A stretch of 64,000 nt of DNA, taken from contig JAIOHV010000197.1 of assembly GCA_019912885.1 (NCBI GenBank), positions 1 through 64,000 of the forward strand, in the 5' to 3' direction. The notes under the pieces are model-generated. The model saw only the letters and a program-made list of their open reading frames with translations. It was not told the origin of the DNA and ran no database searches. Position 1 is the first letter of the stretch, and each line of letters begins with the position of its first letter. The position numbers were made by a program, and so were the translations under genes. The stretch is from a bacterium (GTDB lineage: Bacteria; Lernaellota; Lernaellaia; JACKCT01). This document shows, piece after piece, positions 1-64,000 of the stretch.

Positions 1-87
1 GCCAAGCGCCTCGAAGCGCTCGACCTCCGTTGGTGCGTCCACGATTTCGACGCGCCAACGGAGGTCGAGCGCTTCGAGGCGCTTGGC
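1..87. repeat. Perfect 33-bp inverted repeat at the window edge
   Basis: Bases 1-33 are the exact reverse complement of 55-87, separated by 21 bases. The right arm encodes believable enzyme sequence (PTEVERFEALG), while the left arm starts exactly at the edge. A fold-back artefact at a contig end is the simplest explanation. Confidence 0.9.
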
Positions 88-1110
88 CGCGCGATCGGCT
101 ACGGCGACCTGTACGTCAAGCGCGACGACACGAGCGCCCGCCCCTACGGCGGCAACAAGCCGCGCAAGCTCGAGTATCTTCTCGGCGAGGCGATGCGCCA
201 GGGCGCGGGCGGCGTCGTGACGATGGGCGGCATCGGCACGAATCACGGGCTCGCGACGGCGATCTACGCGCGCAAGCTCGGCCTTGCGTGCCACCTGGTT
301 TTATTCGATCAACCGGTAACGGCCGCCGTCAAGCGAAACCTTCGTCTTTTCCACCACGAGGGAGCGATTTGCCACCACGCGGGGGGATACGCCAAAACCG
401 CCTGGTCCGTCGCGCGGGAGATGGCGAAATCGCGCCTGGGCGATGGCCCGGCGCTTTTTCTCGTTCCGCCCGGCGGATCGAGCGCGCTTGGCGCATTGGG
501 GTTTGTCAACGCGGCGCTCGAACTGGAAGACCAGGTCGCGCGCGGCGAATGCCCGGAGCCGCGGTACGTCTTCTGCGCGCTTGGCTCCACGGGGACATAC
601 GCGGGCCTTGTCGCGGGCATGAAGCTGACGCGACTTGCCACGCGCGTTGTCGGCGTGCGCGTCGTCGATCGCGTCGTCGCCAACGGCGCGATCGCGCGCA
701 AGTTCGGAAACGGCGCGTTCGCTCTCATGCGCGAGGCCGGCGCGGACATCCGTGACGCGCGCGTGACGGACGAGGACATCACGATCCTCCACGATTTCTT
801 CGGCGGCGAATACGGCCGCCCGACGGCGGCGGCGCGCGACGCGGTGGAGCTTGCCGCGGCGCACGGCCTGACGCTCGAAACGACGTATACGGGCAAGGCG
901 TTCGCCGGCATGGCCGCCTATCTTGGCGATCGCAGTTCGCGCCTTGGCCCCGTTCTCTTTTGGCACACCTACAACACGCAGCCCCTGCCCGATCCGCCCG
1001 CCTCGATCGACGAGTCGATTCCGCCCTCGCTGCGGCGTTTTCTGGATGCCCCGGAGGTCACGGCGCCTTTGACGGGCGGCGCGTTGCGCGTAGACTCCGG
1101 CGCGTCATGA
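1..1110 (+). CDS. PLP-dependent D-cysteine desulfhydrase / ACC deaminase family enzyme, 5' partial
   Basis: The frame is open to the left edge of the window, so the start is missing; 369 residues are visible. The motif YGGNKPRKLE carries the expected PLP-binding lysine (residue 53 of the visible part, bases 157-159), and GGIGTNHG about 20 residues later fits the cofactor or substrate loop of this family. These enzymes have the tryptophan-synthase-beta fold and break down D-cysteine or related amino acids to pyruvate and ammonia in the cytoplasm; the exact substrate cannot be read from sequence. The stop codon overlaps the mazG start (ATGA), which suggests translational coupling. The first 33 bases are a perfect inverted copy of 55-87, so residues 1-11 may be an assembly artefact. 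Confidence 0.8.
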   Translation, partial: AKRLEALDLRWCVHDFDAPTEVERFEALGRAIGYGDLYVKRDDTSARPYGGNKPRKLEYLLGEAMRQGAGGVVTMGGIGTNHGLATAIYARKLGLACHLVLFDQPVTAAVKRNLRLFHHEGAICHHAGGYAKTAWSVAREMAKSRLGDGPALFLVPPGGSSALGALGFVNAALELEDQVARGECPEPRYVFCALGSTGTYAGLVAGMKLTRLATRVVGVRVVDRVVANGAIARKFGNGAFALMREAGADIRDARVTDEDITILHDFFGGEYGRPTAAARDAVELAAAHGLTLETTYTGKAFAGMAAYLGDRSSRLGPVLFWHTYNTQPLPDPPASIDESIPPSLRRFLDAPEVTAPLTGGALRVDSGAS

Positions 1111-1913
1111 CCTACGAAAAAGCGAAATACGATTTTGATGCGTGCGTTGCGATCATCCGCCGCCTGCGCGGGCCGGGCGGATGCCCGTGGGACAACGAGC
1201 AGACCTACGAGAGCCTGCGCAAATATTTCCTCGAGGAGGTCTACGAGGCGCTCGACGCGATCGACCGCCGCGACTTTCCGCACCTGAAGGAAGAGCTTGG
1301 CGACGTGCTGTGGGAAATCCTGTTCCTCGCGCGGATCGCGGAACAGGACGGGCATTTCGACACGAGCGACGTCTGCCAGGTTCTCGGCGAAAAGATGGTG
1401 CGCCGCCACCCGCACATATTCGGCGACACGGTGGCGCGCGACGCCGATCATGTGATCGAGATGTGGTCGGAGATCAAGAAGTCCGAAAAGCGCGATGCGC
1501 CCGGCACGGGCGGCGTGACGCACGTGCTCGACAAGGTGCCGCAAGCCCTGCCGGCCCTTTTGCGCGCATTTCGCGTCGGCGAGCGCGCCGCCAAGGAGGG
1601 ATTCGACTGGGCGCGCCCGTCGGAGGTGCTCGACAAGGTGCGCGAGGAGCTTGCCGAGCTCGAAGAGGCGATCGAAACGGGCGACGCGGACCGCGTGGAG
1701 GACGAGTTGGGGGACATCATCTTCGCGCTCGTCAATCTCGGACGGCACACCAACGTCAGCGCGGAGGACGGCTTGCGCCGCACGATGGCCAAGTTCGCCG
1801 ACCGCTTTTCGCAAATGGAAGATCGCCTGGCCGCGCAGGGACGGCGTATGCGCGATTGTTCGATCGACGAGTTGGAGGCGTTTTGGCAGGCGATCAAGGC
1901 CGAGCGCCGCTAG
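1107..1913 (+). CDS. mazG: MazG nucleoside triphosphate pyrophosphohydrolase
   Basis: A 268-residue protein with the tandem MazG layout. The N-terminal domain contains GGCPWD (about residues 24-29), FLEEVYEALD and EELGDVLWE (about 41-70). The C-terminal domain repeats the helical metal-binding pattern with EELAELEEAI and EDELGDIIF. MazG hydrolyses nucleoside triphosphates to monophosphates and pyrophosphate, a house-cleaning role that needs magnesium bound by the acidic residues. The ATG overlaps the stop of the upstream PLP enzyme (ATGA), so I chose this start over the longer open frame. Length and motifs match the full-length bacterial enzyme. Confidence 0.95.
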   Translation: MTYEKAKYDFDACVAIIRRLRGPGGCPWDNEQTYESLRKYFLEEVYEALDAIDRRDFPHLKEELGDVLWEILFLARIAEQDGHFDTSDVCQVLGEKMVRRHPHIFGDTVARDADHVIEMWSEIKKSEKRDAPGTGGVTHVLDKVPQALPALLRAFRVGERAAKEGFDWARPSEVLDKVREELAELEEAIETGDADRVEDELGDIIFALVNLGRHTNVSAEDGLRRTMAKFADRFSQMEDRLAAQGRRMRDCSIDELEAFWQAIKAERR

Positions 1914-1969
1914 GTGCTCCGGGTCGCTTAACGCAAGACGAGGCGCAGGCGCGCGCGCGCCGGGCGCTG

Positions 1970-2284
1970 ATGCTGTCGGGGCTTGTCTTGCCGGGGGCGG
2001 GGCAGATCTATCTCGGGCATCGCGCGCGCGGGGCGATCATCGCGGCGCTCACGCTGGCGTTCGTCGGATTTTTCGTGGTTCAGCTCGCGCGGGGATTCGG
2101 CGCATACTTCGAGTTGTTGACGGCGCTTGCGGACCCGGGCGCCGATCCGGCGTCGGTGCAATCGGCGGCGGGCAAGCGGATGCTCACCGGGGTCGTTTTC
2201 GGAGGCGTCCCGGCGACGGCGCTATGGGTGTATGCGTCGATCGACGCGTGGCGCCTCGGAAAAGGCGCCGGGCGTCGGGCCTAG
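1970..2284 (+). CDS. Small membrane protein of the DUF5683/TM2-like type
   Basis: About 104 residues with two or three hydrophobic segments. The N-terminal PGAGQIYLGH fits the common small-membrane-protein signature P-G-x-GQ-x-Y-x-G followed by a helix. The function of such proteins is unknown. The start is uncertain: ATG 1970 is the only ATG, but the frame is open upstream into the end of mazG and a non-ATG start there would add some 15 residues. Its TAG stop shares the palindrome CTAG (2281-2284) with the stop of the opposing gene. Confidence 0.6.
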   Translation: MLSGLVLPGAGQIYLGHRARGAIIAALTLAFVGFFVVQLARGFGAYFELLTALADPGADPASVQSAAGKRMLTGVVFGGVPATALWVYASIDAWRLGKGAGRRA

Positions 2285-2577
2285 TCTTCTTCTTCTTCGT
2301 ATTCGATGTCGTCGTCGTCGGTCGCCGCCACGATGTCGCCGAATTCGTCGAACTCCGCCGTTTCCTCCTCCGCGTCCGCCTCGGGAACGGCGTAGATGAC
2401 GCGGTCCCGAACGCGAGAGGACTTGATTTCCGCCGGGACCTCGAATTTGGGCGCGGACGACTGATCGGCTCCGCACTTGGGGCAGATCGGTTTGGGGCGA
2501 TTCAGATCATAAAACGCCGTACCGCATTCGTAGCAGCGAAAGCGTTTGCCGAGATCCTTCTGAGCCTTGGGCGCCAT
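2281..2577 (-). CDS. FYDLN acid domain protein (TIGR02300 type)
   Basis: A 98-residue protein. The N-terminus has a zinc ribbon formed by CYEC and CPKC around the diagnostic AFYDLNRPKP sequence. The C-terminus is strongly acidic (DDDDIEYEEEED). Proteins of this family are short, cytoplasmic and of unknown role. The start at 2577 is preceded by CGGAGTT as ribosome-binding site, and a clear promoter lies at 2605-2633. The gene is convergent with the upstream small membrane protein; their stops overlap. Confidence 0.9.
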   Translation of the reverse strand: MAPKAQKDLGKRFRCYECGTAFYDLNRPKPICPKCGADQSSAPKFEVPAEIKSSRVRDRVIYAVPEADAEEETAEFDEFGDIVAATDDDDIEYEEEED

Positions 2578-2604
2578 GGGCAACTCCGTCGAAGATCGGA
2601 TGCC

Positions 2605-2633
2605 CCTATAGCAAAGGAATTCACGGCAATCAA
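2605..2633 (-). promoter_or_regulatory. Sigma-70-type promoter of the FYDLN gene
   Basis: Read on the minus strand, TTGATT (2628-2633) and TATAGG (2605-2610) are separated by exactly 17 bases, about 30 bases upstream of the start codon at 2577. Confidence 0.6.
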
Positions 2634-2704
2634 GAAGAAACGCAACGCGCGAACGCGGAAACTTCGCGCCGCGTTCGATCCGTCGTAGACTGGGACCGAA
2701 ACTT

Positions 2705-3898
2705 ATGACCGCCGAACCGATCATGGAACGCGACGAGCCGCGGGTGACGAACCCGGCGGTCACCTTCGACCCGGGCCCGAACGAGGCGCGTGACGCGGGG
2801 ATCGGCGCCCCGATCGGCGCGGGCGAGGCCGGGGACCAGCCGGCGAACCCGTTTGTCGCGAGGCACCCGTTTCTGGTCGGCTACGGTTTTCTCGCGCTCC
2901 TTGCCGGGACCATGCTCGCCTCGCACCTGACGACGTTCGTCCTGGCCTTTGTATTTTTGTATCTGATCTCCGATGTGATGACCAACGACGTGCGCCGGCT
3001 CATGCCGATCCTTCCCAAGGCGCTGCTGTTTTCCGTGCTGTACGTCGCCGTGATCGCGCTGCTGACCGTGTTTTTCCTGAACACGCTGCCGAATGTCCTG
3101 CGCCAGGTGCCGCAGTTCGCCGTGGACATCCAGACGGAGGCGATCAACCAGTTCGAAGCGGCGAACGTGCGCTGGAACCTGACGCAATACGTCGATCCGA
3201 TGGAGGTTCGTTCGCGGATCTTCGAAGCCACAGGCACCGCCATCAAGGCGATCGCGCTCGAGATGACGAGCGTTTACAAGGTCGCCATCTATTTCATCTT
3301 CGCCCTGGTCATCAACCTGTTGCTCTACCACGACACGAGCAAGGTGGACGCCGTTTTCGCGCGCCGGCCCGGCAGCCTGATGAGCTTCCTTTACCGTTTC
3401 CTGATGACGCGCGCGCGCACCTTTTATTTTTTCCTCAAGCGCGTCATGGGCGGGCAGATCATCATCTCGGCGATCAACACCGTCATCTCCGCGGCGGTGA
3501 TCTTCGCGCTCGGATTGCCCAAGCCCGTGCTGTTGATCGCGATCGTGTTCACCTGCGGCCTGTTCCCGGTCGTCGGCAATCTCGTGTCGAATTCGATTCT
3601 CACGGCGATCGCGCTCATTTCCTACGGCCCGCTTGGCGCGGTGATCTGCCTTGGGCTTCTTATCGTCATCCACAAACTCGAGTACTTCCTGAATTCGAAG
3701 ATCATCGGCGACATCGTCAAGCTGCCGATGTCCGTCACGCTCGCGTCGCTTGTCATCTGCGAGGTGCTGCTTGGCGTGGTGGGCTTGATGCTCGCCATTC
3801 CGCTCGTGCTTTTCCTTCGCCACGAACTCGAGCGCGTGCCGGGTCTCGGCCCGCTCGAGACCTCAGCCGCCCTCGCCGGGTCCGCCGTCATCGACTAA
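2705..3898 (+). CDS. AI-2E/PerM family membrane permease
   Basis: A 397-residue polytopic inner-membrane protein with about eight hydrophobic segments and the PerM/UPF0118 layout: two to three N-terminal helices, a hydrophilic stretch (about 125-195), then a conserved C-terminal half with LYRFLMTRARTFYFFLKRV, GQIIISAINT and the FPVVGNL region. Members export autoinducer-2 or act as Na+/H+ antiporters; substrate cannot be assigned here. The first about 45 residues are hydrophilic and acidic; a second ATG at 2723 is possible. The 3' end overlaps the convergent membrane glycosyltransferase gene by 36 bp. Confidence 0.85.
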   Translation: MTAEPIMERDEPRVTNPAVTFDPGPNEARDAGIGAPIGAGEAGDQPANPFVARHPFLVGYGFLALLAGTMLASHLTTFVLAFVFLYLISDVMTNDVRRLMPILPKALLFSVLYVAVIALLTVFFLNTLPNVLRQVPQFAVDIQTEAINQFEAANVRWNLTQYVDPMEVRSRIFEATGTAIKAIALEMTSVYKVAIYFIFALVINLLLYHDTSKVDAVFARRPGSLMSFLYRFLMTRARTFYFFLKRVMGGQIIISAINTVISAAVIFALGLPKPVLLIAIVFTCGLFPVVGNLVSNSILTAIALISYGPLGAVICLGLLIVIHKLEYFLNSKIIGDIVKLPMSVTLASLVICEVLLGVVGLMLAIPLVLFLRHELERVPGLGPLETSAALAGSAVID

Positions 3899-5650
3899 GG
3901 CCGGCCTATCCGACGCCCGCAGAATCGCAAGGCGCGGTCGCTCGCCGTACGGCACATCGGCCCATTCGCGAATCTCGAACGACGTGCCCTCGAGCGTCTC
4001 GCGCAGCACCGCATTGTCGATCAAGCCTTCTCCGGCGACCTCGACGGGAGAGCGAAGGACGCGCCAGCTACCGCGCGCGCGAAAGTGCCTCGACAGGCGC
4101 GTCCCCTGCGGCGCGATCGCGACCCAAAAATCGCCCGGCGGCACGCCGGCGGCATCCGGCAAAACATTTTCCAGGACGACCAGATGACGTGCGCCCGGAT
4201 GCGCGAATCCCACGCGGATCATCATCTTGTTCATGAGGACGTGCATCGTGACGTTCAACTCGCCCGGGCGTTGATAGCCATAGATAAAAAGCGGCTGCAG
4301 AAGGTCTTTCGCGTTTCGGGCGATCGCCGCCGACGCCGCGCGAAGGTCCGGTTGGGCCCGGTGGTAAAAAAGTCCCGGCTTCCCGGTCGTCGTCCATCGC
4401 CGCTGCAACGCGCCGAGGGACGATTCGGGATCGGGAATCGAAATCACCGACAGGTGCGCGTTCGCGGCGGCGGCAATTGCGACCAGCGCGCCAAGACCCC
4501 AGCGTAGCGCGCGCCACGGGATGAGCGCATAGCCGCCGCCGATCGCAAGCGCCACCCCGACGACGCCGGCGACGATGTATTCGAGATCCCTGGTCGCGAT
4601 GCGGTCGAAAAATAAAATCGGCGCCACGACGATCGCGGCGGCCATGAACCGATGGCGTTGCCGCGAGAGCAAATACAGCGCGGCGAAAGGATAGCCGGCG
4701 TAAACAAACAGCGCGCCCGTGACGTGCCGATGCAGCACGCGCTCGTAGTAATTTCCCTCGCGGCTTGGATAGACGGCCGTGGCCGACAAATCCGCCACGT
4801 GCTCCATGCCCTGCCGGAGATACTGGTAGACGTACGGGCCGGCGATCGCAAGCGCGATCGCGCCGGCGAGCGCCACAGGGATCCACGGCGATCCATTCCG
4901 ACTGGCCGCGGCGCGCGATTCGTCGCGCCGCCCGAGGACCCGATGCGCAAGCCCGTATCCCACCACCGTCGCGGCGAAGATCGCGCCCGTGCCGCGCTCG
5001 GTCATCGCCGCGAATCCCGCGGCGGCGCCGAACGCAAGCGAAGGACCGAGTCGCCGGAAGGCATCCGACGCGACGCACGCGTACGCGCACGCGGCGGCGC
5101 TCGCCGCGACGAGCACGAAGGGATTGAATTGCAACGAAAGGACGTTGATGACCGGCGAAAATCCGACCACGGCCGCCGCGACAAGCGCCCCGTCGCGGCC
5201 AAACATGCGCCGCCCCGCACCGTAAGTGAAAAGCACGAGCGCGATTTTCGCGAAGAATACCGTAAAACGCGCGGCATCGGGCGTGTGAACAAATCGTGTC
5301 ACGACCCAGGTCAGGAGAAACATCAGCGGCGGCGCGGTGGTGCGTTCCTGCCATCCCCAGGTTTCGAGAAGACCCGCGATCGACGAGCCCGCCTCGGCGA
5401 TGCGCGCCTCGTAAACGAGAAAATGCTGGAAGTAATCCGCGGCATCGTTGCCCATCAACGTGCGGTCGCGTTCAAACCAGACGACCGCGATGGCAAGGTG
5501 CACCGCCAACATCGCCGTCAGCACAAGCGCGGCGGCAAGCGGGGGCACGGACTCGTGCGCCGTCAGCCGGCCGCGCAGCGGCGAGACGATCCGGCGCACG
5601 CGTTCAAACTCCTCGCGCGTCCGCGAAAGCATCGAAGGATCGCCGGACAT
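3863..5650 (-). CDS. Polytopic glycosyltransferase-like membrane protein (GT39/ArnT type)
   Basis: A 595-residue protein with about 10-12 transmembrane segments filling residues 40-370, then a soluble C-terminal domain of about 200 residues. The first periplasmic loop after helix 1 carries acidic residues (GNDAADYFQH), where GT39-type enzymes keep their catalytic Asp/Glu. Such proteins transfer sugars from polyprenyl-phosphate carriers in the inner membrane; acceptor unknown. The open frame extends further upstream, but ATG 5650 (MSGDPSML) is the likely start because the region above it holds the promoter of the divergent gene. It overlaps the AI-2E gene tail to tail. Confidence 0.65.
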   Translation of the reverse strand: MSGDPSMLSRTREEFERVRRIVSPLRGRLTAHESVPPLAAALVLTAMLAVHLAIAVVWFERDRTLMGNDAADYFQHFLVYEARIAEAGSSIAGLLETWGWQERTTAPPLMFLLTWVVTRFVHTPDAARFTVFFAKIALVLFTYGAGRRMFGRDGALVAAAVVGFSPVINVLSLQFNPFVLVAASAAACAYACVASDAFRRLGPSLAFGAAAGFAAMTERGTGAIFAATVVGYGLAHRVLGRRDESRAAASRNGSPWIPVALAGAIALAIAGPYVYQYLRQGMEHVADLSATAVYPSREGNYYERVLHRHVTGALFVYAGYPFAALYLLSRQRHRFMAAAIVVAPILFFDRIATRDLEYIVAGVVGVALAIGGGYALIPWRALRWGLGALVAIAAAANAHLSVISIPDPESSLGALQRRWTTTGKPGLFYHRAQPDLRAASAAIARNAKDLLQPLFIYGYQRPGELNVTMHVLMNKMMIRVGFAHPGARHLVVLENVLPDAAGVPPGDFWVAIAPQGTRLSRHFRARGSWRVLRSPVEVAGEGLIDNAVLRETLEGTSFEIREWADVPYGERPRLAILRASDRPALVDDGGPGEGG

Positions 5651-5677
5651 CGGGCTCACGCGTGGGCCCCGTTTTTG

Positions 5678-5707
5678 TTGACAGCGCGCATGACCCACTC
5701 CTATCAT
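5678..5707 (+). promoter_or_regulatory. Sigma-70-type promoter of the Rossmann oxidoreductase
   Basis: TTGACA (5678-5683, perfect) and TATCAT (5702-5707, five of six) are 18 bases apart. The candidate ATG at 5690 lies inside this spacer, so translation must begin later, at GTG 5750, which has GGCGGGAG six bases upstream. Confidence 0.75.
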
Positions 5708-5749
5708 CCGCGCGCAACTTCCGACAACTTTCCACGGCGGGAGCCTTTC

Positions 5750-7564
5750 GTGCCGCCCACCCTCTCCGGACAAACCGTCGTCGTTCTTGGCGGATTCGGC
5801 CTTGTCGGCCGCGCGGTCTGCTACGAACTGCTGAAAGAAAACCCGAAGCGCATCGTCGTCTGCTCCTTGCGCGAAAGCGAGAGTGCCGAGGCCGTCGCGG
5901 ACCTCGCCGGCGAGGTCGCGCGCTTGAATGAGACCGGACGGCGCAAGATCCGGACGAAGATCATCGGCGAGCACGGCGACATCTTCCTTCGCGAATCGCT
6001 GAAGGACCGCGACATGCGCGCGATCACTGACCCGGCCGACCTGGATCGCATCATCGCCGACACCTTCGATGATCCGGGAATCGCCCGGCTCGACGAAAAT
6101 TTCCTCTATCGCATCGTCGCACGATACAAGCCGCAGATCGTCATCGACGCGGTCAACACCGCGACGGGCGTCGCCTATCGCGACGTCTACGCCACGGTGC
6201 TCGACCTGCGCCTGCGCATGCGCCGCGTCGAAACGATGTCGCCCGTCGATCCCGCGTACGGCGACGAGGTCCGCGGGCTTGTCGATTCGTTGCGCCTGCA
6301 TTTGACGTCGATTTACCTGCCGCGCCTCGTGCGTCATGTGCAGGTGCTTTATACGGCGATGAAGGCCGCCGGCACGCGCGCGTACTGCAAGATCGGAACG
6401 ACGGGCACCGGCGGCATGGGCCTCAACATCCCCTACACGCACAGCGAGGAGCGCCCGAGCCAGAAACTGCTTTCGAAATCGGCCGTCGCTGGCGCGCATT
6501 CGCTGCTACTTTTTCTGATGAACAGCACGCCGGGATTCGCGTTCACGATGGAGGTCAAGCCCGCGGCCGCGATCGCGTGGAAGGCGATCGATCACGGCCC
6601 CGTCGCGCGCGGCGGCGAGCCGATCGCGCTTTTCGACGCCGACCCGGCGCGCCCGTTTGACGTTTCGAAGTCGATCGACATCCGTGTCGCGAACGACGAA
6701 AGAATCTCGTCGCTGGGCCGGCCCCTTCGCGCGGTCTTCATCAATACCGGCGAAAACGGCCTGTTTTCCTCGAGCGAATTTGAGGCGATCACCACGACGG
6801 GGCAGATGGAATACGTGACGCCGGAGGAGATCGCGCAGGCGGTCAAGGAAGAGCTGACCGGCGCGAACACCGGATACGACATCATCGGCATGCTCTCGAA
6901 CACGGTCATGAAATCGACCTACCGCGCGGGCGTGATGCGCGAGCACGCGCTCGAGGAGCTTCGCGAGCTGGAGTTGAAGCACGGCGCCGGAATCGCGTTC
7001 GAGATTCTCGGTCCGCCGCGCCTTTCCAAGCTGCTGTTCGAGGCGGAGACGTTGCGGCGCACGTTCGGCACCTTATCCGCGATCGCCAAGGCCGATCCGG
7101 CCCGCATGAGCGCGCGCCTTGCCGATCTCGTAAAAAAGGACGCCGAGCTTCGCTCGCGCGTCGTGTCGATCGGCATTCCGATCCTGCTGCCGGACGGCGT
7201 TTCGCTTCTGCGCGGGCCGCGCGTGGCCATCCCCGCCTGGCGCGGAGCGGACCGCGTGCGCCTGACGGCGGCGACGCGCGACCGCTGCGCGCACGACGGC
7301 TGGGTCGATCTGCGCGAGACGAACATGCGCCTTTGGATCGCGCGGGCAAAAGGGCTCACCGCGGAAATTGCCACCGGCAAGGAATCGCGGCGCGGCTCGG
7401 ACATCGCGACAAGCAGCCGAACGCACCGCAAGCGCTACGAAGTCACCCGCGACGGCAAGCGGGAGATGAACATCGGGGAGATCGTGGGTTGGATTTTCAA
7501 CGAAGAGGAAGAAGGCAGCCGCAAGACCTACGCGCATCCCCGTGCTAATATTTCGAGGCCATGA
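5750..7564 (+). CDS. NAD(P)-binding Rossmann-fold oxidoreductase, substrate unknown
   Basis: A 604-residue protein. Residues 10-21 carry a classic dinucleotide-binding loop (VVVLGGFGLVGR), and later residues resemble the short-chain dehydrogenase/epimerase layout, including a TGTGGMGLN stretch and a YTHSEE stretch in the middle. I do not recognise a named family and assign no reaction. The GTG start at 5750 is chosen because the promoter at 5678-5707 excludes the upstream ATG at 5690 and because GGCGGGAG is placed correctly. The stop overlaps the ATG of the small secreted protein downstream (ATGA), so the two are translationally coupled. Confidence 0.7.
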   Translation: MPPTLSGQTVVVLGGFGLVGRAVCYELLKENPKRIVVCSLRESESAEAVADLAGEVARLNETGRRKIRTKIIGEHGDIFLRESLKDRDMRAITDPADLDRIIADTFDDPGIARLDENFLYRIVARYKPQIVIDAVNTATGVAYRDVYATVLDLRLRMRRVETMSPVDPAYGDEVRGLVDSLRLHLTSIYLPRLVRHVQVLYTAMKAAGTRAYCKIGTTGTGGMGLNIPYTHSEERPSQKLLSKSAVAGAHSLLLFLMNSTPGFAFTMEVKPAAAIAWKAIDHGPVARGGEPIALFDADPARPFDVSKSIDIRVANDERISSLGRPLRAVFINTGENGLFSSSEFEAITTTGQMEYVTPEEIAQAVKEELTGANTGYDIIGMLSNTVMKSTYRAGVMREHALEELRELELKHGAGIAFEILGPPRLSKLLFEAETLRRTFGTLSAIAKADPARMSARLADLVKKDAELRSRVVSIGIPILLPDGVSLLRGPRVAIPAWRGADRVRLTAATRDRCAHDGWVDLRETNMRLWIARAKGLTAEIATGKESRRGSDIATSSRTHRKRYEVTRDGKREMNIGEIVGWIFNEEEEGSRKTYAHPRANISRP

Positions 7565-7890
7565 TGCAACCGCGAATCCTGATTTTGGCGCTGATCCTTT
7601 TCGCCGCGGCTTTGGTCGCGCCCGCGTGCACGTGCGACGGCATGGACCGCGACCGCGTGAACGTCGAATGCAGTTGCAGCGGCCTGGCCGCGCTGGTGTA
7701 CGGCGAGTGCAACGGCGAGATTCTCGGCGACCCGGACATCACCGACGCGGCGACGCTGGCCGGCGCGTGCCTCGACGCCTTCGACGAGGGCGGCGAAGCC
7801 GAGGACGCTTACAAGTGCCTTGTCGCCGCAGCCTGCGACGCCGACGACTGCGAAGAGGCCGCCAAGCGCTTCGAACTCTGCGCGCTATAG
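7561..7890 (+). CDS. Small secreted Cys-rich protein, possible lipoprotein
   Basis: A 109-residue protein with an N-terminal signal sequence (hydrophobic stretch at residues 6-20) ending in VAPACTC; the first cysteine could be a lipidation site, though the lipobox is weak. The mature part is acidic and carries about a dozen cysteines (CTCDG, CSCSG, CDADDCEEA), suggesting disulfide bonding outside the cytoplasm. No known family is recognised. It overlaps the stop codon of the Rossmann oxidoreductase by ATGA. Confidence 0.65.
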   Translation: MMQPRILILALILFAAALVAPACTCDGMDRDRVNVECSCSGLAALVYGECNGEILGDPDITDAATLAGACLDAFDEGGEAEDAYKCLVAAACDADDCEEAAKRFELCAL

Positions 7891-8206
7891 CGGCCGTCCC
7901 TCGCCGACATACCCTCCGCCGCCGCGTTTTCCCGCGCCTGTCCCCGTCGCGCGAGTTTGTCGTTCTGAGCGAAGAGAAGGCAAACCACAGAGACCCTTTG
8001 CTCCGCTCGGTAACGACCGCCGCTACGCGACCATCGGGAAGACAAGTCGACGAGAGCACATTGAAAAATGGCTCCGGCTGTTGCGATTCCACTCTTTCCT
8101 ATTTCCTCTTTCCTATTTCCTACGTCCTCCTCCTTCCTTTACACCCCCGCGGCGCCTGCCTAAAATCGCGCCTCCTGTTCCGAATCCGATCCCCACGAGG
8201 TCATTT
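7891..8206. other. Intergenic region without a gene
   Basis: The stretch between the Cys-rich protein and glyA contains GTTTGTCGTTCTGAGCGAAG (about 7956-7975), which resembles a dispersed repeat, and a long pyrimidine tract of repeated TTTCCTA units (about 8091-8140). No convincing coding frame or hairpin terminator is seen. Confidence 0.6.
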
Positions 8207-9451
8207 ATGTCGATCGAGGACGCCCGCGAAATCGAACGCATCGTCGCGGAAAACGAGGTCTGGCGAGCCGCCTGCATCAACCTGATCGCGAGCGAAAACG
8301 TGCTCTCGCGGCGCGCGCGCGCGATGCTGTCGTCCGATTTCGGGCACCGATACGCCGAAGGCCATCCCGGCAAGCGTTACTACGAAGGCACGGCGTTCAT
8401 CGACGAGCTCGAGTCGCGCGCCGCGGCCGGCGTCAGAGAGATTTTCGGCGCCGCGAACGCGGACGTGCGGCCGTATTCCGGTAATGTCGCCAACGAGGCG
8501 CTCTTCTCGCGCTTCATCCGCGACGAGCGGCCGGTGATGGTGAACTCGACACCCGGCGGCGGGCACATCAGCCACCACAAGGCCGGCTCGGTCGGCAAGT
8601 TCGCCAAAAAGATCGTCGATTTTCCGCGAAGCCCGGACGGCTACACGATCGACGTCGCCGCCGCGCGCGATCTCATCGACGCGGAAAAACCGGGACTGTT
8701 GATTCTCGGCAAGAGCCTCATCCTGCGCCGCGAGCCGGTTGCCGATCTCGCCCAAATCTGCAAGGCGCGCGGCATCCGCCTTTTCTACGACGGCGCGCAC
8801 GTGCTGGGACTCATCGCGGGCGGCGCGTTTCAGGATCCGCTTGCCGAGGGCGCGGATTTCCTCACCGGCAGCACGCATAAGACCTTCTTCGGCCCGCAGC
8901 GCGGCGTGATCCTGTCGAATCACGAGGACGAGATGTGGAAGCTTGCCGATCGGGGCGTTTTCCCCGGTTCGACGAGCAACCACCACCTCAACACGCTCGC
9001 GGCGTTCAGCCTCGTCGTCGAGGAATGGAAATCGTTCGGCAAGGATTACGCGAGGCAGGTCGTCTCAAACGCGAAGTCGTTCGCCGAAGCGCTCGCGTCC
9101 GAGGGCCTTGACGTGCAGGGCAAGGAATTCGGCTACACCGAGACGCACCAGGTCGCCGTGTCGGTCAGGGACTTCGGCGGCGGCAAGGATGTCAGCCGGC
9201 GACTCGCCGAAAACAACATCATCACCAATATGAACATGCTGCCGTACGAGCCGCTGAAAAACGCCATGAACCCGGACGGTATCCGCACGGGCGTCCAGGA
9301 AATGACGCGATTCGGCATGAAGGGCGCGGAGATGAAGACGATCGCCGGCCTGTTCGCGCGGTGCGTCAAGGGTGAAATGGTCCGCAACGAGGTCGCCGAA
9401 TTCCGCACCCAATTTCAGGCCGTGCGCTTCAGTTTCGACGAACCGAAGTAA
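8207..9451 (+). CDS. glyA: Serine hydroxymethyltransferase
   Basis: A 414-residue fold-type I PLP enzyme that interconverts serine and glycine with tetrahydrofolate, the main one-carbon source. Seen are NLIASENVLS near the N-terminus, FGHRYAEGHPGKRYYEG, the FYDGAHVLGL motif with the cofactor Asp, and the Schiff-base lysine K225 in STHKTFFGPQRG. The sequence is a divergent type, with STPGGGHISHH where common bacterial GlyA differs. ATG 8207 is chosen because GAGG (8197-8200) precedes it and the residues before do not resemble the family. It stands alone upstream of the tRNA gene. Confidence 0.9.
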   Translation: MSIEDAREIERIVAENEVWRAACINLIASENVLSRRARAMLSSDFGHRYAEGHPGKRYYEGTAFIDELESRAAAGVREIFGAANADVRPYSGNVANEALFSRFIRDERPVMVNSTPGGGHISHHKAGSVGKFAKKIVDFPRSPDGYTIDVAAARDLIDAEKPGLLILGKSLILRREPVADLAQICKARGIRLFYDGAHVLGLIAGGAFQDPLAEGADFLTGSTHKTFFGPQRGVILSNHEDEMWKLADRGVFPGSTSNHHLNTLAAFSLVVEEWKSFGKDYARQVVSNAKSFAEALASEGLDVQGKEFGYTETHQVAVSVRDFGGGKDVSRRLAENNIITNMNMLPYEPLKNAMNPDGIRTGVQEMTRFGMKGAEMKTIAGLFARCVKGEMVRNEVAEFRTQFQAVRFSFDEPK

Positions 9452-9484
9452 GTTCGCCCTCCCGCGTGACAGGTCGCGAAAATC

Positions 9485-9512
9485 TTGCATTCAAAACGCG
9501 CGTGGCTAATAT
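9485..9512 (+). promoter_or_regulatory. Promoter of tRNA-Thr
   Basis: TTGCAT (9485-9490) and TAATAT (9507-9512) are 16 bases apart. A GC-rich stretch (GTGCGCGCC) follows the -10 box, as in stable-RNA promoters under stringent control. The tRNA begins about 12 bases downstream. Confidence 0.55.
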
Positions 9513-9524
9513 GTGCGCGCCTTT

Positions 9525-9596
9525 GCCGCCGTAGCTCAGGGGTAGAGCACCTCCTTGGTAAGGAGGTGGTCGGTGGTTCGATTCCACTCGGCGGCT
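9525..9596 (+). tRNA. tRNA-Thr (anticodon GGT)
   Basis: The acceptor stem GCCGCCG pairs perfectly with CGGCGGC. The D-arm has GCTC/GAGC, the anticodon stem CCTCC/GGAGG encloses the loop TTGGTAA with anticodon GGT, and the T-loop is TTCGATT closed by a five-pair stem. The 3' CCA is not encoded. The prophage begins within about 150 bases of its 3' end, so this tRNA may be the attachment target. Confidence 0.95.
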
Positions 9597-9602
9597 AATG
9601 AG

Positions 9603-9648
9603 AAAACCCTCGAAAAACCGCGAATTATCGCGGAGTTCGGGGGTTTTT
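9603..9648. terminator. Strong terminator after tRNA-Thr
   Basis: A 12-pair outer stem (AAAACCCTCGAA at 9603-9614 with TTCGGGGGTTTT at 9636-9647, one G-T pair) encloses a perfect inner hairpin (CCGCGA-ATTA-TCGCGG, 9618-9633). The A-tract and T-tract at its ends let it work in both directions, ending the tRNA transcript and the leftward phage transcript. Confidence 0.8.
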
Positions 9649-9694
9649 CTTTGCGGATGGGGAGGCGGGCGCGGTGCGTTTTATGCGGCGATTT

Positions 9695-9742
9695 GTTGCA
9701 AATTACTGCAAATTCGCGGCGTCGTTGCAAACCTATTGCAAA
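9695..9742. repeat. Four TGCAAA direct repeats at the prophage left end
   Basis: TGCAAA occurs at 9697, 9707, 9726 and 9737, at spacings of 10, 19 and 11 bases, roughly one or two helical turns. Three are TTGCAAA. The array lies between the tRNA terminator and the last phage gene, where arm-type integrase sites of a left attachment site would be expected. This role is inferred. Confidence 0.45.
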
Positions 9743-9761
9743 TCGGAATGGCGTTCGGCGG

Positions 9762-10001
9762 TCAGGATTCGGGCGGCGCGGGCGGCGCGGCGGCGGCTTT
9801 TTTCTCGTCGATCCGGCCCTGGCGGATGTTGTGCGTCACGGCCACAGCGGCGATGAGGCCGGCAAAGCCCAGGGCCACCGGCGCGGCGAGTGTGCCTGCG
9901 GCGACAAGAGAGACGAGCCAGGCGATGGTGCCGATGGCGCCGCCGGTCGAGACGAGCTTTTTCGAGACGAGATTCGCGAACGCGGCCGAGAGATTTTTCA
10001 T
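9762..10001 (-). CDS. Holin-like small membrane protein
   Basis: A 79-residue protein with a short N-terminal helix, two hydrophobic segments (about residues 19-37 and 39-56, with a short TLAAP turn) and a charged, Pro/Ala-rich C-terminus. Its start overlaps the stop of the muramidase gene (ATGA), the usual arrangement of an endolysin and its holin. It would form the membrane lesion that lets the muramidase reach the cell wall. The sequence itself is not recognised as a named holin family, so the call rests on size, topology and neighbour. Confidence 0.6.
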   Translation of the reverse strand: MKNLSAAFANLVSKKLVSTGGAIGTIAWLVSLVAAGTLAAPVALGFAGLIAAVAVTHNIRQGRIDEKKAAAAPPAPPES

Positions 10002-10681
10002 CCCCGCCCCTCCGGTTTGCCGTTCGGCCAGACGGCCGTTCCCGGCGGCACGTCCGAGACCTGGACAAGGTGAAGGCCGCTGCGCCTGGCCTCGGCGCAT
10101 GCCCGCGCAAGGCGCGCGGCGTAGTCATCGACATTGCTGCCGTTGTAGATCCTAGCGAACGTCCTCCAGTCGGCCTCGCGCAGCGCGTCAAGCGCGTTTT
10201 TTTTCACGATGAACTCGAAGACCGCGGCGATCGCCGTCGGAAGGTCGTGGAAAGCCTCGACCATCGCGCGCGCGCTGACGTAACCGAGCATCGAAAAGTG
10301 AAAACCCATGATCTGGCCCGGGCCGACGCTGATCGAAAGGTACGGCCCGTCGCCGGGGAAAAGCGCGCGCGCGAGCGCGAACGCCTCGTGCTCGCGGTCC
10401 TGACGGTCGACGTGAATCGCGCGCCACGTTTCGCAGGCGTTCTGGCGAAACTGCTGTCCGCGCCAGCCGGTGCGCGGGCGGAAGTGCGTATCGAAGATGG
10501 ACGGCGCATCCTTCCCCGCGTAGGTGAAAAGTTTGTGCGCCTCCAGGCGAATCGTCGGAGTCCCGTCCGGATTCGCGATCGTTCCGCCGCTTTCCACCTC
10601 GAAGACCGCGATCGCGTGCGCGACCGGCACGCGATGCGCATGCGCGTATTTCGCGATGAGCCGGAGCTGCTCGTCGGTCAT
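9998..10681 (-). CDS. Phage endolysin, N-acetylmuramidase (DUF3380 type)
   Basis: A 227-residue protein without a signal peptide. The N-terminal HAIAVFEVESGG holds the likely catalytic glutamates, followed by TIRLEAHKLF and SISVGPGQIMG, which are typical of the DUF3380/N-acetylmuramidase family found in phage endolysins. It would cut glycan strands of peptidoglycan at the end of infection. There is no separate wall-binding domain. It overlaps the holin gene downstream and a small Cys-rich gene upstream by four bases each, forming a tight lysis cassette at the left end of the phage. Confidence 0.85.
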   Translation of the reverse strand: MTDEQLRLIAKYAHAHRVPVAHAIAVFEVESGGTIANPDGTPTIRLEAHKLFTYAGKDAPSIFDTHFRPRTGWRGQQFRQNACETWRAIHVDRQDREHEAFALARALFPGDGPYLSISVGPGQIMGFHFSMLGYVSARAMVEAFHDLPTAIAAVFEFIVKKNALDALREADWRTFARIYNGSNVDDYAARLARACAEARRSGLHLVQVSDVPPGTAVWPNGKPEGRG

Positions 10682-10896
10682 CGGCGCGCCCCTTCCTGCA
10701 CGTACAGCGCGCACCATTCCGAGGCGTCGGAGAATTTGCGGAGATCCGCCTCGGAGCGCTCGGCGCAATCCGCGGGGCCGTGGCGACGCGCGCAGTCGGC
10801 GCAGAGCTCGCCCTGCCCCGGCGCCGGTTGAAGCATCCCGTCCGGATCGCCCCCCGTGGCGGGGATATCCTTGCGTTGGTCACACGGCAGCCGCAT
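10678..10896 (-). CDS. Small Cys-rich phage protein, unknown
   Basis: A 72-residue protein with five cysteines, including a CADCARRHGPADC cluster that could bind zinc. No signal peptide or membrane segment is visible. The start (ATG at 10896) lies inside the 3' end of the heptosyltransferase gene, and its stop overlaps the muramidase start, so it is translationally coupled between glycan and lysis genes. No family is recognised; a spanin is unlikely because it lacks a transmembrane helix or lipobox. Confidence 0.5.
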   Translation of the reverse strand: MRLPCDQRKDIPATGGDPDGMLQPAPGQGELCADCARRHGPADCAERSEADLRKFSDASEWCALYVQEGARR

Positions 10897-12013
10897 GCGT
10901 TTGGCCTTTCTTGTTCGCGAGGATGTCCCGGACGGCGGCAACGACCGCGCGCGGCGGGAGCGTTTCAAAACACGGGGAGTCGCGCCGGCCCCGCTCGACC
11001 GCCTTCGGACAGGGCGCGTGCCCGTGAAGCAGGCAAGGCGCGCACGGCCACGCGGCGCGGTCGACCTCGAGCGTCGTGCAGAGGGGATAGTCCTTCGTCC
11101 GGATCGCGCCCGGGAACGGGCCGTAGAGCGCGATCGTGGGCACGCCAAGGGCCGCGGCGTAGTGGACAAGGGATGAGTCCGGCGCGACCAGGGCGTCGCA
11201 GCCGGCGAGCGCGGCGGCGACGTCGGCCATGTCGGGCAGGACGCCGCAGAGATTCACGATACCGGCGCGGCGAAGATCCTGCGTAAAGTCTTTCGGCCGA
11301 TCCGAGAACAAAAAGACGTAGGACGACTGGGCGAGCTTCCAGGCGACGCGTTTGAGCGCATCCAGGGGATATGTGCGCACCGGGGAGCTTGCCCGCATCT
11401 GGATCGCGACCCAGGGCAGACCCTCCACGGGGGCGAAGGCGGCAAGCGTCTTCGCGATCGCATCGGCGCGCGCCGGCGAGACGTTGTAAACCGGGACGCG
11501 GTTATCGGCCGCGAGCGTCACGCACGCGCGCGCCGCGAAGATGTCCACGCCGGGAAGCGCGGCGTCGGTCGAGGACTCGATGGTGTTGTTGAACGTGAGG
11601 AGAAAGTCGACGGACGAAAGCGCCGCCGCGGGAAACGGGACGCTCACGATCTCGTCGATGTCGGGGTTGCCCGCAAGGACGGAGCGGTAGCGATCGACCG
11701 TCGCGAACTTGATGCGGGCCAAGGGATAGCGCCGCTTCAATTCGCGGATCGCCGGGGTGATCATGAGCAGGTCGCCGTATCCGCCGTTTCGCCAGAGCAG
11801 AACGGTGCGCCCGTTCAGATCTTCGCCCGCGTATTGGCGTACCTCGATGTCGTTGATCTCGCGGATGTAGGGCGCCCACGCGCTCGTCTGGAATTTTTCG
11901 GCCATGGTGTCGGTGAAGACGTGCGCCTCGTTCCCGACGACCACGTCGTCGATCTTCAGGCTGACGACGGCGCCGCCGGGCTTTCGGATCTTGTAGAAGG
12001 CGATCGTTTTCAC
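10880..12013 (-). CDS. Glycosyltransferase family 9 (heptosyltransferase-like)
   Basis: A 377-residue GT-B enzyme. WRNGGYGDLLMITPAIREL is the N-terminal GT9 signature, and the C-terminal half has LVAPDSSLVHYAAALGVP, the nucleotide-sugar binding motif of ADP-heptose transferases. A CAPCLLHGHAPC cysteine cluster lies near the end. GT9 enzymes usually build the LPS core; in a phage operon the acceptor could be host surface glycan or a virion protein. GTG 12013 is chosen because it overlaps the stop of the upstream gene as GTGA, the pattern used across this operon. Confidence 0.85.
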   Translation of the reverse strand: MKTIAFYKIRKPGGAVVSLKIDDVVVGNEAHVFTDTMAEKFQTSAWAPYIREINDIEVRQYAGEDLNGRTVLLWRNGGYGDLLMITPAIRELKRRYPLARIKFATVDRYRSVLAGNPDIDEIVSVPFPAAALSSVDFLLTFNNTIESSTDAALPGVDIFAARACVTLAADNRVPVYNVSPARADAIAKTLAAFAPVEGLPWVAIQMRASSPVRTYPLDALKRVAWKLAQSSYVFLFSDRPKDFTQDLRRAGIVNLCGVLPDMADVAAALAGCDALVAPDSSLVHYAAALGVPTIALYGPFPGAIRTKDYPLCTTLEVDRAAWPCAPCLLHGHAPCPKAVERGRRDSPCFETLPPRAVVAAVRDILANKKGQTHAAAV

Positions 12014-12771
12014 GGCGCGCTCCAATGCACGTGCGGGCAGGAGCGCGCGTTTTTGTGGATCACGGCCGGACGTTTCCCCGCCGCGTCCAGGACGACGCCC
12101 TTTTCGAGGTTCGGGGCGAGCGTGCAGAGGGTGTAGTTCCAGGTCTCGTTTTGATGCGCGTCAAACGGCCAGATCCGGCCGTGCACCGCCCACGTGAGCG
12201 CCCACTGGTCCGCGCCGCCGATCGTCGCAAGCGCGCCCGTGGTGCATTGGCGAAACGCCCACCGGCAGTACTCCCGGACGATCTCGACGGCGCCGTAAAA
12301 AAAGCCGCCGTTGATGACCGGAAGCGCCGCGAAGCTCGTGAGGAGCCAGCGGCCGAAGGGATCGGCGCCGACCCAGCGCTTCATCGTCGCGTTGTCGCGA
12401 AGGAGCCGGGGGTTGATCTCCGCGGCCGCGGCCGGGGTGTCGGAAGCGAAAAGCGGCGCGACCGACCCCTGAAAGAAAACGTCCCCGCCGTCCCAGCAGG
12501 CGACGCGCTCGATGGGGGCAAAGCGCCCCAGCACCATCGCGAAATCGCGCAGGCGAAGGACGGGGATGATGACGTGCGCGGGATGGCGGCGCACCGTCAC
12601 GATCTCGACGTCGCCCTGGCGTTTGAGCTGCGCCTTCTGCCCCTCGGCGAATCCGTAATCGACGATGACGACCAGGCCGTCGAATTTGCCGGACGCGCGC
12701 AGGGAGGGGAGAAACTGCGCGTCAAGGTGCGCGAACGCGCCGGCGTCGCCGCAGGTGAGGACAAGGCTCAT
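12010..12771 (-). CDS. GT-A type glycosyltransferase, family uncertain
   Basis: A 253-residue protein with a Rossmann-like N-terminus (SLVLTCGDAG, LVVIVDYGFAEGQ) and a DGGD motif at residues 94-97 (ACWDGGDVFF) in the place of the metal-binding D-x-D of GT-A enzymes. INGGFFYG and GGADQWALTW resemble GT8-like substrate loops. The donor and acceptor are unknown. It is coupled by four-base overlaps to the GT9 gene downstream and the DUF115-type gene upstream. Confidence 0.6.
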   Translation of the reverse strand: MSLVLTCGDAGAFAHLDAQFLPSLRASGKFDGLVVIVDYGFAEGQKAQLKRQGDVEIVTVRRHPAHVIIPVLRLRDFAMVLGRFAPIERVACWDGGDVFFQGSVAPLFASDTPAAAAEINPRLLRDNATMKRWVGADPFGRWLLTSFAALPVINGGFFYGAVEIVREYCRWAFRQCTTGALATIGGADQWALTWAVHGRIWPFDAHQNETWNYTLCTLAPNLEKGVVLDAAGKRPAVIHKNARSCPHVHWSAP

Positions 12772-13436
12772 GAACGCACCCCGCTTTCCGCGGGCGCGGC
12801 GGCGATCGCGTCGGCCAGCGCGCGGTGCGCAAGGAATTCCAGGCCGTGAAAGGCGCCCGCGCTTTCGATCTCGATGAAGGCTTGCTTGCGGCGGATCGCT
12901 TCGTCGGCCCAGCGGTAGGAGGTCGGATTGCTCGCGAGGTGCCGGTGAAAGACGTGGCCGCTCTTTCCGTCAAACCCGTTCCCGCCGTCAAAACCCACGA
13001 GAAACGCGCGGGCAAAGCCGAGGTGGACCGTAAGGCCGAGCGCCGCATCCGTCGTGCTGTACATGCAATGGCCGGGCAGGTCGCAGGGATTGAAGTAGAC
13101 GGGCTCGGGGAGCTTTTCCCAGCCGCACATCTGGTTCACGAAGCAGGTGACGCCGCGATGGATCGCGCCGGGCAGGTAGGCCTTGAACTCCGGGAGCGAA
13201 TCGAGAAAGACCCAGAAATCGGGCTCGGCCTTGTCGGCGAAAAAGATCGTGTGGTTGACGCAAAGGACGCGATGCGGGGCGAGAAGCGAAAGGTCGTTGG
13301 CCAGAAGCGACGGCCCGCTTCCGAGGATGAAGATCGTCTCGCCGGCGTGCGCGCCGCGCCGATCGCGGAAACGCTCGCGGGAAAGGTGCGTGCGCCAGTA
13401 ATCCTCCGGGCGGTCGAGCGTCCCGTCACGCGGCAT
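12768..13436 (-). CDS. DUF115/MptE-like protein of the glycan operon
   Basis: A 222-residue protein with FILGSGPSL at residues 36-44, the glycine-rich motif of DUF115 (6-hydroxymethylpterin pyrophosphokinase MptE-like) proteins, which include motility accessory factors that glycosylate flagellin and enzymes of sialic-acid-type surface glycan pathways. A second conserved-looking stretch is LGFARAFLVGFDG. It overlaps the flanking glycosyltransferase genes by 4 and 11 bases. In this setting it likely moves or modifies a sugar; this is inference from the family and neighbours. Confidence 0.65.
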   Translation of the reverse strand: MPRDGTLDRPEDYWRTHLSRERFRDRRGAHAGETIFILGSGPSLLANDLSLLAPHRVLCVNHTIFFADKAEPDFWVFLDSLPEFKAYLPGAIHRGVTCFVNQMCGWEKLPEPVYFNPCDLPGHCMYSTTDAALGLTVHLGFARAFLVGFDGGNGFDGKSGHVFHRHLASNPTSYRWADEAIRRKQAFIEIESAGAFHGLEFLAHRALADAIAAAPAESGVRS

Positions 13437-14178
13437 GGATCACCCCGCCCGCGAGGGAGACGCGCGGCCTGGGCCTGCGCTCCGCTTTCAATTTGGCGGC
13501 GATGAGCTCCCGCAGCCGCGCGCCGGCGGCGTCGCACTCGCGTGCGAACTTCGCGGTCGCGGAGTTGGCGTGCCGGCCCCGGCGATAGAGGATCTCCGGC
13601 AGGCGCGCGCACTCCCAGCCGTGGGCGAGGATGGAAAGCCAGAGGGCGTAGTCCTCGGCGAGGTAGAGATTCGCCGCGTCCGGGCACCAGGCGAGAATCC
13701 CGTCGACGCCGCCCGCTTGCTCGTAAGCCTCGCGGCGAAACAGGCAGGGGCCGCCGTGCAGCTCGTTGGCGCGGGTCAGGACGCGGCCGCGATTGGTCGT
13801 CCCGCGCGTGTGATCGAGATTGCAGGAGACGATCGCGCAGCGCGGCCGTTTGGCGAGCCAGGCGGCCTGCTTCTCGAAGCGCGCGGGCAGGCTCTCGTCG
13901 TCCGCGTCCTGGAGCGCGATGTATTCGCCGGCGCTGCACTCGATGCCCGCGCGGCGCGCCCAGAGCGGGCCCACGTTTTGCGGAAGGCGGATCAGGCGAA
14001 GGCGCGGGTCCGCGAATTCGCGGACAAGCGCGGCAAGCCCCGGCTGCCAGCCGTCCTCGATGACGAACACCTCCACGGGGGGCAAGGTTTGGGCCAGGAG
14101 CGAGGCGATCGCGCGGCGGACGAAATCCGGCGGCGTCCGGTAAACGGGCATCACGGCGCTGATGCGGGGAGCCGTCAC
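13426..14178 (-). CDS. Glycosyltransferase family 2
   Basis: A 250-residue GT-A enzyme. ISAVMPVYRTPP opens the fold, IED at residues 40-42 lies in the nucleotide site, and YIALQDADDES (87-96) carries the metal-binding D-x-D. LFRREAYEQAGG and AEDYALWLSIL are typical GT2 acceptor-side motifs. GTG 14178 overlaps the stop of the upstream GT2 gene (GTGA). It is the second of four glycosyltransferase-type genes in a row in the late phage operon. Confidence 0.85.
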   Translation of the reverse strand: MTAPRISAVMPVYRTPPDFVRRAIASLLAQTLPPVEVFVIEDGWQPGLAALVREFADPRLRLIRLPQNVGPLWARRAGIECSAGEYIALQDADDESLPARFEKQAAWLAKRPRCAIVSCNLDHTRGTTNRGRVLTRANELHGGPCLFRREAYEQAGGVDGILAWCPDAANLYLAEDYALWLSILAHGWECARLPEILYRRGRHANSATAKFARECDAAGARLRELIAAKLKAERRPRPRVSLAGGVIHAA

Positions 14179-14894
14179 ACCGCCCTCGCCCCGCGCGCCG
14201 GCAGGCTCTCCTGAAGCTCGCGTTCGGAGACGCGGCCGCGCGCGTAGGGATCGGCAAGATCGGCGAGGCTCCCGAAACACTCGCCGTTGCGCCGCATCGA
14301 GCGGACGTAATAGGCCTCTTCGTGCCCGGGCCCGACGGGATCGTGGATGTCGGGAAGGCCGTGCCGCTCGACAAAATCCCAGGCGAAGACCCACGCGGCC
14401 GCGCCGTGCTCGCGCTGAACGGCAAGTCTCCGGCCGAAGGCGCGAAGCTCCTCGAACCGCGTGTAGTGCGGGTCGATCCACGGGCAGGCGACGGTGATGC
14501 GGCGCGCCTTCGCCTCCGGCAACTTGAGAAAGGCGATGCATTCGTCAAGCCAGCCCGGGCGCAGTTCGACGTCGTTGTCGATCATGGCGACAAAGCGCCG
14601 GCGCTCAGCCGGGAGCGTGTGCGCGATGGTCGCGAGGAAGGCGGCAAGGGCGTAGGACTTGCCCCAGGCGACGCCCTCGGGCACGGATCGTTGCAGGTGG
14701 ATCGCGGCGATGCCCGCGCGCATCCGCAGCTCGCGGTAAAGCTCGAGGAGCGGGTCGAATTCGCGATCGCTCCGGTCATCAAAGATGTGCAGCTCGGCCC
14801 GGCCTCCCCCGTGGATGAGAATCTCCCGGATCGTCGCGCGCGTGACGGCGGCCCGGTTTCGGACGGAGACGAAGATTTGCGTATCGATCGTCAC
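14175..14894 (-). CDS. Glycosyltransferase family 2
   Basis: A 239-residue GT-A protein. TQIFVSVRNRA begins the fold, HIFDDRS lies in the nucleotide site and FVAMIDNDVEL gives the metal-binding D-N-D (residues 106-108). The C-terminal EEAYYVRSMRRNG resembles the acceptor side of GT2 enzymes. It starts the glycan operon, overlapping the stop of the coiled-coil membrane protein upstream by four bases. Confidence 0.8.
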   Translation of the reverse strand: MTIDTQIFVSVRNRAAVTRATIREILIHGGGRAELHIFDDRSDREFDPLLELYRELRMRAGIAAIHLQRSVPEGVAWGKSYALAAFLATIAHTLPAERRRFVAMIDNDVELRPGWLDECIAFLKLPEAKARRITVACPWIDPHYTRFEELRAFGRRLAVQREHGAAAWVFAWDFVERHGLPDIHDPVGPGHEEAYYVRSMRRNGECFGSLADLADPYARGRVSERELQESLPARGARAV

Positions 14895-15451
14895 GGGGCT
14901 TGCGCGGGCTCGGGGGGCGGCGGCGCGGGGACCGGCGAGAAATCCGGTTCGGGCGGCATCGCGCGTTCGATCTCCTGCATGACCGGCATGGCGTTTTTCA
15001 GGAAATCGCCGAGGTTGACCGATGTGCGCGCCTGCAAGACGAGATTCACGATGAGCGAAAAGAAAAAGGCGGCGGCGATGATGAGGTAGAGCACGCCGCG
15101 AAACGTTTTGGGCAACGGCAGGCGGACGGTGATCTCATCCGTTTTCAGGTCGTCCGTCTCGCGCGTGCCCCGCCGTTGCCCGTCCGCGCCGGCGTCGATC
15201 ACGTCTTCCCGGCGGCGGCCGCCGACGCCGGCGATCTGCCGGTCCTCGACGCGCTTCACGTAATCGCGAAGCTCGTCCATCCGGCGCTCGCCGTCCTTGA
15301 AACGTTGATTGGATGCGGCGATGAACGTCGCGAGCTGGGTCGCGATCTCGCCGTGCTTTTTCGCGAGATCATCGAAGGCCTCTTCCATGCGGTCCTCAAA
15401 GCGTTCGCGTTCGCGCCGGGTCGTATCGTCGCCGCGTTGATCAAGGCTCAT
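14891..15451 (-). CDS. Coiled-coil protein with one membrane anchor
   Basis: A 186-residue protein. Residues 10-75 are charged and helical (coiled coil), residues 119-141 form one hydrophobic segment (VLYLIIAAAFFFSLIVNLVL), and the tail is Pro-rich (PVPAPPPPEP). The topology resembles a tail-associated membrane protein or an i-spanin with unusually long cytoplasmic coiled coil, but no family is recognised. It heads the leftward block of glycan and lysis genes, coupled to the first GT2 gene. A phage-wide repeat element lies 36 bp upstream of its start. Confidence 0.55.
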   Translation of the reverse strand: MSLDQRGDDTTRRERERFEDRMEEAFDDLAKKHGEIATQLATFIAASNQRFKDGERRMDELRDYVKRVEDRQIAGVGGRRREDVIDAGADGQRRGTRETDDLKTDEITVRLPLPKTFRGVLYLIIAAAFFFSLIVNLVLQARTSVNLGDFLKNAMPVMQEIERAMPPEPDFSPVPAPPPPEPAQAP

Positions 15452-15486
15452 GAACGGCAGGTGTGGCAGACGCCGCGCGCGCGGAT

Positions 15487-15637
15487 AAGGGCGGCGTGTT
15501 TTTTAGAAACGGACTTTTTACCGCGAAGACGCGAAGGAGGATTGAGGGAAATCGCGTCTCACGCGGAGGCGCGGAGCGCGCGGAGAGTTGCGACGTCAGA
15601 GCCGCAAACGGAAGCGCAGCGGAGTGCGCGGTTGGAG
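15487..15637. repeat. Dispersed intergenic repeats, copy A
   Basis: Contains AGGGCGGCGTGTTTTTTAGA (15488-15507), then ACCGCGAAGACGCGAAGG (about 15519-15537), a related GC-rich unit, and TCAGAGCCGCAAACGGAAGC leading into AGTGCGCGG (15596-15632). The same modules recur at 24408-24610, 25312-25358 and 30808-31003, and the first module alone at 49784 and 55246. Confidence 0.7.
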
Positions 15638-15754
15638 ACGAGCCAGCGTACGGTTACAATCGAACCGAACTCCGCCACGGCGGTGATCCTATGCGGGTCG
15701 AACGGCTGCTGAATGGAGGCACCACGGGATCGTACCCGAATGACGTGACGAGTC

Positions 15755-15793
15755 GAGCGGCGTGCTGCAGATTGCGCTCGCGACACGCCGCTC
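15755..15793. other. 10-bp inverted repeat (hairpin)
   Basis: GAGCGGCGTG (15755-15764) and CACGCCGCTC (15784-15793) are perfectly complementary with a 19-base loop. It lies between the repeats and the first plus-strand cargo gene; it could be a terminator without T-run or a protein site. Confidence 0.5.
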
Positions 15794-15850
15794 TCCCTTT
15801 GTCACGAAAAAGCGACTTTGTCGGCGCAACTCTTCTCCCGGAGGTCCGAG

Positions 15851-16123
15851 ATGAGCAACATCATGCCCGATGACGGATTGATAGAGCGCTGGATATTAGT
15901 GCACGGACGGACGGCGTACCTGCGGGATCCGATAGCAGGAAATGCGAGTTTTTCCACGGTGGCGGAAGAACTTAAAATTTCCCGTCGGGACGTGGTGCGT
16001 ATCGCGAAAAACCTCATGACGATCGGTCTCATCGAGGGTGTGGCGCAGGATCTGTATCGTGTCGGGAAAGGACGAATAGACGACGTGAATCGATCACTCG
16101 ACGAAGCAACGTTTCTGCCATAA
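15851..16123 (+). CDS. Small winged-helix DNA-binding protein
   Basis: A 90-residue protein whose central part (VAEELKISRRDVVRIAKNLMTIGLI, split here as two helices and a recognition helix, about residues 36-60) has the layout of a winged helix-turn-helix. ATG 15851 is preceded by GGAGGT six bases upstream, so the longer frame is not used. It is the first plus-strand gene in the phage region and probably a regulator of the cargo block. Confidence 0.65.
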   Translation: MSNIMPDDGLIERWILVHGRTAYLRDPIAGNASFSTVAEELKISRRDVVRIAKNLMTIGLIEGVAQDLYRVGKGRIDDVNRSLDEATFLP

Positions 16124-16215
16124 ACGTCGCGCGGATCGTGGATTTGCCGAGCTGGGGCTCGGCGTTCCCAGCCCATCCTCCGCTGCCTCCGCGGCTCCGC
16201 GTGAAATTGAAGCCC

Positions 16216-16332
16216 CTACGAAATCAATTTCGTGAGCTGCGCGAGGGATTCGAGAAGGCGCGCGATCTCGGCCGGCGTGAAGCCCTTGGCGGCGAGCTTT
16301 TCGACGAGTTCCAGGATGTCGTCCGGGGACAT
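16216..16332 (-). CDS. 38-residue protein divergent from an XRE regulator
   Basis: A very small frame on the minus strand (begins MSPDDILELV, ends QLTKLIS) with GGAGA placed six bases before the ATG. It is predicted to be two amphipathic helices; KGFTPAEIARLLESL resembles one helix-turn-helix unit. It is divergent from the XRE gene across an 84-base gap. This pairing suggests a regulatory peptide or antitoxin-like partner, but nothing more can be said. The overlapping plus-strand frame has worse composition and no ribosome-binding site. Confidence 0.5.
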   Translation of the reverse strand: MSPDDILELVEKLAAKGFTPAEIARLLESLAQLTKLIS

Positions 16333-16416
16333 GGATTCTCCGTATGAACGATCTGGCGTAGTTTATGCGCCTGATATTTCGTTCTCGGAGGGCGGCGCGA
16401 AATCTACGATGCGCGC

Positions 16417-16746
16417 ATGCCGATCAAACCGAAGGACGTCATCGCCCGCATCGAGAAGGAACGGCGCGCATCCGGAATGACGCAGCAGGCCCTGGCCGAC
16501 GCGGCGGGGATTTCGCTGCGCCACTATCAGGGACTTCTCGCCGGCCGCGGCGGGATGAGCGTGGAGGTCTACCTGAAACTCTGCGCGGGATTGAAAATGG
16601 AGCCGGCCGAGCCGCTTACGAAAAAACCTGGCGAGGCGGGCGCGGTGGAACTCGACGAGGAGGAACGCCGGCTCCTGAAGGCGTGGCGGCGGGTCAACGA
16701 GACCCGGAGGACGCTCGTGAGGATGTTGCTGACCGAAAGGCTGTGA
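16417..16746 (+). CDS. XRE-family helix-turn-helix regulator
   Basis: A 109-residue protein with an N-terminal HTH (about residues 7-60): GMTQQALADAAGISLRHYQ is the typical helix 2-turn-helix 3 of XRE/Cro-C1 repressors. The C-terminal half is helical and charged (LDEEERRLLKAWRRV) and probably dimerises. It faces a 38-residue gene on the other strand; the 84-base gap between them is the likely operator region. A small terminator follows. Confidence 0.85.
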   Translation: MPIKPKDVIARIEKERRASGMTQQALADAAGISLRHYQGLLAGRGGMSVEVYLKLCAGLKMEPAEPLTKKPGEAGAVELDEEERRLLKAWRRVNETRRTLVRMLLTERL

Positions 16747-16748
16747 GG

Positions 16749-16771
16749 GCCGAGCCGGCGGCTTTTTTTTT
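16749..16771 (+). terminator. Terminator of the XRE gene
   Basis: A short GC hairpin (AGCC-GGC-GGCT, 16753-16763) is followed directly by a run of T residues (to 16771), a few bases after the XRE stop codon. Confidence 0.6.
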
Positions 16772-16795
16772 GATAAAAGGGAGGCGATTGTTTTT

Positions 16796-16987
16796 ATGGC
16801 GGATGATCTCAAACCGGAACGCCCCGTCGATCCCACGCAAATACACCTTTCAAACCCGGCCGAGCTCGATTATTGGGCCGGGGAGCTTGGTGTATCCCCG
16901 GAGAAATTGAACGAAGCCGTGCGGGCCGTTGGCGAATACACGGCCAAGGTCCGCAAGGTCCGCGAGTGGCTGAAGGAAAACGGATAG
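16796..16987 (+). CDS. DUF3606 domain small protein
   Basis: A 63-residue protein. ELDYWAGELGVSPEKLNEAV and a following VGEYTAKVRKVREWL match the DUF3606 pattern (YW, a short helix, LGVS, another helix, then VxxVR). The family is widespread and of unknown role. GGGAGG lies about 14 bases upstream of ATG 16796. A diverged relative occurs at 17560-17832 in the same block. Confidence 0.75.
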   Translation: MADDLKPERPVDPTQIHLSNPAELDYWAGELGVSPEKLNEAVRAVGEYTAKVRKVREWLKENG

Positions 16988-17071
16988 TTCGTTTGGCGGC
17001 CGGCGGGGATTTCGTATCGCGGGGCGCGCGTGTCGGATCGTCGCCGGCCGCCGGGTGGAGGTCACGGGGAT

Positions 17072-17377
17072 ATGCGCGACAACATTTTTGATCCTGTCGG
17101 ACCGGCGGAGGCCACGGAAACGACCGCCATCTCGCCCGACGGACACCGCCGCTTTGTCCGGACGGCGGGCGAAATCGTGTTGTTCGATCACCGAACCGGA
17201 AAAGAGATCTGGCGCAACGGGAATCCCGGCGCGGCGATCTTCGGTTTTTATGGTCAGGATGTCGTCGCGATCATCCCGGGAGCCGACGGAACGACGGAAC
17301 GCGTCTATCGCCTCGGTCCAAACGGCGAAGTGCCCGACGTGTATTGGGAGGACGCCTATTGGGACGACGAGTTTTAG
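17072..17377 (+). CDS. Hypothetical protein with repeated beta-strand pattern
   Basis: A 101-residue acidic protein. The alternation of short beta strands (TAISPDGHRRFV, EIVLFDHRTGKEIWRN, VVAIIPGADG) looks like two or three blades of a beta-propeller-like or WD/PQQ-like fold. No family assigned. ATG 17072 is preceded by GGAGG (17057-17061) ten bases upstream; a GTG at 17030 is a longer alternative. The C-terminus ends in aromatic acidic residues (WEDAYWDDEF). Confidence 0.5.
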   Translation: MRDNIFDPVGPAEATETTAISPDGHRRFVRTAGEIVLFDHRTGKEIWRNGNPGAAIFGFYGQDVVAIIPGADGTTERVYRLGPNGEVPDVYWEDAYWDDEF

Positions 17378-17542
17378 CGATCAAGCTTCGAGCTCGAATC
17401 TTTGAAATTTTCGTCGAAAAATCACGCCTTTTATCTTCGATTGCCGCCGGATTTTCTCTTGCCGCCCCTTGCCAAATCTGTTGCGGCGTCATTAATTCGC
17501 TGTAGTTATTTCAGCTTGCGTATCGGCCGCCCAAGGCTCCCC

Positions 17543-17574
17543 AATGAATAAGGGTCGCAATGAACAAGGATCGC
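17543..17574. repeat. 16-bp tandem repeat spanning start codons
   Basis: AATGAATAAGGGTCGC (17543-17558) is followed by AATGAACAAGGATCGC (17559-17574). Because the unit is 16 bases, the three ATGs at 17544, 17560 and 17576 are in three different frames. Only the one at 17560 opens the DUF3606-like gene. Confidence 0.7.
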
Positions 17575-17832
17575 AATGAAACCGACGCGTTCTCGCGAGA
17601 ATGGCCAAGCCCCGGCGTGGACGCCGCCGTCCCGGGAAACGGCATCGCGTCGCGGCGGCACATTCTGCTTCGCGAATACCACGAAATCGAATATTGGATC
17701 CGGGAGCTTGGCGTCACGGAAAAGGAGCTTCGCCTTCTCGTCACCGCGATCGGCGACGACGAAGCCGTCGTCCGAAAATGGCTTGGGCGCACAAGCTGGA
17801 ATTCAAGTCATCGGGAGCAACGACGATGGTGA
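17560..17832 (+). CDS. DUF3606-like small protein
   Basis: A 90-residue protein. Residues about 40-75 (EYHEIEYWIRELGVTEKELR and then VTAIGDDEAVVRKWLG) repeat the YW-x-LGV pattern of the DUF3606 protein encoded at 16796, so the two are diverged relatives. The first 35 residues are hydrophilic and variable. The start lies in a 16-bp tandem repeat; GGGTCGC is a poor ribosome-binding site. The 3' end overlaps the next gene by seven bases. Confidence 0.6.
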   Translation: MNKDRNETDAFSREWPSPGVDAAVPGNGIASRRHILLREYHEIEYWIRELGVTEKELRLLVTAIGDDEAVVRKWLGRTSWNSSHREQRRW

Positions 17833-18038
17833 CCGCGAAGAACTTTTGGCTGACATTGGTGCCGCTCGTCGCCCGCTCTGAACTCGCCATGTTCCTCGCG
17901 GTCAAGGCGACCCATCCCGACCTGCCGGACAAGGACCTTCTTCGAATCGTCGACCGCGAAATCGAAGACCGCCTGCCGTTTTTCACGAAGCGCGCTGAAG
18001 CGCGGATCAACGAGGCCGCCTCCGGAAAAAAGCCGTGA
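17826..18038 (+). CDS. Small helical protein, unknown
   Basis: A 70-residue protein, mostly helical and basic, beginning MVTAKNFWLTL. It shows no transmembrane segment long enough to be certain and no recognised domain. Its ATG overlaps the end of the DUF3606-like gene, so the two are probably coupled. Confidence 0.45.
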   Translation: MVTAKNFWLTLVPLVARSELAMFLAVKATHPDLPDKDLLRIVDREIEDRLPFFTKRAEARINEAASGKKP

Positions 18039-18227
18039 GGTGAGGCCGGGCGGCGGCGGTATTCTCGCCGCAGGCGGTGTCCATCGCCCGCCTATTACAG
18101 AAGAGCCTTCCCCCGTCGTCGTTTCAGAATCTCGTTCGTCCCGTCCACGGGGCGCGTTGCCCCTTGTCAATCAGAATATTTTTCTATCGAATATTGGGCG
18201 TTCCCTCTTTAAAACGGATGGCCCACA

Positions 18228-19862
18228 ATGCCCTTCAACGATCAAGAGCTTGTCGCGTTGATGACTCTCACGGCGATATTTTTTGTCTCCGCCGCGATTT
18301 TTCTCGCTCTGTTCCTGAAAACAAATCGCACGCTAACCCGCGTCGAGGCGGAACTCCGGCCGCTCGAGAAATATCGCGTCGTCCGCGATGCCGAAAAGCG
18401 TGCCCAGGAAATTTTGCTTGAAGCCGAGCGCCACGCGTCGGACATCGTCGAGCGCGCACGAGGACAAGCCATCGCGCTGGAGAAACAGGCGGAACGTCTC
18501 GTCGAAGAGACCAAAACGTTTTCGGAGGCGAAGAAGCGCGAGGCGCTGAACGAAGCCGCGACCTTGAAGGCCAACGCGGACGCCATCGTCAGTCAGGCAA
18601 AAATCGAGGGAGAGAGGATCGTCGAGGCGGCGCAAAAGCACGCCCGGGAAATCGCGGGCGACGCGCTGGACGCGAAGGAAAACGCGGATCATTACGAACG
18701 CACCGCGAAGGCCATGAAAAATATCGTGGAAGGCTACGGCGACCGGTATCTCATCCCTTCCTACACGCTGCTCGACGAACTCGCCGACGAATTCGGGTTC
18801 ACCGAGGCGGGTCAAAAACTGAAAGCCGCCCGGGAACAGATCCGGGGCATGATCAAAAGCGGCACCGCCGCCGCCTGTGATTACGTCGAGGCCAATCGGA
18901 AAGAGACGGCCGTCCGTTTTGTCCTCGACGCGTTCAACGGGAAGGTCGAGGAAATCCTGTCGCGGTTGAAACGCGATAACCACGGCACGCTGGCCCAGCA
19001 AATCAAGGACGCTTGTGCCGTCGTGAATCGTGAGGGGTCGGCCTTCCGGAACGCCCGCATCACGCCCGAATACCTGCAGGCCCGTCTCGACGAACTTCAT
19101 TGGGCCGCCGTCGCCAACGAAATCAAACTGAAGGAGCGCGAGGAGCAGCGCCTGCTGAAAGAAAGAATCCGCGAGGAGGAGCGGGCGCAGCGTGAATTTG
19201 AAAAGGCGGTGAGAGAAGCCGCCAAGGAAGAGGACGGGATCCGGAAAGCCATGGAAAAGATGCAAAAAGAGGTTGACAAGGCAAGTCTTGAGCAGCGCGC
19301 ACAATTCGAGGCGCAGTTGCTGGACTTGCAGGCCAAACTGGCGGAAGCCGAGGCGCGAGGGCAACGCGCGCTGTCGATGGCGCAGCAAACCAAATCGGGT
19401 CACGTCTACGTGATTTCCAATGTCGGATCGTTCGGCGACCACGTTTATAAGATCGGCATGACCCGAAGGCTGGAGCCGATCGATCGCATCCGGGAACTTG
19501 GGGATGCCAGTGTTCCATTCTCGTTTGACGTGCACGCGCTGATCCAAAGCGACGATGCCCCGGGGCTCGAGCGCGATATCCAGAAACGGTTTCTTCGGGA
19601 TCAGGTGAACAAGGTCAATCCGCGCAAGGAATTTTTCCGCCTGGCCCTCAAGGATATCCGTGAAGAAGTTGAGCGCATGGGCCTGCCCGTTTCCTGGACC
19701 GTGACCGCCGAAGCGCGCGAATTTCGGGAGACGCAGGCGATCGAGCTCGAGATGGCGAAGGACAAGCAAAAGGAGCGGGAGTGGATCGAACATCAGCTCA
19801 TCGCCCAGAAGGTCATGTCCATCGACGACGACGCGGGAGAGGCGGAGGCCGTTGCGAGCTAA
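18228..19862 (+). CDS. DUF4041 and T5orf172 (GIY-YIG) domain protein with membrane anchor
   Basis: A 544-residue protein. Residues 7-30 form a transmembrane helix, followed by a long charged coiled coil (about 35-155), a DUF4041-like region (about 155-300) with the YLIPSYTLLDELADEFGF block, a second coiled coil (about 300-385), and a C-terminal T5orf172 domain (about 390-490) with GHVYVISNVGSFGDHVYKIG, a GIY-YIG-type nuclease core. Such proteins are common on phages and mobile elements, and a role in restricting or processing foreign DNA is suspected but not established. ATG 18228 is about 170 bases after the previous gene. The membrane anchor is unusual for a nuclease. Confidence 0.8.
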   Translation: MPFNDQELVALMTLTAIFFVSAAIFLALFLKTNRTLTRVEAELRPLEKYRVVRDAEKRAQEILLEAERHASDIVERARGQAIALEKQAERLVEETKTFSEAKKREALNEAATLKANADAIVSQAKIEGERIVEAAQKHAREIAGDALDAKENADHYERTAKAMKNIVEGYGDRYLIPSYTLLDELADEFGFTEAGQKLKAAREQIRGMIKSGTAAACDYVEANRKETAVRFVLDAFNGKVEEILSRLKRDNHGTLAQQIKDACAVVNREGSAFRNARITPEYLQARLDELHWAAVANEIKLKEREEQRLLKERIREEERAQREFEKAVREAAKEEDGIRKAMEKMQKEVDKASLEQRAQFEAQLLDLQAKLAEAEARGQRALSMAQQTKSGHVYVISNVGSFGDHVYKIGMTRRLEPIDRIRELGDASVPFSFDVHALIQSDDAPGLERDIQKRFLRDQVNKVNPRKEFFRLALKDIREEVERMGLPVSWTVTAEAREFRETQAIELEMAKDKQKEREWIEHQLIAQKVMSIDDDAGEAEAVAS

Positions 19863-20763
19863 AATTTGTCATGGCCGCGCGAAATTTTTCTGCGTTGTCG
19901 CCACGGCCTTCATTCTCGCCGCCGCCAACTCCGGCTGCGACAAAACGGCGAGTTGCAAGAAGCGTTTGCAGGGACGCTGGCAGTCGCCGCTGATGGAGAT
20001 GGCCTACGACTTCGAACGCAGCGTCGCATTTCGCAAGATGGTCACCGGCGACACGGAGCTTTACCCGATCGCGATGACGTTTTGCGAAGGCAACCAGGCG
20101 GCGTATCGCTCAAAGGGAGTGGACACATCGGTCTTTTTTCTTGACGACGGGCGCATCAAGCTCGCGTCGCTGGGGAAAATTGAAACGGAGTTCAACAAGA
20201 TCGCCGACGATGCCGGCGCGATCGACGCGGAACTGGCAAGGCTGGCCTCCGAGACGCTCGGCGAATACAAGAAACGGTTGATGGCGGAAAACATCGAGGT
20301 GCTCCTGCCGCGCGAGACCATCCAGAAAGACGGCGCGATTTTGGAACTGCTTTCGGTCGAGTCCGGCTGGCGCCAGGCGACGGCGCGTTTCAAACCTTCG
20401 GATTTGCCGACCGAATTTTCCGCCACATTTGAGTTTTCGAAGCTGTCGTCGATCGATCAGATCCCCAGAAGTCCCATCGAGGCTTTTCGTGACGAAAACT
20501 CGATCGTGGAGGGGCGATCGGCGGCGGAGGAGAACACGCACGTCGTGACGGCCATCAAGATTTTGTACCCACCGTTCCTGGTGACGCTGCGCCCGGCTGC
20601 CGAAAATTTCACCGAAGACGGATTCAGACACCTGAATTATTGGGCGGGCTATCTCGTCGGTTTTGTCGAAAGCGAGCGGCGAAAAATCGAAAAGCTCGAA
20701 TCGCGCGGCGCCGTCGATCGATTTTTTGCGAAGGAAGCTTCTGGAGGCGACGGTGGAATTTGA
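19852..20763 (+). CDS. Putative lipoprotein, unknown function
   Basis: A 303-residue protein with a signal sequence (basic start, hydrophobic CVVATAFILAAA) ending in ANSGC, a possible lipobox with Cys at residue 29. The rest is soluble and unrecognised. The start is TTG 19852 with GGAGG only three bases upstream; it overlaps the end of the DUF4041 gene, so the pair is probably co-translated. ATG 19871 is in another frame and is not the start. Confidence 0.55.
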   Translation: MRAKICHGRAKFFCVVATAFILAAANSGCDKTASCKKRLQGRWQSPLMEMAYDFERSVAFRKMVTGDTELYPIAMTFCEGNQAAYRSKGVDTSVFFLDDGRIKLASLGKIETEFNKIADDAGAIDAELARLASETLGEYKKRLMAENIEVLLPRETIQKDGAILELLSVESGWRQATARFKPSDLPTEFSATFEFSKLSSIDQIPRSPIEAFRDENSIVEGRSAAEENTHVVTAIKILYPPFLVTLRPAAENFTEDGFRHLNYWAGYLVGFVESERRKIEKLESRGAVDRFFAKEASGGDGGI

Positions 20764-21046
20764 GATGCTCGGTCAGCGGTATCGGGCATTCGCTCGACCT
20801 GAAAGGCACCCAATACCCTTGACAATTTTTCAAGCCTTTGAGACTCGCGGCGGGACGGTGTGGATTGAAAAAGCGATCGTTTCGTGTAAGCACGATCTCG
20901 ATGGGCTGCTTATTCCTGACGGCGACACAGAAATCAAATATCCTGCGTCTCCTACCTGGCACCTGAACGACAACTTCGCGTCCTACGGCATCGAAACGTG
21001 CGAAATTCGCGAGTTGGCACAACGTCTGGTCCTATTAATTTTCTAA
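20753..21046 (+). CDS. Hypothetical protein
   Basis: A 97-residue protein of mixed alpha/beta prediction, ending in hydrophobic QRLVLLIF. GTG 20753 has GGAGG five bases upstream (20743-20747) and overlaps the lipoprotein gene stop; ATG 20765 is an alternative. No domain is recognised. The position directly behind the lipoprotein gene suggests co-expression. Confidence 0.5.
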   Translation: MEFEMLGQRYRAFARPERHPIPLTIFQAFETRGGTVWIEKAIVSCKHDLDGLLIPDGDTEIKYPASPTWHLNDNFASYGIETCEIRELAQRLVLLIF

Positions 21047-21130
21047 AATATCTAAGTGAGATTCTCATTGCCCCTCCACGGGGGCGGGGCGTAGAATCCG
21101 GCGCAACGTCAAGGAAGCAAGGAGCCGACC

Positions 21131-22201
21131 GTGAAACGCCCTGCCCTTTCGCCGCTCGCCTTGATGGTTGTCCTTTCCGCCCTTTGCGCCTTTGCGGTGT
21201 TCTTTCTCCCCGCCCTCGCCTGCACCACGTCCTCGGGGGGCGACGGCGACGATTCGTCGGCAAGCTCAGGACAAGCTGATGACGACACGGGGGACGACGA
21301 CGACGAATGCGCGGCGTGCGTGACGACGGGGGAATGCACGGAGGCGCTGGGCGAAGGATGGATCTGCGAAGGAGGATGCTGCGAGGATACGGGCGGGGGG
21401 GACGATGATGACGACGATGCGGGGGATGACGATGCGGGGGATGATGATACGACAGGCCCGACAACTCTCAGCGGTATCGTGGTCGACTATTGGACGAAAG
21501 ATCCGATTGAAGAAGCGCTTGTCGAGGTTCTCAACGATTCCACCGGCGATCCATTCGTTCCCTCGATCGAAGAGGTGTCCGGAGAAAATGGAGAAGTCGA
21601 GTTCGATATTCCCGCAGGTAACGCAAAGGTCGCGATCCGTGTGTCGCGCCCTGGCGCCGTTCATACGGTACAGTTCCATATGGAGTCCGGTCGAAGTGAC
21701 GCGACATTTCTCCTCGTAGAAGACGCAACGCTCGAATTGTTAGCGCTTTCCGTTGGAGTTTCGGTCCTCGATGGCAAAGCCATCGTATTGGGGGGAATTT
21801 TCTACGGCGATGCCGACGACAAGGACGCGATCGGCTGTGCCGAAGCAAACCTCTTCCCCGACGACGGGCGGAGTGTTTTCTATTTCGGTCCAGATGCGTT
21901 GCCGACCACGTCGCGAAGTGTGACGGGAGGCTCGCCGTCAAACGGCCAAGGCACGAACCCGGATTACAGCGCCAGCAACGAGCCGCTCAGTCTTTTCGTC
22001 AGCCTGAACAATGATGTGGAAGAAAATCTCGTTCTCGAAGGTCGAGTCTATGAAGACGAGGGTGACGGAACGCTTGACGACTCGGTTGCAGTGTCGGCGG
22101 ACTTACCGCGCCTCTTCATGGATACGATTTCGATCGTTGATGCGTACTTTTCCCGGTCGAATTTTTCCAAAAATCCGACTCGCGCCTGGTGCACGCAATA
22201 A
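21131..22201 (+). CDS. Secreted lipoprotein with Asp-rich linkers and carboxypeptidase-regulatory-like domain
   Basis: A 356-residue protein. Residues 1-31 form a signal sequence with lipobox LPALAC. Then come Asp/Gly-rich linkers (DDDTGDDDDEC, GGGDDDDDDAGDDDAGDDD) around a Cys-rich EGF-like segment (CAACVTTGECTEALG...CEGGCC, about residues 57-85). After residue 110 there is a beta-sandwich like the carboxypeptidase regulatory domain (TLSGIVVDYWTKDPIEEALV). This architecture is typical of host surface lipoproteins in these lineages and odd in a phage late region. GTG 21131 follows AAGGAG by six bases. The gene nearly touches the convergent tail fibre gene. Confidence 0.75.
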   Translation: MKRPALSPLALMVVLSALCAFAVFFLPALACTTSSGGDGDDSSASSGQADDDTGDDDDECAACVTTGECTEALGEGWICEGGCCEDTGGGDDDDDDAGDDDAGDDDTTGPTTLSGIVVDYWTKDPIEEALVEVLNDSTGDPFVPSIEEVSGENGEVEFDIPAGNAKVAIRVSRPGAVHTVQFHMESGRSDATFLLVEDATLELLALSVGVSVLDGKAIVLGGIFYGDADDKDAIGCAEANLFPDDGRSVFYFGPDALPTTSRSVTGGSPSNGQGTNPDYSASNEPLSLFVSLNNDVEENLVLEGRVYEDEGDGTLDDSVAVSADLPRLFMDTISIVDAYFSRSNFSKNPTRAWCTQ

Positions 22202-22207
22202 CAGCGA

Positions 22208-24376
22208 TCACTCGAACGACAACTCGCAGGACCAGCCGTCCTGCAGGCTGAGCGTTGCGGGGTCGCTGATGTGCGCGTTTTTAGCGCGGATGATCAACAA
22301 AACATCCGTTGGCGTGCCGCCCGCGCTGTTGTCGTAGAGCTCGATATTCGCATCGATGTCGTCTTCGTTGTCGGCAGATTCCCAGCTCGATGCGCCGGAG
22401 ACGGAAACATGCAGGTGCATTGAGGCGTCGGTGAAGCTGTATCGTGCGTGTCGCAAATAGAGCTTCAAACCTGTCGGCACGGCGACTTTGATTCGCTGTA
22501 ATATGTCCGTAAGCGAACCGGCGGTGTACGAGTCCGTCCTGCTCGCGTTCCCCGAAACCGTGAAGTAATTCACCTTGTCCGCCGTCACCGCCTTGATGCC
22601 GAGCTTGGAGTTGACCACCGAGGAGGCCGCGATCTTGTTCGCGTCGACGGCGCTGTTGGCGATCTTGCTGTTGGTGACGGCTGACGCCGCGAGCTTGGCC
22701 TCCGTCACGGCGAGGTTATCGATTTTCGCCGTCTCAACGGCGAGGTTCTCGAGGTTGGCCGTCGCGACGGCGTCCGCGGCGATCTTGCCGAGGGTGACGG
22801 CGCCGTTGGCGAGCTTTGCGCTCGTCACGCTCAGGTTATCGATTTTCCCGGTCGTCACGGCCAGGTCGTTGATCTTGGCCGTCACAACGGCGTTGTTGAC
22901 GATCTCGTTGGTGTTGACCGCATCGTCTTGCAACTGCGTGTTGCCGACCGTGTCCGCCTTCAGGTTCCCGTCGGCGTCCAGCACGACATTCAGCCGCGCG
23001 TTGAGCGAGGTCTTGTTTCCGCGGGCGGTGACGACTTCCGCGACGTTGGCGACGACGCCGCTTCCGTTCAGCTCCCACACCTTCGCGATCCCGCTCGTGA
23101 TGTCCGCGTCGTCGGCGACGCCGCCGGCGTGCCAGTAGACGGCGATGTTCGGGGCGTAGCCGAGCGTCGGATTGATGTTCGGCGAGACCTCGACGTAAAA
23201 CGCCCCGCGATCGCCGTAGATGATCCGGATCTCGTGGTCGTCGTTGTAGTAGCAGTTGGAGTACCAGCGCCGCCCCGCGTGAACGATGTGGGCGTACTGC
23301 TGTTGCAGCGGCTCGACCAGGCCGAAGGCGATGATCTCGCCGTCCGAGGGCAGCGCGCCGACATCCACCGAGGGCGCGGTCGTCCCGGGAACGATCTCGA
23401 TCGTCATCGGCGGGACCGCGCCCGGCGGCGTGTGATTGTGCCGCGCGACGACGAGGTCCGTCCGGGTGTTCGTCGAATCCGTGTTGAGAGGGATCGTCGC
23501 GGCCGCGGGATCCGTGCGCTCGACCCGATAGCCCTGGCGCGTCACGACGGTAACCGGATCGACGGTGATCCCCGTCCCTCCGTCATTCGTCACCCGGCCG
23601 CCGGCGACGACGCCGCGTTGGATGACGTCGTCCCAGAGGTGCAGATCGACCAGGCGATGCAGCTCCGTGATCGCATCGGCGACGACCCGCTCCCCGCCGA
23701 TGCCGTAGTCGGCGACGAGCTGCCAGTCGGACTCCTCGATCTCGGCGTCATCCGCGAGCGTCCCCGGCGCGATCAATTCGATGCGCAGGCCGGGCTCCCA
23801 GCCCGTCAACTCCGAGAAATCCTTCCCGATGAATTGGATGCGCGCGGCCATGACGGCGCCGTCGACGATCTTCCAGACGCCGGCGACGTGATCGTAGACC
23901 GCGTTACGCACCCAGCGTTCGGGGAACGGGACGAGGAGGTCGTAGGTCTGCTGGCCGGGCTGGCAGCGGCCGATGGCGATCGGCGTCTGGTACTGGTTGT
24001 AGGTCGGCAGGGTGAAGCCGGCCTCGTCCGCGCCTTCGAGGATGAAATAGATCGGCTCGGGCTGGTCCGGCCAGGTCTCCACGTAGACGAACTCCAGGAC
24101 GATCAGGTCGTGCCGCGGATTCGCGCCGGCGTTCGCGGGGATTTCATTCAGCGTGTCGGCCCGGAAGTAATTCGCAAGCGCGGTGTCGAGGAAGATCGAC
24201 TCGCCCTTGCGGGTCATGATCTGCCCCGGCCGGATCGACACGTTCTCCGGGGAGCTGCCGATTTCGCAGGTGTAGCCGCGGTGGACGCCCTCGGGGATGA
24301 AACCCGCGAGCTGGTCGTTGAAAAACCGGGGATCGTCGACGTCGTGGTAGCGGAATAGAACGCGGTGGGCTGGCAT
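22208..24376 (-). CDS. Phage tail fibre protein with twelve 10-residue repeats
   Basis: A 722-residue protein. The N-terminal about 190 residues (RVLFRYHDVDDPRFFNDQLA, TCEIGSSPENV, RPGQIMTRKGESIFLDT) look like the baseplate attachment region of fibres. The middle has a DLVVARHNHTPPG motif and beta-strands. Residues about 484-603 are exactly twelve 10-residue repeats (consensus N-x-A-V-T-x-x-K-I-x), which would form a triple-helical shaft. The C-terminal about 115 residues form a beta-rich tip for host receptor binding. It lies downstream of the baseplate genes and separated from them by cargo block 24.8-26.5 kb. No chaperone gene follows. Confidence 0.85.
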   Translation of the reverse strand: MPAHRVLFRYHDVDDPRFFNDQLAGFIPEGVHRGYTCEIGSSPENVSIRPGQIMTRKGESIFLDTALANYFRADTLNEIPANAGANPRHDLIVLEFVYVETWPDQPEPIYFILEGADEAGFTLPTYNQYQTPIAIGRCQPGQQTYDLLVPFPERWVRNAVYDHVAGVWKIVDGAVMAARIQFIGKDFSELTGWEPGLRIELIAPGTLADDAEIEESDWQLVADYGIGGERVVADAITELHRLVDLHLWDDVIQRGVVAGGRVTNDGGTGITVDPVTVVTRQGYRVERTDPAAATIPLNTDSTNTRTDLVVARHNHTPPGAVPPMTIEIVPGTTAPSVDVGALPSDGEIIAFGLVEPLQQQYAHIVHAGRRWYSNCYYNDDHEIRIIYGDRGAFYVEVSPNINPTLGYAPNIAVYWHAGGVADDADITSGIAKVWELNGSGVVANVAEVVTARGNKTSLNARLNVVLDADGNLKADTVGNTQLQDDAVNTNEIVNNAVVTAKINDLAVTTGKIDNLSVTSAKLANGAVTLGKIAADAVATANLENLAVETAKIDNLAVTEAKLAASAVTNSKIANSAVDANKIAASSVVNSKLGIKAVTADKVNYFTVSGNASRTDSYTAGSLTDILQRIKVAVPTGLKLYLRHARYSFTDASMHLHVSVSGASSWESADNEDDIDANIELYDNSAGGTPTDVLLIIRAKNAHISDPATLSLQDGWSCELSFE
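22568..22927 (-). repeat. Twelve tandem 30-bp repeats in the tail fibre gene
   Basis: Exactly 360 bases encode twelve copies of a decapeptide such as NLAVTEAKLA or NGAVTLGKIA, with no gap between copies. Codons are varied between copies, so this is an old array under protein-level selection, not a recent DNA expansion. Confidence 0.85.
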
Positions 24377-24816
24377 GCCGCCCGCGTAGCATCAGGACCG
24401 CGCCCGTGGGAGGGCGGCGTGATTTTTAGGCCGCGAATTTCACCGCGAAGGCGCGAAGAAAAATCAGAGCCGCAAGCGACAGCGCGCGGTCGTGCCTATG
24501 TTCAGAGCCACAAGTCTTGAGCGAAGCGAAGGAAGCGAAGCGCAATGCGCGGGTTTTCGGGTCGCGAAGAAAATTTCACCACGGGGCGCGCGGAGAACAC
24601 GGAGATCAGGGTGGCGCGCACTGCGCCTTTGCGGTGAACACCGGGAAATGATTTTCAGGGATTTCGGCGGCAAGCGAAGCGCGGCATTTTTTCTTGACAC
24701 CCCCCCGGGGCCGGGCGGATGATTGCGGCTTCTTGTCGCCGGGATTCCAATCGCGAGGTTATTTCGCGGTGTCCCCGCGCGAGCGCTCAAAAGACAAACG
24801 ACCGTATTTTTTCTTT
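24377..24816. repeat. Intergenic region with dispersed repeats, copy B
   Basis: From 24408: GGGAGGGCGGCGTGATTTTT, then CACCGCGAAGGCGCGAAGA (24441-24459), two TCAGAGCC(G/A)CAAG units (24464 and 24502) ending in GCGCGG and ATGCGCGGG, and TTTCACCACGGGGCGCGCGG (24574 onwards). The first module lies 32 bp upstream of the tail fibre start. No gene is seen; 24700-24815 is the leader of the PilZ gene. Confidence 0.7.
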
Positions 24817-25383
24817 ATGACCGATTCAAATTCCCCTTCCGACGACGAAAGGCCCCAGCGCCGTCAATACGTTCGTGTCCGGGATCTCCTTGCCGTTTTC
24901 GTTCAAATTCTCGGTGAGGACGAGCTCGACGAGGCGGCGCTTGAGGTCGCGCGGCTGCGCCGAAAACAGGCCGCCCTGCCAAGCAATGTCGATCGCCGGC
25001 ATTTCGTCCAGGTGGACACCTGCGATATCTCCGGCGGCGGAATGCTCGTGGCCGCTGCCAAACCCATCGAGCCGGAGACGATCGTGCGCGTCTCCATGCT
25101 CGTCGGCCCCGACGGCCCGGCAAAGCCCGTGCACCTGCTCGCGCGCGTCGTGCGCACGGAGCGCGCTTTTCCGCCGGACGCGAAGCACCCGTGGCGCGTG
25201 GCGATCCACTTCGAGGACATCGAGGACGAGGACCGCGAGACGATCGTGAAGCACGTCATCGCAACGCAGAGGTTGTCGGTACGAAGGGTAATCGACCGCC
25301 GGTCGGCGAACGGGAGGGCGGCGTGCTGTTTTGGATTTTACCGCATTGACGCAAAGAGAATAGGAGGCCCTAGCAAAAAATAA
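24817..25383 (+). CDS. PilZ domain protein with a repeat-derived C-terminal tail
   Basis: A 188-residue protein. Residues 14-20 (RRQYVRV) are the RxxxR-type start of a PilZ domain and CDISGGGMLVAA (about 69-80) is the D-x-SxxG motif, so it probably binds cyclic di-GMP. A charged insertion lies between them. The domain ends near residue 152 (VKHVIATQRLSVRR). The last about 30 residues are encoded by a copy of the dispersed repeat (25312-25358), so the natural C-terminus was probably replaced by insertion or fusion. PilZ proteins are host signalling components, unusual in a phage late region. Confidence 0.75.
   Translation: MTDSNSPSDDERPQRRQYVRVRDLLAVFVQILGEDELDEAALEVARLRRKQAALPSNVDRRHFVQVDTCDISGGGMLVAAAKPIEPETIVRVSMLVGPDGPAKPVHLLARVVRTERAFPPDAKHPWRVAIHFEDIEDEDRETIVKHVIATQRLSVRRVIDRRSANGRAACCFGFYRIDAKRIGGPSKK
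25312..25358. repeat. Dispersed repeat, copy C, inside the PilZ gene
   Basis: GGGAGGGCGGCGTGCTGTTT followed by TTTTACCGC and ACGCAAAGAGA repeats the order of modules seen in copies A, B and D. It lies within the 3' end of the PilZ reading frame. Confidence 0.6.
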
Positions 25384-25432
25384 TTGCAGTTCAGCGGTTC
25401 GACCTGTCAGGCTGCGGCGCTTAAAATCGAAG

Positions 25433-25461
25433 TTGACAAATAATCCCCGCGAGAATTTGAT
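25433..25461 (+). promoter_or_regulatory. Promoter of the HARE-HTH-like gene
   Basis: TTGACA (25433-25438, perfect) and TTTGAT (25456-25461) are 17 bases apart in an AT-rich stretch. The start codon is at 25597, leaving a leader of about 130 bases. Confidence 0.55.
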
Positions 25462-25596
25462 TTATTTTCAATAAGTTACGGATCGTTGCGGGACGCCATC
25501 AGAATTACGGCGACCATTGCCCGCGATATTTCGCGCGTGTTGACTTTTGGCGGCATTTCGATTTTAAGTAGGGAAACCGTTAGAAAGGCGGGTCAC

Positions 25597-26196
25597 ATGG
25601 ATGAAGTCACCGCGAAGATGCTGGAAGAACTTTCCAGAAAAATCGAAGTGGCGATGGAGCCGGTACGCGAACTGAAAAAAGCAGCGAATCTACTCGCGAA
25701 GTCGCAGGGCTACGAGCAACCGTTTTCGGAAGAAGAGATGAGCGAGCCGAAGAGCGGAATTCAAAAAATCCGGTTCGATCAATTCACAAATTATTCCGGG
25801 CCAAGTGCCGCGGCGAGAGCGTTCCTCGATTTTCGTGGCAAAGATCGTGGTGCTGCAACGATCGACGAGATCTATCGCGCGCTTTGGGATGGCGGATTTC
25901 CCTTTCACGAGAAGGACGATTCGAACAACAAAGGCGCACTCAGCATTGCACTTGGAAAGGACAAAAAGATTTATCGCAATCCGACGAATGGCGCATACGG
26001 ATTGGCGGAATGGTACCCGAATGCCCGGCGAACGAGAAGCATCGCCGGTAATGGAGGGAGTAGCAATTTAAACGACGCTGACGATGAAAACATCGACGAA
26101 AGCGACGGCGACGACGCGCATACCGTCGCTTTAGAACAAGTTGCGTCAGATGGAGATATTGCAGATCGTGAATCGACTGAGAACGAAAAAGACTGA
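25597..26196 (+). CDS. HARE-HTH-like winged-helix protein
   Basis: A 199-residue protein. The N-terminal 45 residues are helical; residues about 68-148 contain ATIDEIYRALWDGGFPF and RNPTNGAYGLAEW, the winged-helix pattern of HARE-HTH domains, which link chromatin, restriction and modification proteins to DNA. The C-terminal 50 residues are acidic and disordered (DADDENIDESDGDDA). Such domains often accompany restriction or DNA-modification genes, but none is adjacent here. The gene has its own promoter and ends on a perfect hairpin. Confidence 0.65.
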   Translation: MDEVTAKMLEELSRKIEVAMEPVRELKKAANLLAKSQGYEQPFSEEEMSEPKSGIQKIRFDQFTNYSGPSAAARAFLDFRGKDRGAATIDEIYRALWDGGFPFHEKDDSNNKGALSIALGKDKKIYRNPTNGAYGLAEWYPNARRTRSIAGNGGSSNLNDADDENIDESDGDDAHTVALEQVASDGDIADRESTENEKD

Positions 26197-26222
26197 GGCC
26201 AGTCGCGACTACGACTGGCCTC
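26195..26222 (+). terminator. Perfect 11-bp hairpin at the end of the HARE-HTH gene
   Basis: GAGGCCAGTCG (26195-26205) and CGACTGGCCTC (26212-26222) pair perfectly with a 6-base loop. It overlaps the stop codon. There is no long T-run, so termination would be moderate; it could also stabilise the mRNA end. Confidence 0.6.
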
Positions 26223-26361
26223 ATTTCGGACGCGGGCACTGAAAAGCCCGCTCTTGGCGAAGCCGCCCGGCCGAGGCTTGCTCGGATCGGAAATCGACTT
26301 CCCGGTTATGGCGGGAATTAGATTAGTCCCTTCCGACCTATTTTTCAAGCCGAATTGGGCG

Positions 26362-26390
26362 GCCCCATCCTTTTCTCAGAAAGGAGGGGC
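26362..26390 (+). promoter_or_regulatory. Hairpin hiding the ribosome-binding site of the 45-residue gene
   Basis: GCCCC (26362-26366) and TCCTTT (26368-26373) pair with AAAGGA (26380-26385) and GGGGC (26386-26390): eleven pairs, one bulged A and a 6-base loop. The right arm contains the very strong Shine-Dalgarno sequence AAGGAGG. The start codon follows at 26393. Confidence 0.65.
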
Positions 26391-26392
26391 GC

Positions 26393-26530
26393 ATGAAGAA
26401 ACGCGCACCGTCCAAAGGGAAGTCGCGAGAGCTGGTTGGCTTTGCGTCGAAAATTCGCCTGAAAAACGGCCGAATTCTTTACGCTTGGCAATACGGCATC
26501 CGTGGTTTCCCGATCTACCGCAACAAGTAG
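26393..26530 (+). CDS. 45-residue basic protein, unknown
   Basis: A small frame starting MKKRAPSKGKSRELVG and ending GFPIYRNK. It is strongly basic, with a predicted beta hairpin (ASKIRLKNGRILYAWQYG). AAGGAGG stands four bases before the ATG spacer and is ideal, but it is buried in a hairpin. A bidirectional terminator follows. The protein is not recognised; size and charge would fit a nucleic-acid-binding peptide or a toxin-like product. Confidence 0.6.
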   Translation: MKKRAPSKGKSRELVGFASKIRLKNGRILYAWQYGIRGFPIYRNK

Positions 26531-26538
26531 ATCAAGGC

Positions 26539-26568
26539 AGGCAGGCTGGGCAACCCCCCGGCCTGCCT
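26539..26568. terminator. Convergent-gene terminator hairpin
   Basis: AGGCAGGC (26539-26546) pairs perfectly with GCCTGCCT (26561-26568) across a 14-base loop, between the end of the 45-residue gene and the end of the opposing baseplate gene. Confidence 0.55.
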
Positions 26569-26572
26569 GTCC

Positions 26573-28258
26573 TTACGCCGCCGCGAACACCCCATGCTCC
26601 CCGTGCCAGCCCTCGCCGTCCCACACGCGCCCCTCGGAAAAATGGCGGATGTCGCCGGCGATGGTTTTCCAGACGACCTTGCGCACGGCGCGGCGGCGGC
26701 GGAAGACGCGGCGGTAGAGGTATTCCTCGGTCACCTCGACGTCCGCGACGGCCGTCATGTTGACGTGCAGCTCCGCCCAATGCAGGTCGGGGATGTCCGC
26801 CGGGCCGTCGACGGTGTAGCCCTCGGTCACCGTGGCGGCAAAGCCGTAAAAGGCGAGAAGCTCCGTTAAGCCGGGAACGGTGCCGTCCTTTTTCTTCTGG
26901 CCGAACTCGGCCACCAGACGTTCGCGAAAGGCCTCCTCGCCCTCGATGAGCTTTCGTTTCAGGTCGCGGTTGACCCCGTGGACGGCGTCCAGGCTCGCCC
27001 CTGTCGCGCGCGCGAGGATCGCCGCATCGCGCTGCTCGACGATGTACGCCCTCTGTTCGTCGAACTCGCGGCCGGCGGCCTGCACCATTGCGAATTGCGG
27101 GAGCGCGTCGATCTTGGCCTGCGTGTCGGCGGGATCGTTCCGGTTCATCCGGAAATCGCGGCCGAACGCCGGATAGGCGTAGCCATCCTCGCCCACGGGC
27201 GCGGTGGTGAGCGGCGCGGAGGGCGGCGCGGCGAAGATGTTGGCGAGGCTGTCGATGCCGTAGCGGAAGACGAAATTCAGCGGCAGCACGCTCTCGCCGT
27301 CGGTCGCGACGATCTTCGTGTCGATTTCGATCTCGTCTGACGATATCGCCTTGACCGTGACGCGGGATTCGCCCGCCTTCACGCGCGGGGCGAGCCCTTC
27401 CCTTTTCAGGCTCGCGGCGATCTGCCCGGCCAGGCGCGATTTCGCGTCGCCGGCGTCGGGCTCCCCGAGAAAGTCGTTGACGCCCGCGCCGAGGTTCGGG
27501 TGCGCGTGAAAATCCCCGCGCGGGGATTCGAGGATGTTCGCCACGTCCTGCAAAAGGCAGGTGACGCCGTCGGGTGTGAAGGCCAGATCCCCGGAGGCCG
27601 TGAAGGCCATCGGGTATTTCTTGAGCGCCCGCGGAAGAAGCCACCAGAGGAAATTTCCGGCCGGCGAGTCGTATTCGATTTCAAAGTCGTCGAAGGTCGC
27701 GGCCGCGGCGGCTTCGCCGTCGGAGACCACGGCCATGCCCAAGATCGCCGGCTCAAGGGGAAAGTCGTCGACGTTGGAGACGAGCTCGCCGCCCGCCCAA
27801 ATCTGAACACGGCCCGCGTCGCGCCGGACGCGCACGAGAAGCGGGTAACCGGCAAGGTCCGCCAGGCGCCGCTCGATGATCGTATCCCCGCGCCAGGAAT
27901 AGACGACGACGCTCCGCCCGCCGCCGATGTCGCGCAAGACGCCGATCTGCTCCTGCGTGAACGTCGGACCCGTCCCGCGAAGGGCGAACCAGGCGAATTG
28001 GTTGCCGTCCGCGGATTCCTCGAAATCGTCGCCGGTGAAGCGCAGCGTCAGGTCGAGCCGGCCGACGGGATGCCGGAACTGCACGCTCGCGCGCCGGGAC
28101 GCGTCGGGGAGGCTTTCGGGCGCCTCGTTGACGGCAAGACGCAGTTCGCCGCCCGCGATTTCGACCGCGCCGGTCTCGTAGCCGGCGCCGAAATCCGAAA
28201 GCTCCGTCTTCCACTTGCCGGACAGATCGGGGCCGTCGAAGCCGTCGGAATATTCCAT
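26573..28258 (-). CDS. Baseplate fusion protein: lectin-like + gp25-like + tail protein I-like
   Basis: A 561-residue protein. Residues 1-197 form a concanavalin/LamG-like beta sandwich ending in ATFDDFEIEYDSP. Residues about 222-333 (GDLAFTPDGVTCLLQDVANI, LGAGVNDFLGEPD, NFVFRYG) match the gp25/GpW baseplate wedge family. Residues 334-561 resemble the tail protein I (P2 gpI) position and layout. In most contractile tails these are separate genes; here one chain would put a carbohydrate-binding domain on the wedge. Its start overlaps the stop of baseplate J by one base. The family assignment of the last third is the least certain. Confidence 0.7.
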   Translation of the reverse strand: MEYSDGFDGPDLSGKWKTELSDFGAGYETGAVEIAGGELRLAVNEAPESLPDASRRASVQFRHPVGRLDLTLRFTGDDFEESADGNQFAWFALRGTGPTFTQEQIGVLRDIGGGRSVVVYSWRGDTIIERRLADLAGYPLLVRVRRDAGRVQIWAGGELVSNVDDFPLEPAILGMAVVSDGEAAAAATFDDFEIEYDSPAGNFLWWLLPRALKKYPMAFTASGDLAFTPDGVTCLLQDVANILESPRGDFHAHPNLGAGVNDFLGEPDAGDAKSRLAGQIAASLKREGLAPRVKAGESRVTVKAISSDEIEIDTKIVATDGESVLPLNFVFRYGIDSLANIFAAPPSAPLTTAPVGEDGYAYPAFGRDFRMNRNDPADTQAKIDALPQFAMVQAAGREFDEQRAYIVEQRDAAILARATGASLDAVHGVNRDLKRKLIEGEEAFRERLVAEFGQKKKDGTVPGLTELLAFYGFAATVTEGYTVDGPADIPDLHWAELHVNMTAVADVEVTEEYLYRRVFRRRRAVRKVVWKTIAGDIRHFSEGRVWDGEGWHGEHGVFAAA

Positions 28259-29391
28259 CAGGGGACGACCTCCTCGTAGGCGATCTCAACGTCCCCCAGG
28301 ACGGGCAGCTCGTCCTCGCCGACCGGCACATCCGCCGCGGGGTCGGCAAAGACGACGTCGTAGGTTTCCTCCGGGCGCGTCACGATCTCGACGAGCTGCG
28401 TGAAGACGACCTTGCGCCCGACGCCGAGCGGCCGGATCCACTTGTAAAGCGCGGAGCCCAGGGGATTGAAGTAGGCGGCAAGCGCCTCGCGGATCGTGGT
28501 GTCGAGCGCCTCCTCGTCCGTGTTGGCGTAGCGGTAAACCGTCATCGACACGTCGACCGTGCGGTACGCCGGCGCAAGGACGAGGATGTCGTCGCCGCCG
28601 GCCTTGTGCGCGTCCACATACGCCTGCACCGTCGCGAGAAGGCCCGCGGTGGGCAGGCCCGCAGTGCCCAGGATGTAGATGTTCGTCGTGCCGCGGCCGC
28701 GCGGGAAATTGGAATCCACCCACGCGATCGCCACGGACGGGTCGGCGTCCATCGCCATGCTCGCGAGCGCCGCGTTCGTCGCGCCGGTGGCCAGGCGATC
28801 CCAGGCAAGCTGATAGCGCAGATACAGGCGCTCGTCGCTCTCGCGATCCGCGCCTTCGCGGGTGATCCAGCCGGCGCGGTTTTCGACCCGCTGGATGCCG
28901 GAGATGCCGGTGATGATTTTCGATATCGCCCCGACCGGGACGTTGAAATCCTGGCCCGCGCTTTCGGCCTCGACGCTGACGGCGACCTCCGTCTCGCCGG
29001 CGGGAAGCTCCGCGTCCGCAAGAACGAGGAAGCGGTAGGAGACGCCCGCGAGGTCTTTGTTCGTCGCGAGGATCTTGCCGGCCGCGATGGGGTAGCTCAC
29101 GTCCGCGGCGGCGCTGCGCGAAAGGTACACGACGCCCTGCGTCTTCACGGCGTCCTCGCGGACGAGGCTGCGATCCTTCACGATCTCGTCGAGCCAGACG
29201 CCCTTGGCGGTCGCGGCGATGGTGGAGCGCGCCGCCTCGGACCCGTAATCGTAAAACGCGGCCTGCGTGTCGCCGATCGCCTCGATGAGCGTGACGGCCG
29301 TGCCTCCCGCGTTGAAGTTCGAGACGCCGGCGCCGGCGAATCCCTCGGCGAGGTCGGCCTTGATCTCGGCGGCGGTTTTTTTCGTGGGCAT
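28258..29391 (-). CDS. Baseplate J / gp47-like protein
   Basis: A 377-residue protein with the baseplate J core: an N-terminal helical region (GVSNFNAGGTAVTLIEAIG), a central stretch with AGQDFNVPVGAISKI and the GISGIQRVENR motif, then GATNAALASMAMDADPSVA and the C-terminal part seen in gp47/J proteins. It forms the outer wedge of the contractile baseplate with gp25. It lies between the fusion baseplate protein and an uncharacterised tail gene, the usual order V-25-J-I slightly rearranged. Confidence 0.85.
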   Translation of the reverse strand: MPTKKTAAEIKADLAEGFAGAGVSNFNAGGTAVTLIEAIGDTQAAFYDYGSEAARSTIAATAKGVWLDEIVKDRSLVREDAVKTQGVVYLSRSAAADVSYPIAAGKILATNKDLAGVSYRFLVLADAELPAGETEVAVSVEAESAGQDFNVPVGAISKIITGISGIQRVENRAGWITREGADRESDERLYLRYQLAWDRLATGATNAALASMAMDADPSVAIAWVDSNFPRGRGTTNIYILGTAGLPTAGLLATVQAYVDAHKAGGDDILVLAPAYRTVDVSMTVYRYANTDEEALDTTIREALAAYFNPLGSALYKWIRPLGVGRKVVFTQLVEIVTRPEETYDVVFADPAADVPVGEDELPVLGDVEIAYEEVVP

Positions 29392-29400
29392 GATGTCTCC

Positions 29401-30714
29401 TTAGACTCCGAAAAGCTCGCCCACGGGGGCGAATTCGGGCCCGCCCGCGAGCAGGCAGGCGCCGACGACAAAGGATCGCGGGGGAAGCGGCAGGCGATCG
29501 TCGCCGGCCTCGACGGCGTCGAGCGCGTCAAAGAGCCCTTGCGCCCCCGTGGCCGAGTCCAGGCGGACGACGTACACGCCGGTCAGGGCGAGGATCTGCT
29601 CGACCCGCTCGATGAGGTTCTCGATGCGCTCGGCGGCGTCGCGCAGGTTTTTCGCCTTTTCCTTCAGGGCGTCGGCGAGCTCCTGGACCAGGGCGAGCAT
29701 CCCGTCGGACACCTCGAGCAGGCCGATGATCTTTTTGGCCTCGTCGGCGACGGCGCGCACCGGCGGCAGGTCGCCGAGCTTTTTCGCGTTCCAGTCCGGC
29801 GCGCGGGCGGGGCGGCTTGTCGCCGGGCCCGTGCCCGTCAGCAGGATCGGCGTGCCGGCGGCGTGGTCGGCGGAAAGCGGATCGTAGAGCGCGAAGGACT
29901 TTTTGGCCCGGTCGATTTTTTTCACGGTGACGAACTGGTCGTTGTAGAAATCCGCGGACGCCGCGGACCGCTTGATCCAGACGTAGTCGTCCTCGTGAAA
30001 ATTGTCGGTCGTCGTGACGAAGATTTCGCGGTCGCCGGCCTTGCCCGCCCTCGCGAACTGCGTGATCGCCAGGCGGTCGAGAATCTTCTTGAACGCGTCG
30101 ATCCCGAGCAGCGTTCCGATCGCCTTCAAGAGCGCGGGCAGGCCGTCAAGCGAGGGTGTCCCGGCGACGAGGAGCAGGCAGGAGACGCTCGCCGAATCGC
30201 TGAAGGCGGGGCGTTGCGCGTCGCCTTGGTCCTCGAAGGAGGCCTTCCAGCGGCGCGTCCAGCCCGCGAAGCCGTAGGCGGTGCCGGGAGACAGCGGCAA
30301 TTCCGCGTCCTTGAAGGGCGCCGGCTCCTCGCCTCTCGCGCGCGCGGCCGCGGCCTCCTTTTCGTAGGCGACGCGGCGCTTGCGTTCGGATTCGTCGATA
30401 TCCATCATCCGGGCGAGCTGCTTCGCATCGAAGGCGCGCGTGGCGTAGAACGGAAAGCCCGTCGCGTCGTAGTAGAGATAGACGCCGGTGCCGAGGATGT
30501 CGGTGAGCGTGTCGCGGAGCTTTTTGACGAGCGCCTGAATCGCCGCGCGCGCGGGATCCGTGACGTCGTACAGAAAATCGCTGACCGTCTCGATGCCGCC
30601 CGCGATGGCCTCGGCGTTCGATCCGACCGTCTCGGCCACGGCGCCCGTCGCCTGGAGAGCGGATTTCGTCGGGCCGGGGAAAAGCGATTCGGCGTTGAAG
30701 GGCTGCCAGCTCAT
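29401..30714 (-). CDS. Phage tail/baseplate protein of unknown function
   Basis: A 437-residue protein, mostly helical, with a coiled-coil stretch (LADALKEKAKNLRDAAERIE, about residues 330-365) and a central beta region (GWTRRWKASFEDQG, DREIFVTTTDNFHEDDYVW). It is not recognised. Its place directly upstream of baseplate J and same strand argue for a structural role. ATG 30714 lacks a Shine-Dalgarno sequence: a run of GAGGATCGAGGATTG-type simple repeats lies where it should be, so insertion of a repeat has probably replaced the original leader. Confidence 0.55.
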   Translation of the reverse strand: MSWQPFNAESLFPGPTKSALQATGAVAETVGSNAEAIAGGIETVSDFLYDVTDPARAAIQALVKKLRDTLTDILGTGVYLYYDATGFPFYATRAFDAKQLARMMDIDESERKRRVAYEKEAAAARARGEEPAPFKDAELPLSPGTAYGFAGWTRRWKASFEDQGDAQRPAFSDSASVSCLLLVAGTPSLDGLPALLKAIGTLLGIDAFKKILDRLAITQFARAGKAGDREIFVTTTDNFHEDDYVWIKRSAASADFYNDQFVTVKKIDRAKKSFALYDPLSADHAAGTPILLTGTGPATSRPARAPDWNAKKLGDLPPVRAVADEAKKIIGLLEVSDGMLALVQELADALKEKAKNLRDAAERIENLIERVEQILALTGVYVVRLDSATGAQGLFDALDAVEAGDDRLPLPPRSFVVGACLLAGGPEFAPVGELFGV

Positions 30715-31115
30715 ATTTGAGGATCGAGGATTGGGGATTGAGGATCGAGGGCCGTCACGAGATTCCTCCGCGTTCTCCGCGATCGTGCGAGGCAAGGTGC
30801 GGCGGGAGGAAGGGCGGCGCGTTTTTTACCGCTAAGGCGCGAAGGAAACGCGAAGGGAAAATGTCAGAGCCGCAAACGAAGCGAAGCGAAGTGCGCGGGT
30901 ATCCGAAAAAGCGTCAGTGCCGCAAGCGGCAAAGCGCGAACGTGGCGACGTCTGAGCCGCAAACGCAGGCCGGAGCGAAGCGATGGCGGAGTGCGCGGGT
31001 AGCCCTGGGAGCGCAGGCGGCTCGCCTGCCTATGGACGCCGTTACGCAGACGCGTTAAGAAACCTTGCAAGTCTTTTTTCGCTGACCCGCCAAACCGGCG
31101 TTTGGGAGGCCTGGA
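30715..31115. repeat. Intergenic region with dispersed repeats, copy D
   Basis: From 30719 there are imperfect copies of GAGGATCGAGGATTG. GGAAGGGCGGCGCGTTTTTT (30808-30827) runs into ACCGCTAAGGCGCGAAGG. Three TC(A/T)G(A/T)GCCGCAA units follow (30865, 30913, 30951), two of them ending in AGTGCGCGGGTA. A hairpin GCAGGCG-GCT-CGCCTGC lies at 31012-31028. No gene is seen. Position: junction between the phage tail gene and the third cargo block. Confidence 0.7.
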
Positions 31116-31745
31116 ATGGCGCAACTTCGTTGGTTTTTTGTCGAAAACGACGCTCATCGCACGGTGCCATACCGATGCGGATATTGCGAACGCGACGTCT
31201 CGGCGAACACGACATGCATTTTGCAGGAATATACTCCTCGATCCCCGCGTGACTGGGTTGCGACCGGACAATTTGCCATCGCATGCCCGCATTGCCATAA
31301 ATGGTCGAATATGACCAACGATAGTGTCGAACCCTTGCCCCGTTTTGGAAGAGAAATCGAACATTTGCCGACGGATGTTGGGTCGATTTATGAGGAAGCG
31401 CGCGCGTCCATGGGTGCAGGTGCCCCGACGGCCGCCGTCATGTGCTGTCGAAAAATTATTATGAACCTTGCCGTTGAGGAGGGCGCCACACCAGGTCTGA
31501 AATTCGTCGAATATCTCGACGATCTTCGGAAAAAAGGCCACATCCCGCCGCGTTGGCAAGGATGGGTTGAGAGCATTCGAAAGGCTGGCAACGAAGCGAC
31601 CCACGAGGTCGAGCCGCAAACGCTCGATGAGGCCAGGCGAACGATGGACTTCACGGCCATGCTGCTCGCCGCGCATTACGAAGGACCGGGGCGATTAAAT
31701 ATGCTGGAGCCTAGCGTCGAGACAGAACGAGATAGGACAAAATGA
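31116..31745 (+). CDS. DUF4145 domain protein with zinc ribbon
   Basis: A 209-residue protein. An N-terminal CGYC...CPHC ribbon (residues about 21-61) precedes a DUF4145 domain: GAPTAAVMCCRKIIMNLAV, then IPPRWQGWVESIRKAGNEAT and the final TMDFTAMLLAAHYEG. DUF4145 is common in anti-phage loci and fused to restriction-type proteins, but its molecular role is unclear. GGGAGG lies seven bases before ATG 31116. Its stop overlaps the next start (ATGA), so the two proteins are made together and probably work together. Confidence 0.8.
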   Translation: MAQLRWFFVENDAHRTVPYRCGYCERDVSANTTCILQEYTPRSPRDWVATGQFAIACPHCHKWSNMTNDSVEPLPRFGREIEHLPTDVGSIYEEARASMGAGAPTAAVMCCRKIIMNLAVEEGATPGLKFVEYLDDLRKKGHIPPRWQGWVESIRKAGNEATHEVEPQTLDEARRTMDFTAMLLAAHYEGPGRLNMLEPSVETERDRTK

Positions 31746-32377
31746 CCCCCTCCAAACCGAATCTAACCCCTCACAACACGATCGACGACGCGGCGATAAG
31801 AGGCGAAGCCTGCGTTGAAAAAAACTTGAATCAGCTCGAGACAGAAAAACGCAAGCGGGAAATCGCCGAAAAAATCAAGGCCGAAAATCGCGTTTTTTTC
31901 ACGCTCGCAATAAAAGTCGCAGGCGTCGTATTTGGCCTTTGGCTTTTGTTCGGTTGGATCGCACCACCCGGCGATGCCGAACGTGCTGGGCAATTTGGCG
32001 ATCAGTTCGGTTCGGTCAACGCCTTATTTTCCGGCCTAGCATTTGCCGGCGTCATCGTCGCACTCATAATGCAACGTCGCGAATTGCAACTTCAACGAGA
32101 GCAGCTTGAGGCACAACTGGAGGAACTCACACTCGCTCGTGCTGAATCAGTACAGACACGAGGCGTCTTGGCTCTGCAACAGGAAAACATGGCCCAAACT
32201 GCTCGCGCGCAAAGGCTTCAAGCGGAACTCACTGCAAGAGCGATTTATCTAGATCGTCATCTAATGCCAATAGCAAAGACAGCCGGGTTAAAGGGCCAGC
32301 AGGCGCATGTAAATATCGAGCGAGAAATACAACGCATAAATAATATAATTTCTTCTCTTTCCAACAACGACCCATGA
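31742..32377 (+). CDS. AbiC-like membrane protein with coiled coil
   Basis: A 211-residue protein. Two transmembrane segments (about residues 53-72 and 92-110) surround a short loop with GQFGDQFGSVNALFSGLAF; then IMQRRELQLQREQLEAQLEE starts a coiled coil. This layout is seen in putative phage abortive-infection (AbiC-type) membrane proteins. If so, it would sense or execute membrane damage in infected cells. The function is inferred from topology and from coupling to the DUF4145 gene. Confidence 0.6.
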   Translation: MTPSKPNLTPHNTIDDAAIRGEACVEKNLNQLETEKRKREIAEKIKAENRVFFTLAIKVAGVVFGLWLLFGWIAPPGDAERAGQFGDQFGSVNALFSGLAFAGVIVALIMQRRELQLQREQLEAQLEELTLARAESVQTRGVLALQQENMAQTARAQRLQAELTARAIYLDRHLMPIAKTAGLKGQQAHVNIEREIQRINNIISSLSNNDP

Positions 32378-32613
32378 CCATTTTTGTGGATCGTCCGGGA
32401 TTGGGTAAGAACTTTGCGCGCTGCAAGGCAATGAAACGGCAGACTATTGCGACGAAAAATGATCCTGCGGCGGAGGTCACCTCCAAGCCGCTTTTGCCCC
32501 ACCAATATTTCGACGCCCTTTTCACTGCCTCCCGCTGCTTTCCGACCTAAGGTTTTCATATCGCCGACCTATTAACAATAATCTTGGAAGAACATTTTTT
32601 TTAAACATATTGT

Positions 32614-35427
32614 TCACACGCCTCTTATTTTCTGTAGACTTATACCGATTTTATCACTAAGCTGTGGAACATGTGATGCCACGAAACTCGAAACCCATTC
32701 GATTTCCTCTAGCCATTTCGCGGGAACGCTTTCAAACATCACCTTTAATTTTTCAATTTGGCCAGCCAAGTCGGAGAACCAATCAACTATTAAGTCATCA
32801 ATCACAGATACGTATGGCAGGTACTTGTCGCCTTTCCGCGTCAACGTGGCCCGATGCGAGGTGGACGACTCCATAAATGCGTTGAAACTTCGAACATAAA
32901 GGTCCGTCGCAGAACATCTGCAGTTCAATTCATTACACCGCATTCTGTAAACATCCGCCAGAGATGACCGCTGAATATCACATAATCTGGAGTACTCCTC
33001 GTCAAATAATTCATTCAGCCCAACCAACGCAAGCCGCAACCGACTCTCGATATATCCCTCGTCAAACGCGCCGTAGCGACTTTTGTATTTATCAATAATG
33101 TATGGCATTCGAGATAGATACGTTTGCATGTAAACCGGATGACTTATCAAATTTTGGAAATATTTTACACCTGTAATCGACAAAGATATGTTCGAAATAT
33201 TTGAGTGAGCCATAAGCTCTGCGATAGACTCGAAGGAAAGCCTGCGATCAACCCACACAACTTGACGTTTTTTATCCGCCATATTGTTGATTGTCAACAA
33301 CAAATAGGTATTAAATTTTTCTTCATTCAAGCGCCCGGAAACTGTGAAATGCCGGTACATCTCGTCGTAAAAAAGCGCTACTCGCATTTTATTAGAAGAG
33401 ATTTCACTCAATAAATACAATATACGAAGACCCATAGGCATCAATTGTTTTCCATCGTACGAAAACACATTTGCGGCGTATCCAGAATCCCCCGATTTCC
33501 CCGATGGCTCAGTCACCAATAGCGCCCTAGCCGCATCAAATCTATTATTTACTCGCAATAATTGCTGGACGATTTTCGTGTTTGCTATTTCCGGATCTTT
33601 CACATGGTCTCGTCGTAAAGGGGGTCGCCCAATACGGTCCCCAAATCCGAACTCGCGCCCTTTTTCAATTGATCCTATTAAAAAATTTTTAACAACTTCT
33701 GTAATCTCAGTTGGGACGCCGATACTTTGTAGTGACGTCGATACCGTATTTGTGACAGTTTTTATAATACTATTAATTACCTCAACACTAAACTCGTTCG
33801 AACGCGACGCCTTTTTATTTCGCCTGACAGCAATTGCAACCGCTTGACTTAAAAAATTATAGTAGTCTTCTTGCTTCGAATATAGTTCGACAACGGCCGG
33901 AATTTTTCTATATATATCGTTTAACATCGCTCCCGATTTAGCGCCGTGATGCTGACTTACGCTCATAAACATAGTACACCATGCATCAACGATTTTTTTT
34001 GCAAAAAACTCGCCAATTGGTGTCTGTGCCTCCTCTTCGCCGCGCCCATTTACCAAACTAATTACGCCATTATCTTTGCTGTATTTATTGACAAACATCG
34101 ATGAGTAATAAATAGATTCTGAAATTGCCGTGAACGCAATCGTCGTCGATAATGATGCCTGAACGTCTTCGCTGCCTCCCTCTAAATACGCGTAATCCCG
34201 ATTGATAATTTGACTTTTTGCCCACGCTTGGGAAATATACATCGCATTTCTTATGTCTGTTCCGCACAGTGCTTCGAATATATTTCGAAAATCGTCGTCC
34301 CGTGATTGCAGTCGTAGCCACAGCTCGAAAAGTCTCGCATACATCGTCGCGCGTACGTCACTCTCAATTATTGTTTGATAAGCATCATACGAAGACGGAT
34401 CTAATAAAAATCGCGAAAGACGACGAACGGCAATATCCGTTGGCATCGCGCCCGAGTGGCAGTAATAGAAAAAAGGATGTGAAGCGACATTTGTCTCAAA
34501 ATTTGTAAGTCTAACTGGAACGAGAATCTGAAACGTTAAATATTGCGATATCGGAAGCAGAAGTGCTATTATATGTTGCTGTAAATACTCCTGCAACGGG
34601 TCAATATTGTCAATGAGAAGTACGGTTTTAAATGAGTTGCGCTCTTTATCTCTGTTTATTGAATCCAGCACGGCGAGCCAAAAAATGAGGCGGTCTGCAC
34701 TTGTAAACGACCGACACCACGCTAACAATAAATCGTGATTAATTTTGCCATTCTTTAGCAATCGGTCAATGTTACTGACGCCTTTTGCCTCTTGGGCGTA
34801 ATCATTTAACTGTTGGTACTTACTTTCAAAGCCACCTTCGTCGATTGATCTCCTGTTTAAATTGATCGCGAAAATTAGAATTTCAGCGAGACTTTCTGCA
34901 TCAATATTTGCAATTATTTCGGATTCGAGTTGTTTTGCGAAATACCTGACGATATACTTTTCTTGGCCCGTACCGTCGCCATCTAAGGTTTTCATTTTTT
35001 GTTTAAAATCCGCCTTGTTAAAGTCCAGCATAATATACGGCAAGGCTCTATGATGTTCTTGGTTCTTTCGATTTCGGCGCTCGCCTTTGATTATATGTTT
35101 AATAATATATCTAATCGACGAGGTTTTTCCAGCGCCGGCCCCACCGACGATCGCTACCAAAGGACCAGGACTTTGTAATATCGTCGCAACCGTGTGACGT
35201 TCGTACGGGCCCAGCGATGTTACATCCACTGCTGTGCTGATATCACGTTCAGAGAGATCTTGGCAAAATCTAGCGTGTTGGCCGTCAATCAGCTCGCGGC
35301 GAACGTCCATTATTAGACTTTGAAAATAACGCGGGTCATCGTGAACTGGATGGGGCGGGAACACATGGTCTGTGATATGATCCATCGTGTCTGAAAAATC
35401 ATCATCGGCTTTAATGCGATTTGGCAT
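32614..35427 (-). CDS. Large P-loop NTPase, AT-rich, unknown (possible STAND/defence ATPase)
   Basis: A 937-residue protein. Walker A is GGAGAGKT (residues 95-102), Walker B is TVLLIDNID (268-276, Asp 273) and the stretch ILVPVRLTN (301-309) fits a sensor I strand, so the first about 320 residues are an AAA+/STAND-like ATPase. The remaining about 600 residues are helical and unrecognised, with a few cysteines (CNELNCRCSA near residue 845). No nuclease or membrane motif is visible. The gene is far richer in A and T than any neighbour, with frequent AAT, ATT and ATA codons, pointing to recent acquisition. It is convergent with the DUF4145/AbiC pair and has its own leader with AAAGGAAA before the ATG. 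Confidence 0.65.
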   Translation of the reverse strand: MPNRIKADDDFSDTMDHITDHVFPPHPVHDDPRYFQSLIMDVRRELIDGQHARFCQDLSERDISTAVDVTSLGPYERHTVATILQSPGPLVAIVGGAGAGKTSSIRYIIKHIIKGERRNRKNQEHHRALPYIMLDFNKADFKQKMKTLDGDGTGQEKYIVRYFAKQLESEIIANIDAESLAEILIFAINLNRRSIDEGGFESKYQQLNDYAQEAKGVSNIDRLLKNGKINHDLLLAWCRSFTSADRLIFWLAVLDSINRDKERNSFKTVLLIDNIDPLQEYLQQHIIALLLPISQYLTFQILVPVRLTNFETNVASHPFFYYCHSGAMPTDIAVRRLSRFLLDPSSYDAYQTIIESDVRATMYARLFELWLRLQSRDDDFRNIFEALCGTDIRNAMYISQAWAKSQIINRDYAYLEGGSEDVQASLSTTIAFTAISESIYYSSMFVNKYSKDNGVISLVNGRGEEEAQTPIGEFFAKKIVDAWCTMFMSVSQHHGAKSGAMLNDIYRKIPAVVELYSKQEDYYNFLSQAVAIAVRRNKKASRSNEFSVEVINSIIKTVTNTVSTSLQSIGVPTEITEVVKNFLIGSIEKGREFGFGDRIGRPPLRRDHVKDPEIANTKIVQQLLRVNNRFDAARALLVTEPSGKSGDSGYAANVFSYDGKQLMPMGLRILYLLSEISSNKMRVALFYDEMYRHFTVSGRLNEEKFNTYLLLTINNMADKKRQVVWVDRRLSFESIAELMAHSNISNISLSITGVKYFQNLISHPVYMQTYLSRMPYIIDKYKSRYGAFDEGYIESRLRLALVGLNELFDEEYSRLCDIQRSSLADVYRMRCNELNCRCSATDLYVRSFNAFMESSTSHRATLTRKGDKYLPYVSVIDDLIVDWFSDLAGQIEKLKVMFESVPAKWLEEIEWVSSFVASHVPQLSDKIGISLQKIRGV

Positions 35428-35808
35428 GTTTACGTTTCCTTTATTTACTTATCGATCGTTCAAGAATCATCGCGCTTGTTTAGAGGACCGTTGAAAAAAT
35501 CGCAGCCCGCTCGCACGAAAGAGGCCCGATTCGCGGCGAATCGCCAGTCCAGGTGATGTTCCTCCCCCGCGCCCGAATTCGTACGCGCTGCTGGCCACGC
35601 TCCCGCGCGTCATTCTCCGGTCGCCCGCGCGTCCCAGAACGCGTATCGTAAACCCGCCTTTTAACGGCTTCACTCACGACCGGCAACGACGGGCAAATTT
35701 GCATGGATTGCGAACACAACTTCCCGCACCCCTTGGTTCAGATTTTCTGCTTCATTTGACCTTTATCAGATCGAAATGTTCTTTGCAAGGGAATTTACGA
35801 AAACGCCT
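35428..35808. other. Non-coding leader of the NTPase gene
   Basis: AT-rich at 35428-35460 (ribosome-binding site and probable promoter of the NTPase), then GC-richer sequence with two minus-strand frames (35467-35673 and 35480-35719) that lack ribosome-binding sites and look like chance. I see no RNA gene or clear repeat. Confidence 0.5.
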
Positions 35809-35994
35809 TCAAGCGCCGTTCGTCGATTGGCGCTGGCTGGGCATCCGGCCGTTTTTGCCGCGACAGTCGTGAGGTTCGATCGATAGCAGCTTCCGCGCCC
35901 GCCTCTCCTCGCCTTCCGCCTCCTCGCGAAGCCTCTCCACCACGGGCGCGGCCTGCTCCCGCAGCTTCAGTTTCGCGGGCTTCCAACCGCCCAC
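35809..35994 (-). CDS. Small basic protein coupled to the baseplate spike gene, possibly truncated
   Basis: A 61-residue frame. Its GTG start shares a base with the TAG stop of the spike gene (TAGTG), so it is positioned for coupled translation. Residues 10-40 form a charged helix (REQAAPVVERLREEAEGEER). It is not recognised. The frame runs into the AT-rich cargo side, so its C-terminus may have been cut by the cargo insertion. Confidence 0.4.
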   Translation of the reverse strand: MGGWKPAKLKLREQAAPVVERLREEAEGEERRARKLLSIEPHDCRGKNGRMPSQRQSTNGA

Positions 35995-37196
35995 TAGAAC
36001 GGCCCGCCGAAATAGACACGCGGGCTCAGGATCGGGAGCGCCGGGAGGCCGGGGACGGCCGGCGAGCCGAACAGAGCGACGATGAGATTGGTCGTCGCCG
36101 TCTCGATCGAGCTTGTCAGCGTCGCGGTGATGCCGGACAGGGACGACGGCGTGATGGGATTCGGAAGCCCGGCGACGGCCAGGTTGTAAACGCCAACGGC
36201 CGCGCTCAGGGCTTCGAGGTAGGTCGCGAGGTACACGGCCAGGCTTAAGCCGTTCACCATCGGCTGGCTCGTGCCCGGGATAAATTTCCCGCCGAAGACA
36301 TTCAGGCCCGGGCCGCCGATTTCCACGCAGACGAGATCGTCGCCGGAGGGCAGGCTTCCGTCGGGCGCAAGGCCCGTGGCCATGATGCGCAGGCGGCCGC
36401 CGATGACGACGGATTTGTTCTTCGCAACCGCCTCGTCCTCGTCGCCGAGCACCTTCTTTTTGCGGTCGCCGGCGACGTCGTAATCCTCGCGGCCGGAAAC
36501 CTTGCGGCGGGCCGCCCCGTGGACGATTTTCGCGTGCTGATAGTCGCGCGTGACGGCGCCCATTTCCTCGGAATAGTCGCCGTGCTCCTCGAAATTTTTG
36601 CTGACGAAATGGCGCGCGCCGTCCTCGAGGGTGACGGTGTCGTCGCCGGCGATGGTGCGCTCCCGGTTGCCGCCCACGCGCTTGAAATCGTTGCCCTGCA
36701 CCTCGCCGTTCGCGTTGCCCGCCGTGCGCTCGCTGCGCGTGCCCGCGACCTCGTCGTCAAGGTTGTAGGCGCGAATGACAACCTCACCCGTGTCCGGACG
36801 CAGGACGATCCGCTGCCCGGAATTGTCCGCGAAGACGAAGCTCCCGACGCGGCTGCCGAGCGGCGTGCGGTTGGCGAGAAAGTCCACCCCGTCCACGCGG
36901 GGCTGCGTGATGTCCTGTCCGCGGAAGCTGACGTTGACCTCGCTCCCGATTTCCGGGAGCGCCCAGACGCCGAAGCCGTCCCCGCCGGCCAGGCACGATA
37001 CCGGCGTCTTCGGAAGAAGCCAGGGCGTCGGATCCTCGGCGTCCTCGTCGGGTTTCACCTCGATGTCCACCGTGTGGGCGTCGTCGTCAACGGCGATGAC
37101 CATGCCGGGGACGTTCGGCCTAAGGAAGCGGCGAAGATCCGGGGGCGCGGACTCGAAGATGCGCTTTAGCTCCGCCGCGATCCGGTGGTTGCTCAC
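35994..37196 (-). CDS. Baseplate assembly/spike protein (gpV / gp45 type)
   Basis: A 400-residue protein. The N-terminal about 130 residues form the OB-fold typical of baseplate V (VPGMVIAVDDDAHTVDIEV, VSCLAGGDGFGVWALPEIGS, VSFRGQDITQPRV). The middle is a repeat-rich stretch (VGGNRERTIAGDDTVTLEDG, VSGREDYDVAGDRKKKVLGD) resembling the Vgr-type beta-helix. The C-terminus is hydrophobic. It is the membrane-piercing spike of the contractile tail. GTG 37196 is chosen because it overlaps the upstream stop as GTGA; ATG 37211 is an alternative. Confidence 0.85.
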   Translation of the reverse strand: MSNHRIAAELKRIFESAPPDLRRFLRPNVPGMVIAVDDDAHTVDIEVKPDEDAEDPTPWLLPKTPVSCLAGGDGFGVWALPEIGSEVNVSFRGQDITQPRVDGVDFLANRTPLGSRVGSFVFADNSGQRIVLRPDTGEVVIRAYNLDDEVAGTRSERTAGNANGEVQGNDFKRVGGNRERTIAGDDTVTLEDGARHFVSKNFEEHGDYSEEMGAVTRDYQHAKIVHGAARRKVSGREDYDVAGDRKKKVLGDEDEAVAKNKSVVIGGRLRIMATGLAPDGSLPSGDDLVCVEIGGPGLNVFGGKFIPGTSQPMVNGLSLAVYLATYLEALSAAVGVYNLAVAGLPNPITPSSLSGITATLTSSIETATTNLIVALFGSPAVPGLPALPILSPRVYFGGPF

Positions 37197-37969
37197 GCCG
37201 CGCCCACCCATTCGTAATCGACGATGACGCGGGAGCCGCGGCCGTCGATCTGCGTTTCCACGTTCGCGGCGAACAGGCGGGAGACGGTTTCGTCCAGGGC
37301 GGCGAGATCGATCACCGCCGCCGGCTCGATGACGCGGCCGAACGTCACCAGCCGTCTGCGCAGGCGGTCGATGTCAAGAAGGTCCCCGTCCTCGTAAAGC
37401 GTCATCGAGGACTCGGCGGCGATCGCGGCCGTGCGCGTCGTCCAGGTGAAGACGCCGTTTTCGTCAAGGAAAGCGACGGACTTTGTTTTCGCGCGCAGGT
37501 CCATTGCGGCGATCGCCTCGGCGACGGACTGCCCATTCAGGGGCAATTTGTCGATGACGAATTCGGATTCCGCGATGCCAGCGGTGTCGATGCCAAGCTC
37601 GCCGACAAGCGTCCGCAGGATCTCGGCGACGGTCTGCGACTCGAACGTGCGCGTGAATTTTACGGTCTGCAGAAGATTCCAGGCATCCGCGGCGAAGACC
37701 TCGTACTGGAAATTTTCGCGGGGGACGGCCTTCAAGATTTTGCCGGAGAAAATGGGCTGGCGCTCGCCGTCAAAGGTCCAGGCGAACGAAAGCGGGGCGT
37801 CCTGGGACAGGAGCGGGGAAAGATCGCCGATGCCGTCCTCGACGACTCCGCGAAGGGTCCGCGGCCGCGCCCAGGCCGACGCCGAAACGACGGCGCTTTT
37901 GGCGATGTCGGCGAACTCGACGCCGCCGGCGACAAGGATGTCGCTCCGCGTCTGGAAAACGTGCGCCAT
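37193..37969 (-). CDS. Baseplate hub protein (gpD / Mu gp44-like)
   Basis: A 258-residue protein directly upstream of the spike gene, the usual place of the hub/late control protein gpD. FSGKILKAVPRENFQYEVFA and the FTRTFESQTVAEILRTLV helix (about residues 105-122) are typical of the second hub domain. The hub links the tail tube to the spike. It overlaps both neighbours by one to four bases. Confidence 0.7.
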   Translation of the reverse strand: MAHVFQTRSDILVAGGVEFADIAKSAVVSASAWARPRTLRGVVEDGIGDLSPLLSQDAPLSFAWTFDGERQPIFSGKILKAVPRENFQYEVFAADAWNLLQTVKFTRTFESQTVAEILRTLVGELGIDTAGIAESEFVIDKLPLNGQSVAEAIAAMDLRAKTKSVAFLDENGVFTWTTRTAAIAAESSMTLYEDGDLLDIDRLRRRLVTFGRVIEPAAVIDLAALDETVSRLFAANVETQIDGRGSRVIVDYEWVGAA

Positions 37970-38670
37970 CAGCCGTTGTCTCCAAGCCCCATTGCCTGGC
38001 GCAGGCCGTCGCGGAAGGCGTCGGAGCGCTGTTTTTCGCTTTCGGTTTTCGGGGATTTGGACGGGAGGGTTGCGTCCGAATTGCCCGAGCCGTTCGCGCC
38101 GCTTGATCCTCCGGACCCGGCGCCCGGCCCGCTTCCCCCGTCCCCTCCACCGGGGGCGGCGCCGTCGCCTTTTTTTCGCGCGGTCGCCGGCGCCTTGATC
38201 TCGCGGAGGGTGACGTTTGCGGTGACGAGGTCCGCGCCGACGGTGTCCGCGGCTTCGAATTGCGCGACGTAGACGAATTCGAGGTCCGATCGATCGACCA
38301 TCGGGTGGCGGACGGCGAACAGGCGATTGCCCCCCGCGTCGTTTTTGGCTTTCAGCGCGGCGTGCATGGCGTCGTATTTGTCGATCGCGGACAGGTCGCC
38401 CCCTTCCTCGTCGGAGAGGATTTCGATCTGGAAGACGATCTCGACCGGCTCGAAGTCCTTGGCCTGCACGGATTTCGTGGAGGCGTCCTTTTTGCCTTCC
38501 TCGGTCACCTTGGCCTGGTTGCGAACGGCGACCGATCCGACGGGGGGGAACTCGTAGAGGACCGTCGCGAAATCGGGCACCCAGGCCCCGCCCTCGCCTT
38601 TGGCCGCCTCGCAGAGCTTGACGGTGATCGGCTGTTCATCCTCGTAAGGGTTGTCCTCAAGCGGCGCCAA
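37969..38670 (-). CDS. Phage tail protein with Gly/Ser-rich linker, unknown
   Basis: A 233-residue protein. Residues 1-165 are a beta-rich domain (ITVKLCEAAKGEGG, FEPVEIVFQIEILSDEEGGD); residues about 166-200 are Gly/Ser-rich (GGGDGGSGPGAGSGG) and disordered; the tail is a short helix. It lies between tape measure and hub, the position of tube-baseplate adaptor proteins. No family is recognised. It overlaps the hub gene by one base and the tape measure by fourteen. Confidence 0.55.
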   Translation of the reverse strand: MAPLEDNPYEDEQPITVKLCEAAKGEGGAWVPDFATVLYEFPPVGSVAVRNQAKVTEEGKKDASTKSVQAKDFEPVEIVFQIEILSDEEGGDLSAIDKYDAMHAALKAKNDAGGNRLFAVRHPMVDRSDLEFVYVAQFEAADTVGADLVTANVTLREIKAPATARKKGDGAAPGGGDGGSGPGAGSGGSSGANGSGNSDATLPSKSPKTESEKQRSDAFRDGLRQAMGLGDNG

Positions 38671-41038
38671 GGCTCACGCCCTCGAGCTCGTCGCCGATGT
38701 CTTGCAGGACCGCCAGGAGATTTTTCTTGAAGTCGGCGAGCGTCTGCTCCGCGTTTGCGCCCGAGACGACAAACGCGCCCGGCTGGATGTTGACGACGAT
38801 CTGGCGGGAGCTGCGCGTGTTGTTCGTCGTGGATCCGCCGGAATCGAAATCGTCGAAGACCGGGCCGAAGGCCTCGTTCGCCGAGGACGCGATCGCCGGC
38901 GCGCCCAGGTCCATGCCTTTGGCGAAGGTTTGCGAGAAGGCCATGCCGCGGCCGGTCAGATTGGACAGGGGCCCGAGGCGCGCGTCGGAGCCGGGCAGGT
39001 AGGCCAGCACCTTGCCGAGGACGCCGCCGAGACCGTCCTTGAGCGTCGTCCAGCCGGTCTTGATCCCCTCGACGAAGGCGGTGATGAGGCCGAATCCGGC
39101 TTCCTTGAAGTTGCCCCACAGCGACGAAATCAGATTCCCGAAGTTCTTGAGCTGCTCGACGACCAGGTTGATGTTCGCGTCGACCACTTCGCCGATTGTC
39201 GCCCAAGCGCCGCGCCAGTCGCCGAGCAATAGCTGTGCACCGGCCTTGATGATCCCCGCCACGGTGGTGACCATCGTTCCGACGATGCCCGAAACCAGAT
39301 TCCACGCGAACCGGACGATCGCGACGATGTTGTTCCACGCGCCCTTGAAAATGACGGCGATGACCGGCCACGCGGAGGTCCAGAGCGCGAGCGTGCCCAT
39401 GACCGCGGGTTTCAGGACCGACACGAAGATGCCGGCAAGCACCTGAAGCACGGCGCCGATATACGGGAACACGTCGTTGGCGACGCGCTTCAGCTTGATC
39501 CACGTCCCGTAGGCGTAGCCGAAGACGAAGCCGATCGCGTAGGAGATCCTCGTCAGCGCGACCTCGAATTTGTCGCGCAGAACGGAGACGACGCCGTTCA
39601 CGGCATTCCGGAACGTCTCGGAGTGTCTGTAGGCGAGGTAGAGACCGCCCGCGATCGCCGCGATCGCAAGGACCACGGGATTGGCGAGCAGGCCGAGAAA
39701 GGCTTTGCCCAGGGCGATGACGCCGAAGCGCGCGAGCTGCAACCAATTGGCGAGCGCGACAAAGCCCGTGCCGCCGAACAGCCCGCCGATGGCGATCACC
39801 GCGAAGGCGACCTTGCCCGCGAGAAACAGGAACGCGCCGCCGAGAACGAAGGTCGTCGCCGCGAGAAGGCCGATCACCCCGGCGAATTTGAGGAACGTCG
39901 GATGCGCCCGGGCGAAATCCCGGAACGCGCGCGCGATGGGGACGACGCCGTCGAGGATCGCTTTCAGCGGGTCCAGGAGCGGCGTGCCGAGCGAGGCGGC
40001 GATCAGCTTGATCTGGTTGCCGATGACCGTGAGCTTCCCGCCCGCGGAGTCCTGAACGTTTTTCAGCTCGTTCGTGAGCGAGATGTTTTCGGCGAACGCG
40101 GAATTGGAAAGGCCAAGGTTGGTGCGCATCTTGTCGAGCCCGCCGGCCAGGCGCTGGACCGTTTCGACGGCCTCCTGCTCGAAGATGCCCTTGATCGCGG
40201 TCGCGCGCACGGCCGGGTTGATTTCCTTGATCTTCCCGAGCAGGTCCGTGAACGCGCCGATGCCGTCGGTCTGGACGCGCTGCTGCCATTCCCCGACCGA
40301 GACGCCCATGATCTTCGCGGCCTGGCCGGCCTGCGTCTGCATCCGGAGAAAGACGTTCCGAAGCGCCGTGCCGCCGCGCTCCGCCCCGAGCCCCATGTCC
40401 GCAAGCGTCGCGCCCAGGCCCGCGACCTGCTGAAAGGTCAGGTTCTCGATCGGCCGGCCGATGCGGGCCATGGCATCGACGATGAATTGCGCGGAGGCGT
40501 TCGTCGTGTTGGAGAGCTCGTTGATCGAGCTTCCCATGTTCTCGACGTTCTGGAGCGGGATCTTGAAGACGTTCGCGAAGCCGGCGAACGCGGAGGACGC
40601 GCCCTCGGCCGAAAGGTCCGAGACCGCCTCCATCTTCGCGACGGCCTGGGTGAAGCTGAAGATGTTTTTGGCGCCCGTGATGCCGAGTTGCCCGGCGGTC
40701 GCCGCGATCGTTTGCAGGCCCTGGATCGTCGTCGGCACACCGTTGTCGACGATCCCGGTGATGCCCTCCTCGATGTCAGAAAACGCGAGGTTCGTCGTCT
40801 TGCGGACATCGACCATGCCGGTTTCAAACGCGATCGCGCTTTTGGCGGGGATGGCGAAAAGCGCCCCGGTGATGACGCCGGCGACGGCCAGGCGCTTGGC
40901 GAAACTGGTGACGCCGGCGATGGCGGACTTCACCTTGTTCAGATCGTTGGTCACCTGCTTGGCCGGCGTGCTGACGTTATTGACGCCGACGAAGTTGATC
41001 CGGATCTGGTGCAAAAAATTGCCGAGAGCGCCGAACAT
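38657..41038 (-). CDS. Tail tape measure protein (TP901 type)
   Basis: A 793-residue protein. The N-terminal 360 residues carry the TP901 core (FETGMVDVRKTTNLAF, IVDNGVPTTIQGLQTIAATA, GQLGITGAKNIFSFTQAV, GLGATLADMGLGAERGGTAL). Then follow several hydrophobic helices (about 400-560), and an amphipathic C-terminal part with NNTRSSRQIVVNIQPG. Its length sets the tail length. ATG 41038 is preferred to TTG 41059 because a GGGGGCG ribosome-binding site precedes it. It follows the frameshifted chaperone gene, as in other tail modules. Confidence 0.9.
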   Translation of the reverse strand: MFGALGNFLHQIRINFVGVNNVSTPAKQVTNDLNKVKSAIAGVTSFAKRLAVAGVITGALFAIPAKSAIAFETGMVDVRKTTNLAFSDIEEGITGIVDNGVPTTIQGLQTIAATAGQLGITGAKNIFSFTQAVAKMEAVSDLSAEGASSAFAGFANVFKIPLQNVENMGSSINELSNTTNASAQFIVDAMARIGRPIENLTFQQVAGLGATLADMGLGAERGGTALRNVFLRMQTQAGQAAKIMGVSVGEWQQRVQTDGIGAFTDLLGKIKEINPAVRATAIKGIFEQEAVETVQRLAGGLDKMRTNLGLSNSAFAENISLTNELKNVQDSAGGKLTVIGNQIKLIAASLGTPLLDPLKAILDGVVPIARAFRDFARAHPTFLKFAGVIGLLAATTFVLGGAFLFLAGKVAFAVIAIGGLFGGTGFVALANWLQLARFGVIALGKAFLGLLANPVVLAIAAIAGGLYLAYRHSETFRNAVNGVVSVLRDKFEVALTRISYAIGFVFGYAYGTWIKLKRVANDVFPYIGAVLQVLAGIFVSVLKPAVMGTLALWTSAWPVIAVIFKGAWNNIVAIVRFAWNLVSGIVGTMVTTVAGIIKAGAQLLLGDWRGAWATIGEVVDANINLVVEQLKNFGNLISSLWGNFKEAGFGLITAFVEGIKTGWTTLKDGLGGVLGKVLAYLPGSDARLGPLSNLTGRGMAFSQTFAKGMDLGAPAIASSANEAFGPVFDDFDSGGSTTNNTRSSRQIVVNIQPGAFVVSGANAEQTLADFKKNLLAVLQDIGDELEGVSLGAA

Positions 41039-41116
41039 TTCAGCGCCCCCGGCCGTCAATCAGGAGCATCGCATCGCTCGTCGTTTTGGGGTCAGGTTTC
41101 CCGAATCGCGTCTTTC

Positions 41117-41751
41117 CTATTTTCCGCCGAGGGCTTTCCATCGCCGCCTCTCGCGCTCTTCGAAATATTCCGCCGCCGCCATGTGTTCCGCGATCTCGTC
41201 GAAGTCCATCTCGTCGATGTCCGCGAAGCCGTAACGCGGAAACCAATGGCAGATGATCGCCCTTACTTTTTCGTACCCGCTCCGCTTGAATTCGAACCGG
41301 GAGCGGGCCAGATTTTTTTTACGGAATCCGTCCCGTCGAAGCCGTTGCCGATGAGCAGCAGCCCCTGCATCTTCACGACGTGTCCCGGATCGAAATGGTC
41401 GTCGAGTTCCACGTACGACGGCTTGGGGTAAACGAGCAGATAGTCGATCAGGTTCCAGGCGGCCTTCAGGTCGCCCTCGTTCTTCTCGACGGCCTTTCCG
41501 AGTTTGACGACCCGCTGATAGGAGCCGACGCGGCCGACGAAGTCGCGGGGATCGTCGGGCATGTTGAACGTGAATAGCTTCGCGTCCGGGTTGTCCTTGA
41601 TCCACGCGCGCGCGGCTTCGCGGGCGTCGATGTCATCGAGATCGTTGAACGGCGGGCCAAAGGCCTTCGGCTTCGATTCCGTCGGCTTGGGCTCGGTCGT
41701 GTTTGTTCCCGCCGCCTTTTCGTCCACGGGGGCGGCTTGGTCACTGGTCAT
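41117..41751 (-). CDS. Tail assembly chaperone, short form and -1 frameshift fusion (gpG/gpGT-like)
   Basis: The zero-frame product (41751 to 41263) has 162 residues, including PPFNDLDDIDAREAARAWI and VKMQGLLLIGNGFDG, and ends GAGTKK. A -1 shift at the A-run 41320-41314 would continue into the overlapping frame to 41117, adding about 65 residues beginning NLARSRFEFKR and including AIICHWFPRYGFADIDEMDF and EYFEERERRRWKALGGK. This matches the lambda G/GT layout: the long form brings tube protein to the tape measure, which lies immediately downstream. Both forms are normally made in a fixed ratio. Confidence 0.85.
41276..41320 (-). promoter_or_regulatory. Programmed -1 ribosomal frameshift signal
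   Basis: Read on the minus strand: slippery heptamer A AAA AAA (41320-41314) placed in the correct codon phase (GTA AAA AAA ATC), then a six-base spacer, then a perfect 8-pair stem (CCCGCTCC 41307-41300 with GGAGCGGG 41283-41276) with a 16-base loop. All elements of a classical frameshift site are present. Confidence 0.85.
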
Positions 41752-41776
41752 GCGTCACTCCTGCATGGCAAAGGGT

Positions 41777-42259
41777 TTAGATGAGGCCCTCGCCGCTTGT
41801 CGCATCGCCTTCGAGGCTTCGCCCCTCGGCGTCGTCGAGCGACATCGAGCCGGCGTTTTTCGTGAATTCGAAACCCTTGAAGGTTGGCGTGCGCCGCGAG
41901 CCGTTGACCTCCGGGTACCGGAACTGGATCGTGACGTTCTTGAGGTCGAGAAGGCTTTTGTATTCCTTCCCGTTCAGGAAAAACGATTTGCGGTCGCCGG
42001 CGCCGGCGGGCACGTCCTCCGGGCGTTCGAGGACGCCGGCGTTAACGCCCGTGCAGTCGAACGTCACCTTGTATTCGCGCTGCTTGCGCACGCGGCCGCG
42101 CGGATTTTTGTTCTTCCCGCCGGGGCCGCGGATGATCGGTTTCTCCTGCGTTTCCTCCCAGTCCGCGTTCTGGCAGGTCATGAGCGGCACGCCGTCGACG
42201 AGAACGACGATGTCCTCGAGGGTCGGGCCGTCTGCGACTTCAAATTCTTCGGCCGCCAT
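41777..42259 (-). CDS. Tail tube protein
   Basis: A 160-residue beta-rich protein (DIVVLVDGVPLMTCQNADWE, YKVTFDCTGVNAGV, NVTIQFRYPEVNG), matching size and gene order of contractile tail tube proteins: directly after the sheath and before the chaperone. Hexameric rings of it form the tube through which DNA passes. Confidence 0.8.
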   Translation of the reverse strand: MAAEEFEVADGPTLEDIVVLVDGVPLMTCQNADWEETQEKPIIRGPGGKNKNPRGRVRKQREYKVTFDCTGVNAGVLERPEDVPAGAGDRKSFFLNGKEYKSLLDLKNVTIQFRYPEVNGSRRTPTFKGFEFTKNAGSMSLDDAEGRSLEGDATSGEGLI

Positions 42260-42262
42260 GGG

Positions 42263-43717
42263 CTAGCTCCTTTCGACGTGGACCCGGTGCCGGACCCGTC
42301 GCATCGTTCTCGTGTTCAAAATGCCCATATCGAAATCGACATCGCCTTCGGCGTCCTGCGTCACGTCGCTCTCGTACCCGGCGATCGTGCCGCGCCGGCC
42401 CGCGCTCGGGCTGTTCGGCATGCGATTTTCCAGCGGCTTTTCCATCGCCATCCGCAAGGCCGCGAGGCCGTCGTTCGTGTCGGGATCGTTCGGCTGGCCC
42501 CAGATGACCTTGCCGGCCTCGCGCGCCTCCATGCCGCAGGTGAAGATCGTCCGGATCACCTCGGCGTATTTGAAGTCGCTCGTGTTTTCGGCGAGCGTCC
42601 GGTCGTTGCCGATGATCACGCCGCGGCCTTCCTCGGTGCGCAGATAGCTGATCCGCGCGTCGGCCAGGTCGTTGCGCATCTCGACCGGGATCTCCGGCTC
42701 GAGGTCGCCTCCGTTCTGAACGAGGATGTTGACCGGCGAGCGGTTGATGTTCTCCGCGAACCACGCGCCGAGAAACTGCGCCGCCGTGGAGGCGACGTAT
42801 TCCTCGCCGTCGCCGTCGGTGTAGGTGCGCTGGCCCGCGACGCCGATCAGCTCGCGGTACGCCTCGCCCGTCGTTTCCTCGATGAGGCCATCGACCCACG
42901 CCTGCACGTCTTCGCGCCAGGCGCTCGAGTTGACGGGATTTTCCGTCTCGAAGGCCTTCAGTTCGACGACGACCAGGCGCTCGACCTGCTGGCTTGTCAG
43001 CATGTCGGCGGCGTGCGTCGCGAGGGCCTCACGAAGGCCGTCGTCCCCCTCGCCGACGTTGTCGAGCGTGAGAAGCAGGGGCAGCGTCTTTTCGTCCTTG
43101 GCAAGGTCGAGCGCGAGGATCAATTCGTCGCCGGTCCAGGTGCCGTTTGTCCCTCCCTCGAAATCCGTCCAGTCCGGGAGGTCCGCGGTCTCGCCGCCCC
43201 CCGCCGTGGCCGTGATCGAAAGGCTCGAATCGTTGACCGCCTCGACGATCTCCTCCTTCGTGCCCTCGAATTGCGTGACGTCGCCGTCCTCGCCGCGGCG
43301 GAGCGAGGCGACGTAATCGCCCTCCTCCTCGCCCTCCTCGGCCATGAACTGCCAGTCGTTGCCGCCGTCGCCCGTGTATTCGTATTCAAAGCTCACGAAC
43401 GCGGCCGACGAGCCGTTGTCCCACCAGACGAAGCTCGCCTTTTGGGCGCCGTCGCCGCAGCGGATCGCGTCGACGGTCAGCGGCTTCTTGTTCAGCACCG
43501 CCGCCGAAATCGACTCGCGAACCGCGCGCGGCAGGCGTTGGGACGTGCCGAACATCTCCTCGGCGGCGGCCACGCCGGACATGCCGGAGAAGGTCTGCTT
43601 CGTGTGAAGCGGGCCGTCGGAGCCAAGGCCCATCAGAAGGATCCGATGTTCGAGGCTTGTCGGCGCGTCGGACTGGAAATTGTCCTCGTATTCGGTTTCG
43701 ATTCTCGGCTCGCCCAT
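42263..43717 (-). CDS. Contractile tail sheath protein
   Basis: A 484-residue protein. The N-terminal about 95 residues and the C-terminal about 110 residues (AAQFLGAWFAENINRSPVN, GVIIGNDRTLAENTSDFKY, RTIFTCGMEAREAGKVIWG) resemble the DUF2586/gpL-type sheath, with a large acidic insertion (about 125-215) that would lie on the outer surface. The gene precedes the tube gene as in Mu-like tails. Its presence classifies the phage as contractile. Confidence 0.8.
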   Translation of the reverse strand: MGEPRIETEYEDNFQSDAPTSLEHRILLMGLGSDGPLHTKQTFSGMSGVAAAEEMFGTSQRLPRAVRESISAAVLNKKPLTVDAIRCGDGAQKASFVWWDNGSSAAFVSFEYEYTGDGGNDWQFMAEEGEEEGDYVASLRRGEDGDVTQFEGTKEEIVEAVNDSSLSITATAGGGETADLPDWTDFEGGTNGTWTGDELILALDLAKDEKTLPLLLTLDNVGEGDDGLREALATHAADMLTSQQVERLVVVELKAFETENPVNSSAWREDVQAWVDGLIEETTGEAYRELIGVAGQRTYTDGDGEEYVASTAAQFLGAWFAENINRSPVNILVQNGGDLEPEIPVEMRNDLADARISYLRTEEGRGVIIGNDRTLAENTSDFKYAEVIRTIFTCGMEAREAGKVIWGQPNDPDTNDGLAALRMAMEKPLENRMPNSPSAGRRGTIAGYESDVTQDAEGDVDFDMGILNTRTMRRVRHRVHVERS

Positions 43718-43723
43718 CGCGGC

Positions 43724-44080
43724 TTACCTCCCGAGCGGCTGTTTGCGGAAGCGCCCCCAGCCCTCGATGAATGTCTGTTCGTCGATCATGTCGCCCGCCG
43801 CAAGGCCGAGCTGCTTGCGAAGCATCGGGGCCGCGAGCGGACTGACACGGTGCTTTTTGATCAGGGCGTCGAGCGGGCGCTTCGGGCCGCGCCTGGCCGC
43901 GACCGACGCCTGCGGCGCGTCATCGATCGGCGCCGGCGGCACGTATTCGACCCCGCTCGAAGCGGGGGGCGACGGCGGTGGCGGCGCGAGCGGAGAAGGC
44001 ATCTCCGGGGGCAGCGCAATCGGCGCCTGAATTTCTTGCGTTTTCTCCTTGCGCGGATGCCCGCGCTTACGTCCCGACAT
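43724..44080 (-). CDS. Pro-rich phage protein, unknown
   Basis: A 118-residue protein with a basic start (SGRKRGHPRKEK), a Pro-rich linker (about residues 18-50, with PPPPSPP) and a helical C-terminal part (LDALIKKHRVSPLAAPMLRK). Not recognised. It sits between the connector genes and the sheath and overlaps the upstream gene by 14 bases. Confidence 0.5.
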   Translation of the reverse strand: MSGRKRGHPRKEKTQEIQAPIALPPEMPSPLAPPPPSPPASSGVEYVPPAPIDDAPQASVAARRGPKRPLDALIKKHRVSPLAAPMLRKQLGLAAGDMIDEQTFIEGWGRFRKQPLGR

Positions 44081-44627
44081 GAATCACCTCGTGGACGACT
44101 TTCGCGGACTTGATGAACGTGTTCATCGGCCGCTCGATGATTTCGCGGAATTGCACCTCGGCCTCGACCGAGGCGGCGTGGACGATGGGCTCGCCGGTCG
44201 TGTCGACGGCGGGGTCGGTCATGCCGGTGACCGCCAGGCGAATGACGTTCAGGTCTTCATCCGTTTTCGGATCGGCGATGGAAAGCGCGCCCTGCGCCTG
44301 CAAAACCGCGAGCTTGGCATACACCGCGTTGCGAAGATCCAGGCACCGGTCCTCGCTCGAAAGTTCTTTCGTGCCCGCGGCCTTCACCGTGAACGTCAGC
44401 GTCGTCGCGACCGTGCTGTGTTTCACCGCGTGCGTCGGCTTTCCGGACTCGTCTTTCTTGTAGTAGCTCGTCCGGCCGGCGAAACGGCGGATCGAACGAT
44501 GCCCGTTCTGCGCGACGTCGACGCACGGGTACTTCGATTTCCGGTTCGCGGCGTCGTCGGCGAAGGCCTCGAGCCCGGGCACCGCGTCCTCGATGATCTG
44601 CCCGAAAGCTCGCTTGAGGCTTGCCAT
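44067..44627 (-). CDS. Putative tail terminator / completion protein
   Basis: A 186-residue protein. Residues 65-90 (TTLTFTVKAAGTKELSSEDR) and the C-terminal ASVEAEVQFREIIERP form beta strands as in tail completion proteins; the N-terminus is helical. It lies between the gp10-like gene and the sheath, the usual place of the tail terminator that joins head and tail. Family not certain. Confidence 0.5.
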   Translation of the reverse strand: MASLKRAFGQIIEDAVPGLEAFADDAANRKSKYPCVDVAQNGHRSIRRFAGRTSYYKKDESGKPTHAVKHSTVATTLTFTVKAAGTKELSSEDRCLDLRNAVYAKLAVLQAQGALSIADPKTDEDLNVIRLAVTGMTDPAVDTTGEPIVHAASVEAEVQFREIIERPMNTFIKSAKVVHEVIHVGT

Positions 44628-45205
44628 CAGGAGCCTCCCTTCGACGCGCGCGCGACGGCCCGCCGGGCTTCGCGCACGACGATCCCGTTGCCGGCGCGCG
44701 CGGCCGAGGTCAGGAACGGCTGCGGCCGGCGGATGCCGGGATGGTGAACGCGGCGCGCGAAATCGAATTCGACGTCCAGGTGCCGCTTGTTCGGCGCGTT
44801 CGCGGCGTCGCGATACTGGAGGCGTTTGTAGAATTTCGCGCGGCCCGTTTTTGTCTTTTTCGTAAGCGACTTGTGGCCCTTTGGCGAGCGGCGCGGGATC
44901 GTCAAGGCTTTCACGTTTTTGGCCTTGATCGCGTGCGGCTTCGCGCCGCTGTCCACGGCCATCGCGTACACTTTGTTCGTGCCGACCGCGCCCTCGGTAT
45001 CCGAGGTAACGTGGCCGGCGATCGACGCGCGAAGGTCGCCGGTCGTTCCGACGGGCGCCTTGTACTTGGCGTACTTTTCGATCTGGCGCACCGACTGGAC
45101 GACGGCGCGCCGTTGTTCGCGGGCATGGACGCGCGCGAAGTTCCGGACGAGCGCGGTCGCATGGCCGAGCCCGGAAACCTTCACGCTGACCTCAAAGCCC
45201 GCCAT
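44627..45205 (-). CDS. HK97 gp10-like / virion morphogenesis protein
   Basis: A 192-residue basic protein. AREQRRAVVQSVRQIEKYAK, YKAPVGTTGDLRASI and VYAMAVDSGAKPHAI are the hallmarks of the HK97 gp10/neck family, which caps the connector. The C-terminal half is rich in Lys/Arg, and the last residues PGIRRPQPFLTSAAR fit the family. It overlaps both neighbours by one base. Confidence 0.75.
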   Translation of the reverse strand: MAGFEVSVKVSGLGHATALVRNFARVHAREQRRAVVQSVRQIEKYAKYKAPVGTTGDLRASIAGHVTSDTEGAVGTNKVYAMAVDSGAKPHAIKAKNVKALTIPRRSPKGHKSLTKKTKTGRAKFYKRLQYRDAANAPNKRHLDVEFDFARRVHHPGIRRPQPFLTSAARAGNGIVVREARRAVARASKGGS

Positions 45206-45615
45206 CAGCCGCCCTCCTCCGCCTCGCCCTGCACCCGTTTGAGTTCGAGGCGCTTGTGCGTGACGATCGCGCCGAGCTGAAGCGGCTGCACGTGACGAAC
45301 GCGGAAGGTCTCGGGCTCGATCCCGCCGGGGCGCGTCACGATCAGGATGTCCCGCTTGGTCACGTCGGCATCGGGCAGGCAATTGGCCAGGCCGTCGGAT
45401 CCCTCGTAGAGGACCGGCGCATCGGCATCCGTGACGAATTCGATGTTGATCGACGCGACGGCCGTCGTGTCTTCCTCGACGGGCCCGTCAAACTCGCCTT
45501 CGTTCGCGACGAGCGGGCGCTTCACCTCGGCGATCGTGTCGCTCGCCTCGATCATGCCGCGCATGTCGTTTCGGACGATCTCGACTTCGGCGGGGGTCAG
45601 GTCGAATTCGCTCAT
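45205..45615 (-). CDS. Head-tail joining protein, putative
   Basis: A 136-residue protein with beta strands (VASINIEFVTDADAPVLY, RDILIVTRPGGIEPETFRV, LQLGAIVTHKRLELK). It lies between the two connector-type genes and is coupled to both by short overlaps. This matches the size and position of head-tail joining proteins (stopper type). Not recognised as a named family. Confidence 0.5.
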   Translation of the reverse strand: MSEFDLTPAEVEIVRNDMRGMIEASDTIAEVKRPLVANEGEFDGPVEEDTTAVASINIEFVTDADAPVLYEGSDGLANCLPDADVTKRDILIVTRPGGIEPETFRVRHVQPLQLGAIVTHKRLELKRVQGEAEEGG

Positions 45616-46052
45616 GCCGTCGCCTCGGTGTAGGCGGCGCCCATCTCGCCGATGCGTCCTTCAACCGGCGGTATCTTGTCGAGGCCGGCCGCCTCGCGAT
45701 ACATCGCAAGCAGCTCGGCCGCGAATTCCTTCCAGTTCGTCGCGGTCGAAATCCGGTTGACGGCCTTGTCGCCCGACTTGTACGAGAACGCCCGGCCGAT
45801 CGACGCCTTGCGCTGGACCGATGCCCAGAAATACGCGGCGAGAAGAAGAATCAGCTCCTCCTGCGTCGCGTTGGGATCGGGCGAGACGGTTTCGGATTCC
45901 TCGTCGCCGGTCATCGTGAACGCGCCTTTGCCGTCGGCCGCAAGACGCACGAGAGCCTTTTCGATCATGCGCTTGGCGGTCGCACGCGGCAGGGAATCCG
46001 CCGTCTCGCCAAGGTCCGCGCGAAGTTTGTCGATGAGGCTCGTCAGTTCCAT
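45612..46052 (-). CDS. Head-tail connector protein, putative
   Basis: A 146-residue mostly helical protein (LTSLIDKLRADLGETADSL, ATQEELILLLAAYFWASVQ). Helical connector (adaptor) proteins of the gp6/DUF-type have this size and position between capsid and neck genes. Assignment is by position and helical content. Confidence 0.5.
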   Translation of the reverse strand: MELTSLIDKLRADLGETADSLPRATAKRMIEKALVRLAADGKGAFTMTGDEESETVSPDPNATQEELILLLAAYFWASVQRKASIGRAFSYKSGDKAVNRISTATNWKEFAAELLAMYREAAGLDKIPPVEGRIGEMGAAYTEATA

Positions 46053-46055
46053 GCC

Positions 46056-46391
46056 TTACTTCCGGCCGCCTTTCGGCGGACGGCCCCGGCGAGGTTTCGC
46101 CGATGGCGTTTTCGTTTCGGACTTCGGAGGCGCCGGGGGCGGCGGCACGGCCAATGGCGGCGCCTTGGCCGCGCCGGATTTCCCCTCCACGGGGGGCGGC
46201 GCCATAAGCGGCGCGGGCTTTTGGGGAAGCTCCGCGGGCAGCAGGTAGCCGCCGCGCGCGATCAGATGCGCGACCGCCGGATCCTTCGGATCAAGCTCGT
46301 AGATTTGCCCGCGCTTCAACACGAGCTCATCGCCGCCGTCGCCCCGGGGGACGTGGACGACGGCGGCTTCACTGACAATCTTGAATCGCAT
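46056..46391 (-). CDS. Pro-rich phage protein after the capsid gene
   Basis: A 111-residue protein with a small N-terminal beta domain (RFKIVSEAAVVHVPRGDG, about residues 2-45) and a Pro/Lys-rich C-terminal tail (PPPPAPPKSETK, SAKPRRGRPPKGGRK) with an AT-hook-like GRPPKGGR motif. It could be a small head protein or a DNA-binding factor. Unknown. Confidence 0.5.
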   Translation of the reverse strand: MRFKIVSEAAVVHVPRGDGGDELVLKRGQIYELDPKDPAVAHLIARGGYLLPAELPQKPAPLMAPPPVEGKSGAAKAPPLAVPPPPAPPKSETKTPSAKPRRGRPPKGGRK

Positions 46392-46416
46392 GCCTTCTCC
46401 CGGCCGGACGCCCGGA

Positions 46417-47292
46417 TCACGTCGTGATGCGAACGCGGACGACCTTCGGGTTGTAGATCGCAACGCCGGACTCCTCGAACGCGAGCACGCCCTGCTTGAA
46501 CTTCTGCGGCTGCTCGATCTCGACCTGGTCCTCCTTCTCGAGGACGTAGTCGCCGATCTGCGTGTCGAAGAAGAAAAAGGCCTCGGTGTCCTCGCAGTGG
46601 ACGGAGTTGACGAAGTTCCCGCCGCTGAAGGTGATCGACTGGACCCCCCTCGTTTGCAGATCCGCGGCGACCGGATCGGCGAGACCGGCGAAGCCCTCGA
46701 CATCCTGGTTGCGGCCGCCGCGCATCAGGATGTATTTCAGCGGCAGGCCGATGTCCTCGCCGATCGACGTGGCGCTCTTGAACGCGGCTTTGGTGAAGAC
46801 CGAGCCCGAGCTGATGTCCACCGTGAAACCGGGCTGGATCGACGCGCGGATGACATCGATGGTGCGCTTGTCGCGCTTTTCGGCGACGATTTCGCCGGCG
46901 CGCATCATGATCTTCGCGAGATCGCCGATGCGCCCCTTGCGGAAGGTGCGAACGTCGAACATCGGGTTCGTGAAGATGCGCTGGAAAAAGACCGGAACCT
47001 CGTTCTCCACGATGTCCACCTGCTTGGCGTGGCCCTTCAGGTCGGACACGTAGGCCACGAGATCGTCGGTCGTCACGACGACCGTGCGGTCGCCGTCGTC
47101 GCGCACGTCCTTGTTGAGCAGGAGCGAGGTGATTTCGCGCTGCTTCACCACCTTCGCGAAGGGCACGGCGATGATCTCGGCGACCGTCTCGAAGTCCTCC
47201 TGCTCGTAGGCCTCCGCGACGGTTTCCATGAGCTGCTCATCCTCCTCGCGGGAGAGAGCCTGCGTTTCGAGTTCGTTCAGTTCAACGGCCAT
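46417..47292 (-). CDS. Major capsid protein
   Basis: A 291-residue protein downstream of protease, scaffold and decoration genes, in the standard head order. The N-terminal about 60 residues are acidic and helical (REEDEQLMETVAEAYEQED); the rest shows the HK97-type pattern with VPVFFQRIFTNPMFDVRTF, an extended loop, FTVDISSGSVFTKAAFKSA and PKVVRVRITT at the end. There is no separate short form. Recognition is by order and general fold signature. Confidence 0.75.
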   Translation of the reverse strand: MAVELNELETQALSREEDEQLMETVAEAYEQEDFETVAEIIAVPFAKVVKQREITSLLLNKDVRDDGDRTVVVTTDDLVAYVSDLKGHAKQVDIVENEVPVFFQRIFTNPMFDVRTFRKGRIGDLAKIMMRAGEIVAEKRDKRTIDVIRASIQPGFTVDISSGSVFTKAAFKSATSIGEDIGLPLKYILMRGGRNQDVEGFAGLADPVAADLQTRGVQSITFSGGNFVNSVHCEDTEAFFFFDTQIGDYVLEKEDQVEIEQPQKFKQGVLAFEESGVAIYNPKVVRVRITT

Positions 47293-47293
47293 G

Positions 47294-47674
47294 TCAGCCC
47301 TCCTTGCGGCCGAACGTGATGTTCGAGCCGGTCACCGCGCGGACGATGCCGAGCGAAAATTCCCCGTCTCCGAGCGAGTCGGGATCGACGCCTTCCGGGA
47401 GAGCGTCGCTGCCGGCGCGAACCGCCTGGCCGGGGGTCGGCGCCGATGCGAATGCGTTGGTCTCCATGAGCGAGGAGCCCGAAAGCACCGCGCACTTCTG
47501 GCCGGCCGTTGCGTCCGTCAGCAGGAAACCCGCCGACGCAACGTTGGCGTCCGTGTTCGCCTCGACCGTGCCCTCGTCGGTGATGCGCACGCATTGCGCC
47601 GCCGTCATGTTCTCCGCGGCGTCCATGGTGCCGTCGACGAAGCCGTCACCCGCCAAATCTCGAATGAAACCCAT
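47294..47674 (-). CDS. Capsid decoration protein
   Basis: A 126-residue beta-rich protein (AAQCVRITDEGTVEANTDAN, SAGFLLTDATAGQKCAVL, EFSLGIVRAVTGSNI) of the DUF2190/capsid-cement type. It lies immediately upstream of the capsid gene, two bases away. Such proteins stabilise the shell from outside. Confidence 0.75.
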   Translation of the reverse strand: MGFIRDLAGDGFVDGTMDAAENMTAAQCVRITDEGTVEANTDANVASAGFLLTDATAGQKCAVLSGSSLMETNAFASAPTPGQAVRAGSDALPEGVDPDSLGDGEFSLGIVRAVTGSNITFGRKEG

Positions 47675-47686
47675 GTCGTCCCTCCG

Positions 47687-48856
47687 TTAGCGCGCGCCGA
47701 CGCGGCGACGCATGAGGGCGACGGGATCGGCGCCGTCGTTCCGGTCGGAACGGTCGGCGGGAGCGCCACCCTTTTTGGTGTTGATCTTCGACGCGCCGGT
47801 TTCGCCGGCGGGCTCGTCCGTCTTCCCGGGCTTGGCCTCGTCGCCGGCCTTCTCATCCGTCGCGGCTTTCGGCTCGGGCAGCTCCTCCCAGGCCTCCTTT
47901 TTCGCGGCGAACGCCTCGGCCGAAAGGGCCTTGAGCTTCGCGATTTCGTCGGCCTTCGCCTTCCCGTCGGCGAACGTCTTGCCCTTTTTTTCCATGGTCG
48001 CGATGAGCGATTCGACGGCGCGATCCTTCTCCTTGGCTTCGAAGGTCTCGACGCGCTTGTGCAGCTCGTCGCGCTCCTTCGTCAGGCTCGCCACCTGCTC
48101 TTCGAGGTCCTTGACGCGCTTTTCCGCCGCCTGCAGGTCCTCGGCCTTCGCCGCGGCCGTCTCGAGATTTCCGTCTTTTCCGTCCATGTTTTCCTCCGTG
48201 GTCGCGAGATTTTCGGCCGCGACTTCAAGAATTCTCGCGGCGGCGTGCGCTCCCGGCTTGTCCAGAAGCGCAACCGCCGAATAGGTCACCCCGTGCATGA
48301 TCACGTCGGCCTGGCTCGTCCCGATGATCCAGCCGGTGGCCGGATCGATGCGCAGGTGCGCGCAGATGTCGCGCTTCTTGCGGAAATGCTTTCCGCACTT
48401 GCTGCACTCACCCTCGGCGAACGAGTTTTCCTTGCTGACGAATCCGATATCCCCGTCCGCCAGGCTCTCCCGGCAAAGGCGCTGATGCTCGGTGGTGTCG
48501 TAGATGCGCCCTCGGCAAACGAGCTTGTCGCCGACGAGCTGCGCCTCGACGATCTTTCCGACCTTCGAGGTGAAGGAGCGCTCGTGAAGATCGCCGGGCT
48601 TGGTGATCGGCTGCGTCGCCATCTTGATTTTCTTGCCGACGGCGGATTTCGCGGCCGCGCCCGCTTCCTCGCGCGTGAGGCGCGTGCCGTTGTCGTTGCG
48701 CCCCACGGCATCAAGGACAAATCGGAAAAATTCGCCGGGCTGCCCCTTTGCGGCCGGCTCCATGCGGATCGCGGCGTCGGCCACGCTGGCGAACGCGAAA
48801 AGCTCCTCGCCGTCGCGTCCGTCGCGCTTCAACATTTCGAGGATCTCATTGGCCAT
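47687..48856 (-). CDS. Scaffold-like head protein with zinc-finger motif
   Basis: A 389-residue protein. Residues about 1-210 form a globular domain (EFFRFVLDAVGRNDNGTRL, GDIGFVSKENSF) with a Cys/His cluster CSKCGKHFRKKRDICAHLR (about 130-148) that could bind zinc. Residues about 215-340 are a strong coiled coil (LQAAEKRVKDLEEQVASLTK), and the tail is disordered and ends RMRRRVGAR-like. Scaffolds are typically coiled coils placed between protease and capsid, as here. The globular domain may be a second protease-like fold. It overlaps the ClpP-type gene by 11 bases. Confidence 0.6.
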   Translation of the reverse strand: MANEILEMLKRDGRDGEELFAFASVADAAIRMEPAAKGQPGEFFRFVLDAVGRNDNGTRLTREEAGAAAKSAVGKKIKMATQPITKPGDLHERSFTSKVGKIVEAQLVGDKLVCRGRIYDTTEHQRLCRESLADGDIGFVSKENSFAEGECSKCGKHFRKKRDICAHLRIDPATGWIIGTSQADVIMHGVTYSAVALLDKPGAHAAARILEVAAENLATTEENMDGKDGNLETAAAKAEDLQAAEKRVKDLEEQVASLTKERDELHKRVETFEAKEKDRAVESLIATMEKKGKTFADGKAKADEIAKLKALSAEAFAAKKEAWEELPEPKAATDEKAGDEAKPGKTDEPAGETGASKINTKKGGAPADRSDRNDGADPVALMRRRVGAR

Positions 48857-49712
48857 CGCCGCCCCCCGTGATGCTGGCGCCATCGCCCGCGCTGTCGGCG
48901 CCGACAGGAGAAACGGGAACCACGTCGGCGAGGCTCCCGGCGATCCGGTCGACCACGCCGAATTCGACAAGGCCCGCCGCATCGAGGAACTTGTCGCGCA
49001 TGCCTTCCGGGTTCTCGCGTAGCGCTTCCTTGATCTTGTCCGCGCTGATACCCGTGTCCGCGGCCAGGATGTCGAGCACGAGATTGTTCAGTCGCTCCAT
49101 TTCCTTGATGTCGGCCTTCTGGTCGCCGAGGCTTCCCATCGTCCAGCCGGAAATCTCGTGAACCATCCCCGTCGAGCGAGGCATGGCGAAGCGCTTGCCC
49201 TTCGCGCCGTGCGCCGCGAGGAAAAAACCCGCGGACATCGCGGTTCCGAAGACACAGGTGCGAACCGGAACGCCGCACGCATCCATGGCGTCGAGCATCG
49301 CGAGAAGGCCGTAAGCGCGGCCGCCCGGCGAGTCGATCGCAACGAGAATGTCGGTTTCCGGATCCTCGGCGGCGTACTGGTAGAGCTGATCGATGAAAGA
49401 ACTGGCGTCCCAGAAGCCGTGCACCCAGATCGTTCGGGGCATCGGCGGGCGCGGCGCCGGCATCATCGCGACCATGTCGCCGTGGTGGCCGGCGCTGTTG
49501 GTCGGCACGGGCAACCGCGAGGCGCCCGTCATGAGGGAGCGCATAAGGTCGATTTCGAGAAGCTGGCGCTGAAGCGATGGCGCGCCGATTTCGGGCGCGG
49601 GGACCGTCTGCGTCGCCGCCTCCAACACGGGCTCGCGACGACGCAGATAGCCGCCGACGCCTTTCAGCAGGCTTTCATAACGTGCTCCCATTTTGTGGAA
49701 ACCGAAATTCAC
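48846..49712 (-). CDS. ClpP-type prohead protease
   Basis: A 288-residue serine protease of the ClpP/crotonase fold. AIDSPGGRAYG (about residues 126-136), GTAMSAGFFLAAHG with catalytic Ser 160, and MVHEISG with catalytic His 185 are visible; the catalytic Asp lies further on. It matures the capsid and scaffold during head assembly. GTG 49712 is chosen because GAGGGAA precedes it; ATG 49691 has no ribosome-binding site. A repeated phage element lies 72 bp upstream. Confidence 0.9.
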   Translation of the reverse strand: MNFGFHKMGARYESLLKGVGGYLRRREPVLEAATQTVPAPEIGAPSLQRQLLEIDLMRSLMTGASRLPVPTNSAGHHGDMVAMMPAPRPPMPRTIWVHGFWDASSFIDQLYQYAAEDPETDILVAIDSPGGRAYGLLAMLDAMDACGVPVRTCVFGTAMSAGFFLAAHGAKGKRFAMPRSTGMVHEISGWTMGSLGDQKADIKEMERLNNLVLDILAADTGISADKIKEALRENPEGMRDKFLDAAGLVEFGVVDRIAGSLADVVPVSPVGADSAGDGASITGGGDGQ

Positions 49713-49783
49713 TCGCTTCCCTCGATCAACAGGCTTACGCCTCGTTTAGCGAGTCGAAGATTACGCGAGAGAATTTTTACAAA

Positions 49784-49806
49784 GGGAGGGCGGCGTGTTT
49801 TTTAGA
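49784..49806. repeat. Phage-wide element, copy E
   Basis: GGGAGGGCGGCGTGTTTTTT followed by AGA; on the minus strand this is an A-tract and then CACGCCGCCCTCCC, 72 bp upstream of the prohead protease start. Identical core to copy A and similar to copies B, D and F. Confidence 0.7.
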
Positions 49807-49851
49807 AACCTGGGCGAGCGGCGTTTGCGGAACTGAAAATCAACACAATCC

Positions 49852-50106
49852 CTAGCTGAAAAGGCGTTTGATGAACTCGGCAGGCGAAACGTCCGGGATG
49901 AAGTCGGAGGCCTTCGATTTGCCGTCAACCGGCTCGAATACGGTATCGCCCTCTTGGTCGTCCTGAACGGCGTCGTGCGCGCGCTCGCTGCCCCAAAACG
50001 CCACCGGGATGCCATCCGGGTAGGCGGGGCACTTCCAGACATGTGGATTGGCGTCATCAATCTTATTCTTGCACGCGTCGCACTGCGAACCATTCGCGGG
50101 GATCAT
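49852..50106 (-). CDS. Small zinc-ribbon phage protein
   Basis: An 84-residue acidic protein with CDACKNKIDD near the N-terminus and a further Cys (WKCPAYPDG), forming a partial zinc ribbon. It lies between the Mu-F-like gene and the protease. Unknown role. Confidence 0.5.
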   Translation of the reverse strand: MIPANGSQCDACKNKIDDANPHVWKCPAYPDGIPVAFWGSERAHDAVQDDQEGDTVFEPVDGKSKASDFIPDVSPAEFIKRLFS

Positions 50107-50113
50107 CGTTGCC

Positions 50114-51808
50114 TCATTTCAGCGGCGGGCCGCCAACCGCATTATAAACCTTCAACACGGCGGGCGGAACGGGCTGCCCGCCCGTGTGCGCCGAGATGGT
50201 CTCGGCGATGAATTCGGCGTTTTTCGTCATTCCGTATTTGCTCATCCAGTTCTCGATTTCGACTCCATCGGCGAGACTTTCAATAAAGTCATGCGGGCTG
50301 GCCTCGGAAATTTTCATTGCTTTTTTCAAATCGGAAACAGGTACGCTTTGGCGATGCGCGACGTGCCCGAATTCGTGTCTAACCGTGCCTGCCGTGCTGT
50401 TGTCCCTGAACCACCTCGGATCGATCTTGTTCTTGCCGGCACGAATCGCCTTTTCCATCTTGTTCAATGATGTCACGTTCAGGGAAACGCTTTCGTGGTC
50501 CGCCATTGCCAGCACGCCATCTTTCCGCGCGTAGGTGCTGATGGTCCTCGGCATTGGGTAACCACGACGAAACATCTCCTCCACCGCGCGCGCCGTTTCC
50601 TGCGCGACTTCAATCGTCGCGTCCTTCAAGCTGACGCTCTGAATTCCGTATTCGCTTTTGATGTGGTTTTCGACGCCACGGAGGTGCTTGATTTTTTTCG
50701 GCTCAAACCTCGATTTCGCACCGGTTTTTTTTGTCGGGGGCGAATCCGGCTCATCGACGACACCGTAATCCCCGGGGGCTTTCATCGCACTCATCTCGTC
50801 ACGGTCATCGACATCCGGCTCTCCGACGACAACGCAGTCGCAATGCGTGTGCGCGGGGATCGTCGGGAGTTCGTCGAGCTTGTAGACCTTGCCGTTTCGC
50901 GGCGAGCAGACGGGGCAGTCATACAGCCCCGACGTCAGCCACCGCACGCGCCCGATGCCGACATCCGTGTAAAAGGCCACGCGCCCCTGATTGTGGGCGC
51001 GGTTGTTTTCCGTCTCGACGATCGCGGCAAGCCGGTTCGCGGCCGAGGGGAATACCCGCCCCACGAATCCCCGTGGCGTTTCCTGCCCGGCGCGGCGAAA
51101 TTTTTCCGGGTCGGTGATGACCCGGCCGAGGTTCTGGACAACCGTCGATATCGAATCACCACGGACGATTCCGCCGGCGACCGCCGATTTGATTTTCGAC
51201 TTCAGTTCGTCGGCGACGTTGCCGGCGAGCTCGAGACGATACGCGGAGAGAAACTCCAGCCCCGCCCGGTCGATCAGCGTTGCCGCGCGCGCCGTTGCGG
51301 TTGCGATCTGCGCGTCTGTGAGGACTCCCCATCCACGGGGGGCGGGGCGCGCGCGCATGCCGGCGACGCCGGAGCCGATGCCGTCGTCGAACCCCTCCTC
51401 CGTTTGGCGCTCCGCGAGCCCCTCGTGCCGCGCCTTCATGTCGTCGACGATGCGATCGATTTCGGACTTCAGCGATTCGAGGCGCGCGAGCTTGGCCGGA
51501 CTTTCGGATTGAGGATCCAGCGTGAATTCCGCGATCGCCTGCCGAACGTCCTTTTCCGCGGCGGCGAGATGCTCGAAGTATTCGCCAAGATGCGCGTCGG
51601 ATTTTTCGCGCAACTTCGCCATGGCGTCGTCGGCGGATCGCTGTATCCGATCGGCGAGGACGTTCGCGCCTGTTCCCATCGACGCCGCGCGGTGCTCGTG
51701 CTTCGATGGCGACCGCGCGATCGCCGAGCGCCGCCGTGCGAGACGAAGCGCCGGCGCGAATTTCTTCGCGACACGCGCCCGAGCGATTCTGGCGGGGCGA
51801 ACGCGCAC
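50114..51808 (-). CDS. Mu-F-like head morphogenesis protein fused to a C-terminal zincin
   Basis: A 564-residue protein. The N-terminal about 330 residues carry the phage Mu F / SPP1 gp7 head morphogenesis pattern, ending in the MuF C-terminal block with RWLTSGLYDCPVCSPRNGKV and PAHTHCDCVVV (zinc-type cysteines and His). After a linker (about 350-400) comes a second domain with RHEFGHVAHR, a HExxH zincin motif with Glu and two His near residue 478, and FIESLADGVEIENW behind it. MuF proteins often carry toxin domains; here it may be a protease injected with DNA. GTG 51808 is the start. Fusion is seen directly, function is inferred. Confidence 0.75.
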   Translation of the reverse strand: MRVRPARIARARVAKKFAPALRLARRRSAIARSPSKHEHRAASMGTGANVLADRIQRSADDAMAKLREKSDAHLGEYFEHLAAAEKDVRQAIAEFTLDPQSESPAKLARLESLKSEIDRIVDDMKARHEGLAERQTEEGFDDGIGSGVAGMRARPAPRGWGVLTDAQIATATARAATLIDRAGLEFLSAYRLELAGNVADELKSKIKSAVAGGIVRGDSISTVVQNLGRVITDPEKFRRAGQETPRGFVGRVFPSAANRLAAIVETENNRAHNQGRVAFYTDVGIGRVRWLTSGLYDCPVCSPRNGKVYKLDELPTIPAHTHCDCVVVGEPDVDDRDEMSAMKAPGDYGVVDEPDSPPTKKTGAKSRFEPKKIKHLRGVENHIKSEYGIQSVSLKDATIEVAQETARAVEEMFRRGYPMPRTISTYARKDGVLAMADHESVSLNVTSLNKMEKAIRAGKNKIDPRWFRDNSTAGTVRHEFGHVAHRQSVPVSDLKKAMKISEASPHDFIESLADGVEIENWMSKYGMTKNAEFIAETISAHTGGQPVPPAVLKVYNAVGGPPLK

Positions 51809-51813
51809 GACGC

Positions 51814-53211
51814 TTACGCGGCCTTGTCGTTGGGCGGCACACCGTTGTTGGCGCGACCCGCGACCGTCGCCGGGTCCTGCGTCGCGCTTCCCGTGGCCTT
51901 GCCCGGATCAAATCCCAGCATCTCCGCTGCGTCCTGCGGCGTGATGACACCGGTCGAAACGAGCCCGATGATGTCTTGCACGCTCATCGTCGGGCGCACG
52001 CGGATTTCGTCCTGCGCGGCCTGAGCCGCTTCCTCGTCGGGATTGATCGCGAGCCACGTCTGGGCGGTGCGGCGGCTGATGATTCCCTGTTCGTGAAGTT
52101 TCCCGACCATCTCCTTGAACGCCGTGGTCGAGAACTGGGAAAAACCGCGATGACCCCATTCGACCGTCGCGCCACGCACGAGAAAGCCGAACAGCCAATC
52201 CAGATACGCCCAGGCGTATTCGCGAATCGCGTCGAGCGTGAGCGCGAGTTTTTCGCTCGCCACCTGCGCCGTCGAAAATGTGGCGCCGTCGCCGGTCAAA
52301 AGAGTGCGGGGGAATCCCATCGCGACGGCGATCGCTTCCTGCGCGGACTTCTTGCGGGTATCGGTATCGAGAACCTCGCCTTCGGTGCCAAGGAGCTTCG
52401 CGTCGTAGTAATACGGCCAGATCAGCGTGCTGCGCTTGTCCGACTCGTCGATGTTTTTCGCCATGTCATCGAGCATGTCCTGCGTGCAATGAATCAGCTT
52501 GTTGCCGAACATGCCGCCGGCGCGCGCGATCAGGATCGGATTCGCCCAGCGTTTGGCGATCGCCCGATCCGCGGCTCGCAAATCCCCGAGAAGTTCAATC
52601 TCTTCAAACGCGGGCAACAGCATGGAATTGCCGTGAGCCTCGAATTCCGCGGCGTCCCAGCGCGCATGAAAAAGACCCTCGATGTCGAGGCTTTCACCCA
52701 GCCCGCCTGTTCGCGCCTTCCCCTTTTTGTCGACCGGGAGTTGGATCGCGCTTTTCAGCTCGCCCTTCTCGTATTTCGGTTCGATGCCGATGGGATTGAC
52801 GACGCGCGCCATGTCGCGGTCGCTTTCCCAGAAACCGACGAGATCCCCTTTCACGAGCAGCTGCTGAATCTGCTGCTTCAAGTGCGAGAGAACCTTCTTT
52901 TTCCGGATCGCCCCGTTGACCTCCTTAAGCCTGTCTTCGCCGAGATCCTCGCCGCTCTCATCGACGACTTTTTGCGCGAAGATGGCGTCGCCGAAAGCCA
53001 GTGTGATGAAGGCGTTGACGATCGAACGGGGATATCCCGCCTTGCGGTAATGGTCGGCGGCCTTGAAGGCTTCTTCGTGCCATGTCTTCGGGTAAACGGT
53101 CGCCGAGTCCGTGCGAGCCGAAAATCGTCGGCTCGCCTTCGTTTCGAGCAGCTCGACCGGCAGCACCTCGACGTTTCCCGTTGTCATTCCCTGGCTTTGA
53201 TCTTCCGCCAC
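51814..53211 (-). CDS. Portal protein (DUF935 / Mu gp29-like)
   Basis: A 465-residue protein in the terminase-portal-F order of Mu-like heads. The N-terminal region, a central RWANPILIARAGGMFGNKL and the helical part LALTLDAIREYAWAYLDWLF, and the wing-like TFSTAQVASEKLA agree with DUF935 portals. It forms the dodecameric channel for DNA. GTG 53211 follows GAGGTGA by about five bases, so it is preferred to ATG 53187. Confidence 0.85.
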   Translation of the reverse strand: MAEDQSQGMTTGNVEVLPVELLETKASRRFSARTDSATVYPKTWHEEAFKAADHYRKAGYPRSIVNAFITLAFGDAIFAQKVVDESGEDLGEDRLKEVNGAIRKKKVLSHLKQQIQQLLVKGDLVGFWESDRDMARVVNPIGIEPKYEKGELKSAIQLPVDKKGKARTGGLGESLDIEGLFHARWDAAEFEAHGNSMLLPAFEEIELLGDLRAADRAIAKRWANPILIARAGGMFGNKLIHCTQDMLDDMAKNIDESDKRSTLIWPYYYDAKLLGTEGEVLDTDTRKKSAQEAIAVAMGFPRTLLTGDGATFSTAQVASEKLALTLDAIREYAWAYLDWLFGFLVRGATVEWGHRGFSQFSTTAFKEMVGKLHEQGIISRRTAQTWLAINPDEEAAQAAQDEIRVRPTMSVQDIIGLVSTGVITPQDAAEMLGFDPGKATGSATQDPATVAGRANNGVPPNDKAA

Positions 53212-53219
53212 AGTTCACC

Positions 53220-54821
53220 TCACCAAAAAGCTTCCGTGGAGCGCGAATGCACCCGAGGAACTTCGATTTCGACGGCTTCTTTCAGCCGGTCCAGCCGCGT
53301 CACGGACTCGCGCGCGAGGAAAAGAACGCGATAGGCATCGAGGATGTGATCGGAACCTTTCCGATAAACGATGGTCCGCGCGGTTCGGGTGTAGGTGTGT
53401 CCGATGATCTGGTCTTCGAGCTGCTCGTCTTCCTTTGGGAAAACGACGCCCTTCCTTTGCATGCATTTCGACCAGAGGTCCGTCGCGAAGACCTTCGCGT
53501 TTCGCAGGATCTTTTCTTCGGTGTCCTCGTCGCGATCGACGAGAATGTTTTCACCGAACTGATAGACGCGCAGCCGATCGATCAGACCGTCCCCGCGCAG
53601 ATCGGCGAACGCGTCGAGCGTTTTCAGTTCTTGATAGACGGAAAGGCCGTTTCCTCCGGCGTCAAGGCCGATACTGCCGAAGCCGTAAAGGCGATCGATC
53701 TCGCCAAGCAGCGCCGCCTGGATCGGATACGGAAGCCGCTCACAATGGATGCGAACCTTGCTGACAAGAATGGGAATACCCTTTTCGGTCTCCTCCACGG
53801 CGGCGATGACGATCTCGGACGGATCGTTCGTATAACCGAAGTCCACGCCGGCGTGATGCTCGACGCCGGGCACGCCGGCGAGAGGGCCGAGCAGTTCGGC
53901 GATCCGCTCGCGGATCGGCTCTTCCACGCCGTGGCCGTCGTCGCTCAGCGACAGGATGTCCTCGAAATCCTCTCCGTTGATCGCCAGATAATTCCATCCG
54001 GTCTTCTCGCGCTGACAGCGGTAGAAATGATCGAGGTTGAACGCCGCGTACGCGGGAGAGCCGTGCTCGCCGGCCACCTCGTGGACCCACCCCTCCGTGT
54101 TGCGCCCGCCGTGCAGTTCCTCCTTGCGTCTGGCCGTTTCCTCGTTCCAGTTCGGGTTCAGCCACGACGGCCACTTGAACACCGTCCAGTCTTTCGAGTT
54201 CGTGTATCGGTAGTAGGGCGTATCGCGGCGGCCATCGGGATTTGAATATGCGCGCAGGCGCCCCCCCGATTTCAGGCAGCCGTCCACCGCTTTCCACGCC
54301 TTGTTGGTCAGGCGCGCCGCCTCGTCGACGATGAGAAAGTCGACGTGATAGCTGCGCAGCGCGGATCCGTCATGCCCGGCGGGAACCAGATGAAGCAGGC
54401 AGCCATTGGCCCAGCGCAACCGGTAGTACGGCGCGCGCTTGATATCGAGCGATCGCCCGCCCCGCTTTCTCGCGACGGACGCGTTGATCTCCGGGACGTG
54501 ATCGATTTGCCACTCGATCTCCTCGACGATGTTGTCCAGGTGCCCCTGAAGCGGCGCGGTGACGAGAACCTCCTTGCCCTTGTTCGTGAAACAGAAATGC
54601 AGGCCGAGGCCGGAAATGTCGATGGACTTCCCGACGTCGCGGCCGTCCTGATGAATGATCCGGGGATCGGGACATTCGAGGTCTTCGACCTGGTGATCCC
54701 AGAACCTCCGCTTCGACAGGTCGCGATCGACGAGGTAGGTTTCGCCCCAAAGCCGCGGCGAAAGGAGGATTTCGAGCGCTCTCGGATCAATTTCGTAACC
54801 GTGCGACGGTGCGGCGCTCAT
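53220..54821 (-). CDS. terL: Terminase large subunit
   Basis: A 533-residue packaging motor. GRDVGKS (residues 60-66) is the terminase type Walker A; DFLIVDEAAR (161-170, Asp-Glu 166-167) is Walker B. The C-terminal nuclease is marked by AGVDFGYTNDPS and GSIGLDAGGNG (two catalytic aspartates). It cuts and pumps DNA into the prohead. ATG 54821 overlaps the stop of the small subunit (ATGA). Confidence 0.9.
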   Translation of the reverse strand: MSAAPSHGYEIDPRALEILLSPRLWGETYLVDRDLSKRRFWDHQVEDLECPDPRIIHQDGRDVGKSIDISGLGLHFCFTNKGKEVLVTAPLQGHLDNIVEEIEWQIDHVPEINASVARKRGGRSLDIKRAPYYRLRWANGCLLHLVPAGHDGSALRSYHVDFLIVDEAARLTNKAWKAVDGCLKSGGRLRAYSNPDGRRDTPYYRYTNSKDWTVFKWPSWLNPNWNEETARRKEELHGGRNTEGWVHEVAGEHGSPAYAAFNLDHFYRCQREKTGWNYLAINGEDFEDILSLSDDGHGVEEPIRERIAELLGPLAGVPGVEHHAGVDFGYTNDPSEIVIAAVEETEKGIPILVSKVRIHCERLPYPIQAALLGEIDRLYGFGSIGLDAGGNGLSVYQELKTLDAFADLRGDGLIDRLRVYQFGENILVDRDEDTEEKILRNAKVFATDLWSKCMQRKGVVFPKEDEQLEDQIIGHTYTRTARTIVYRKGSDHILDAYRVLFLARESVTRLDRLKEAVEIEVPRVHSRSTEAFW

Positions 54822-55210
54822 CGCTTCAGCTTTCCGGTGAGCGCGGCCGCGATACGCGAACGCAACAGCTTCAAGGCGTTGTCTTGGACCGTCCCGTCCG
54901 GATAGATCAGCCGCGTCGCCTTCGCGCGCGTGATGAGTACGCGGATCGAGGAAGGGCACGCGAGGTGGCGTTCCAGTTCCGATTCATCAAACCGGGAAAA
55001 TTGCCAAAGCCACTCCCACCGCGATCGCGCATTGATCGGTGGTTCGCTTTCGTCGGGCGTGAACACGACGGGGAATTTCGACCAGACGACGATGAGGCGC
55101 TGCAGCTCGATATCCTCGAGCAGCGGCACAATGTCCTCGTAGGCCGCCTCGCCCTTGATCGCGGCAAGAACGGCATGCGCAGGACGGCCGGCGGTCGATT
55201 CGACGCTCAT
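54818..55210 (-). CDS. Terminase small subunit, putative
   Basis: A 130-residue helical protein in the small-terminase position directly upstream of terL and coupled by ATGA. It has no recognisable HTH. The C-terminal SRIAAALTGKLKR is basic. It heads the late operon; a phage-wide repeat element lies 36 bp upstream. Name by position only. Confidence 0.5.
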   Translation of the reverse strand: MSVESTAGRPAHAVLAAIKGEAAYEDIVPLLEDIELQRLIVVWSKFPVVFTPDESEPPINARSRWEWLWQFSRFDESELERHLACPSSIRVLITRAKATRLIYPDGTVQDNALKLLRSRIAAALTGKLKR

Positions 55211-55245
55211 TCCGCCTTTATGCGCGGCGCGTTTTCATGTTTTGA

Positions 55246-55266
55246 AGGGCGGCGATTTTTTTAGGT
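55246..55266. repeat. Phage-wide element, copy F
   Basis: AAGGGCGGCGATTTTTTTAG; minus strand CTAAAAAAATCGCCGCCCTT, 36 bp upstream of the small terminase start. It differs from copies A and E only around the middle. Confidence 0.6.
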
Positions 55267-55965
55267 TGGAAGAGATTGCCGCCGCGGGACCGAGAGGGTC
55301 AGCCCCACCACGCCTTTGTGGCGTTTGAAACTGATGTATTGTCCCCAGCGTCGTTTCAGAACGCGCATCTCGCGCTCGACCTTTTCCGCGGTGCGATAGA
55401 GCGCGTTCCCACCACGGTTCGTCTCGCGTTTCTGGACGAAAGAGAACCGCTGGTCACTCCAAATCACGCGCTCCTCCAGAAGGTGACGGAGATTGAAGTC
55501 CGCGTCGCTTCGAAAAATCAGCTCCTCGTCCCAATAAAAATCGCGGCCGATGACGCCGAGAATTCCGCTCACCCAGGAGGTCAGCCCAAACGGCTCGAAA
55601 CCGCGCGTCTTGCGCACGTCGCCGTTCGACTGATTCCAACCGAAAAGGCTCACGCCCAGGTCGTCCGCACAAATCGCCGTCCGCTCGATCACCTGCGCGA
55701 TCTCCGGGACCGTCAGAAAGCGCCGGCGCCGGCCGACCATGCAGGCAACGGCCGTCACGTCGTCATCGAGAATTACGATGATCCGCTCGTCGAAATGGCG
55801 AAGAATCCAGTTCTTGACGCGGGATGCGCCGCGAATTTCGTCCGGAATCGCCGTGATCGGCAGGCCCGTAGGCCGATAGAGCTCGATCTCCGATTTCGGC
55901 ACCACCAAATACGCGTCAGGAATCAGACGGTGCGTCGAGATGGTCTCCGGTCGGCTTCTCGACAT
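55261..55965 (-). CDS. TET-associated-type glycosyltransferase (possible DNA hypermodification)
   Basis: A 234-residue GT-A protein. THRLIPDAYLVVPKSEIELY (residues 11-30), IPDEIRGASRVKNWIL (40-55) and VILDDDV (64-70, metal-binding DDD) agree with the TAGT family, known in phages as an enzyme that glycosylates modified bases. No TET/JBP dioxygenase is present in the window, so the base substrate is unclear. The start ATG 55965 lies inside the 3' end of the ParB-like gene (50 bp overlap), and both are transcribed together. Likely role: protecting phage DNA from restriction. Confidence 0.65.
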   Translation of the reverse strand: MSRSRPETISTHRLIPDAYLVVPKSEIELYRPTGLPITAIPDEIRGASRVKNWILRHFDERIIVILDDDVTAVACMVGRRRRFLTVPEIAQVIERTAICADDLGVSLFGWNQSNGDVRKTRGFEPFGLTSWVSGILGVIGRDFYWDEELIFRSDADFNLRHLLEERVIWSDQRFSFVQKRETNRGGNALYRTAEKVEREMRVLKRRWGQYISFKRHKGVVGLTLSVPRRQSLPT

Positions 55966-56677
55966 GATGACCTTCAACAAGCGCAAACAATTTCCTCCCG
56001 TCGACGACGCGGCCAAGGCCGATCTTTTTCCGTTTGCCCGCGGCGACCGACGCGTCGACGCGCTTCACTCCGAGCAGCTCCTGCGCGCGCATGAAGTCAC
56101 GCACGTCGCGATACATCAGGACGACGTAATCGAAATGTTCGAACGGCTGCAGGTCCATGCGGGGCCTATCGACGGCCGTTTGGTCCTTGGCGGCCGCGCC
56201 CCCTTCATCGAGTAGCTCCCGGAGATCGCTATCGGAAAAGCCCGTCCCGGCCATTCCCTCTCCGGATTCGAGCGATTCGAGAAGCTCGCGCAGCAGGTCG
56301 TCATCCCACCCGCCGAGTTCAACGAGGCGATTGTCCGCGAGCACGTAACTTGCATGGTCCTGCTCGTCCAGAGCAATGCCGCTGATCACTGGCGCGAGCC
56401 AATTGCCGGTGTTTGGATCCACGCGGATTCCCTCGGGCGGGCTTGCGCCCTCGTCGCGCATTTCCATCAGCGCATCGAGGCGTCCATGCCCGGCGAGCAG
56501 CTCGCCGGTTGAATCGTTGCGTAGCAGAGGGGCAATAAAGCCGTGCCGCGCGATGCTGGCGCGAATCTGTGTCAGGTTGTGGGCCTTGGGGTTTTTCTGG
56601 TAGCGCGCGACTTTGTCGAGCGAAACGAATTCGAGCTGATGCGTGTGTTCAGGCTGCTCAGCGGGCAAACAATTCAC
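55916..56677 (-). CDS. ParB/Srx-fold protein
   Basis: A 253-residue protein. Residues 22-30 (KVARYQKNP), ASIARHGFIAPLL and GELLAGHGRLDALMEM (about 56-72, with the phosphate-binding GHGR) form the ParB N-terminal domain. Phage ParB-like proteins are often next to DNA modification genes, some acting on nucleotides. A downstream TAGT-type gene overlaps it. The C-terminal third is unrecognised. It starts 20 bp inside the RarA-like gene end. Confidence 0.8.
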   Translation of the reverse strand: MNCLPAEQPEHTHQLEFVSLDKVARYQKNPKAHNLTQIRASIARHGFIAPLLRNDSTGELLAGHGRLDALMEMRDEGASPPEGIRVDPNTGNWLAPVISGIALDEQDHASYVLADNRLVELGGWDDDLLRELLESLESGEGMAGTGFSDSDLRELLDEGGAAAKDQTAVDRPRMDLQPFEHFDYVVLMYRDVRDFMRAQELLGVKRVDASVAAGKRKKIGLGRVVDGRKLFALVEGHHVEKPTGDHLDAPSDS

Positions 56678-57242
56678 CTTGAGGTTTCACCACCTTCGCG
56701 ACGGAATTGTCGAGCAGCCCCTTTTCCCTGGGGGAGAGGGCCTCGAATTCCTCGCGAAAGAAATCTTCCTTCGTCATGCCACGACCGCGCCCGCGGCTCG
56801 TGTGAACGTCGTAGGCATAGTCCGGAATGGGGACGGTGTTCTCGCGGGCATCCTGGAGCGCAGCCTCGATTTGCTCATCGCTCATGTCAATGCGGCGGTC
56901 ATAAATTAAATTCGTCAGGTGGTCGGCATCGCGGCATTTCGGCGCCTGGCAAAGAAGGATCACGGCCTTGCCAAGAAAGACCCGCGTCTTTTTCTTCCCG
57001 TCCTGCGTGACGAACTGATGCGCGCGGTGCAAGGACTCGATCTCTTGAGTGATCACGCCGAAGCAATCCTCGGCCGAAATCGTCAAGAGCCGTTTCCAGA
57101 CGTAATGGATAAATCCGGACTCGAATAACTCGACCGCAAAGTACCCCGCCACGGGGGCGTCGCCGCGCCGGATGGCCTTTTGCATCGCGGACGAGCACTC
57201 GAAGAAATTGTAACCGCGTACCGTTAGCTTTATGCGTCCCAT
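56658..57242 (-). CDS. RarA (MgsA) C-terminal-domain-like phage protein
   Basis: A 194-residue helical protein. SAMQKAIRRGDAPVAGYFAV and YVWKRLLTISAEDCFGVITQ match the C-terminal, ATPase-free part of RarA/MgsA-type replication-fork proteins; no Walker motif is present, so it is not a full RarA. Such short proteins occur in phage replication regions. ATG 57242 is preceded by GGAGGCGAC. It lies upstream of the ParB gene. Confidence 0.65.
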   Translation of the reverse strand: MGRIKLTVRGYNFFECSSAMQKAIRRGDAPVAGYFAVELFESGFIHYVWKRLLTISAEDCFGVITQEIESLHRAHQFVTQDGKKKTRVFLGKAVILLCQAPKCRDADHLTNLIYDRRIDMSDEQIEAALQDARENTVPIPDYAYDVHTSRGRGRGMTKEDFFREEFEALSPREKGLLDNSVAKVVKPQGELFAR

Positions 57243-57372
57243 GTCGCCTCCTGACCCGATGGGGCGCTGTTCCTCCCACAGTCGGAACCCCATTTCAAGC
57301 CGAATTTTGATGTCCTGCGGGACTGTATTTTTGTAATTCTGCGTGTTTCGCGTTTATCCGTCCTGGAAGCAT

Positions 57373-58188
57373 TCACGGCGCCGCCGGGGTGGTTGTATAG
57401 GGGCGGCCGGAAGAAAAACTTTTGTGGAGCCTGTTGGAGGCCGTATTGGCCGCCCCGGCAACGGATTCAAATGGGCGTGGAAATTCCAGGATACCGCGCA
57501 CGGTTTTCGCCGACCATCGCCCGCCACGTTTTGTTGGGATTTTTTCGTTTTCGAGCATGCGTGCGATTTCCCGGAAGCCGGCGCCGGCGTCGCGCGCTTC
57601 GTGCATGCGCACGATCGCGAGCTGCTCAACCTCGACTTCGATGAGTTCGCCATGGAGGCTCGCGGTGTAGCCGTAAGGTAGATGCCGGCTGATGCGTCGC
57701 CCTTTCGCGCGGGCGACGGCCATGCCCTCGGTAACGCGCTCGGAGATTTGATCGCGCTCCAACTCCCCGACCGCCGCCAACACGCGGTAGATGAATTTGC
57801 CCGTCGGGCTGCTGGTATCCAGCGACTGCGAAATACTGACAAAGTCCGCGCCGGCCTTCTCCAGCCGCGCCGCAATATCAATGCAGTCGATCGTGCTGCG
57901 AGAGATGCGCGATAGAGCGTATACGACGAGAATGCCCTTGGTTTCGCACACGCGATCGAGCGCAGCTTGGGCTTGCGGTCGATTCGAGAGGCGATGACCG
58001 GAAATGCCGGGGTCGCTGTAAATGTGCTCAACCTGGTGGCTGTACAGTTCCGCCCACTGGCGGATCCGCAGTTCCTGCGCCTCTAGGCTGAGCCCCTCGC
58101 GAGCCTGTTCTTCCGTGGAAACTCGGGTGTATCCGATGACCGCGCGCGGCTCGTTCGAACTTCTATTCGCTCCGATGGATTTTCGCAT
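57373..58188 (-). CDS. Serine recombinase (resolvase/invertase family)
   Basis: A 271-residue protein. IGYTRVSTEEQ (Ser 24 catalytic), GLSLEAQELRI, VYALSRISRS and LAAVGELERDQISERVTEGM are the resolvase core. Residues about 165-240 resemble the first part of the recombinase domain (YGYTA, REIARMLENEKIPTKRGGRW). It lacks the long coiled-coil/zinc domain of large integrases, so it may be an invertase or a small integrase. The last residues overlap the 5' end of the HTH gene upstream. Confidence 0.85.
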   Translation of the reverse strand: MRKSIGANRSSNEPRAVIGYTRVSTEEQAREGLSLEAQELRIRQWAELYSHQVEHIYSDPGISGHRLSNRPQAQAALDRVCETKGILVVYALSRISRSTIDCIDIAARLEKAGADFVSISQSLDTSSPTGKFIYRVLAAVGELERDQISERVTEGMAVARAKGRRISRHLPYGYTASLHGELIEVEVEQLAIVRMHEARDAGAGFREIARMLENEKIPTKRGGRWSAKTVRGILEFPRPFESVAGAANTASNRLHKSFSSGRPYTTTPAAP

Positions 58189-58390
58189 AGCGGATAACCT
58201 CCCTGGCTTCGATCAGGCGTCGTTTGTCGCCCGTCTGTTTTGTCGCCAGTTTTCCTTTGTCGATTTGCGCGTTGATCGTCTTTTCGCTTCGGCTCAAAAC
58301 GATCGCGGCCTGACGCACGGTCAGGCCGTCGATCATTCGCAAGTTGGGATCTTTCAGCATCGCCTGGATTTCTTTGAGCGTCAGGTCCAT
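58163..58390 (-). CDS. Small HTH protein (excisionase/MerR-like)
   Basis: A 75-residue protein with a winged-helix start (TVRQAAIVLSRSEKTINAQI, residues 24-43) and GDKRRLIEAREVIRYAK, the layout of small excisionase-type DNA-binding proteins. It is upstream of and overlaps the recombinase, so it may direct it. An 18-bp palindrome with GTAGGA arms lies 11 bp before its start. Confidence 0.7.
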   Translation of the reverse strand: MDLTLKEIQAMLKDPNLRMIDGLTVRQAAIVLSRSEKTINAQIDKGKLATKQTGDKRRLIEAREVIRYAKIHRSE

Positions 58391-58400
58391 GGGATCAGCC

Positions 58401-58418
58401 GTAGGATTAATTTCCTAC
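58401..58418. promoter_or_regulatory. Candidate operator GTAGGA-N6-TCCTAC
   Basis: GTAGGATTAATTTCCTAC is an 18-bp palindrome between the helicase end and the HTH gene start. A related palindrome with the same outer half-sites lies at 62922-62939. Confidence 0.55.
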
Positions 58419-58424
58419 CGTTTA

Positions 58425-61400
58425 TCACGAGACGATTTCCGAGACAAGCAATTTCGCCACCGCGAGACGAACGTCGCCGGCGCTCTCTTTCAGGTACCGC
58501 GCGGTCGCCGTATCAACCCGTCCGTCGATCGCCTGGTCGATTGCGACCTGCTTTGCTTCGGTCACCTGATAGATGTGCTCGTCAATGGTACCCGCCGAAA
58601 AGAGATAGTGGACATGCACGTCCTTCTTTTGTCCCGGACGATGCACGCGGTCCTCGGCTTGACGATGCGGCTCCGGCGTGTACCCAATGTCCGTGATGAC
58701 GACATGGTTCGCGCGGATGATCGTGAAGCCTCGGTTGAGCACGTTGAGTCCGGTGACAATGGCCGTGCAGTCCTCGTCTTCTTCGAACTGTTGGATCAAA
58801 CAAATTCGCTTCGCCGAAGGCGTATCCGCGAAGATCGACATGAAATTGATGCCGCGCTCTTTCAGGTAGCGGGCGATTTCATCTTGCATGTCGCGCAGCC
58901 CCGAGAAGACGAGCACCTTGTCGCCGGCGGCGCGCGCCTTTTCGAGAATCTCGCCGAGGCGGCGCAATTTCGAGTATTCGGTTCCCTCCGGGAGCGCCCC
59001 TTCCACGCGGGGGGACGTTGGCGCGGTCGCCGCGTAGTGCATCATCCAGAGGTTCCGGCTGATGACGCCCATGTTGATCTCGCGATCGTTTCGTGACGCC
59101 GACGCGAATTCACGCGAAATGTTCTCGCGCGCCTCGGCGCCGATATTCGCGTAGAGGTCCGCGTGCTCCCGATCCATTTCCAGAAACTCGACGTTTCGCG
59201 TTTTCTTTGGAAGCGCGGCGAGCTCCGGCATGTCAGCCTTCGTCCGTCGCACCGACATCGGCGCCAGCAGGCGGCGGAACCGGTTGAGGTTCGAAACCTC
59301 GGGGATCAATTTCGCACGGCCGCGGCTCAGGGTCTCCGAGAACTCGCGATCCACAAACTCGTAAGTGGCAAACTCGTCGAGAAAGCGGCGCGATCCCGCG
59401 CGGTAGGGATACGGAAATAGCGGCGTATCGTGGCCGAGCAGCCAGCCCATCGTCCAGTAGATGTCCGTGATGTAGCCCTTCATGATGGTCCCGGTCATCA
59501 CCAGCCGCCCGCGGCTGCGGATTGAGCGAACCGCCTGCCCCCTCAGCGAGGTTTTTGATTTCATTTCCTGCGCTTCGTCGACGAGCACCGCGCCAAAAAG
59601 TTTTCGGATGTAACGAATCGCCGGGTACGAATTTGCTCCGCGTCGCCCTGGCCCGGTGCCGTACGTGAAGGCACGGTACCCGCACGACCTGCAGATCCCG
59701 CTCCACCCATGTTTCTCGCCGCATTTCGGACATGCCGGGAACATCGTGAGGTACGAGCGACCGCATTCCCGGCAGGAATGAGAGAGGTTGCCTTCAACGT
59801 GGTGCGGCTCCGCATCCTCGCGCTCCCGGTGGCACGTCCAGGGATCATAGGCACGATCGCCGTTGGCGATGAATTCGTATGACGTGACGTAAAACGTCGT
59901 TCCGTCCGACGCCTTGTTTGGAGATTTCTTTGACGCCGCCACTTCGGCGCGCAGGCGCGCGATCGCCGAGTGACTCCGCAACTCGATGATCTTGAATCCG
60001 AATTTCGGAAGCTCGTTCAACCAATTGCCAACCAGACCGGATTGGCAGACGACGAGCACGCGACGATATCCCCTTGCCGATGCCCATGTTGCGGCGCTGA
60101 CCGTCTTGCCGCCGCCCATCTCGTATCCGAGGTAACCCGTGTTTTTTGTGGCCAGGCGCGCGACGTCCTCGCGCTGGTAATCAAACAGGAACGGGAATCT
60201 CCTTTCGAGCTGTCGGCGATAGGACTCGACGATTTCCGGATATCGGTCTTCGACGACGGGAACATCGGGAAGTCCGAATGCCTCGACGAGGCGCCGGACC
60301 TCATCGACGTTTTTGTCCTCGATGAACTGCGGGCCGGTTTCGCTGTCGACCCGGATTTTAAGGACCGCCGATTCTTTTCGAGTGATTTCGTCAAACGCGC
60401 GACCTTTCGAATCCTCCCGCTCCTCGCGCTTGACCACTTCGTTGTCGCGGTACCAGCCCGGGCGGAAGGCGTAAGTGCGGCCCGCCTTCCAGACGAGATT
60501 GCCGCTGTCGTCGCGAACGTCCTGCGCCGCGACGTATGGCTGATCGAGGTAATACGCAATGCGGTCGTGCGACTGCGGACGACGCACTGGCGTTCCGAGA
60601 AATTCGTATCGGCGTCTGGCGCGTTCAAGCCGTTCACGCTCGAGCCTGGGCATCGGCGCAACAGAAAAGCCCGCGGCCGACAAGTACGAATTTGCCCGAT
60701 CCACCCCGTGGGCGAGAAGCGAAACGCGTGACGCACATCCCGCGATCGCGGGGCCTTGAATTCCGCGAATCGGATCGTACTCGGTGAAGACCTCGTCGAC
60801 GAAACCGAGCATCGCCGCTCCCGCCGGCGACGCAATCAAGCCGCGCGCCGAAAGACTGACTTCAGCCGACGGTGGTATGAATTCGATTTTTGAGAGGTCC
60901 GGAAGCGGGCGGGCGTCGCGGCACGGCCAGCTCATGGAGTGACGGCCGACGCTCGTATCGATCCGATCCCACAGCGCGCGAAGCTCCGTTTCCCATCCCG
61001 GCGCGGCGTAATCGATCCGCCCCCGGACGCGGGGCAATTCGCCGGGCACGCCAAGCCGGTAATGTTCGTCGTAGGTCGTCCCGGTGACGTAGAGGACCTG
61101 CAGCCGCGCCTTGGCGGGTATGCGGTATTCCTTGAACAGATTTTCGAATGCAACGTCGAGCACGACATGCGCGCGCGATTCCTCGCAGACAAGCGCGTTT
61201 CGATATTCCTCGTCGTCGGCGAACCCCTCCGGCAAAATCGCCACGATCAATCCGCATTCGCTGAATCTTGTGTTGACCGCGCGCAAGGCCGCTTCGATCG
61301 CGACAAGCTCACCCCGGATGGAATTTCGTTTCGCGCCGACCTTCACCCGCTTGAAAAGGTCGGCCTTCCCTTCGATGTCCCAAGTCAATCCGAATGGCGG

Positions 61401-61901
61401 ATTCGTCATCACCACCGAAGCGATCTCGTCGCAGTGATCGACGTATTTGAGGATGTCTCCCCCACGCACCGACTCGATCCCGACAAGCGATCGCGCACGC
61501 CGCGCGACCATGTCGTCGATCTCAACGCCGATGACGTCAAACCCGCTCTTTTTCCAAGGATGCAACAGACGGCCGGATCCACACGTCGGATCGAATACAA
61601 CGGCGCCGTTGGGAACCTCAAACTTCGCTTCGACGAGTTCCTTCAGCAGATTCGAGAAATCGACGGGCGTGAAATACTGGCAGTGTTTCGACGCCGCGAG
61701 CTGATATCGCCCAAATTCCGTATTCGCTTTCCGCCCGGTGAACGCGAGCAGCTCGCCCTCTTGCTCCTGCGCCGCGGCCGTCTCCTTCTCGCGTCGACTC
61801 CCCGTCAGCATCTCCTCGAGCAGTCGCGCCTGGCGCTCTTGCTTCGTCTCAACCGGCGCCGTCGGCAGTTCAAACAGCGCTCCAAACAACGAGTCCTGCA
61901 T
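58425..61901 (-). CDS. DNA methylase-SNF2 helicase fusion
   Basis: A 1158-residue protein. N-terminal methylase: FDPTCGSG (103-110, SAM motif) and TNPPFG (166-171, N6-adenine type catalytic). After about residue 560 comes a SNF2 helicase: Walker A GGGKT near 597, a zinc-ribbon insert (CRECGRSYL, CPKCGEKHGW, CRSCGYRAF near 705-745), VDEAQEMKS near 775, and HRPGQ near 1087. Such fusions are known from phages (DarB-like) and protect or remodel DNA against restriction. Its start is placed at 61901 where the previous gene stop touches it. Confidence 0.85.
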   Translation of the reverse strand: MQDSLFGALFELPTAPVETKQERQARLLEEMLTGSRREKETAAAQEQEGELLAFTGRKANTEFGRYQLAASKHCQYFTPVDFSNLLKELVEAKFEVPNGAVVFDPTCGSGRLLHPWKKSGFDVIGVEIDDMVARRARSLVGIESVRGGDILKYVDHCDEIASVVMTNPPFGLTWDIEGKADLFKRVKVGAKRNSIRGELVAIEAALRAVNTRFSECGLIVAILPEGFADDEEYRNALVCEESRAHVVLDVAFENLFKEYRIPAKARLQVLYVTGTTYDEHYRLGVPGELPRVRGRIDYAAPGWETELRALWDRIDTSVGRHSMSWPCRDARPLPDLSKIEFIPPSAEVSLSARGLIASPAGAAMLGFVDEVFTEYDPIRGIQGPAIAGCASRVSLLAHGVDRANSYLSAAGFSVAPMPRLERERLERARRRYEFLGTPVRRPQSHDRIAYYLDQPYVAAQDVRDDSGNLVWKAGRTYAFRPGWYRDNEVVKREEREDSKGRAFDEITRKESAVLKIRVDSETGPQFIEDKNVDEVRRLVEAFGLPDVPVVEDRYPEIVESYRRQLERRFPFLFDYQREDVARLATKNTGYLGYEMGGGKTVSAATWASARGYRRVLVVCQSGLVGNWLNELPKFGFKIIELRSHSAIARLRAEVAASKKSPNKASDGTTFYVTSYEFIANGDRAYDPWTCHREREDAEPHHVEGNLSHSCRECGRSYLTMFPACPKCGEKHGWSGICRSCGYRAFTYGTGPGRRGANSYPAIRYIRKLFGAVLVDEAQEMKSKTSLRGQAVRSIRSRGRLVMTGTIMKGYITDIYWTMGWLLGHDTPLFPYPYRAGSRRFLDEFATYEFVDREFSETLSRGRAKLIPEVSNLNRFRRLLAPMSVRRTKADMPELAALPKKTRNVEFLEMDREHADLYANIGAEARENISREFASASRNDREINMGVISRNLWMMHYAATAPTSPRVEGALPEGTEYSKLRRLGEILEKARAAGDKVLVFSGLRDMQDEIARYLKERGINFMSIFADTPSAKRICLIQQFEEDEDCTAIVTGLNVLNRGFTIIRANHVVITDIGYTPEPHRQAEDRVHRPGQKKDVHVHYLFSAGTIDEHIYQVTEAKQVAIDQAIDGRVDTATARYLKESAGDVRLAVAKLLVSEIVS

Positions 61902-62545
61902 CAGTCGTTTCCTCCGTTGTCGTATTCGTTTGTGGTGGAGTTTTCGATGTCGGCGTCGGCGTCGTTCGTGCTCCGCCGCTCAATCCCGAACAGGTCGCAG
62001 AGATGATGCGTGTACCAATCTGTCATCTCCCAGCGGACAAGCACTGCGGACACGCCCTCATTCGCGATATCACCGCGCTCGGCGACCGCCTCGTAGGGAA
62101 AATTTTTCGTCGCTTCCGGGTCGCCGGCGAGTTCCTTCGCCTTCTCGGTTATTGCCGAGAAGGTGACGCGATCACCGATGCCCGTGATTCGAACCAGGTG
62201 GCGTAGCGCGAAAAACCACGCGCCCGCCGTCGTGGGCCCGACGAACAGCCAGCGCAGTCGCGCCGACTTCGCCTCCGTCGAGCATTCGTAATTCGTGAGG
62301 TCTTTTCGCCAGACCGTGAAAACGACGCGCCCGCGCGCTTTCGTGCGCAGCAACGTCCATTTTTTCGGATCAGGCAGATCTTCCTTCGCGAAATTCGACG
62401 AGCCGGCGAGTTGCGCAAACAGCGCTGTCACGAATCCATCCCGCTCGTCCTCGGCGATCATCCGGACGGCCTGGAAGGTCTTCCCATTCCAAACCGTCGT
62501 CACGAACGCCCCGGAACGTTTGAAGTAGATGCGATCGGAGGACAT
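61901..62545 (-). CDS. Phage protein, unknown
   Basis: A 214-residue protein with a beta-rich first half (DRIYFKRSGAFVTTVWNGKT) and ending in an acidic tail. No motif or fold recognised. Its stop touches the methylase-helicase start, and it is coupled to the upstream gene, so it may assist the large protein. Start MSSDRIYF at 62545. Confidence 0.5.
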   Translation of the reverse strand: MSSDRIYFKRSGAFVTTVWNGKTFQAVRMIAEDERDGFVTALFAQLAGSSNFAKEDLPDPKKWTLLRTKARGRVVFTVWRKDLTNYECSTEAKSARLRWLFVGPTTAGAWFFALRHLVRITGIGDRVTFSAITEKAKELAGDPEATKNFPYEAVAERGDIANEGVSAVLVRWEMTDWYTHHLCDLFGIERRSTNDADADIENSTTNEYDNGGND

Positions 62546-62889
62546 CAGACGCCCTCCGCCACAAATCGAGACCATTCGCAGACCGGGCCCGCGCCCTCGA
62601 AAGGCGCGACGAAGAAGTGCCGCCCGCATCGCATCAAACGAAACAGGTCGCCGGTGCCGCTTGGCTCCGCCCCCTGCCCCTCGCGCAACCGCTCGATGCA
62701 GTAACGCTTCGGAATTTCCCGCTCGTGAATCTCGTTCTCCCAAACATCCCGACGCACAAACTGCTCGACGTCCGGCGCGTATCCCTCGAACACCGGACGC
62801 GGCGCACAATTCAGCGCGGCGTACGCATCGCTCACCGTGCATCGCAGTCGCAAATTCGACTTCCGCGCTTCATGATTTCTCGTCGTCAT
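62545..62889 (-). CDS. Phage protein, unknown
   Basis: A 114-residue protein with four Cys and basic-acidic character (RNHEARKSNLRLRCTVSDAY). GGAGGT precedes ATG 62889 by five bases. It starts the methylase-helicase operon, just below a candidate operator at 62922-62939. Confidence 0.5.
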   Translation of the reverse strand: MTTRNHEARKSNLRLRCTVSDAYAALNCAPRPVFEGYAPDVEQFVRRDVWENEIHEREIPKRYCIERLREGQGAEPSGTGDLFRLMRCGRHFFVAPFEGAGPVCEWSRFVAEGV

Positions 62890-62921
62890 CACAGACCTCC
62901 GCGTTGGCACCCATTAGGCGC

Positions 62922-62939
62922 GTAGGAATTTATTCCTAT
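62922..62939. promoter_or_regulatory. Candidate operator GTAGGA-type palindrome
   Basis: GTAGGAATTTATTCCTAT is an imperfect palindrome whose half-sites GTAGGA/TCCTA match the palindrome at 58401-58418 (13 of 18 positions identical). It lies 33 bp upstream of the start at 62889. Confidence 0.5.
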
Positions 62940-62987
62940 GGTTAAACGCAACTATCCCCTGCAGATCCGATATCACCCACGGGGGGG

Positions 62988-63488
62988 TCACTCGGGCGGC
63001 CTTTCTTCCGGTTCCGCGGGTTCAGCCTCGGCGGCCATCCGTGCCTCTTCCTCCTGCATCACGCAAAACTCCGCGTACTCGCTGTCCCAATTTTTCTCGA
63101 CCTCGTCGATAAACAGAAAATCGAGCGGGACTTCCAATTCCGAGAAATAGCCCCGAAACGCTTCGAGAAATTCGCCCATCGTGACGGAAAGCCCGCGGCG
63201 CTGACGAATGCTCGACTGCTCGCGCAGGATCAGATCAAGTACATGGTGCAAAAGCTCGTCGGGCGCCTCCGGTATGATCACTGGCTGACCCGTCGGAGTG
63301 AGATCGTGCGCCAGCCACTCCGCCTCGCCCCGCCACGACTCGCTTTCAATAACCTCGTCGCCAAGGGCGTGCATGAAGTCTTCGATGAACTGGTGGCGGT
63401 CGAACTTCGTGATCGTCGAATCCGAGCGCCACGTCCAGATCGCTTTTCGGACGGTGAGTCGGCGGTCGATCACACCACGGACCGTCAT
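62988..63488 (-). CDS. Phage protein, unknown
   Basis: A 166-residue acidic protein with predicted helices (EFLEAFRGYFSELEVPLDF) and an acidic C-terminus (EEEARMAAEAEPAEPEERPPE is disordered). Unrecognised. Coupled by ATGA to the gene upstream. Confidence 0.5.
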   Translation of the reverse strand: MTVRGVIDRRLTVRKAIWTWRSDSTITKFDRHQFIEDFMHALGDEVIESESWRGEAEWLAHDLTPTGQPVIIPEAPDELLHHVLDLILREQSSIRQRRGLSVTMGEFLEAFRGYFSELEVPLDFLFIDEVEKNWDSEYAEFCVMQEEEARMAAEAEPAEPEERPPE

Positions 63489-63781
63489 GCGGCGGCTCCC
63501 TTTTCGCGCGTCAAGTAGTTCCACAAATTTTCGGTTTGCTTCTTGAGCTGCTTCAAACTGGCTATCTCGCCGGCAAGCCGATCCGCTTCACTACCGCTCC
63601 CCTGAATCGATCCAAGGGAATTGGCGATCTCGCCGTTTGCGAGTCTGTCGCTGGCGCGTTGCGTCTCGCCGGAGAGGTACGTGTAAAGAGATTGAAGTCG
63701 CTTCGTTCGCGATTCGATTTCGACGTTAAATGTCCGAATCGTCTCTTGATAAAGTTCTTCTGCCATCGCAGGGACGGGCAT
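63485..63781 (-). CDS. Helical phage protein, unknown
   Basis: A 98-residue protein beginning MPVPAMAEEL, all helical and probably coiled coil (IESRTKRLQSLYTYLSGETQ, EIASLKQLKKQTENLWNYL). ATG 63781 is preceded by GGAGGAAA at correct spacing, so it is preferred to the upstream TTG. It is the first gene of the leftward phage transcript in this window. Confidence 0.6.
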   Translation of the reverse strand: MPVPAMAEELYQETIRTFNVEIESRTKRLQSLYTYLSGETQRASDRLANGEIANSLGSIQGSGSEADRLAGEIASLKQLKKQTENLWNYLTREKGAAA

Positions 63782-64000
63782 GCTTTCCTCCAATTAGCGG
63801 TTTTCGCTCGCGTTTTCGTTTTTCAATTTCAAGTATCGTGATACTTGCGTCCCACTGACAGCCAACCTTTGTAAAGGCCAAAAAAAGATTTTTTGAAAAT
63901 TATTTGACGATCCAGCCTATGGCTTTGAAAAATGGGTTTTTTTGATCGCGAAATTTGTGTAACTGGACTGACGATGATGATTTCAGAGGATTTTTCGCGC
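63782..64000. promoter_or_regulatory. AT-rich control region of the leftward early operon
   Basis: An AT-rich stretch above the first gene. CAAGTATC-GT-GATACTTG (63830-63847) is a perfect palindrome with 8-base arms. CCTTT-GT-AAAGG (about 63866-63877) is a shorter one. No gene is seen to the window edge. Confidence 0.5.

Follow-up and report, generated by a model that had tools for sequence, protein, structure and literature searches.

An orphan P-loop ATPase gene at a prophage cargo site as a candidate anti-phage or inter-phage conflict factor

What does an AT-rich gene for a 937-residue ATPase do among the tail genes of a G+C-rich prophage? The gene lies in a 64-kb window (the whole stretch of DNA analysed here) that contains a contractile-tail prophage, most of whose genes are on the minus strand (Table 1). 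The location in a prophage, proposed in an earlier sequence-only reading, is borne out by genes for sheath, tape measure, spike, a gpJ-like protein, portal and terminase.

Table 1. Positions of the ATPase gene, its motifs and the neighbouring features in the window
Feature	Positions	Strand	Basis and remarks
PD-Lambda-1 defence protein, DUF4041 + T5orf172/MUG113	18228..19862	+	PADLOC E 2e-109; Pfam
Tail-fibre gene	22208-24376
gpJ-like	28258-29391		prophage gene
Tail-module gene, other cargo anchor	29401..30795	-	44% identical to sibling prophages; likely start ATG 30714
DUF4145 (HEPN-superfamily) protein, zinc-ribbon-like CxxC...CxxC	31116..31745	+	Pfam E 5.5e-14; phrog_1305 E 1.9e-24
Two-TM + coiled-coil protein	31742..32377	+	phrog_8999 E 6e-12; hydropathy; start overlaps DUF4145 stop (ATGA)
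Orphan P-loop NTPase, cargo gene, 937 aa	32614..35427	-	ORF call; composition; RBS; no homologue
Helical C-terminal part, residues ~765-937	32617..33135	-	single-sequence AlphaFold2
Possible winged-helix-like stretch, residues ~664-760	33148..33438	-	by eye only; no Pfam or NCBIfam match
ILVPVR, residues 301-306, possible strand 4/sensor-1 position	34510..34527	-	by eye only; putative
Walker B LLIDNID (within VLLIDNID), residues 270-276	34600..34620	-	sequence; shuffles
Walker A GGAGAGKTS, residues 95-103	35119..35145	-	sequence; sub-threshold Pfam AAA_19/AAA_16; shuffles
Small phage gene kept from ancestral site, one cargo border	35809..35994	-	by eye: similar short ORF after spike in siblings L007 and L008
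Baseplate spike/hub-type protein, cargo anchor on one side	35994..37211	-	phrog_430/4011; 36% identical to sibling prophages
Hub and spike	35994-37969		prophage genes
Tape measure	38657-41059		prophage gene
Sheath	42263-43717		prophage gene
Portal	51814-53211		prophage gene
Terminase	53220-54959		prophage gene
Serine recombinase	57373-58188

The open reading frame of the ATPase is not a chance opening. At the gene's own composition, 937 open codons in a row are expected by chance with a probability of about 2e-27, and the other reading frames contain 33-73 stops each. A ribosome-binding site that we judged good (AAAGGAAA) is located 8-15 nt 5' of the ATG. The gene is single-copy in its own genome. 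Its G+C content is 41-43%, compared with 65% in the surrounding element. By codon position, the GC fractions are 0.48/0.36/0.43, against approximately 0.67/0.47/0.87 in the neighbouring phage genes. The extent and strand of the frame were thus exactly as first proposed, as was its strongly deviating base composition (GC3 of 0.43 versus about 0.85-0.90 in the flanking tail genes).

With the gpJ-like gene as query, we located two more prophages in the same genome (L007 and L008), which share the tail order and have proteins that are about 26-44% identical. In these siblings, the homologue of the gene at 29401-30795 comes 127 bp and approximately 240 bp after the spike, whereas the two genes are 5.2 kb apart in the window prophage. 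Both siblings are empty at this cargo site; only these two have the site, and no alternative cargo was seen. Because the siblings are empty and the small gene next to the spike has been kept, an insert of about 5 kb (roughly 30.8-35.8 kb) most likely entered the window prophage. The insert carries three genes, the DUF4145 and two-TM genes on the plus strand and the ATPase gene on the minus strand. A recent gain at a prophage cargo site, as had been suggested, is supported by the two empty sites, and the ATPase gene is well supported as an accessory cargo gene ('moron') of the prophage. Searches for att repeats and for repeats flanking the cargo gave none that were convincing, and the anchor genes found no relatives in IMG/VR. 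Short imperfect direct repeats (GAGCCGCAAACG..., GCGAAGTGCGCGGGTATCC) are observed near the cargo border at 30867-31004, possibly a dispersed repeat element. The baseplate gene of the sibling prophages is also present in two other genomes of the same small phylum.

The arrangement is similar to the antiviral hotspots of P2-like phages, in which 1-5 kb lie between two conserved phage genes (PMC9122126). As in these and in the hotspots of P4-like satellites, a few kilobases of foreign genes stand between two conserved phage genes. The contents of those hotspots vary among related elements, and the ATPase insert is absent from the related prophages. In P2, the hotspot is flanked by the genes for the replication endonuclease and the portal (PMC9519451). 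In contrast, the cargo described here is bounded by the spike and the tail gene that follows it, and the site is known from sequence, with empty siblings.

Two further genes of the window are recorded here. A TET-associated glycosyltransferase (TAGT) gene adjoins the terminase gene (55261-56016, minus strand; Pfam 34.9 bits, cut-off 27.5), and suggests hypermodification of phage DNA bases. Near the serine recombinase, an 1158-residue fusion of an N6 DNA methylase and an SNF2-type helicase is encoded at 58425-61901 on the minus strand (phrog_62; Pfam N6_Mtase, SNF2 and Helicase_C), an architecture that is DarB-like.

The Walker A and B motifs that had been noted in the protein are confirmed, with A preceding B. 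Shuffled versions of the protein contain a P-loop in 1.4% of cases, and none of 20,000 has a P-loop followed by hhhhDxx[DE]. The Walker B motif, DNID, has the form hhhhDxhD, and 172 residues separate the Walker A lysine from the Walker B aspartate. No transmembrane segment is predicted. These features show the predicted product to be a soluble protein with a complete P-loop NTPase signature. Single-sequence AlphaFold2 models of residues 1-420 and 345-937 (mean pLDDT of 34 and 37) are unusable for fold search. The last 150-170 residues or so were modelled as helices, with many blocks at pLDDT 55-74, and nearly everything else was below 50. The long helical C-terminus proposed earlier is therefore upheld for roughly this terminal stretch and not beyond it. 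Residues 345-937 gave no convincing match in Pfam or NCBIfam, and their model is moderately confident near the end only.

Searches of Pfam, NCBIfam, PHROGs and PDB sequences with the ATPase gave no match at cut-off or significance. About 1,600 genomes (386 + 64 + 397 + 9 + 399 + 386 from several phyla, some searched twice), 50,697 phages, 72,556 plasmids, IMG/VR and GTDB contigs yielded no relative. The genome matches that we inspected were UvrD/PcrA- or ABC-type P-loops (around residues 51-165) or short chance matches. The tblastn searches of the phages and plasmids, the latter also by segment at E<=10, revealed no relative; two weak plasmid matches of the middle segment fell on an unrelated maturase-like gene and on a part of a resistance plasmid that has no annotation. 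Viral contigs scanned with the full-length protein, its NTPase domain and two pieces of the C-terminal part, and genome contigs scanned with the full-length protein, gave nothing either. The same holds for contig scans keyed to the Walker patterns. Such pattern scans demand an exact short peptide, and distant relatives could escape them. What is new is thus a predicted ATPase that is an orphan, as far as the searched collections show, at a cargo site.

The best sub-threshold families on residues 60-345 are AAA_19 (E 1e-4), AAA_16 (E 0.0012; 19.9 bits, cut-off 32.6) and NPHP3_N (E 0.0021; 18.7 bits, cut-off 24.8). NACHT reached 12.0 bits against a cut-off of 26.7. Profile searches recognised no repeats, effector domain or named defence family in the protein. 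With AAA_16, NPHP3_N and NACHT below their cut-offs, the 'STAND-like sensor' that the sequence-only reading had proposed is not established. The best PADLOC match is Mad8 of the MADS system (PDLC04140; residues 86-278, E 1.6e-5). This model matches 290 of 290 genomes and 14 of 14 controls at E <= 1e-5, mostly in ORFs of UvrD size. We rejected Mad8 as the identity of the ATPase, as the model is unspecific and UvrD-like and a match to it means only 'P-loop'. Unlike a MADS locus, the cargo holds no other identified MADS gene, its neighbours being the DUF4145 and two-TM genes; lone Mad8 matches without a full MADS locus mean little.

The protein could be a true STAND NTPase or an ORC-like AAA ATPase that has diverged past present profiles, an assignment that would be compatible with a role as a conflict factor. 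Like STAND NTPases (including Avs and NACHT proteins), it is large and combines a Walker A motif and an hhhhDxhD Walker B motif with a long C-terminal part, and the sub-threshold AAA_16 and NPHP3_N matches fall on the NTPase region. However, every match is under its curated cut-off and is mainly to the P-loop, and 172 residues from the Walker A lysine to the Walker B aspartate is a long distance. In contrast to STAND NTPases, the protein shows no recognised repeats or effector and no significant match to solved structures, and we regard this assignment as possible, on the doubtful side. A degenerate or chimeric fragment of an SF1 helicase is very improbable. Residues ~62-115 resemble the stretch of UvrD/PcrA and RecD helicases that runs through Walker A, the best weak whole-genome matches are to UvrD/PcrA, and AAA_19 is the leading sub-threshold Pfam family. 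The likeness nevertheless stops by about residue 165, and no later helicase motifs follow. We read an SF1 helicase as excluded, since the Walker B motif is DNID rather than the helicase-type DExx and no GDxxQ motif III is seen by eye after it.

The two genes beside the ATPase gene had been described as an AbiC-like pair. The pair exists and the description is loosely right, but no AbiC-type Pfam model matched up to E 1. The matches are instead to DUF4145 and, below threshold, DUF6082, and we describe the pair as a DUF4145/HEPN protein and a two-TM coiled-coil protein. PF13643 (DUF4145) scores 52.4 bits against a cut-off of 23.1. The DUF4145 family has been associated with restriction and with abortive infection (PMC3710099), and it occurs in phages. 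The protein keeps an RKxGNxATH (RKxGNEATH) motif that is common to three aligned homologues, from Lactobacillus phage KC5a, a Terrisporobacter phage and a plasmid-borne prophage of Bacillus. On a Pantoea dispersa plasmid (4800-10250), we observed an unannotated DUF4145 homologue with an in-frame stop, which adjoins a DUF6602 protein and has a TIR-domain protein nearby, a defence-like neighbourhood.

The ATPase and the pair might form one three-gene abortive-infection system, with the ATPase as sensor and the HEPN RNase and membrane protein as effectors. All three genes are inside the same 5-kb insert and the HEPN motif is intact. However, the pair and the ATPase gene are convergent and form no operon, their compositions differ (GC3 of 0.57/0.49 in the pair versus 0.43), and no such ATPase stands beside the DUF4145 homologues annotated in phages and plasmids. 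Joint action is less likely on account of the convergent arrangement and the different compositions; we consider the three-gene system rather improbable, and the ATPase and the pair may be unrelated.

A homologue of PD-Lambda-1, a validated anti-phage family (PMC9519451), is located in the left flank of the prophage element, beside the tail-fibre gene. No convincing att repeats marked the prophage limits, and the gene may lie within or outside them. Its product matches a membrane-anchored DUF4041 protein that was obtained by functional selection in E. coli (PMC9519451). In that selection, 12 of 21 defence systems were in prophages and three of their proteins resemble no known domain (PMC9519451). 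The sequences of PD-Lambda-1 and the ATPase are unrelated, the former consisting of DUF4041 and a nuclease-like domain. The clear match to PD-Lambda-1 in the left flank makes defence cargo plausible.

Our main reading is that the gene encodes a prophage-borne accessory P-loop ATPase that is most likely a one-gene anti-phage or inter-phage conflict factor, to which we assign a probability of about 0.5. The gene would have been inserted, together with the oppositely encoded HEPN/two-TM pair, between two tail genes that would otherwise be neighbours. The nucleotide-bound N-terminal domain would serve as a switch, and the C-terminal part would either sense a component of the invading phage or bear a harmful or blocking activity. 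As judged from context, the ATPase would in this way act alone in defending the lysogen from rival phages. A defence role is plausible: the sibling sites are empty, the composition is foreign, PD-Lambda-1 is in the flank, and the cargo neighbour belongs to the HEPN superfamily. A recurrent defence neighbourhood is not demonstrable, the protein having no homologue in the searched collections, and no defence-specific profile matches it, the Mad8 model being unspecific.

Non-defence genes also occur among prophage cargo. The ATPase could thus be an accessory gene that acts in lysogeny control, phage DNA metabolism, host takeover or anti-defence. Its gene is on the same strand as the tail genes, orphan genes are many in phages, and the weak likeness of the Walker A region to UvrD/RecD-type helicases fits a DNA-related ATPase. 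Beyond Walker A, however, no helicase motifs are visible, and the deviating composition and the absence from the siblings suggest that the gene is dispensable for the phage cycle. We consider such a role unlikely.

The ATPase may be the first member of a family of conflict ATPases carried by phages, in which an NTPase switch is combined with a C-terminal sensor or effector unlike any described; with one prophage so far, we propose this tentatively. An anti-phage activity, if present, would make this protein a defence ATPase without detectable relatives. Cargo sites between anchor genes in prophages of poorly sampled phyla would then hold defence genes that are invisible to homology-based catalogues, and the tail-module cargo site is a testable place to seek more such genes.
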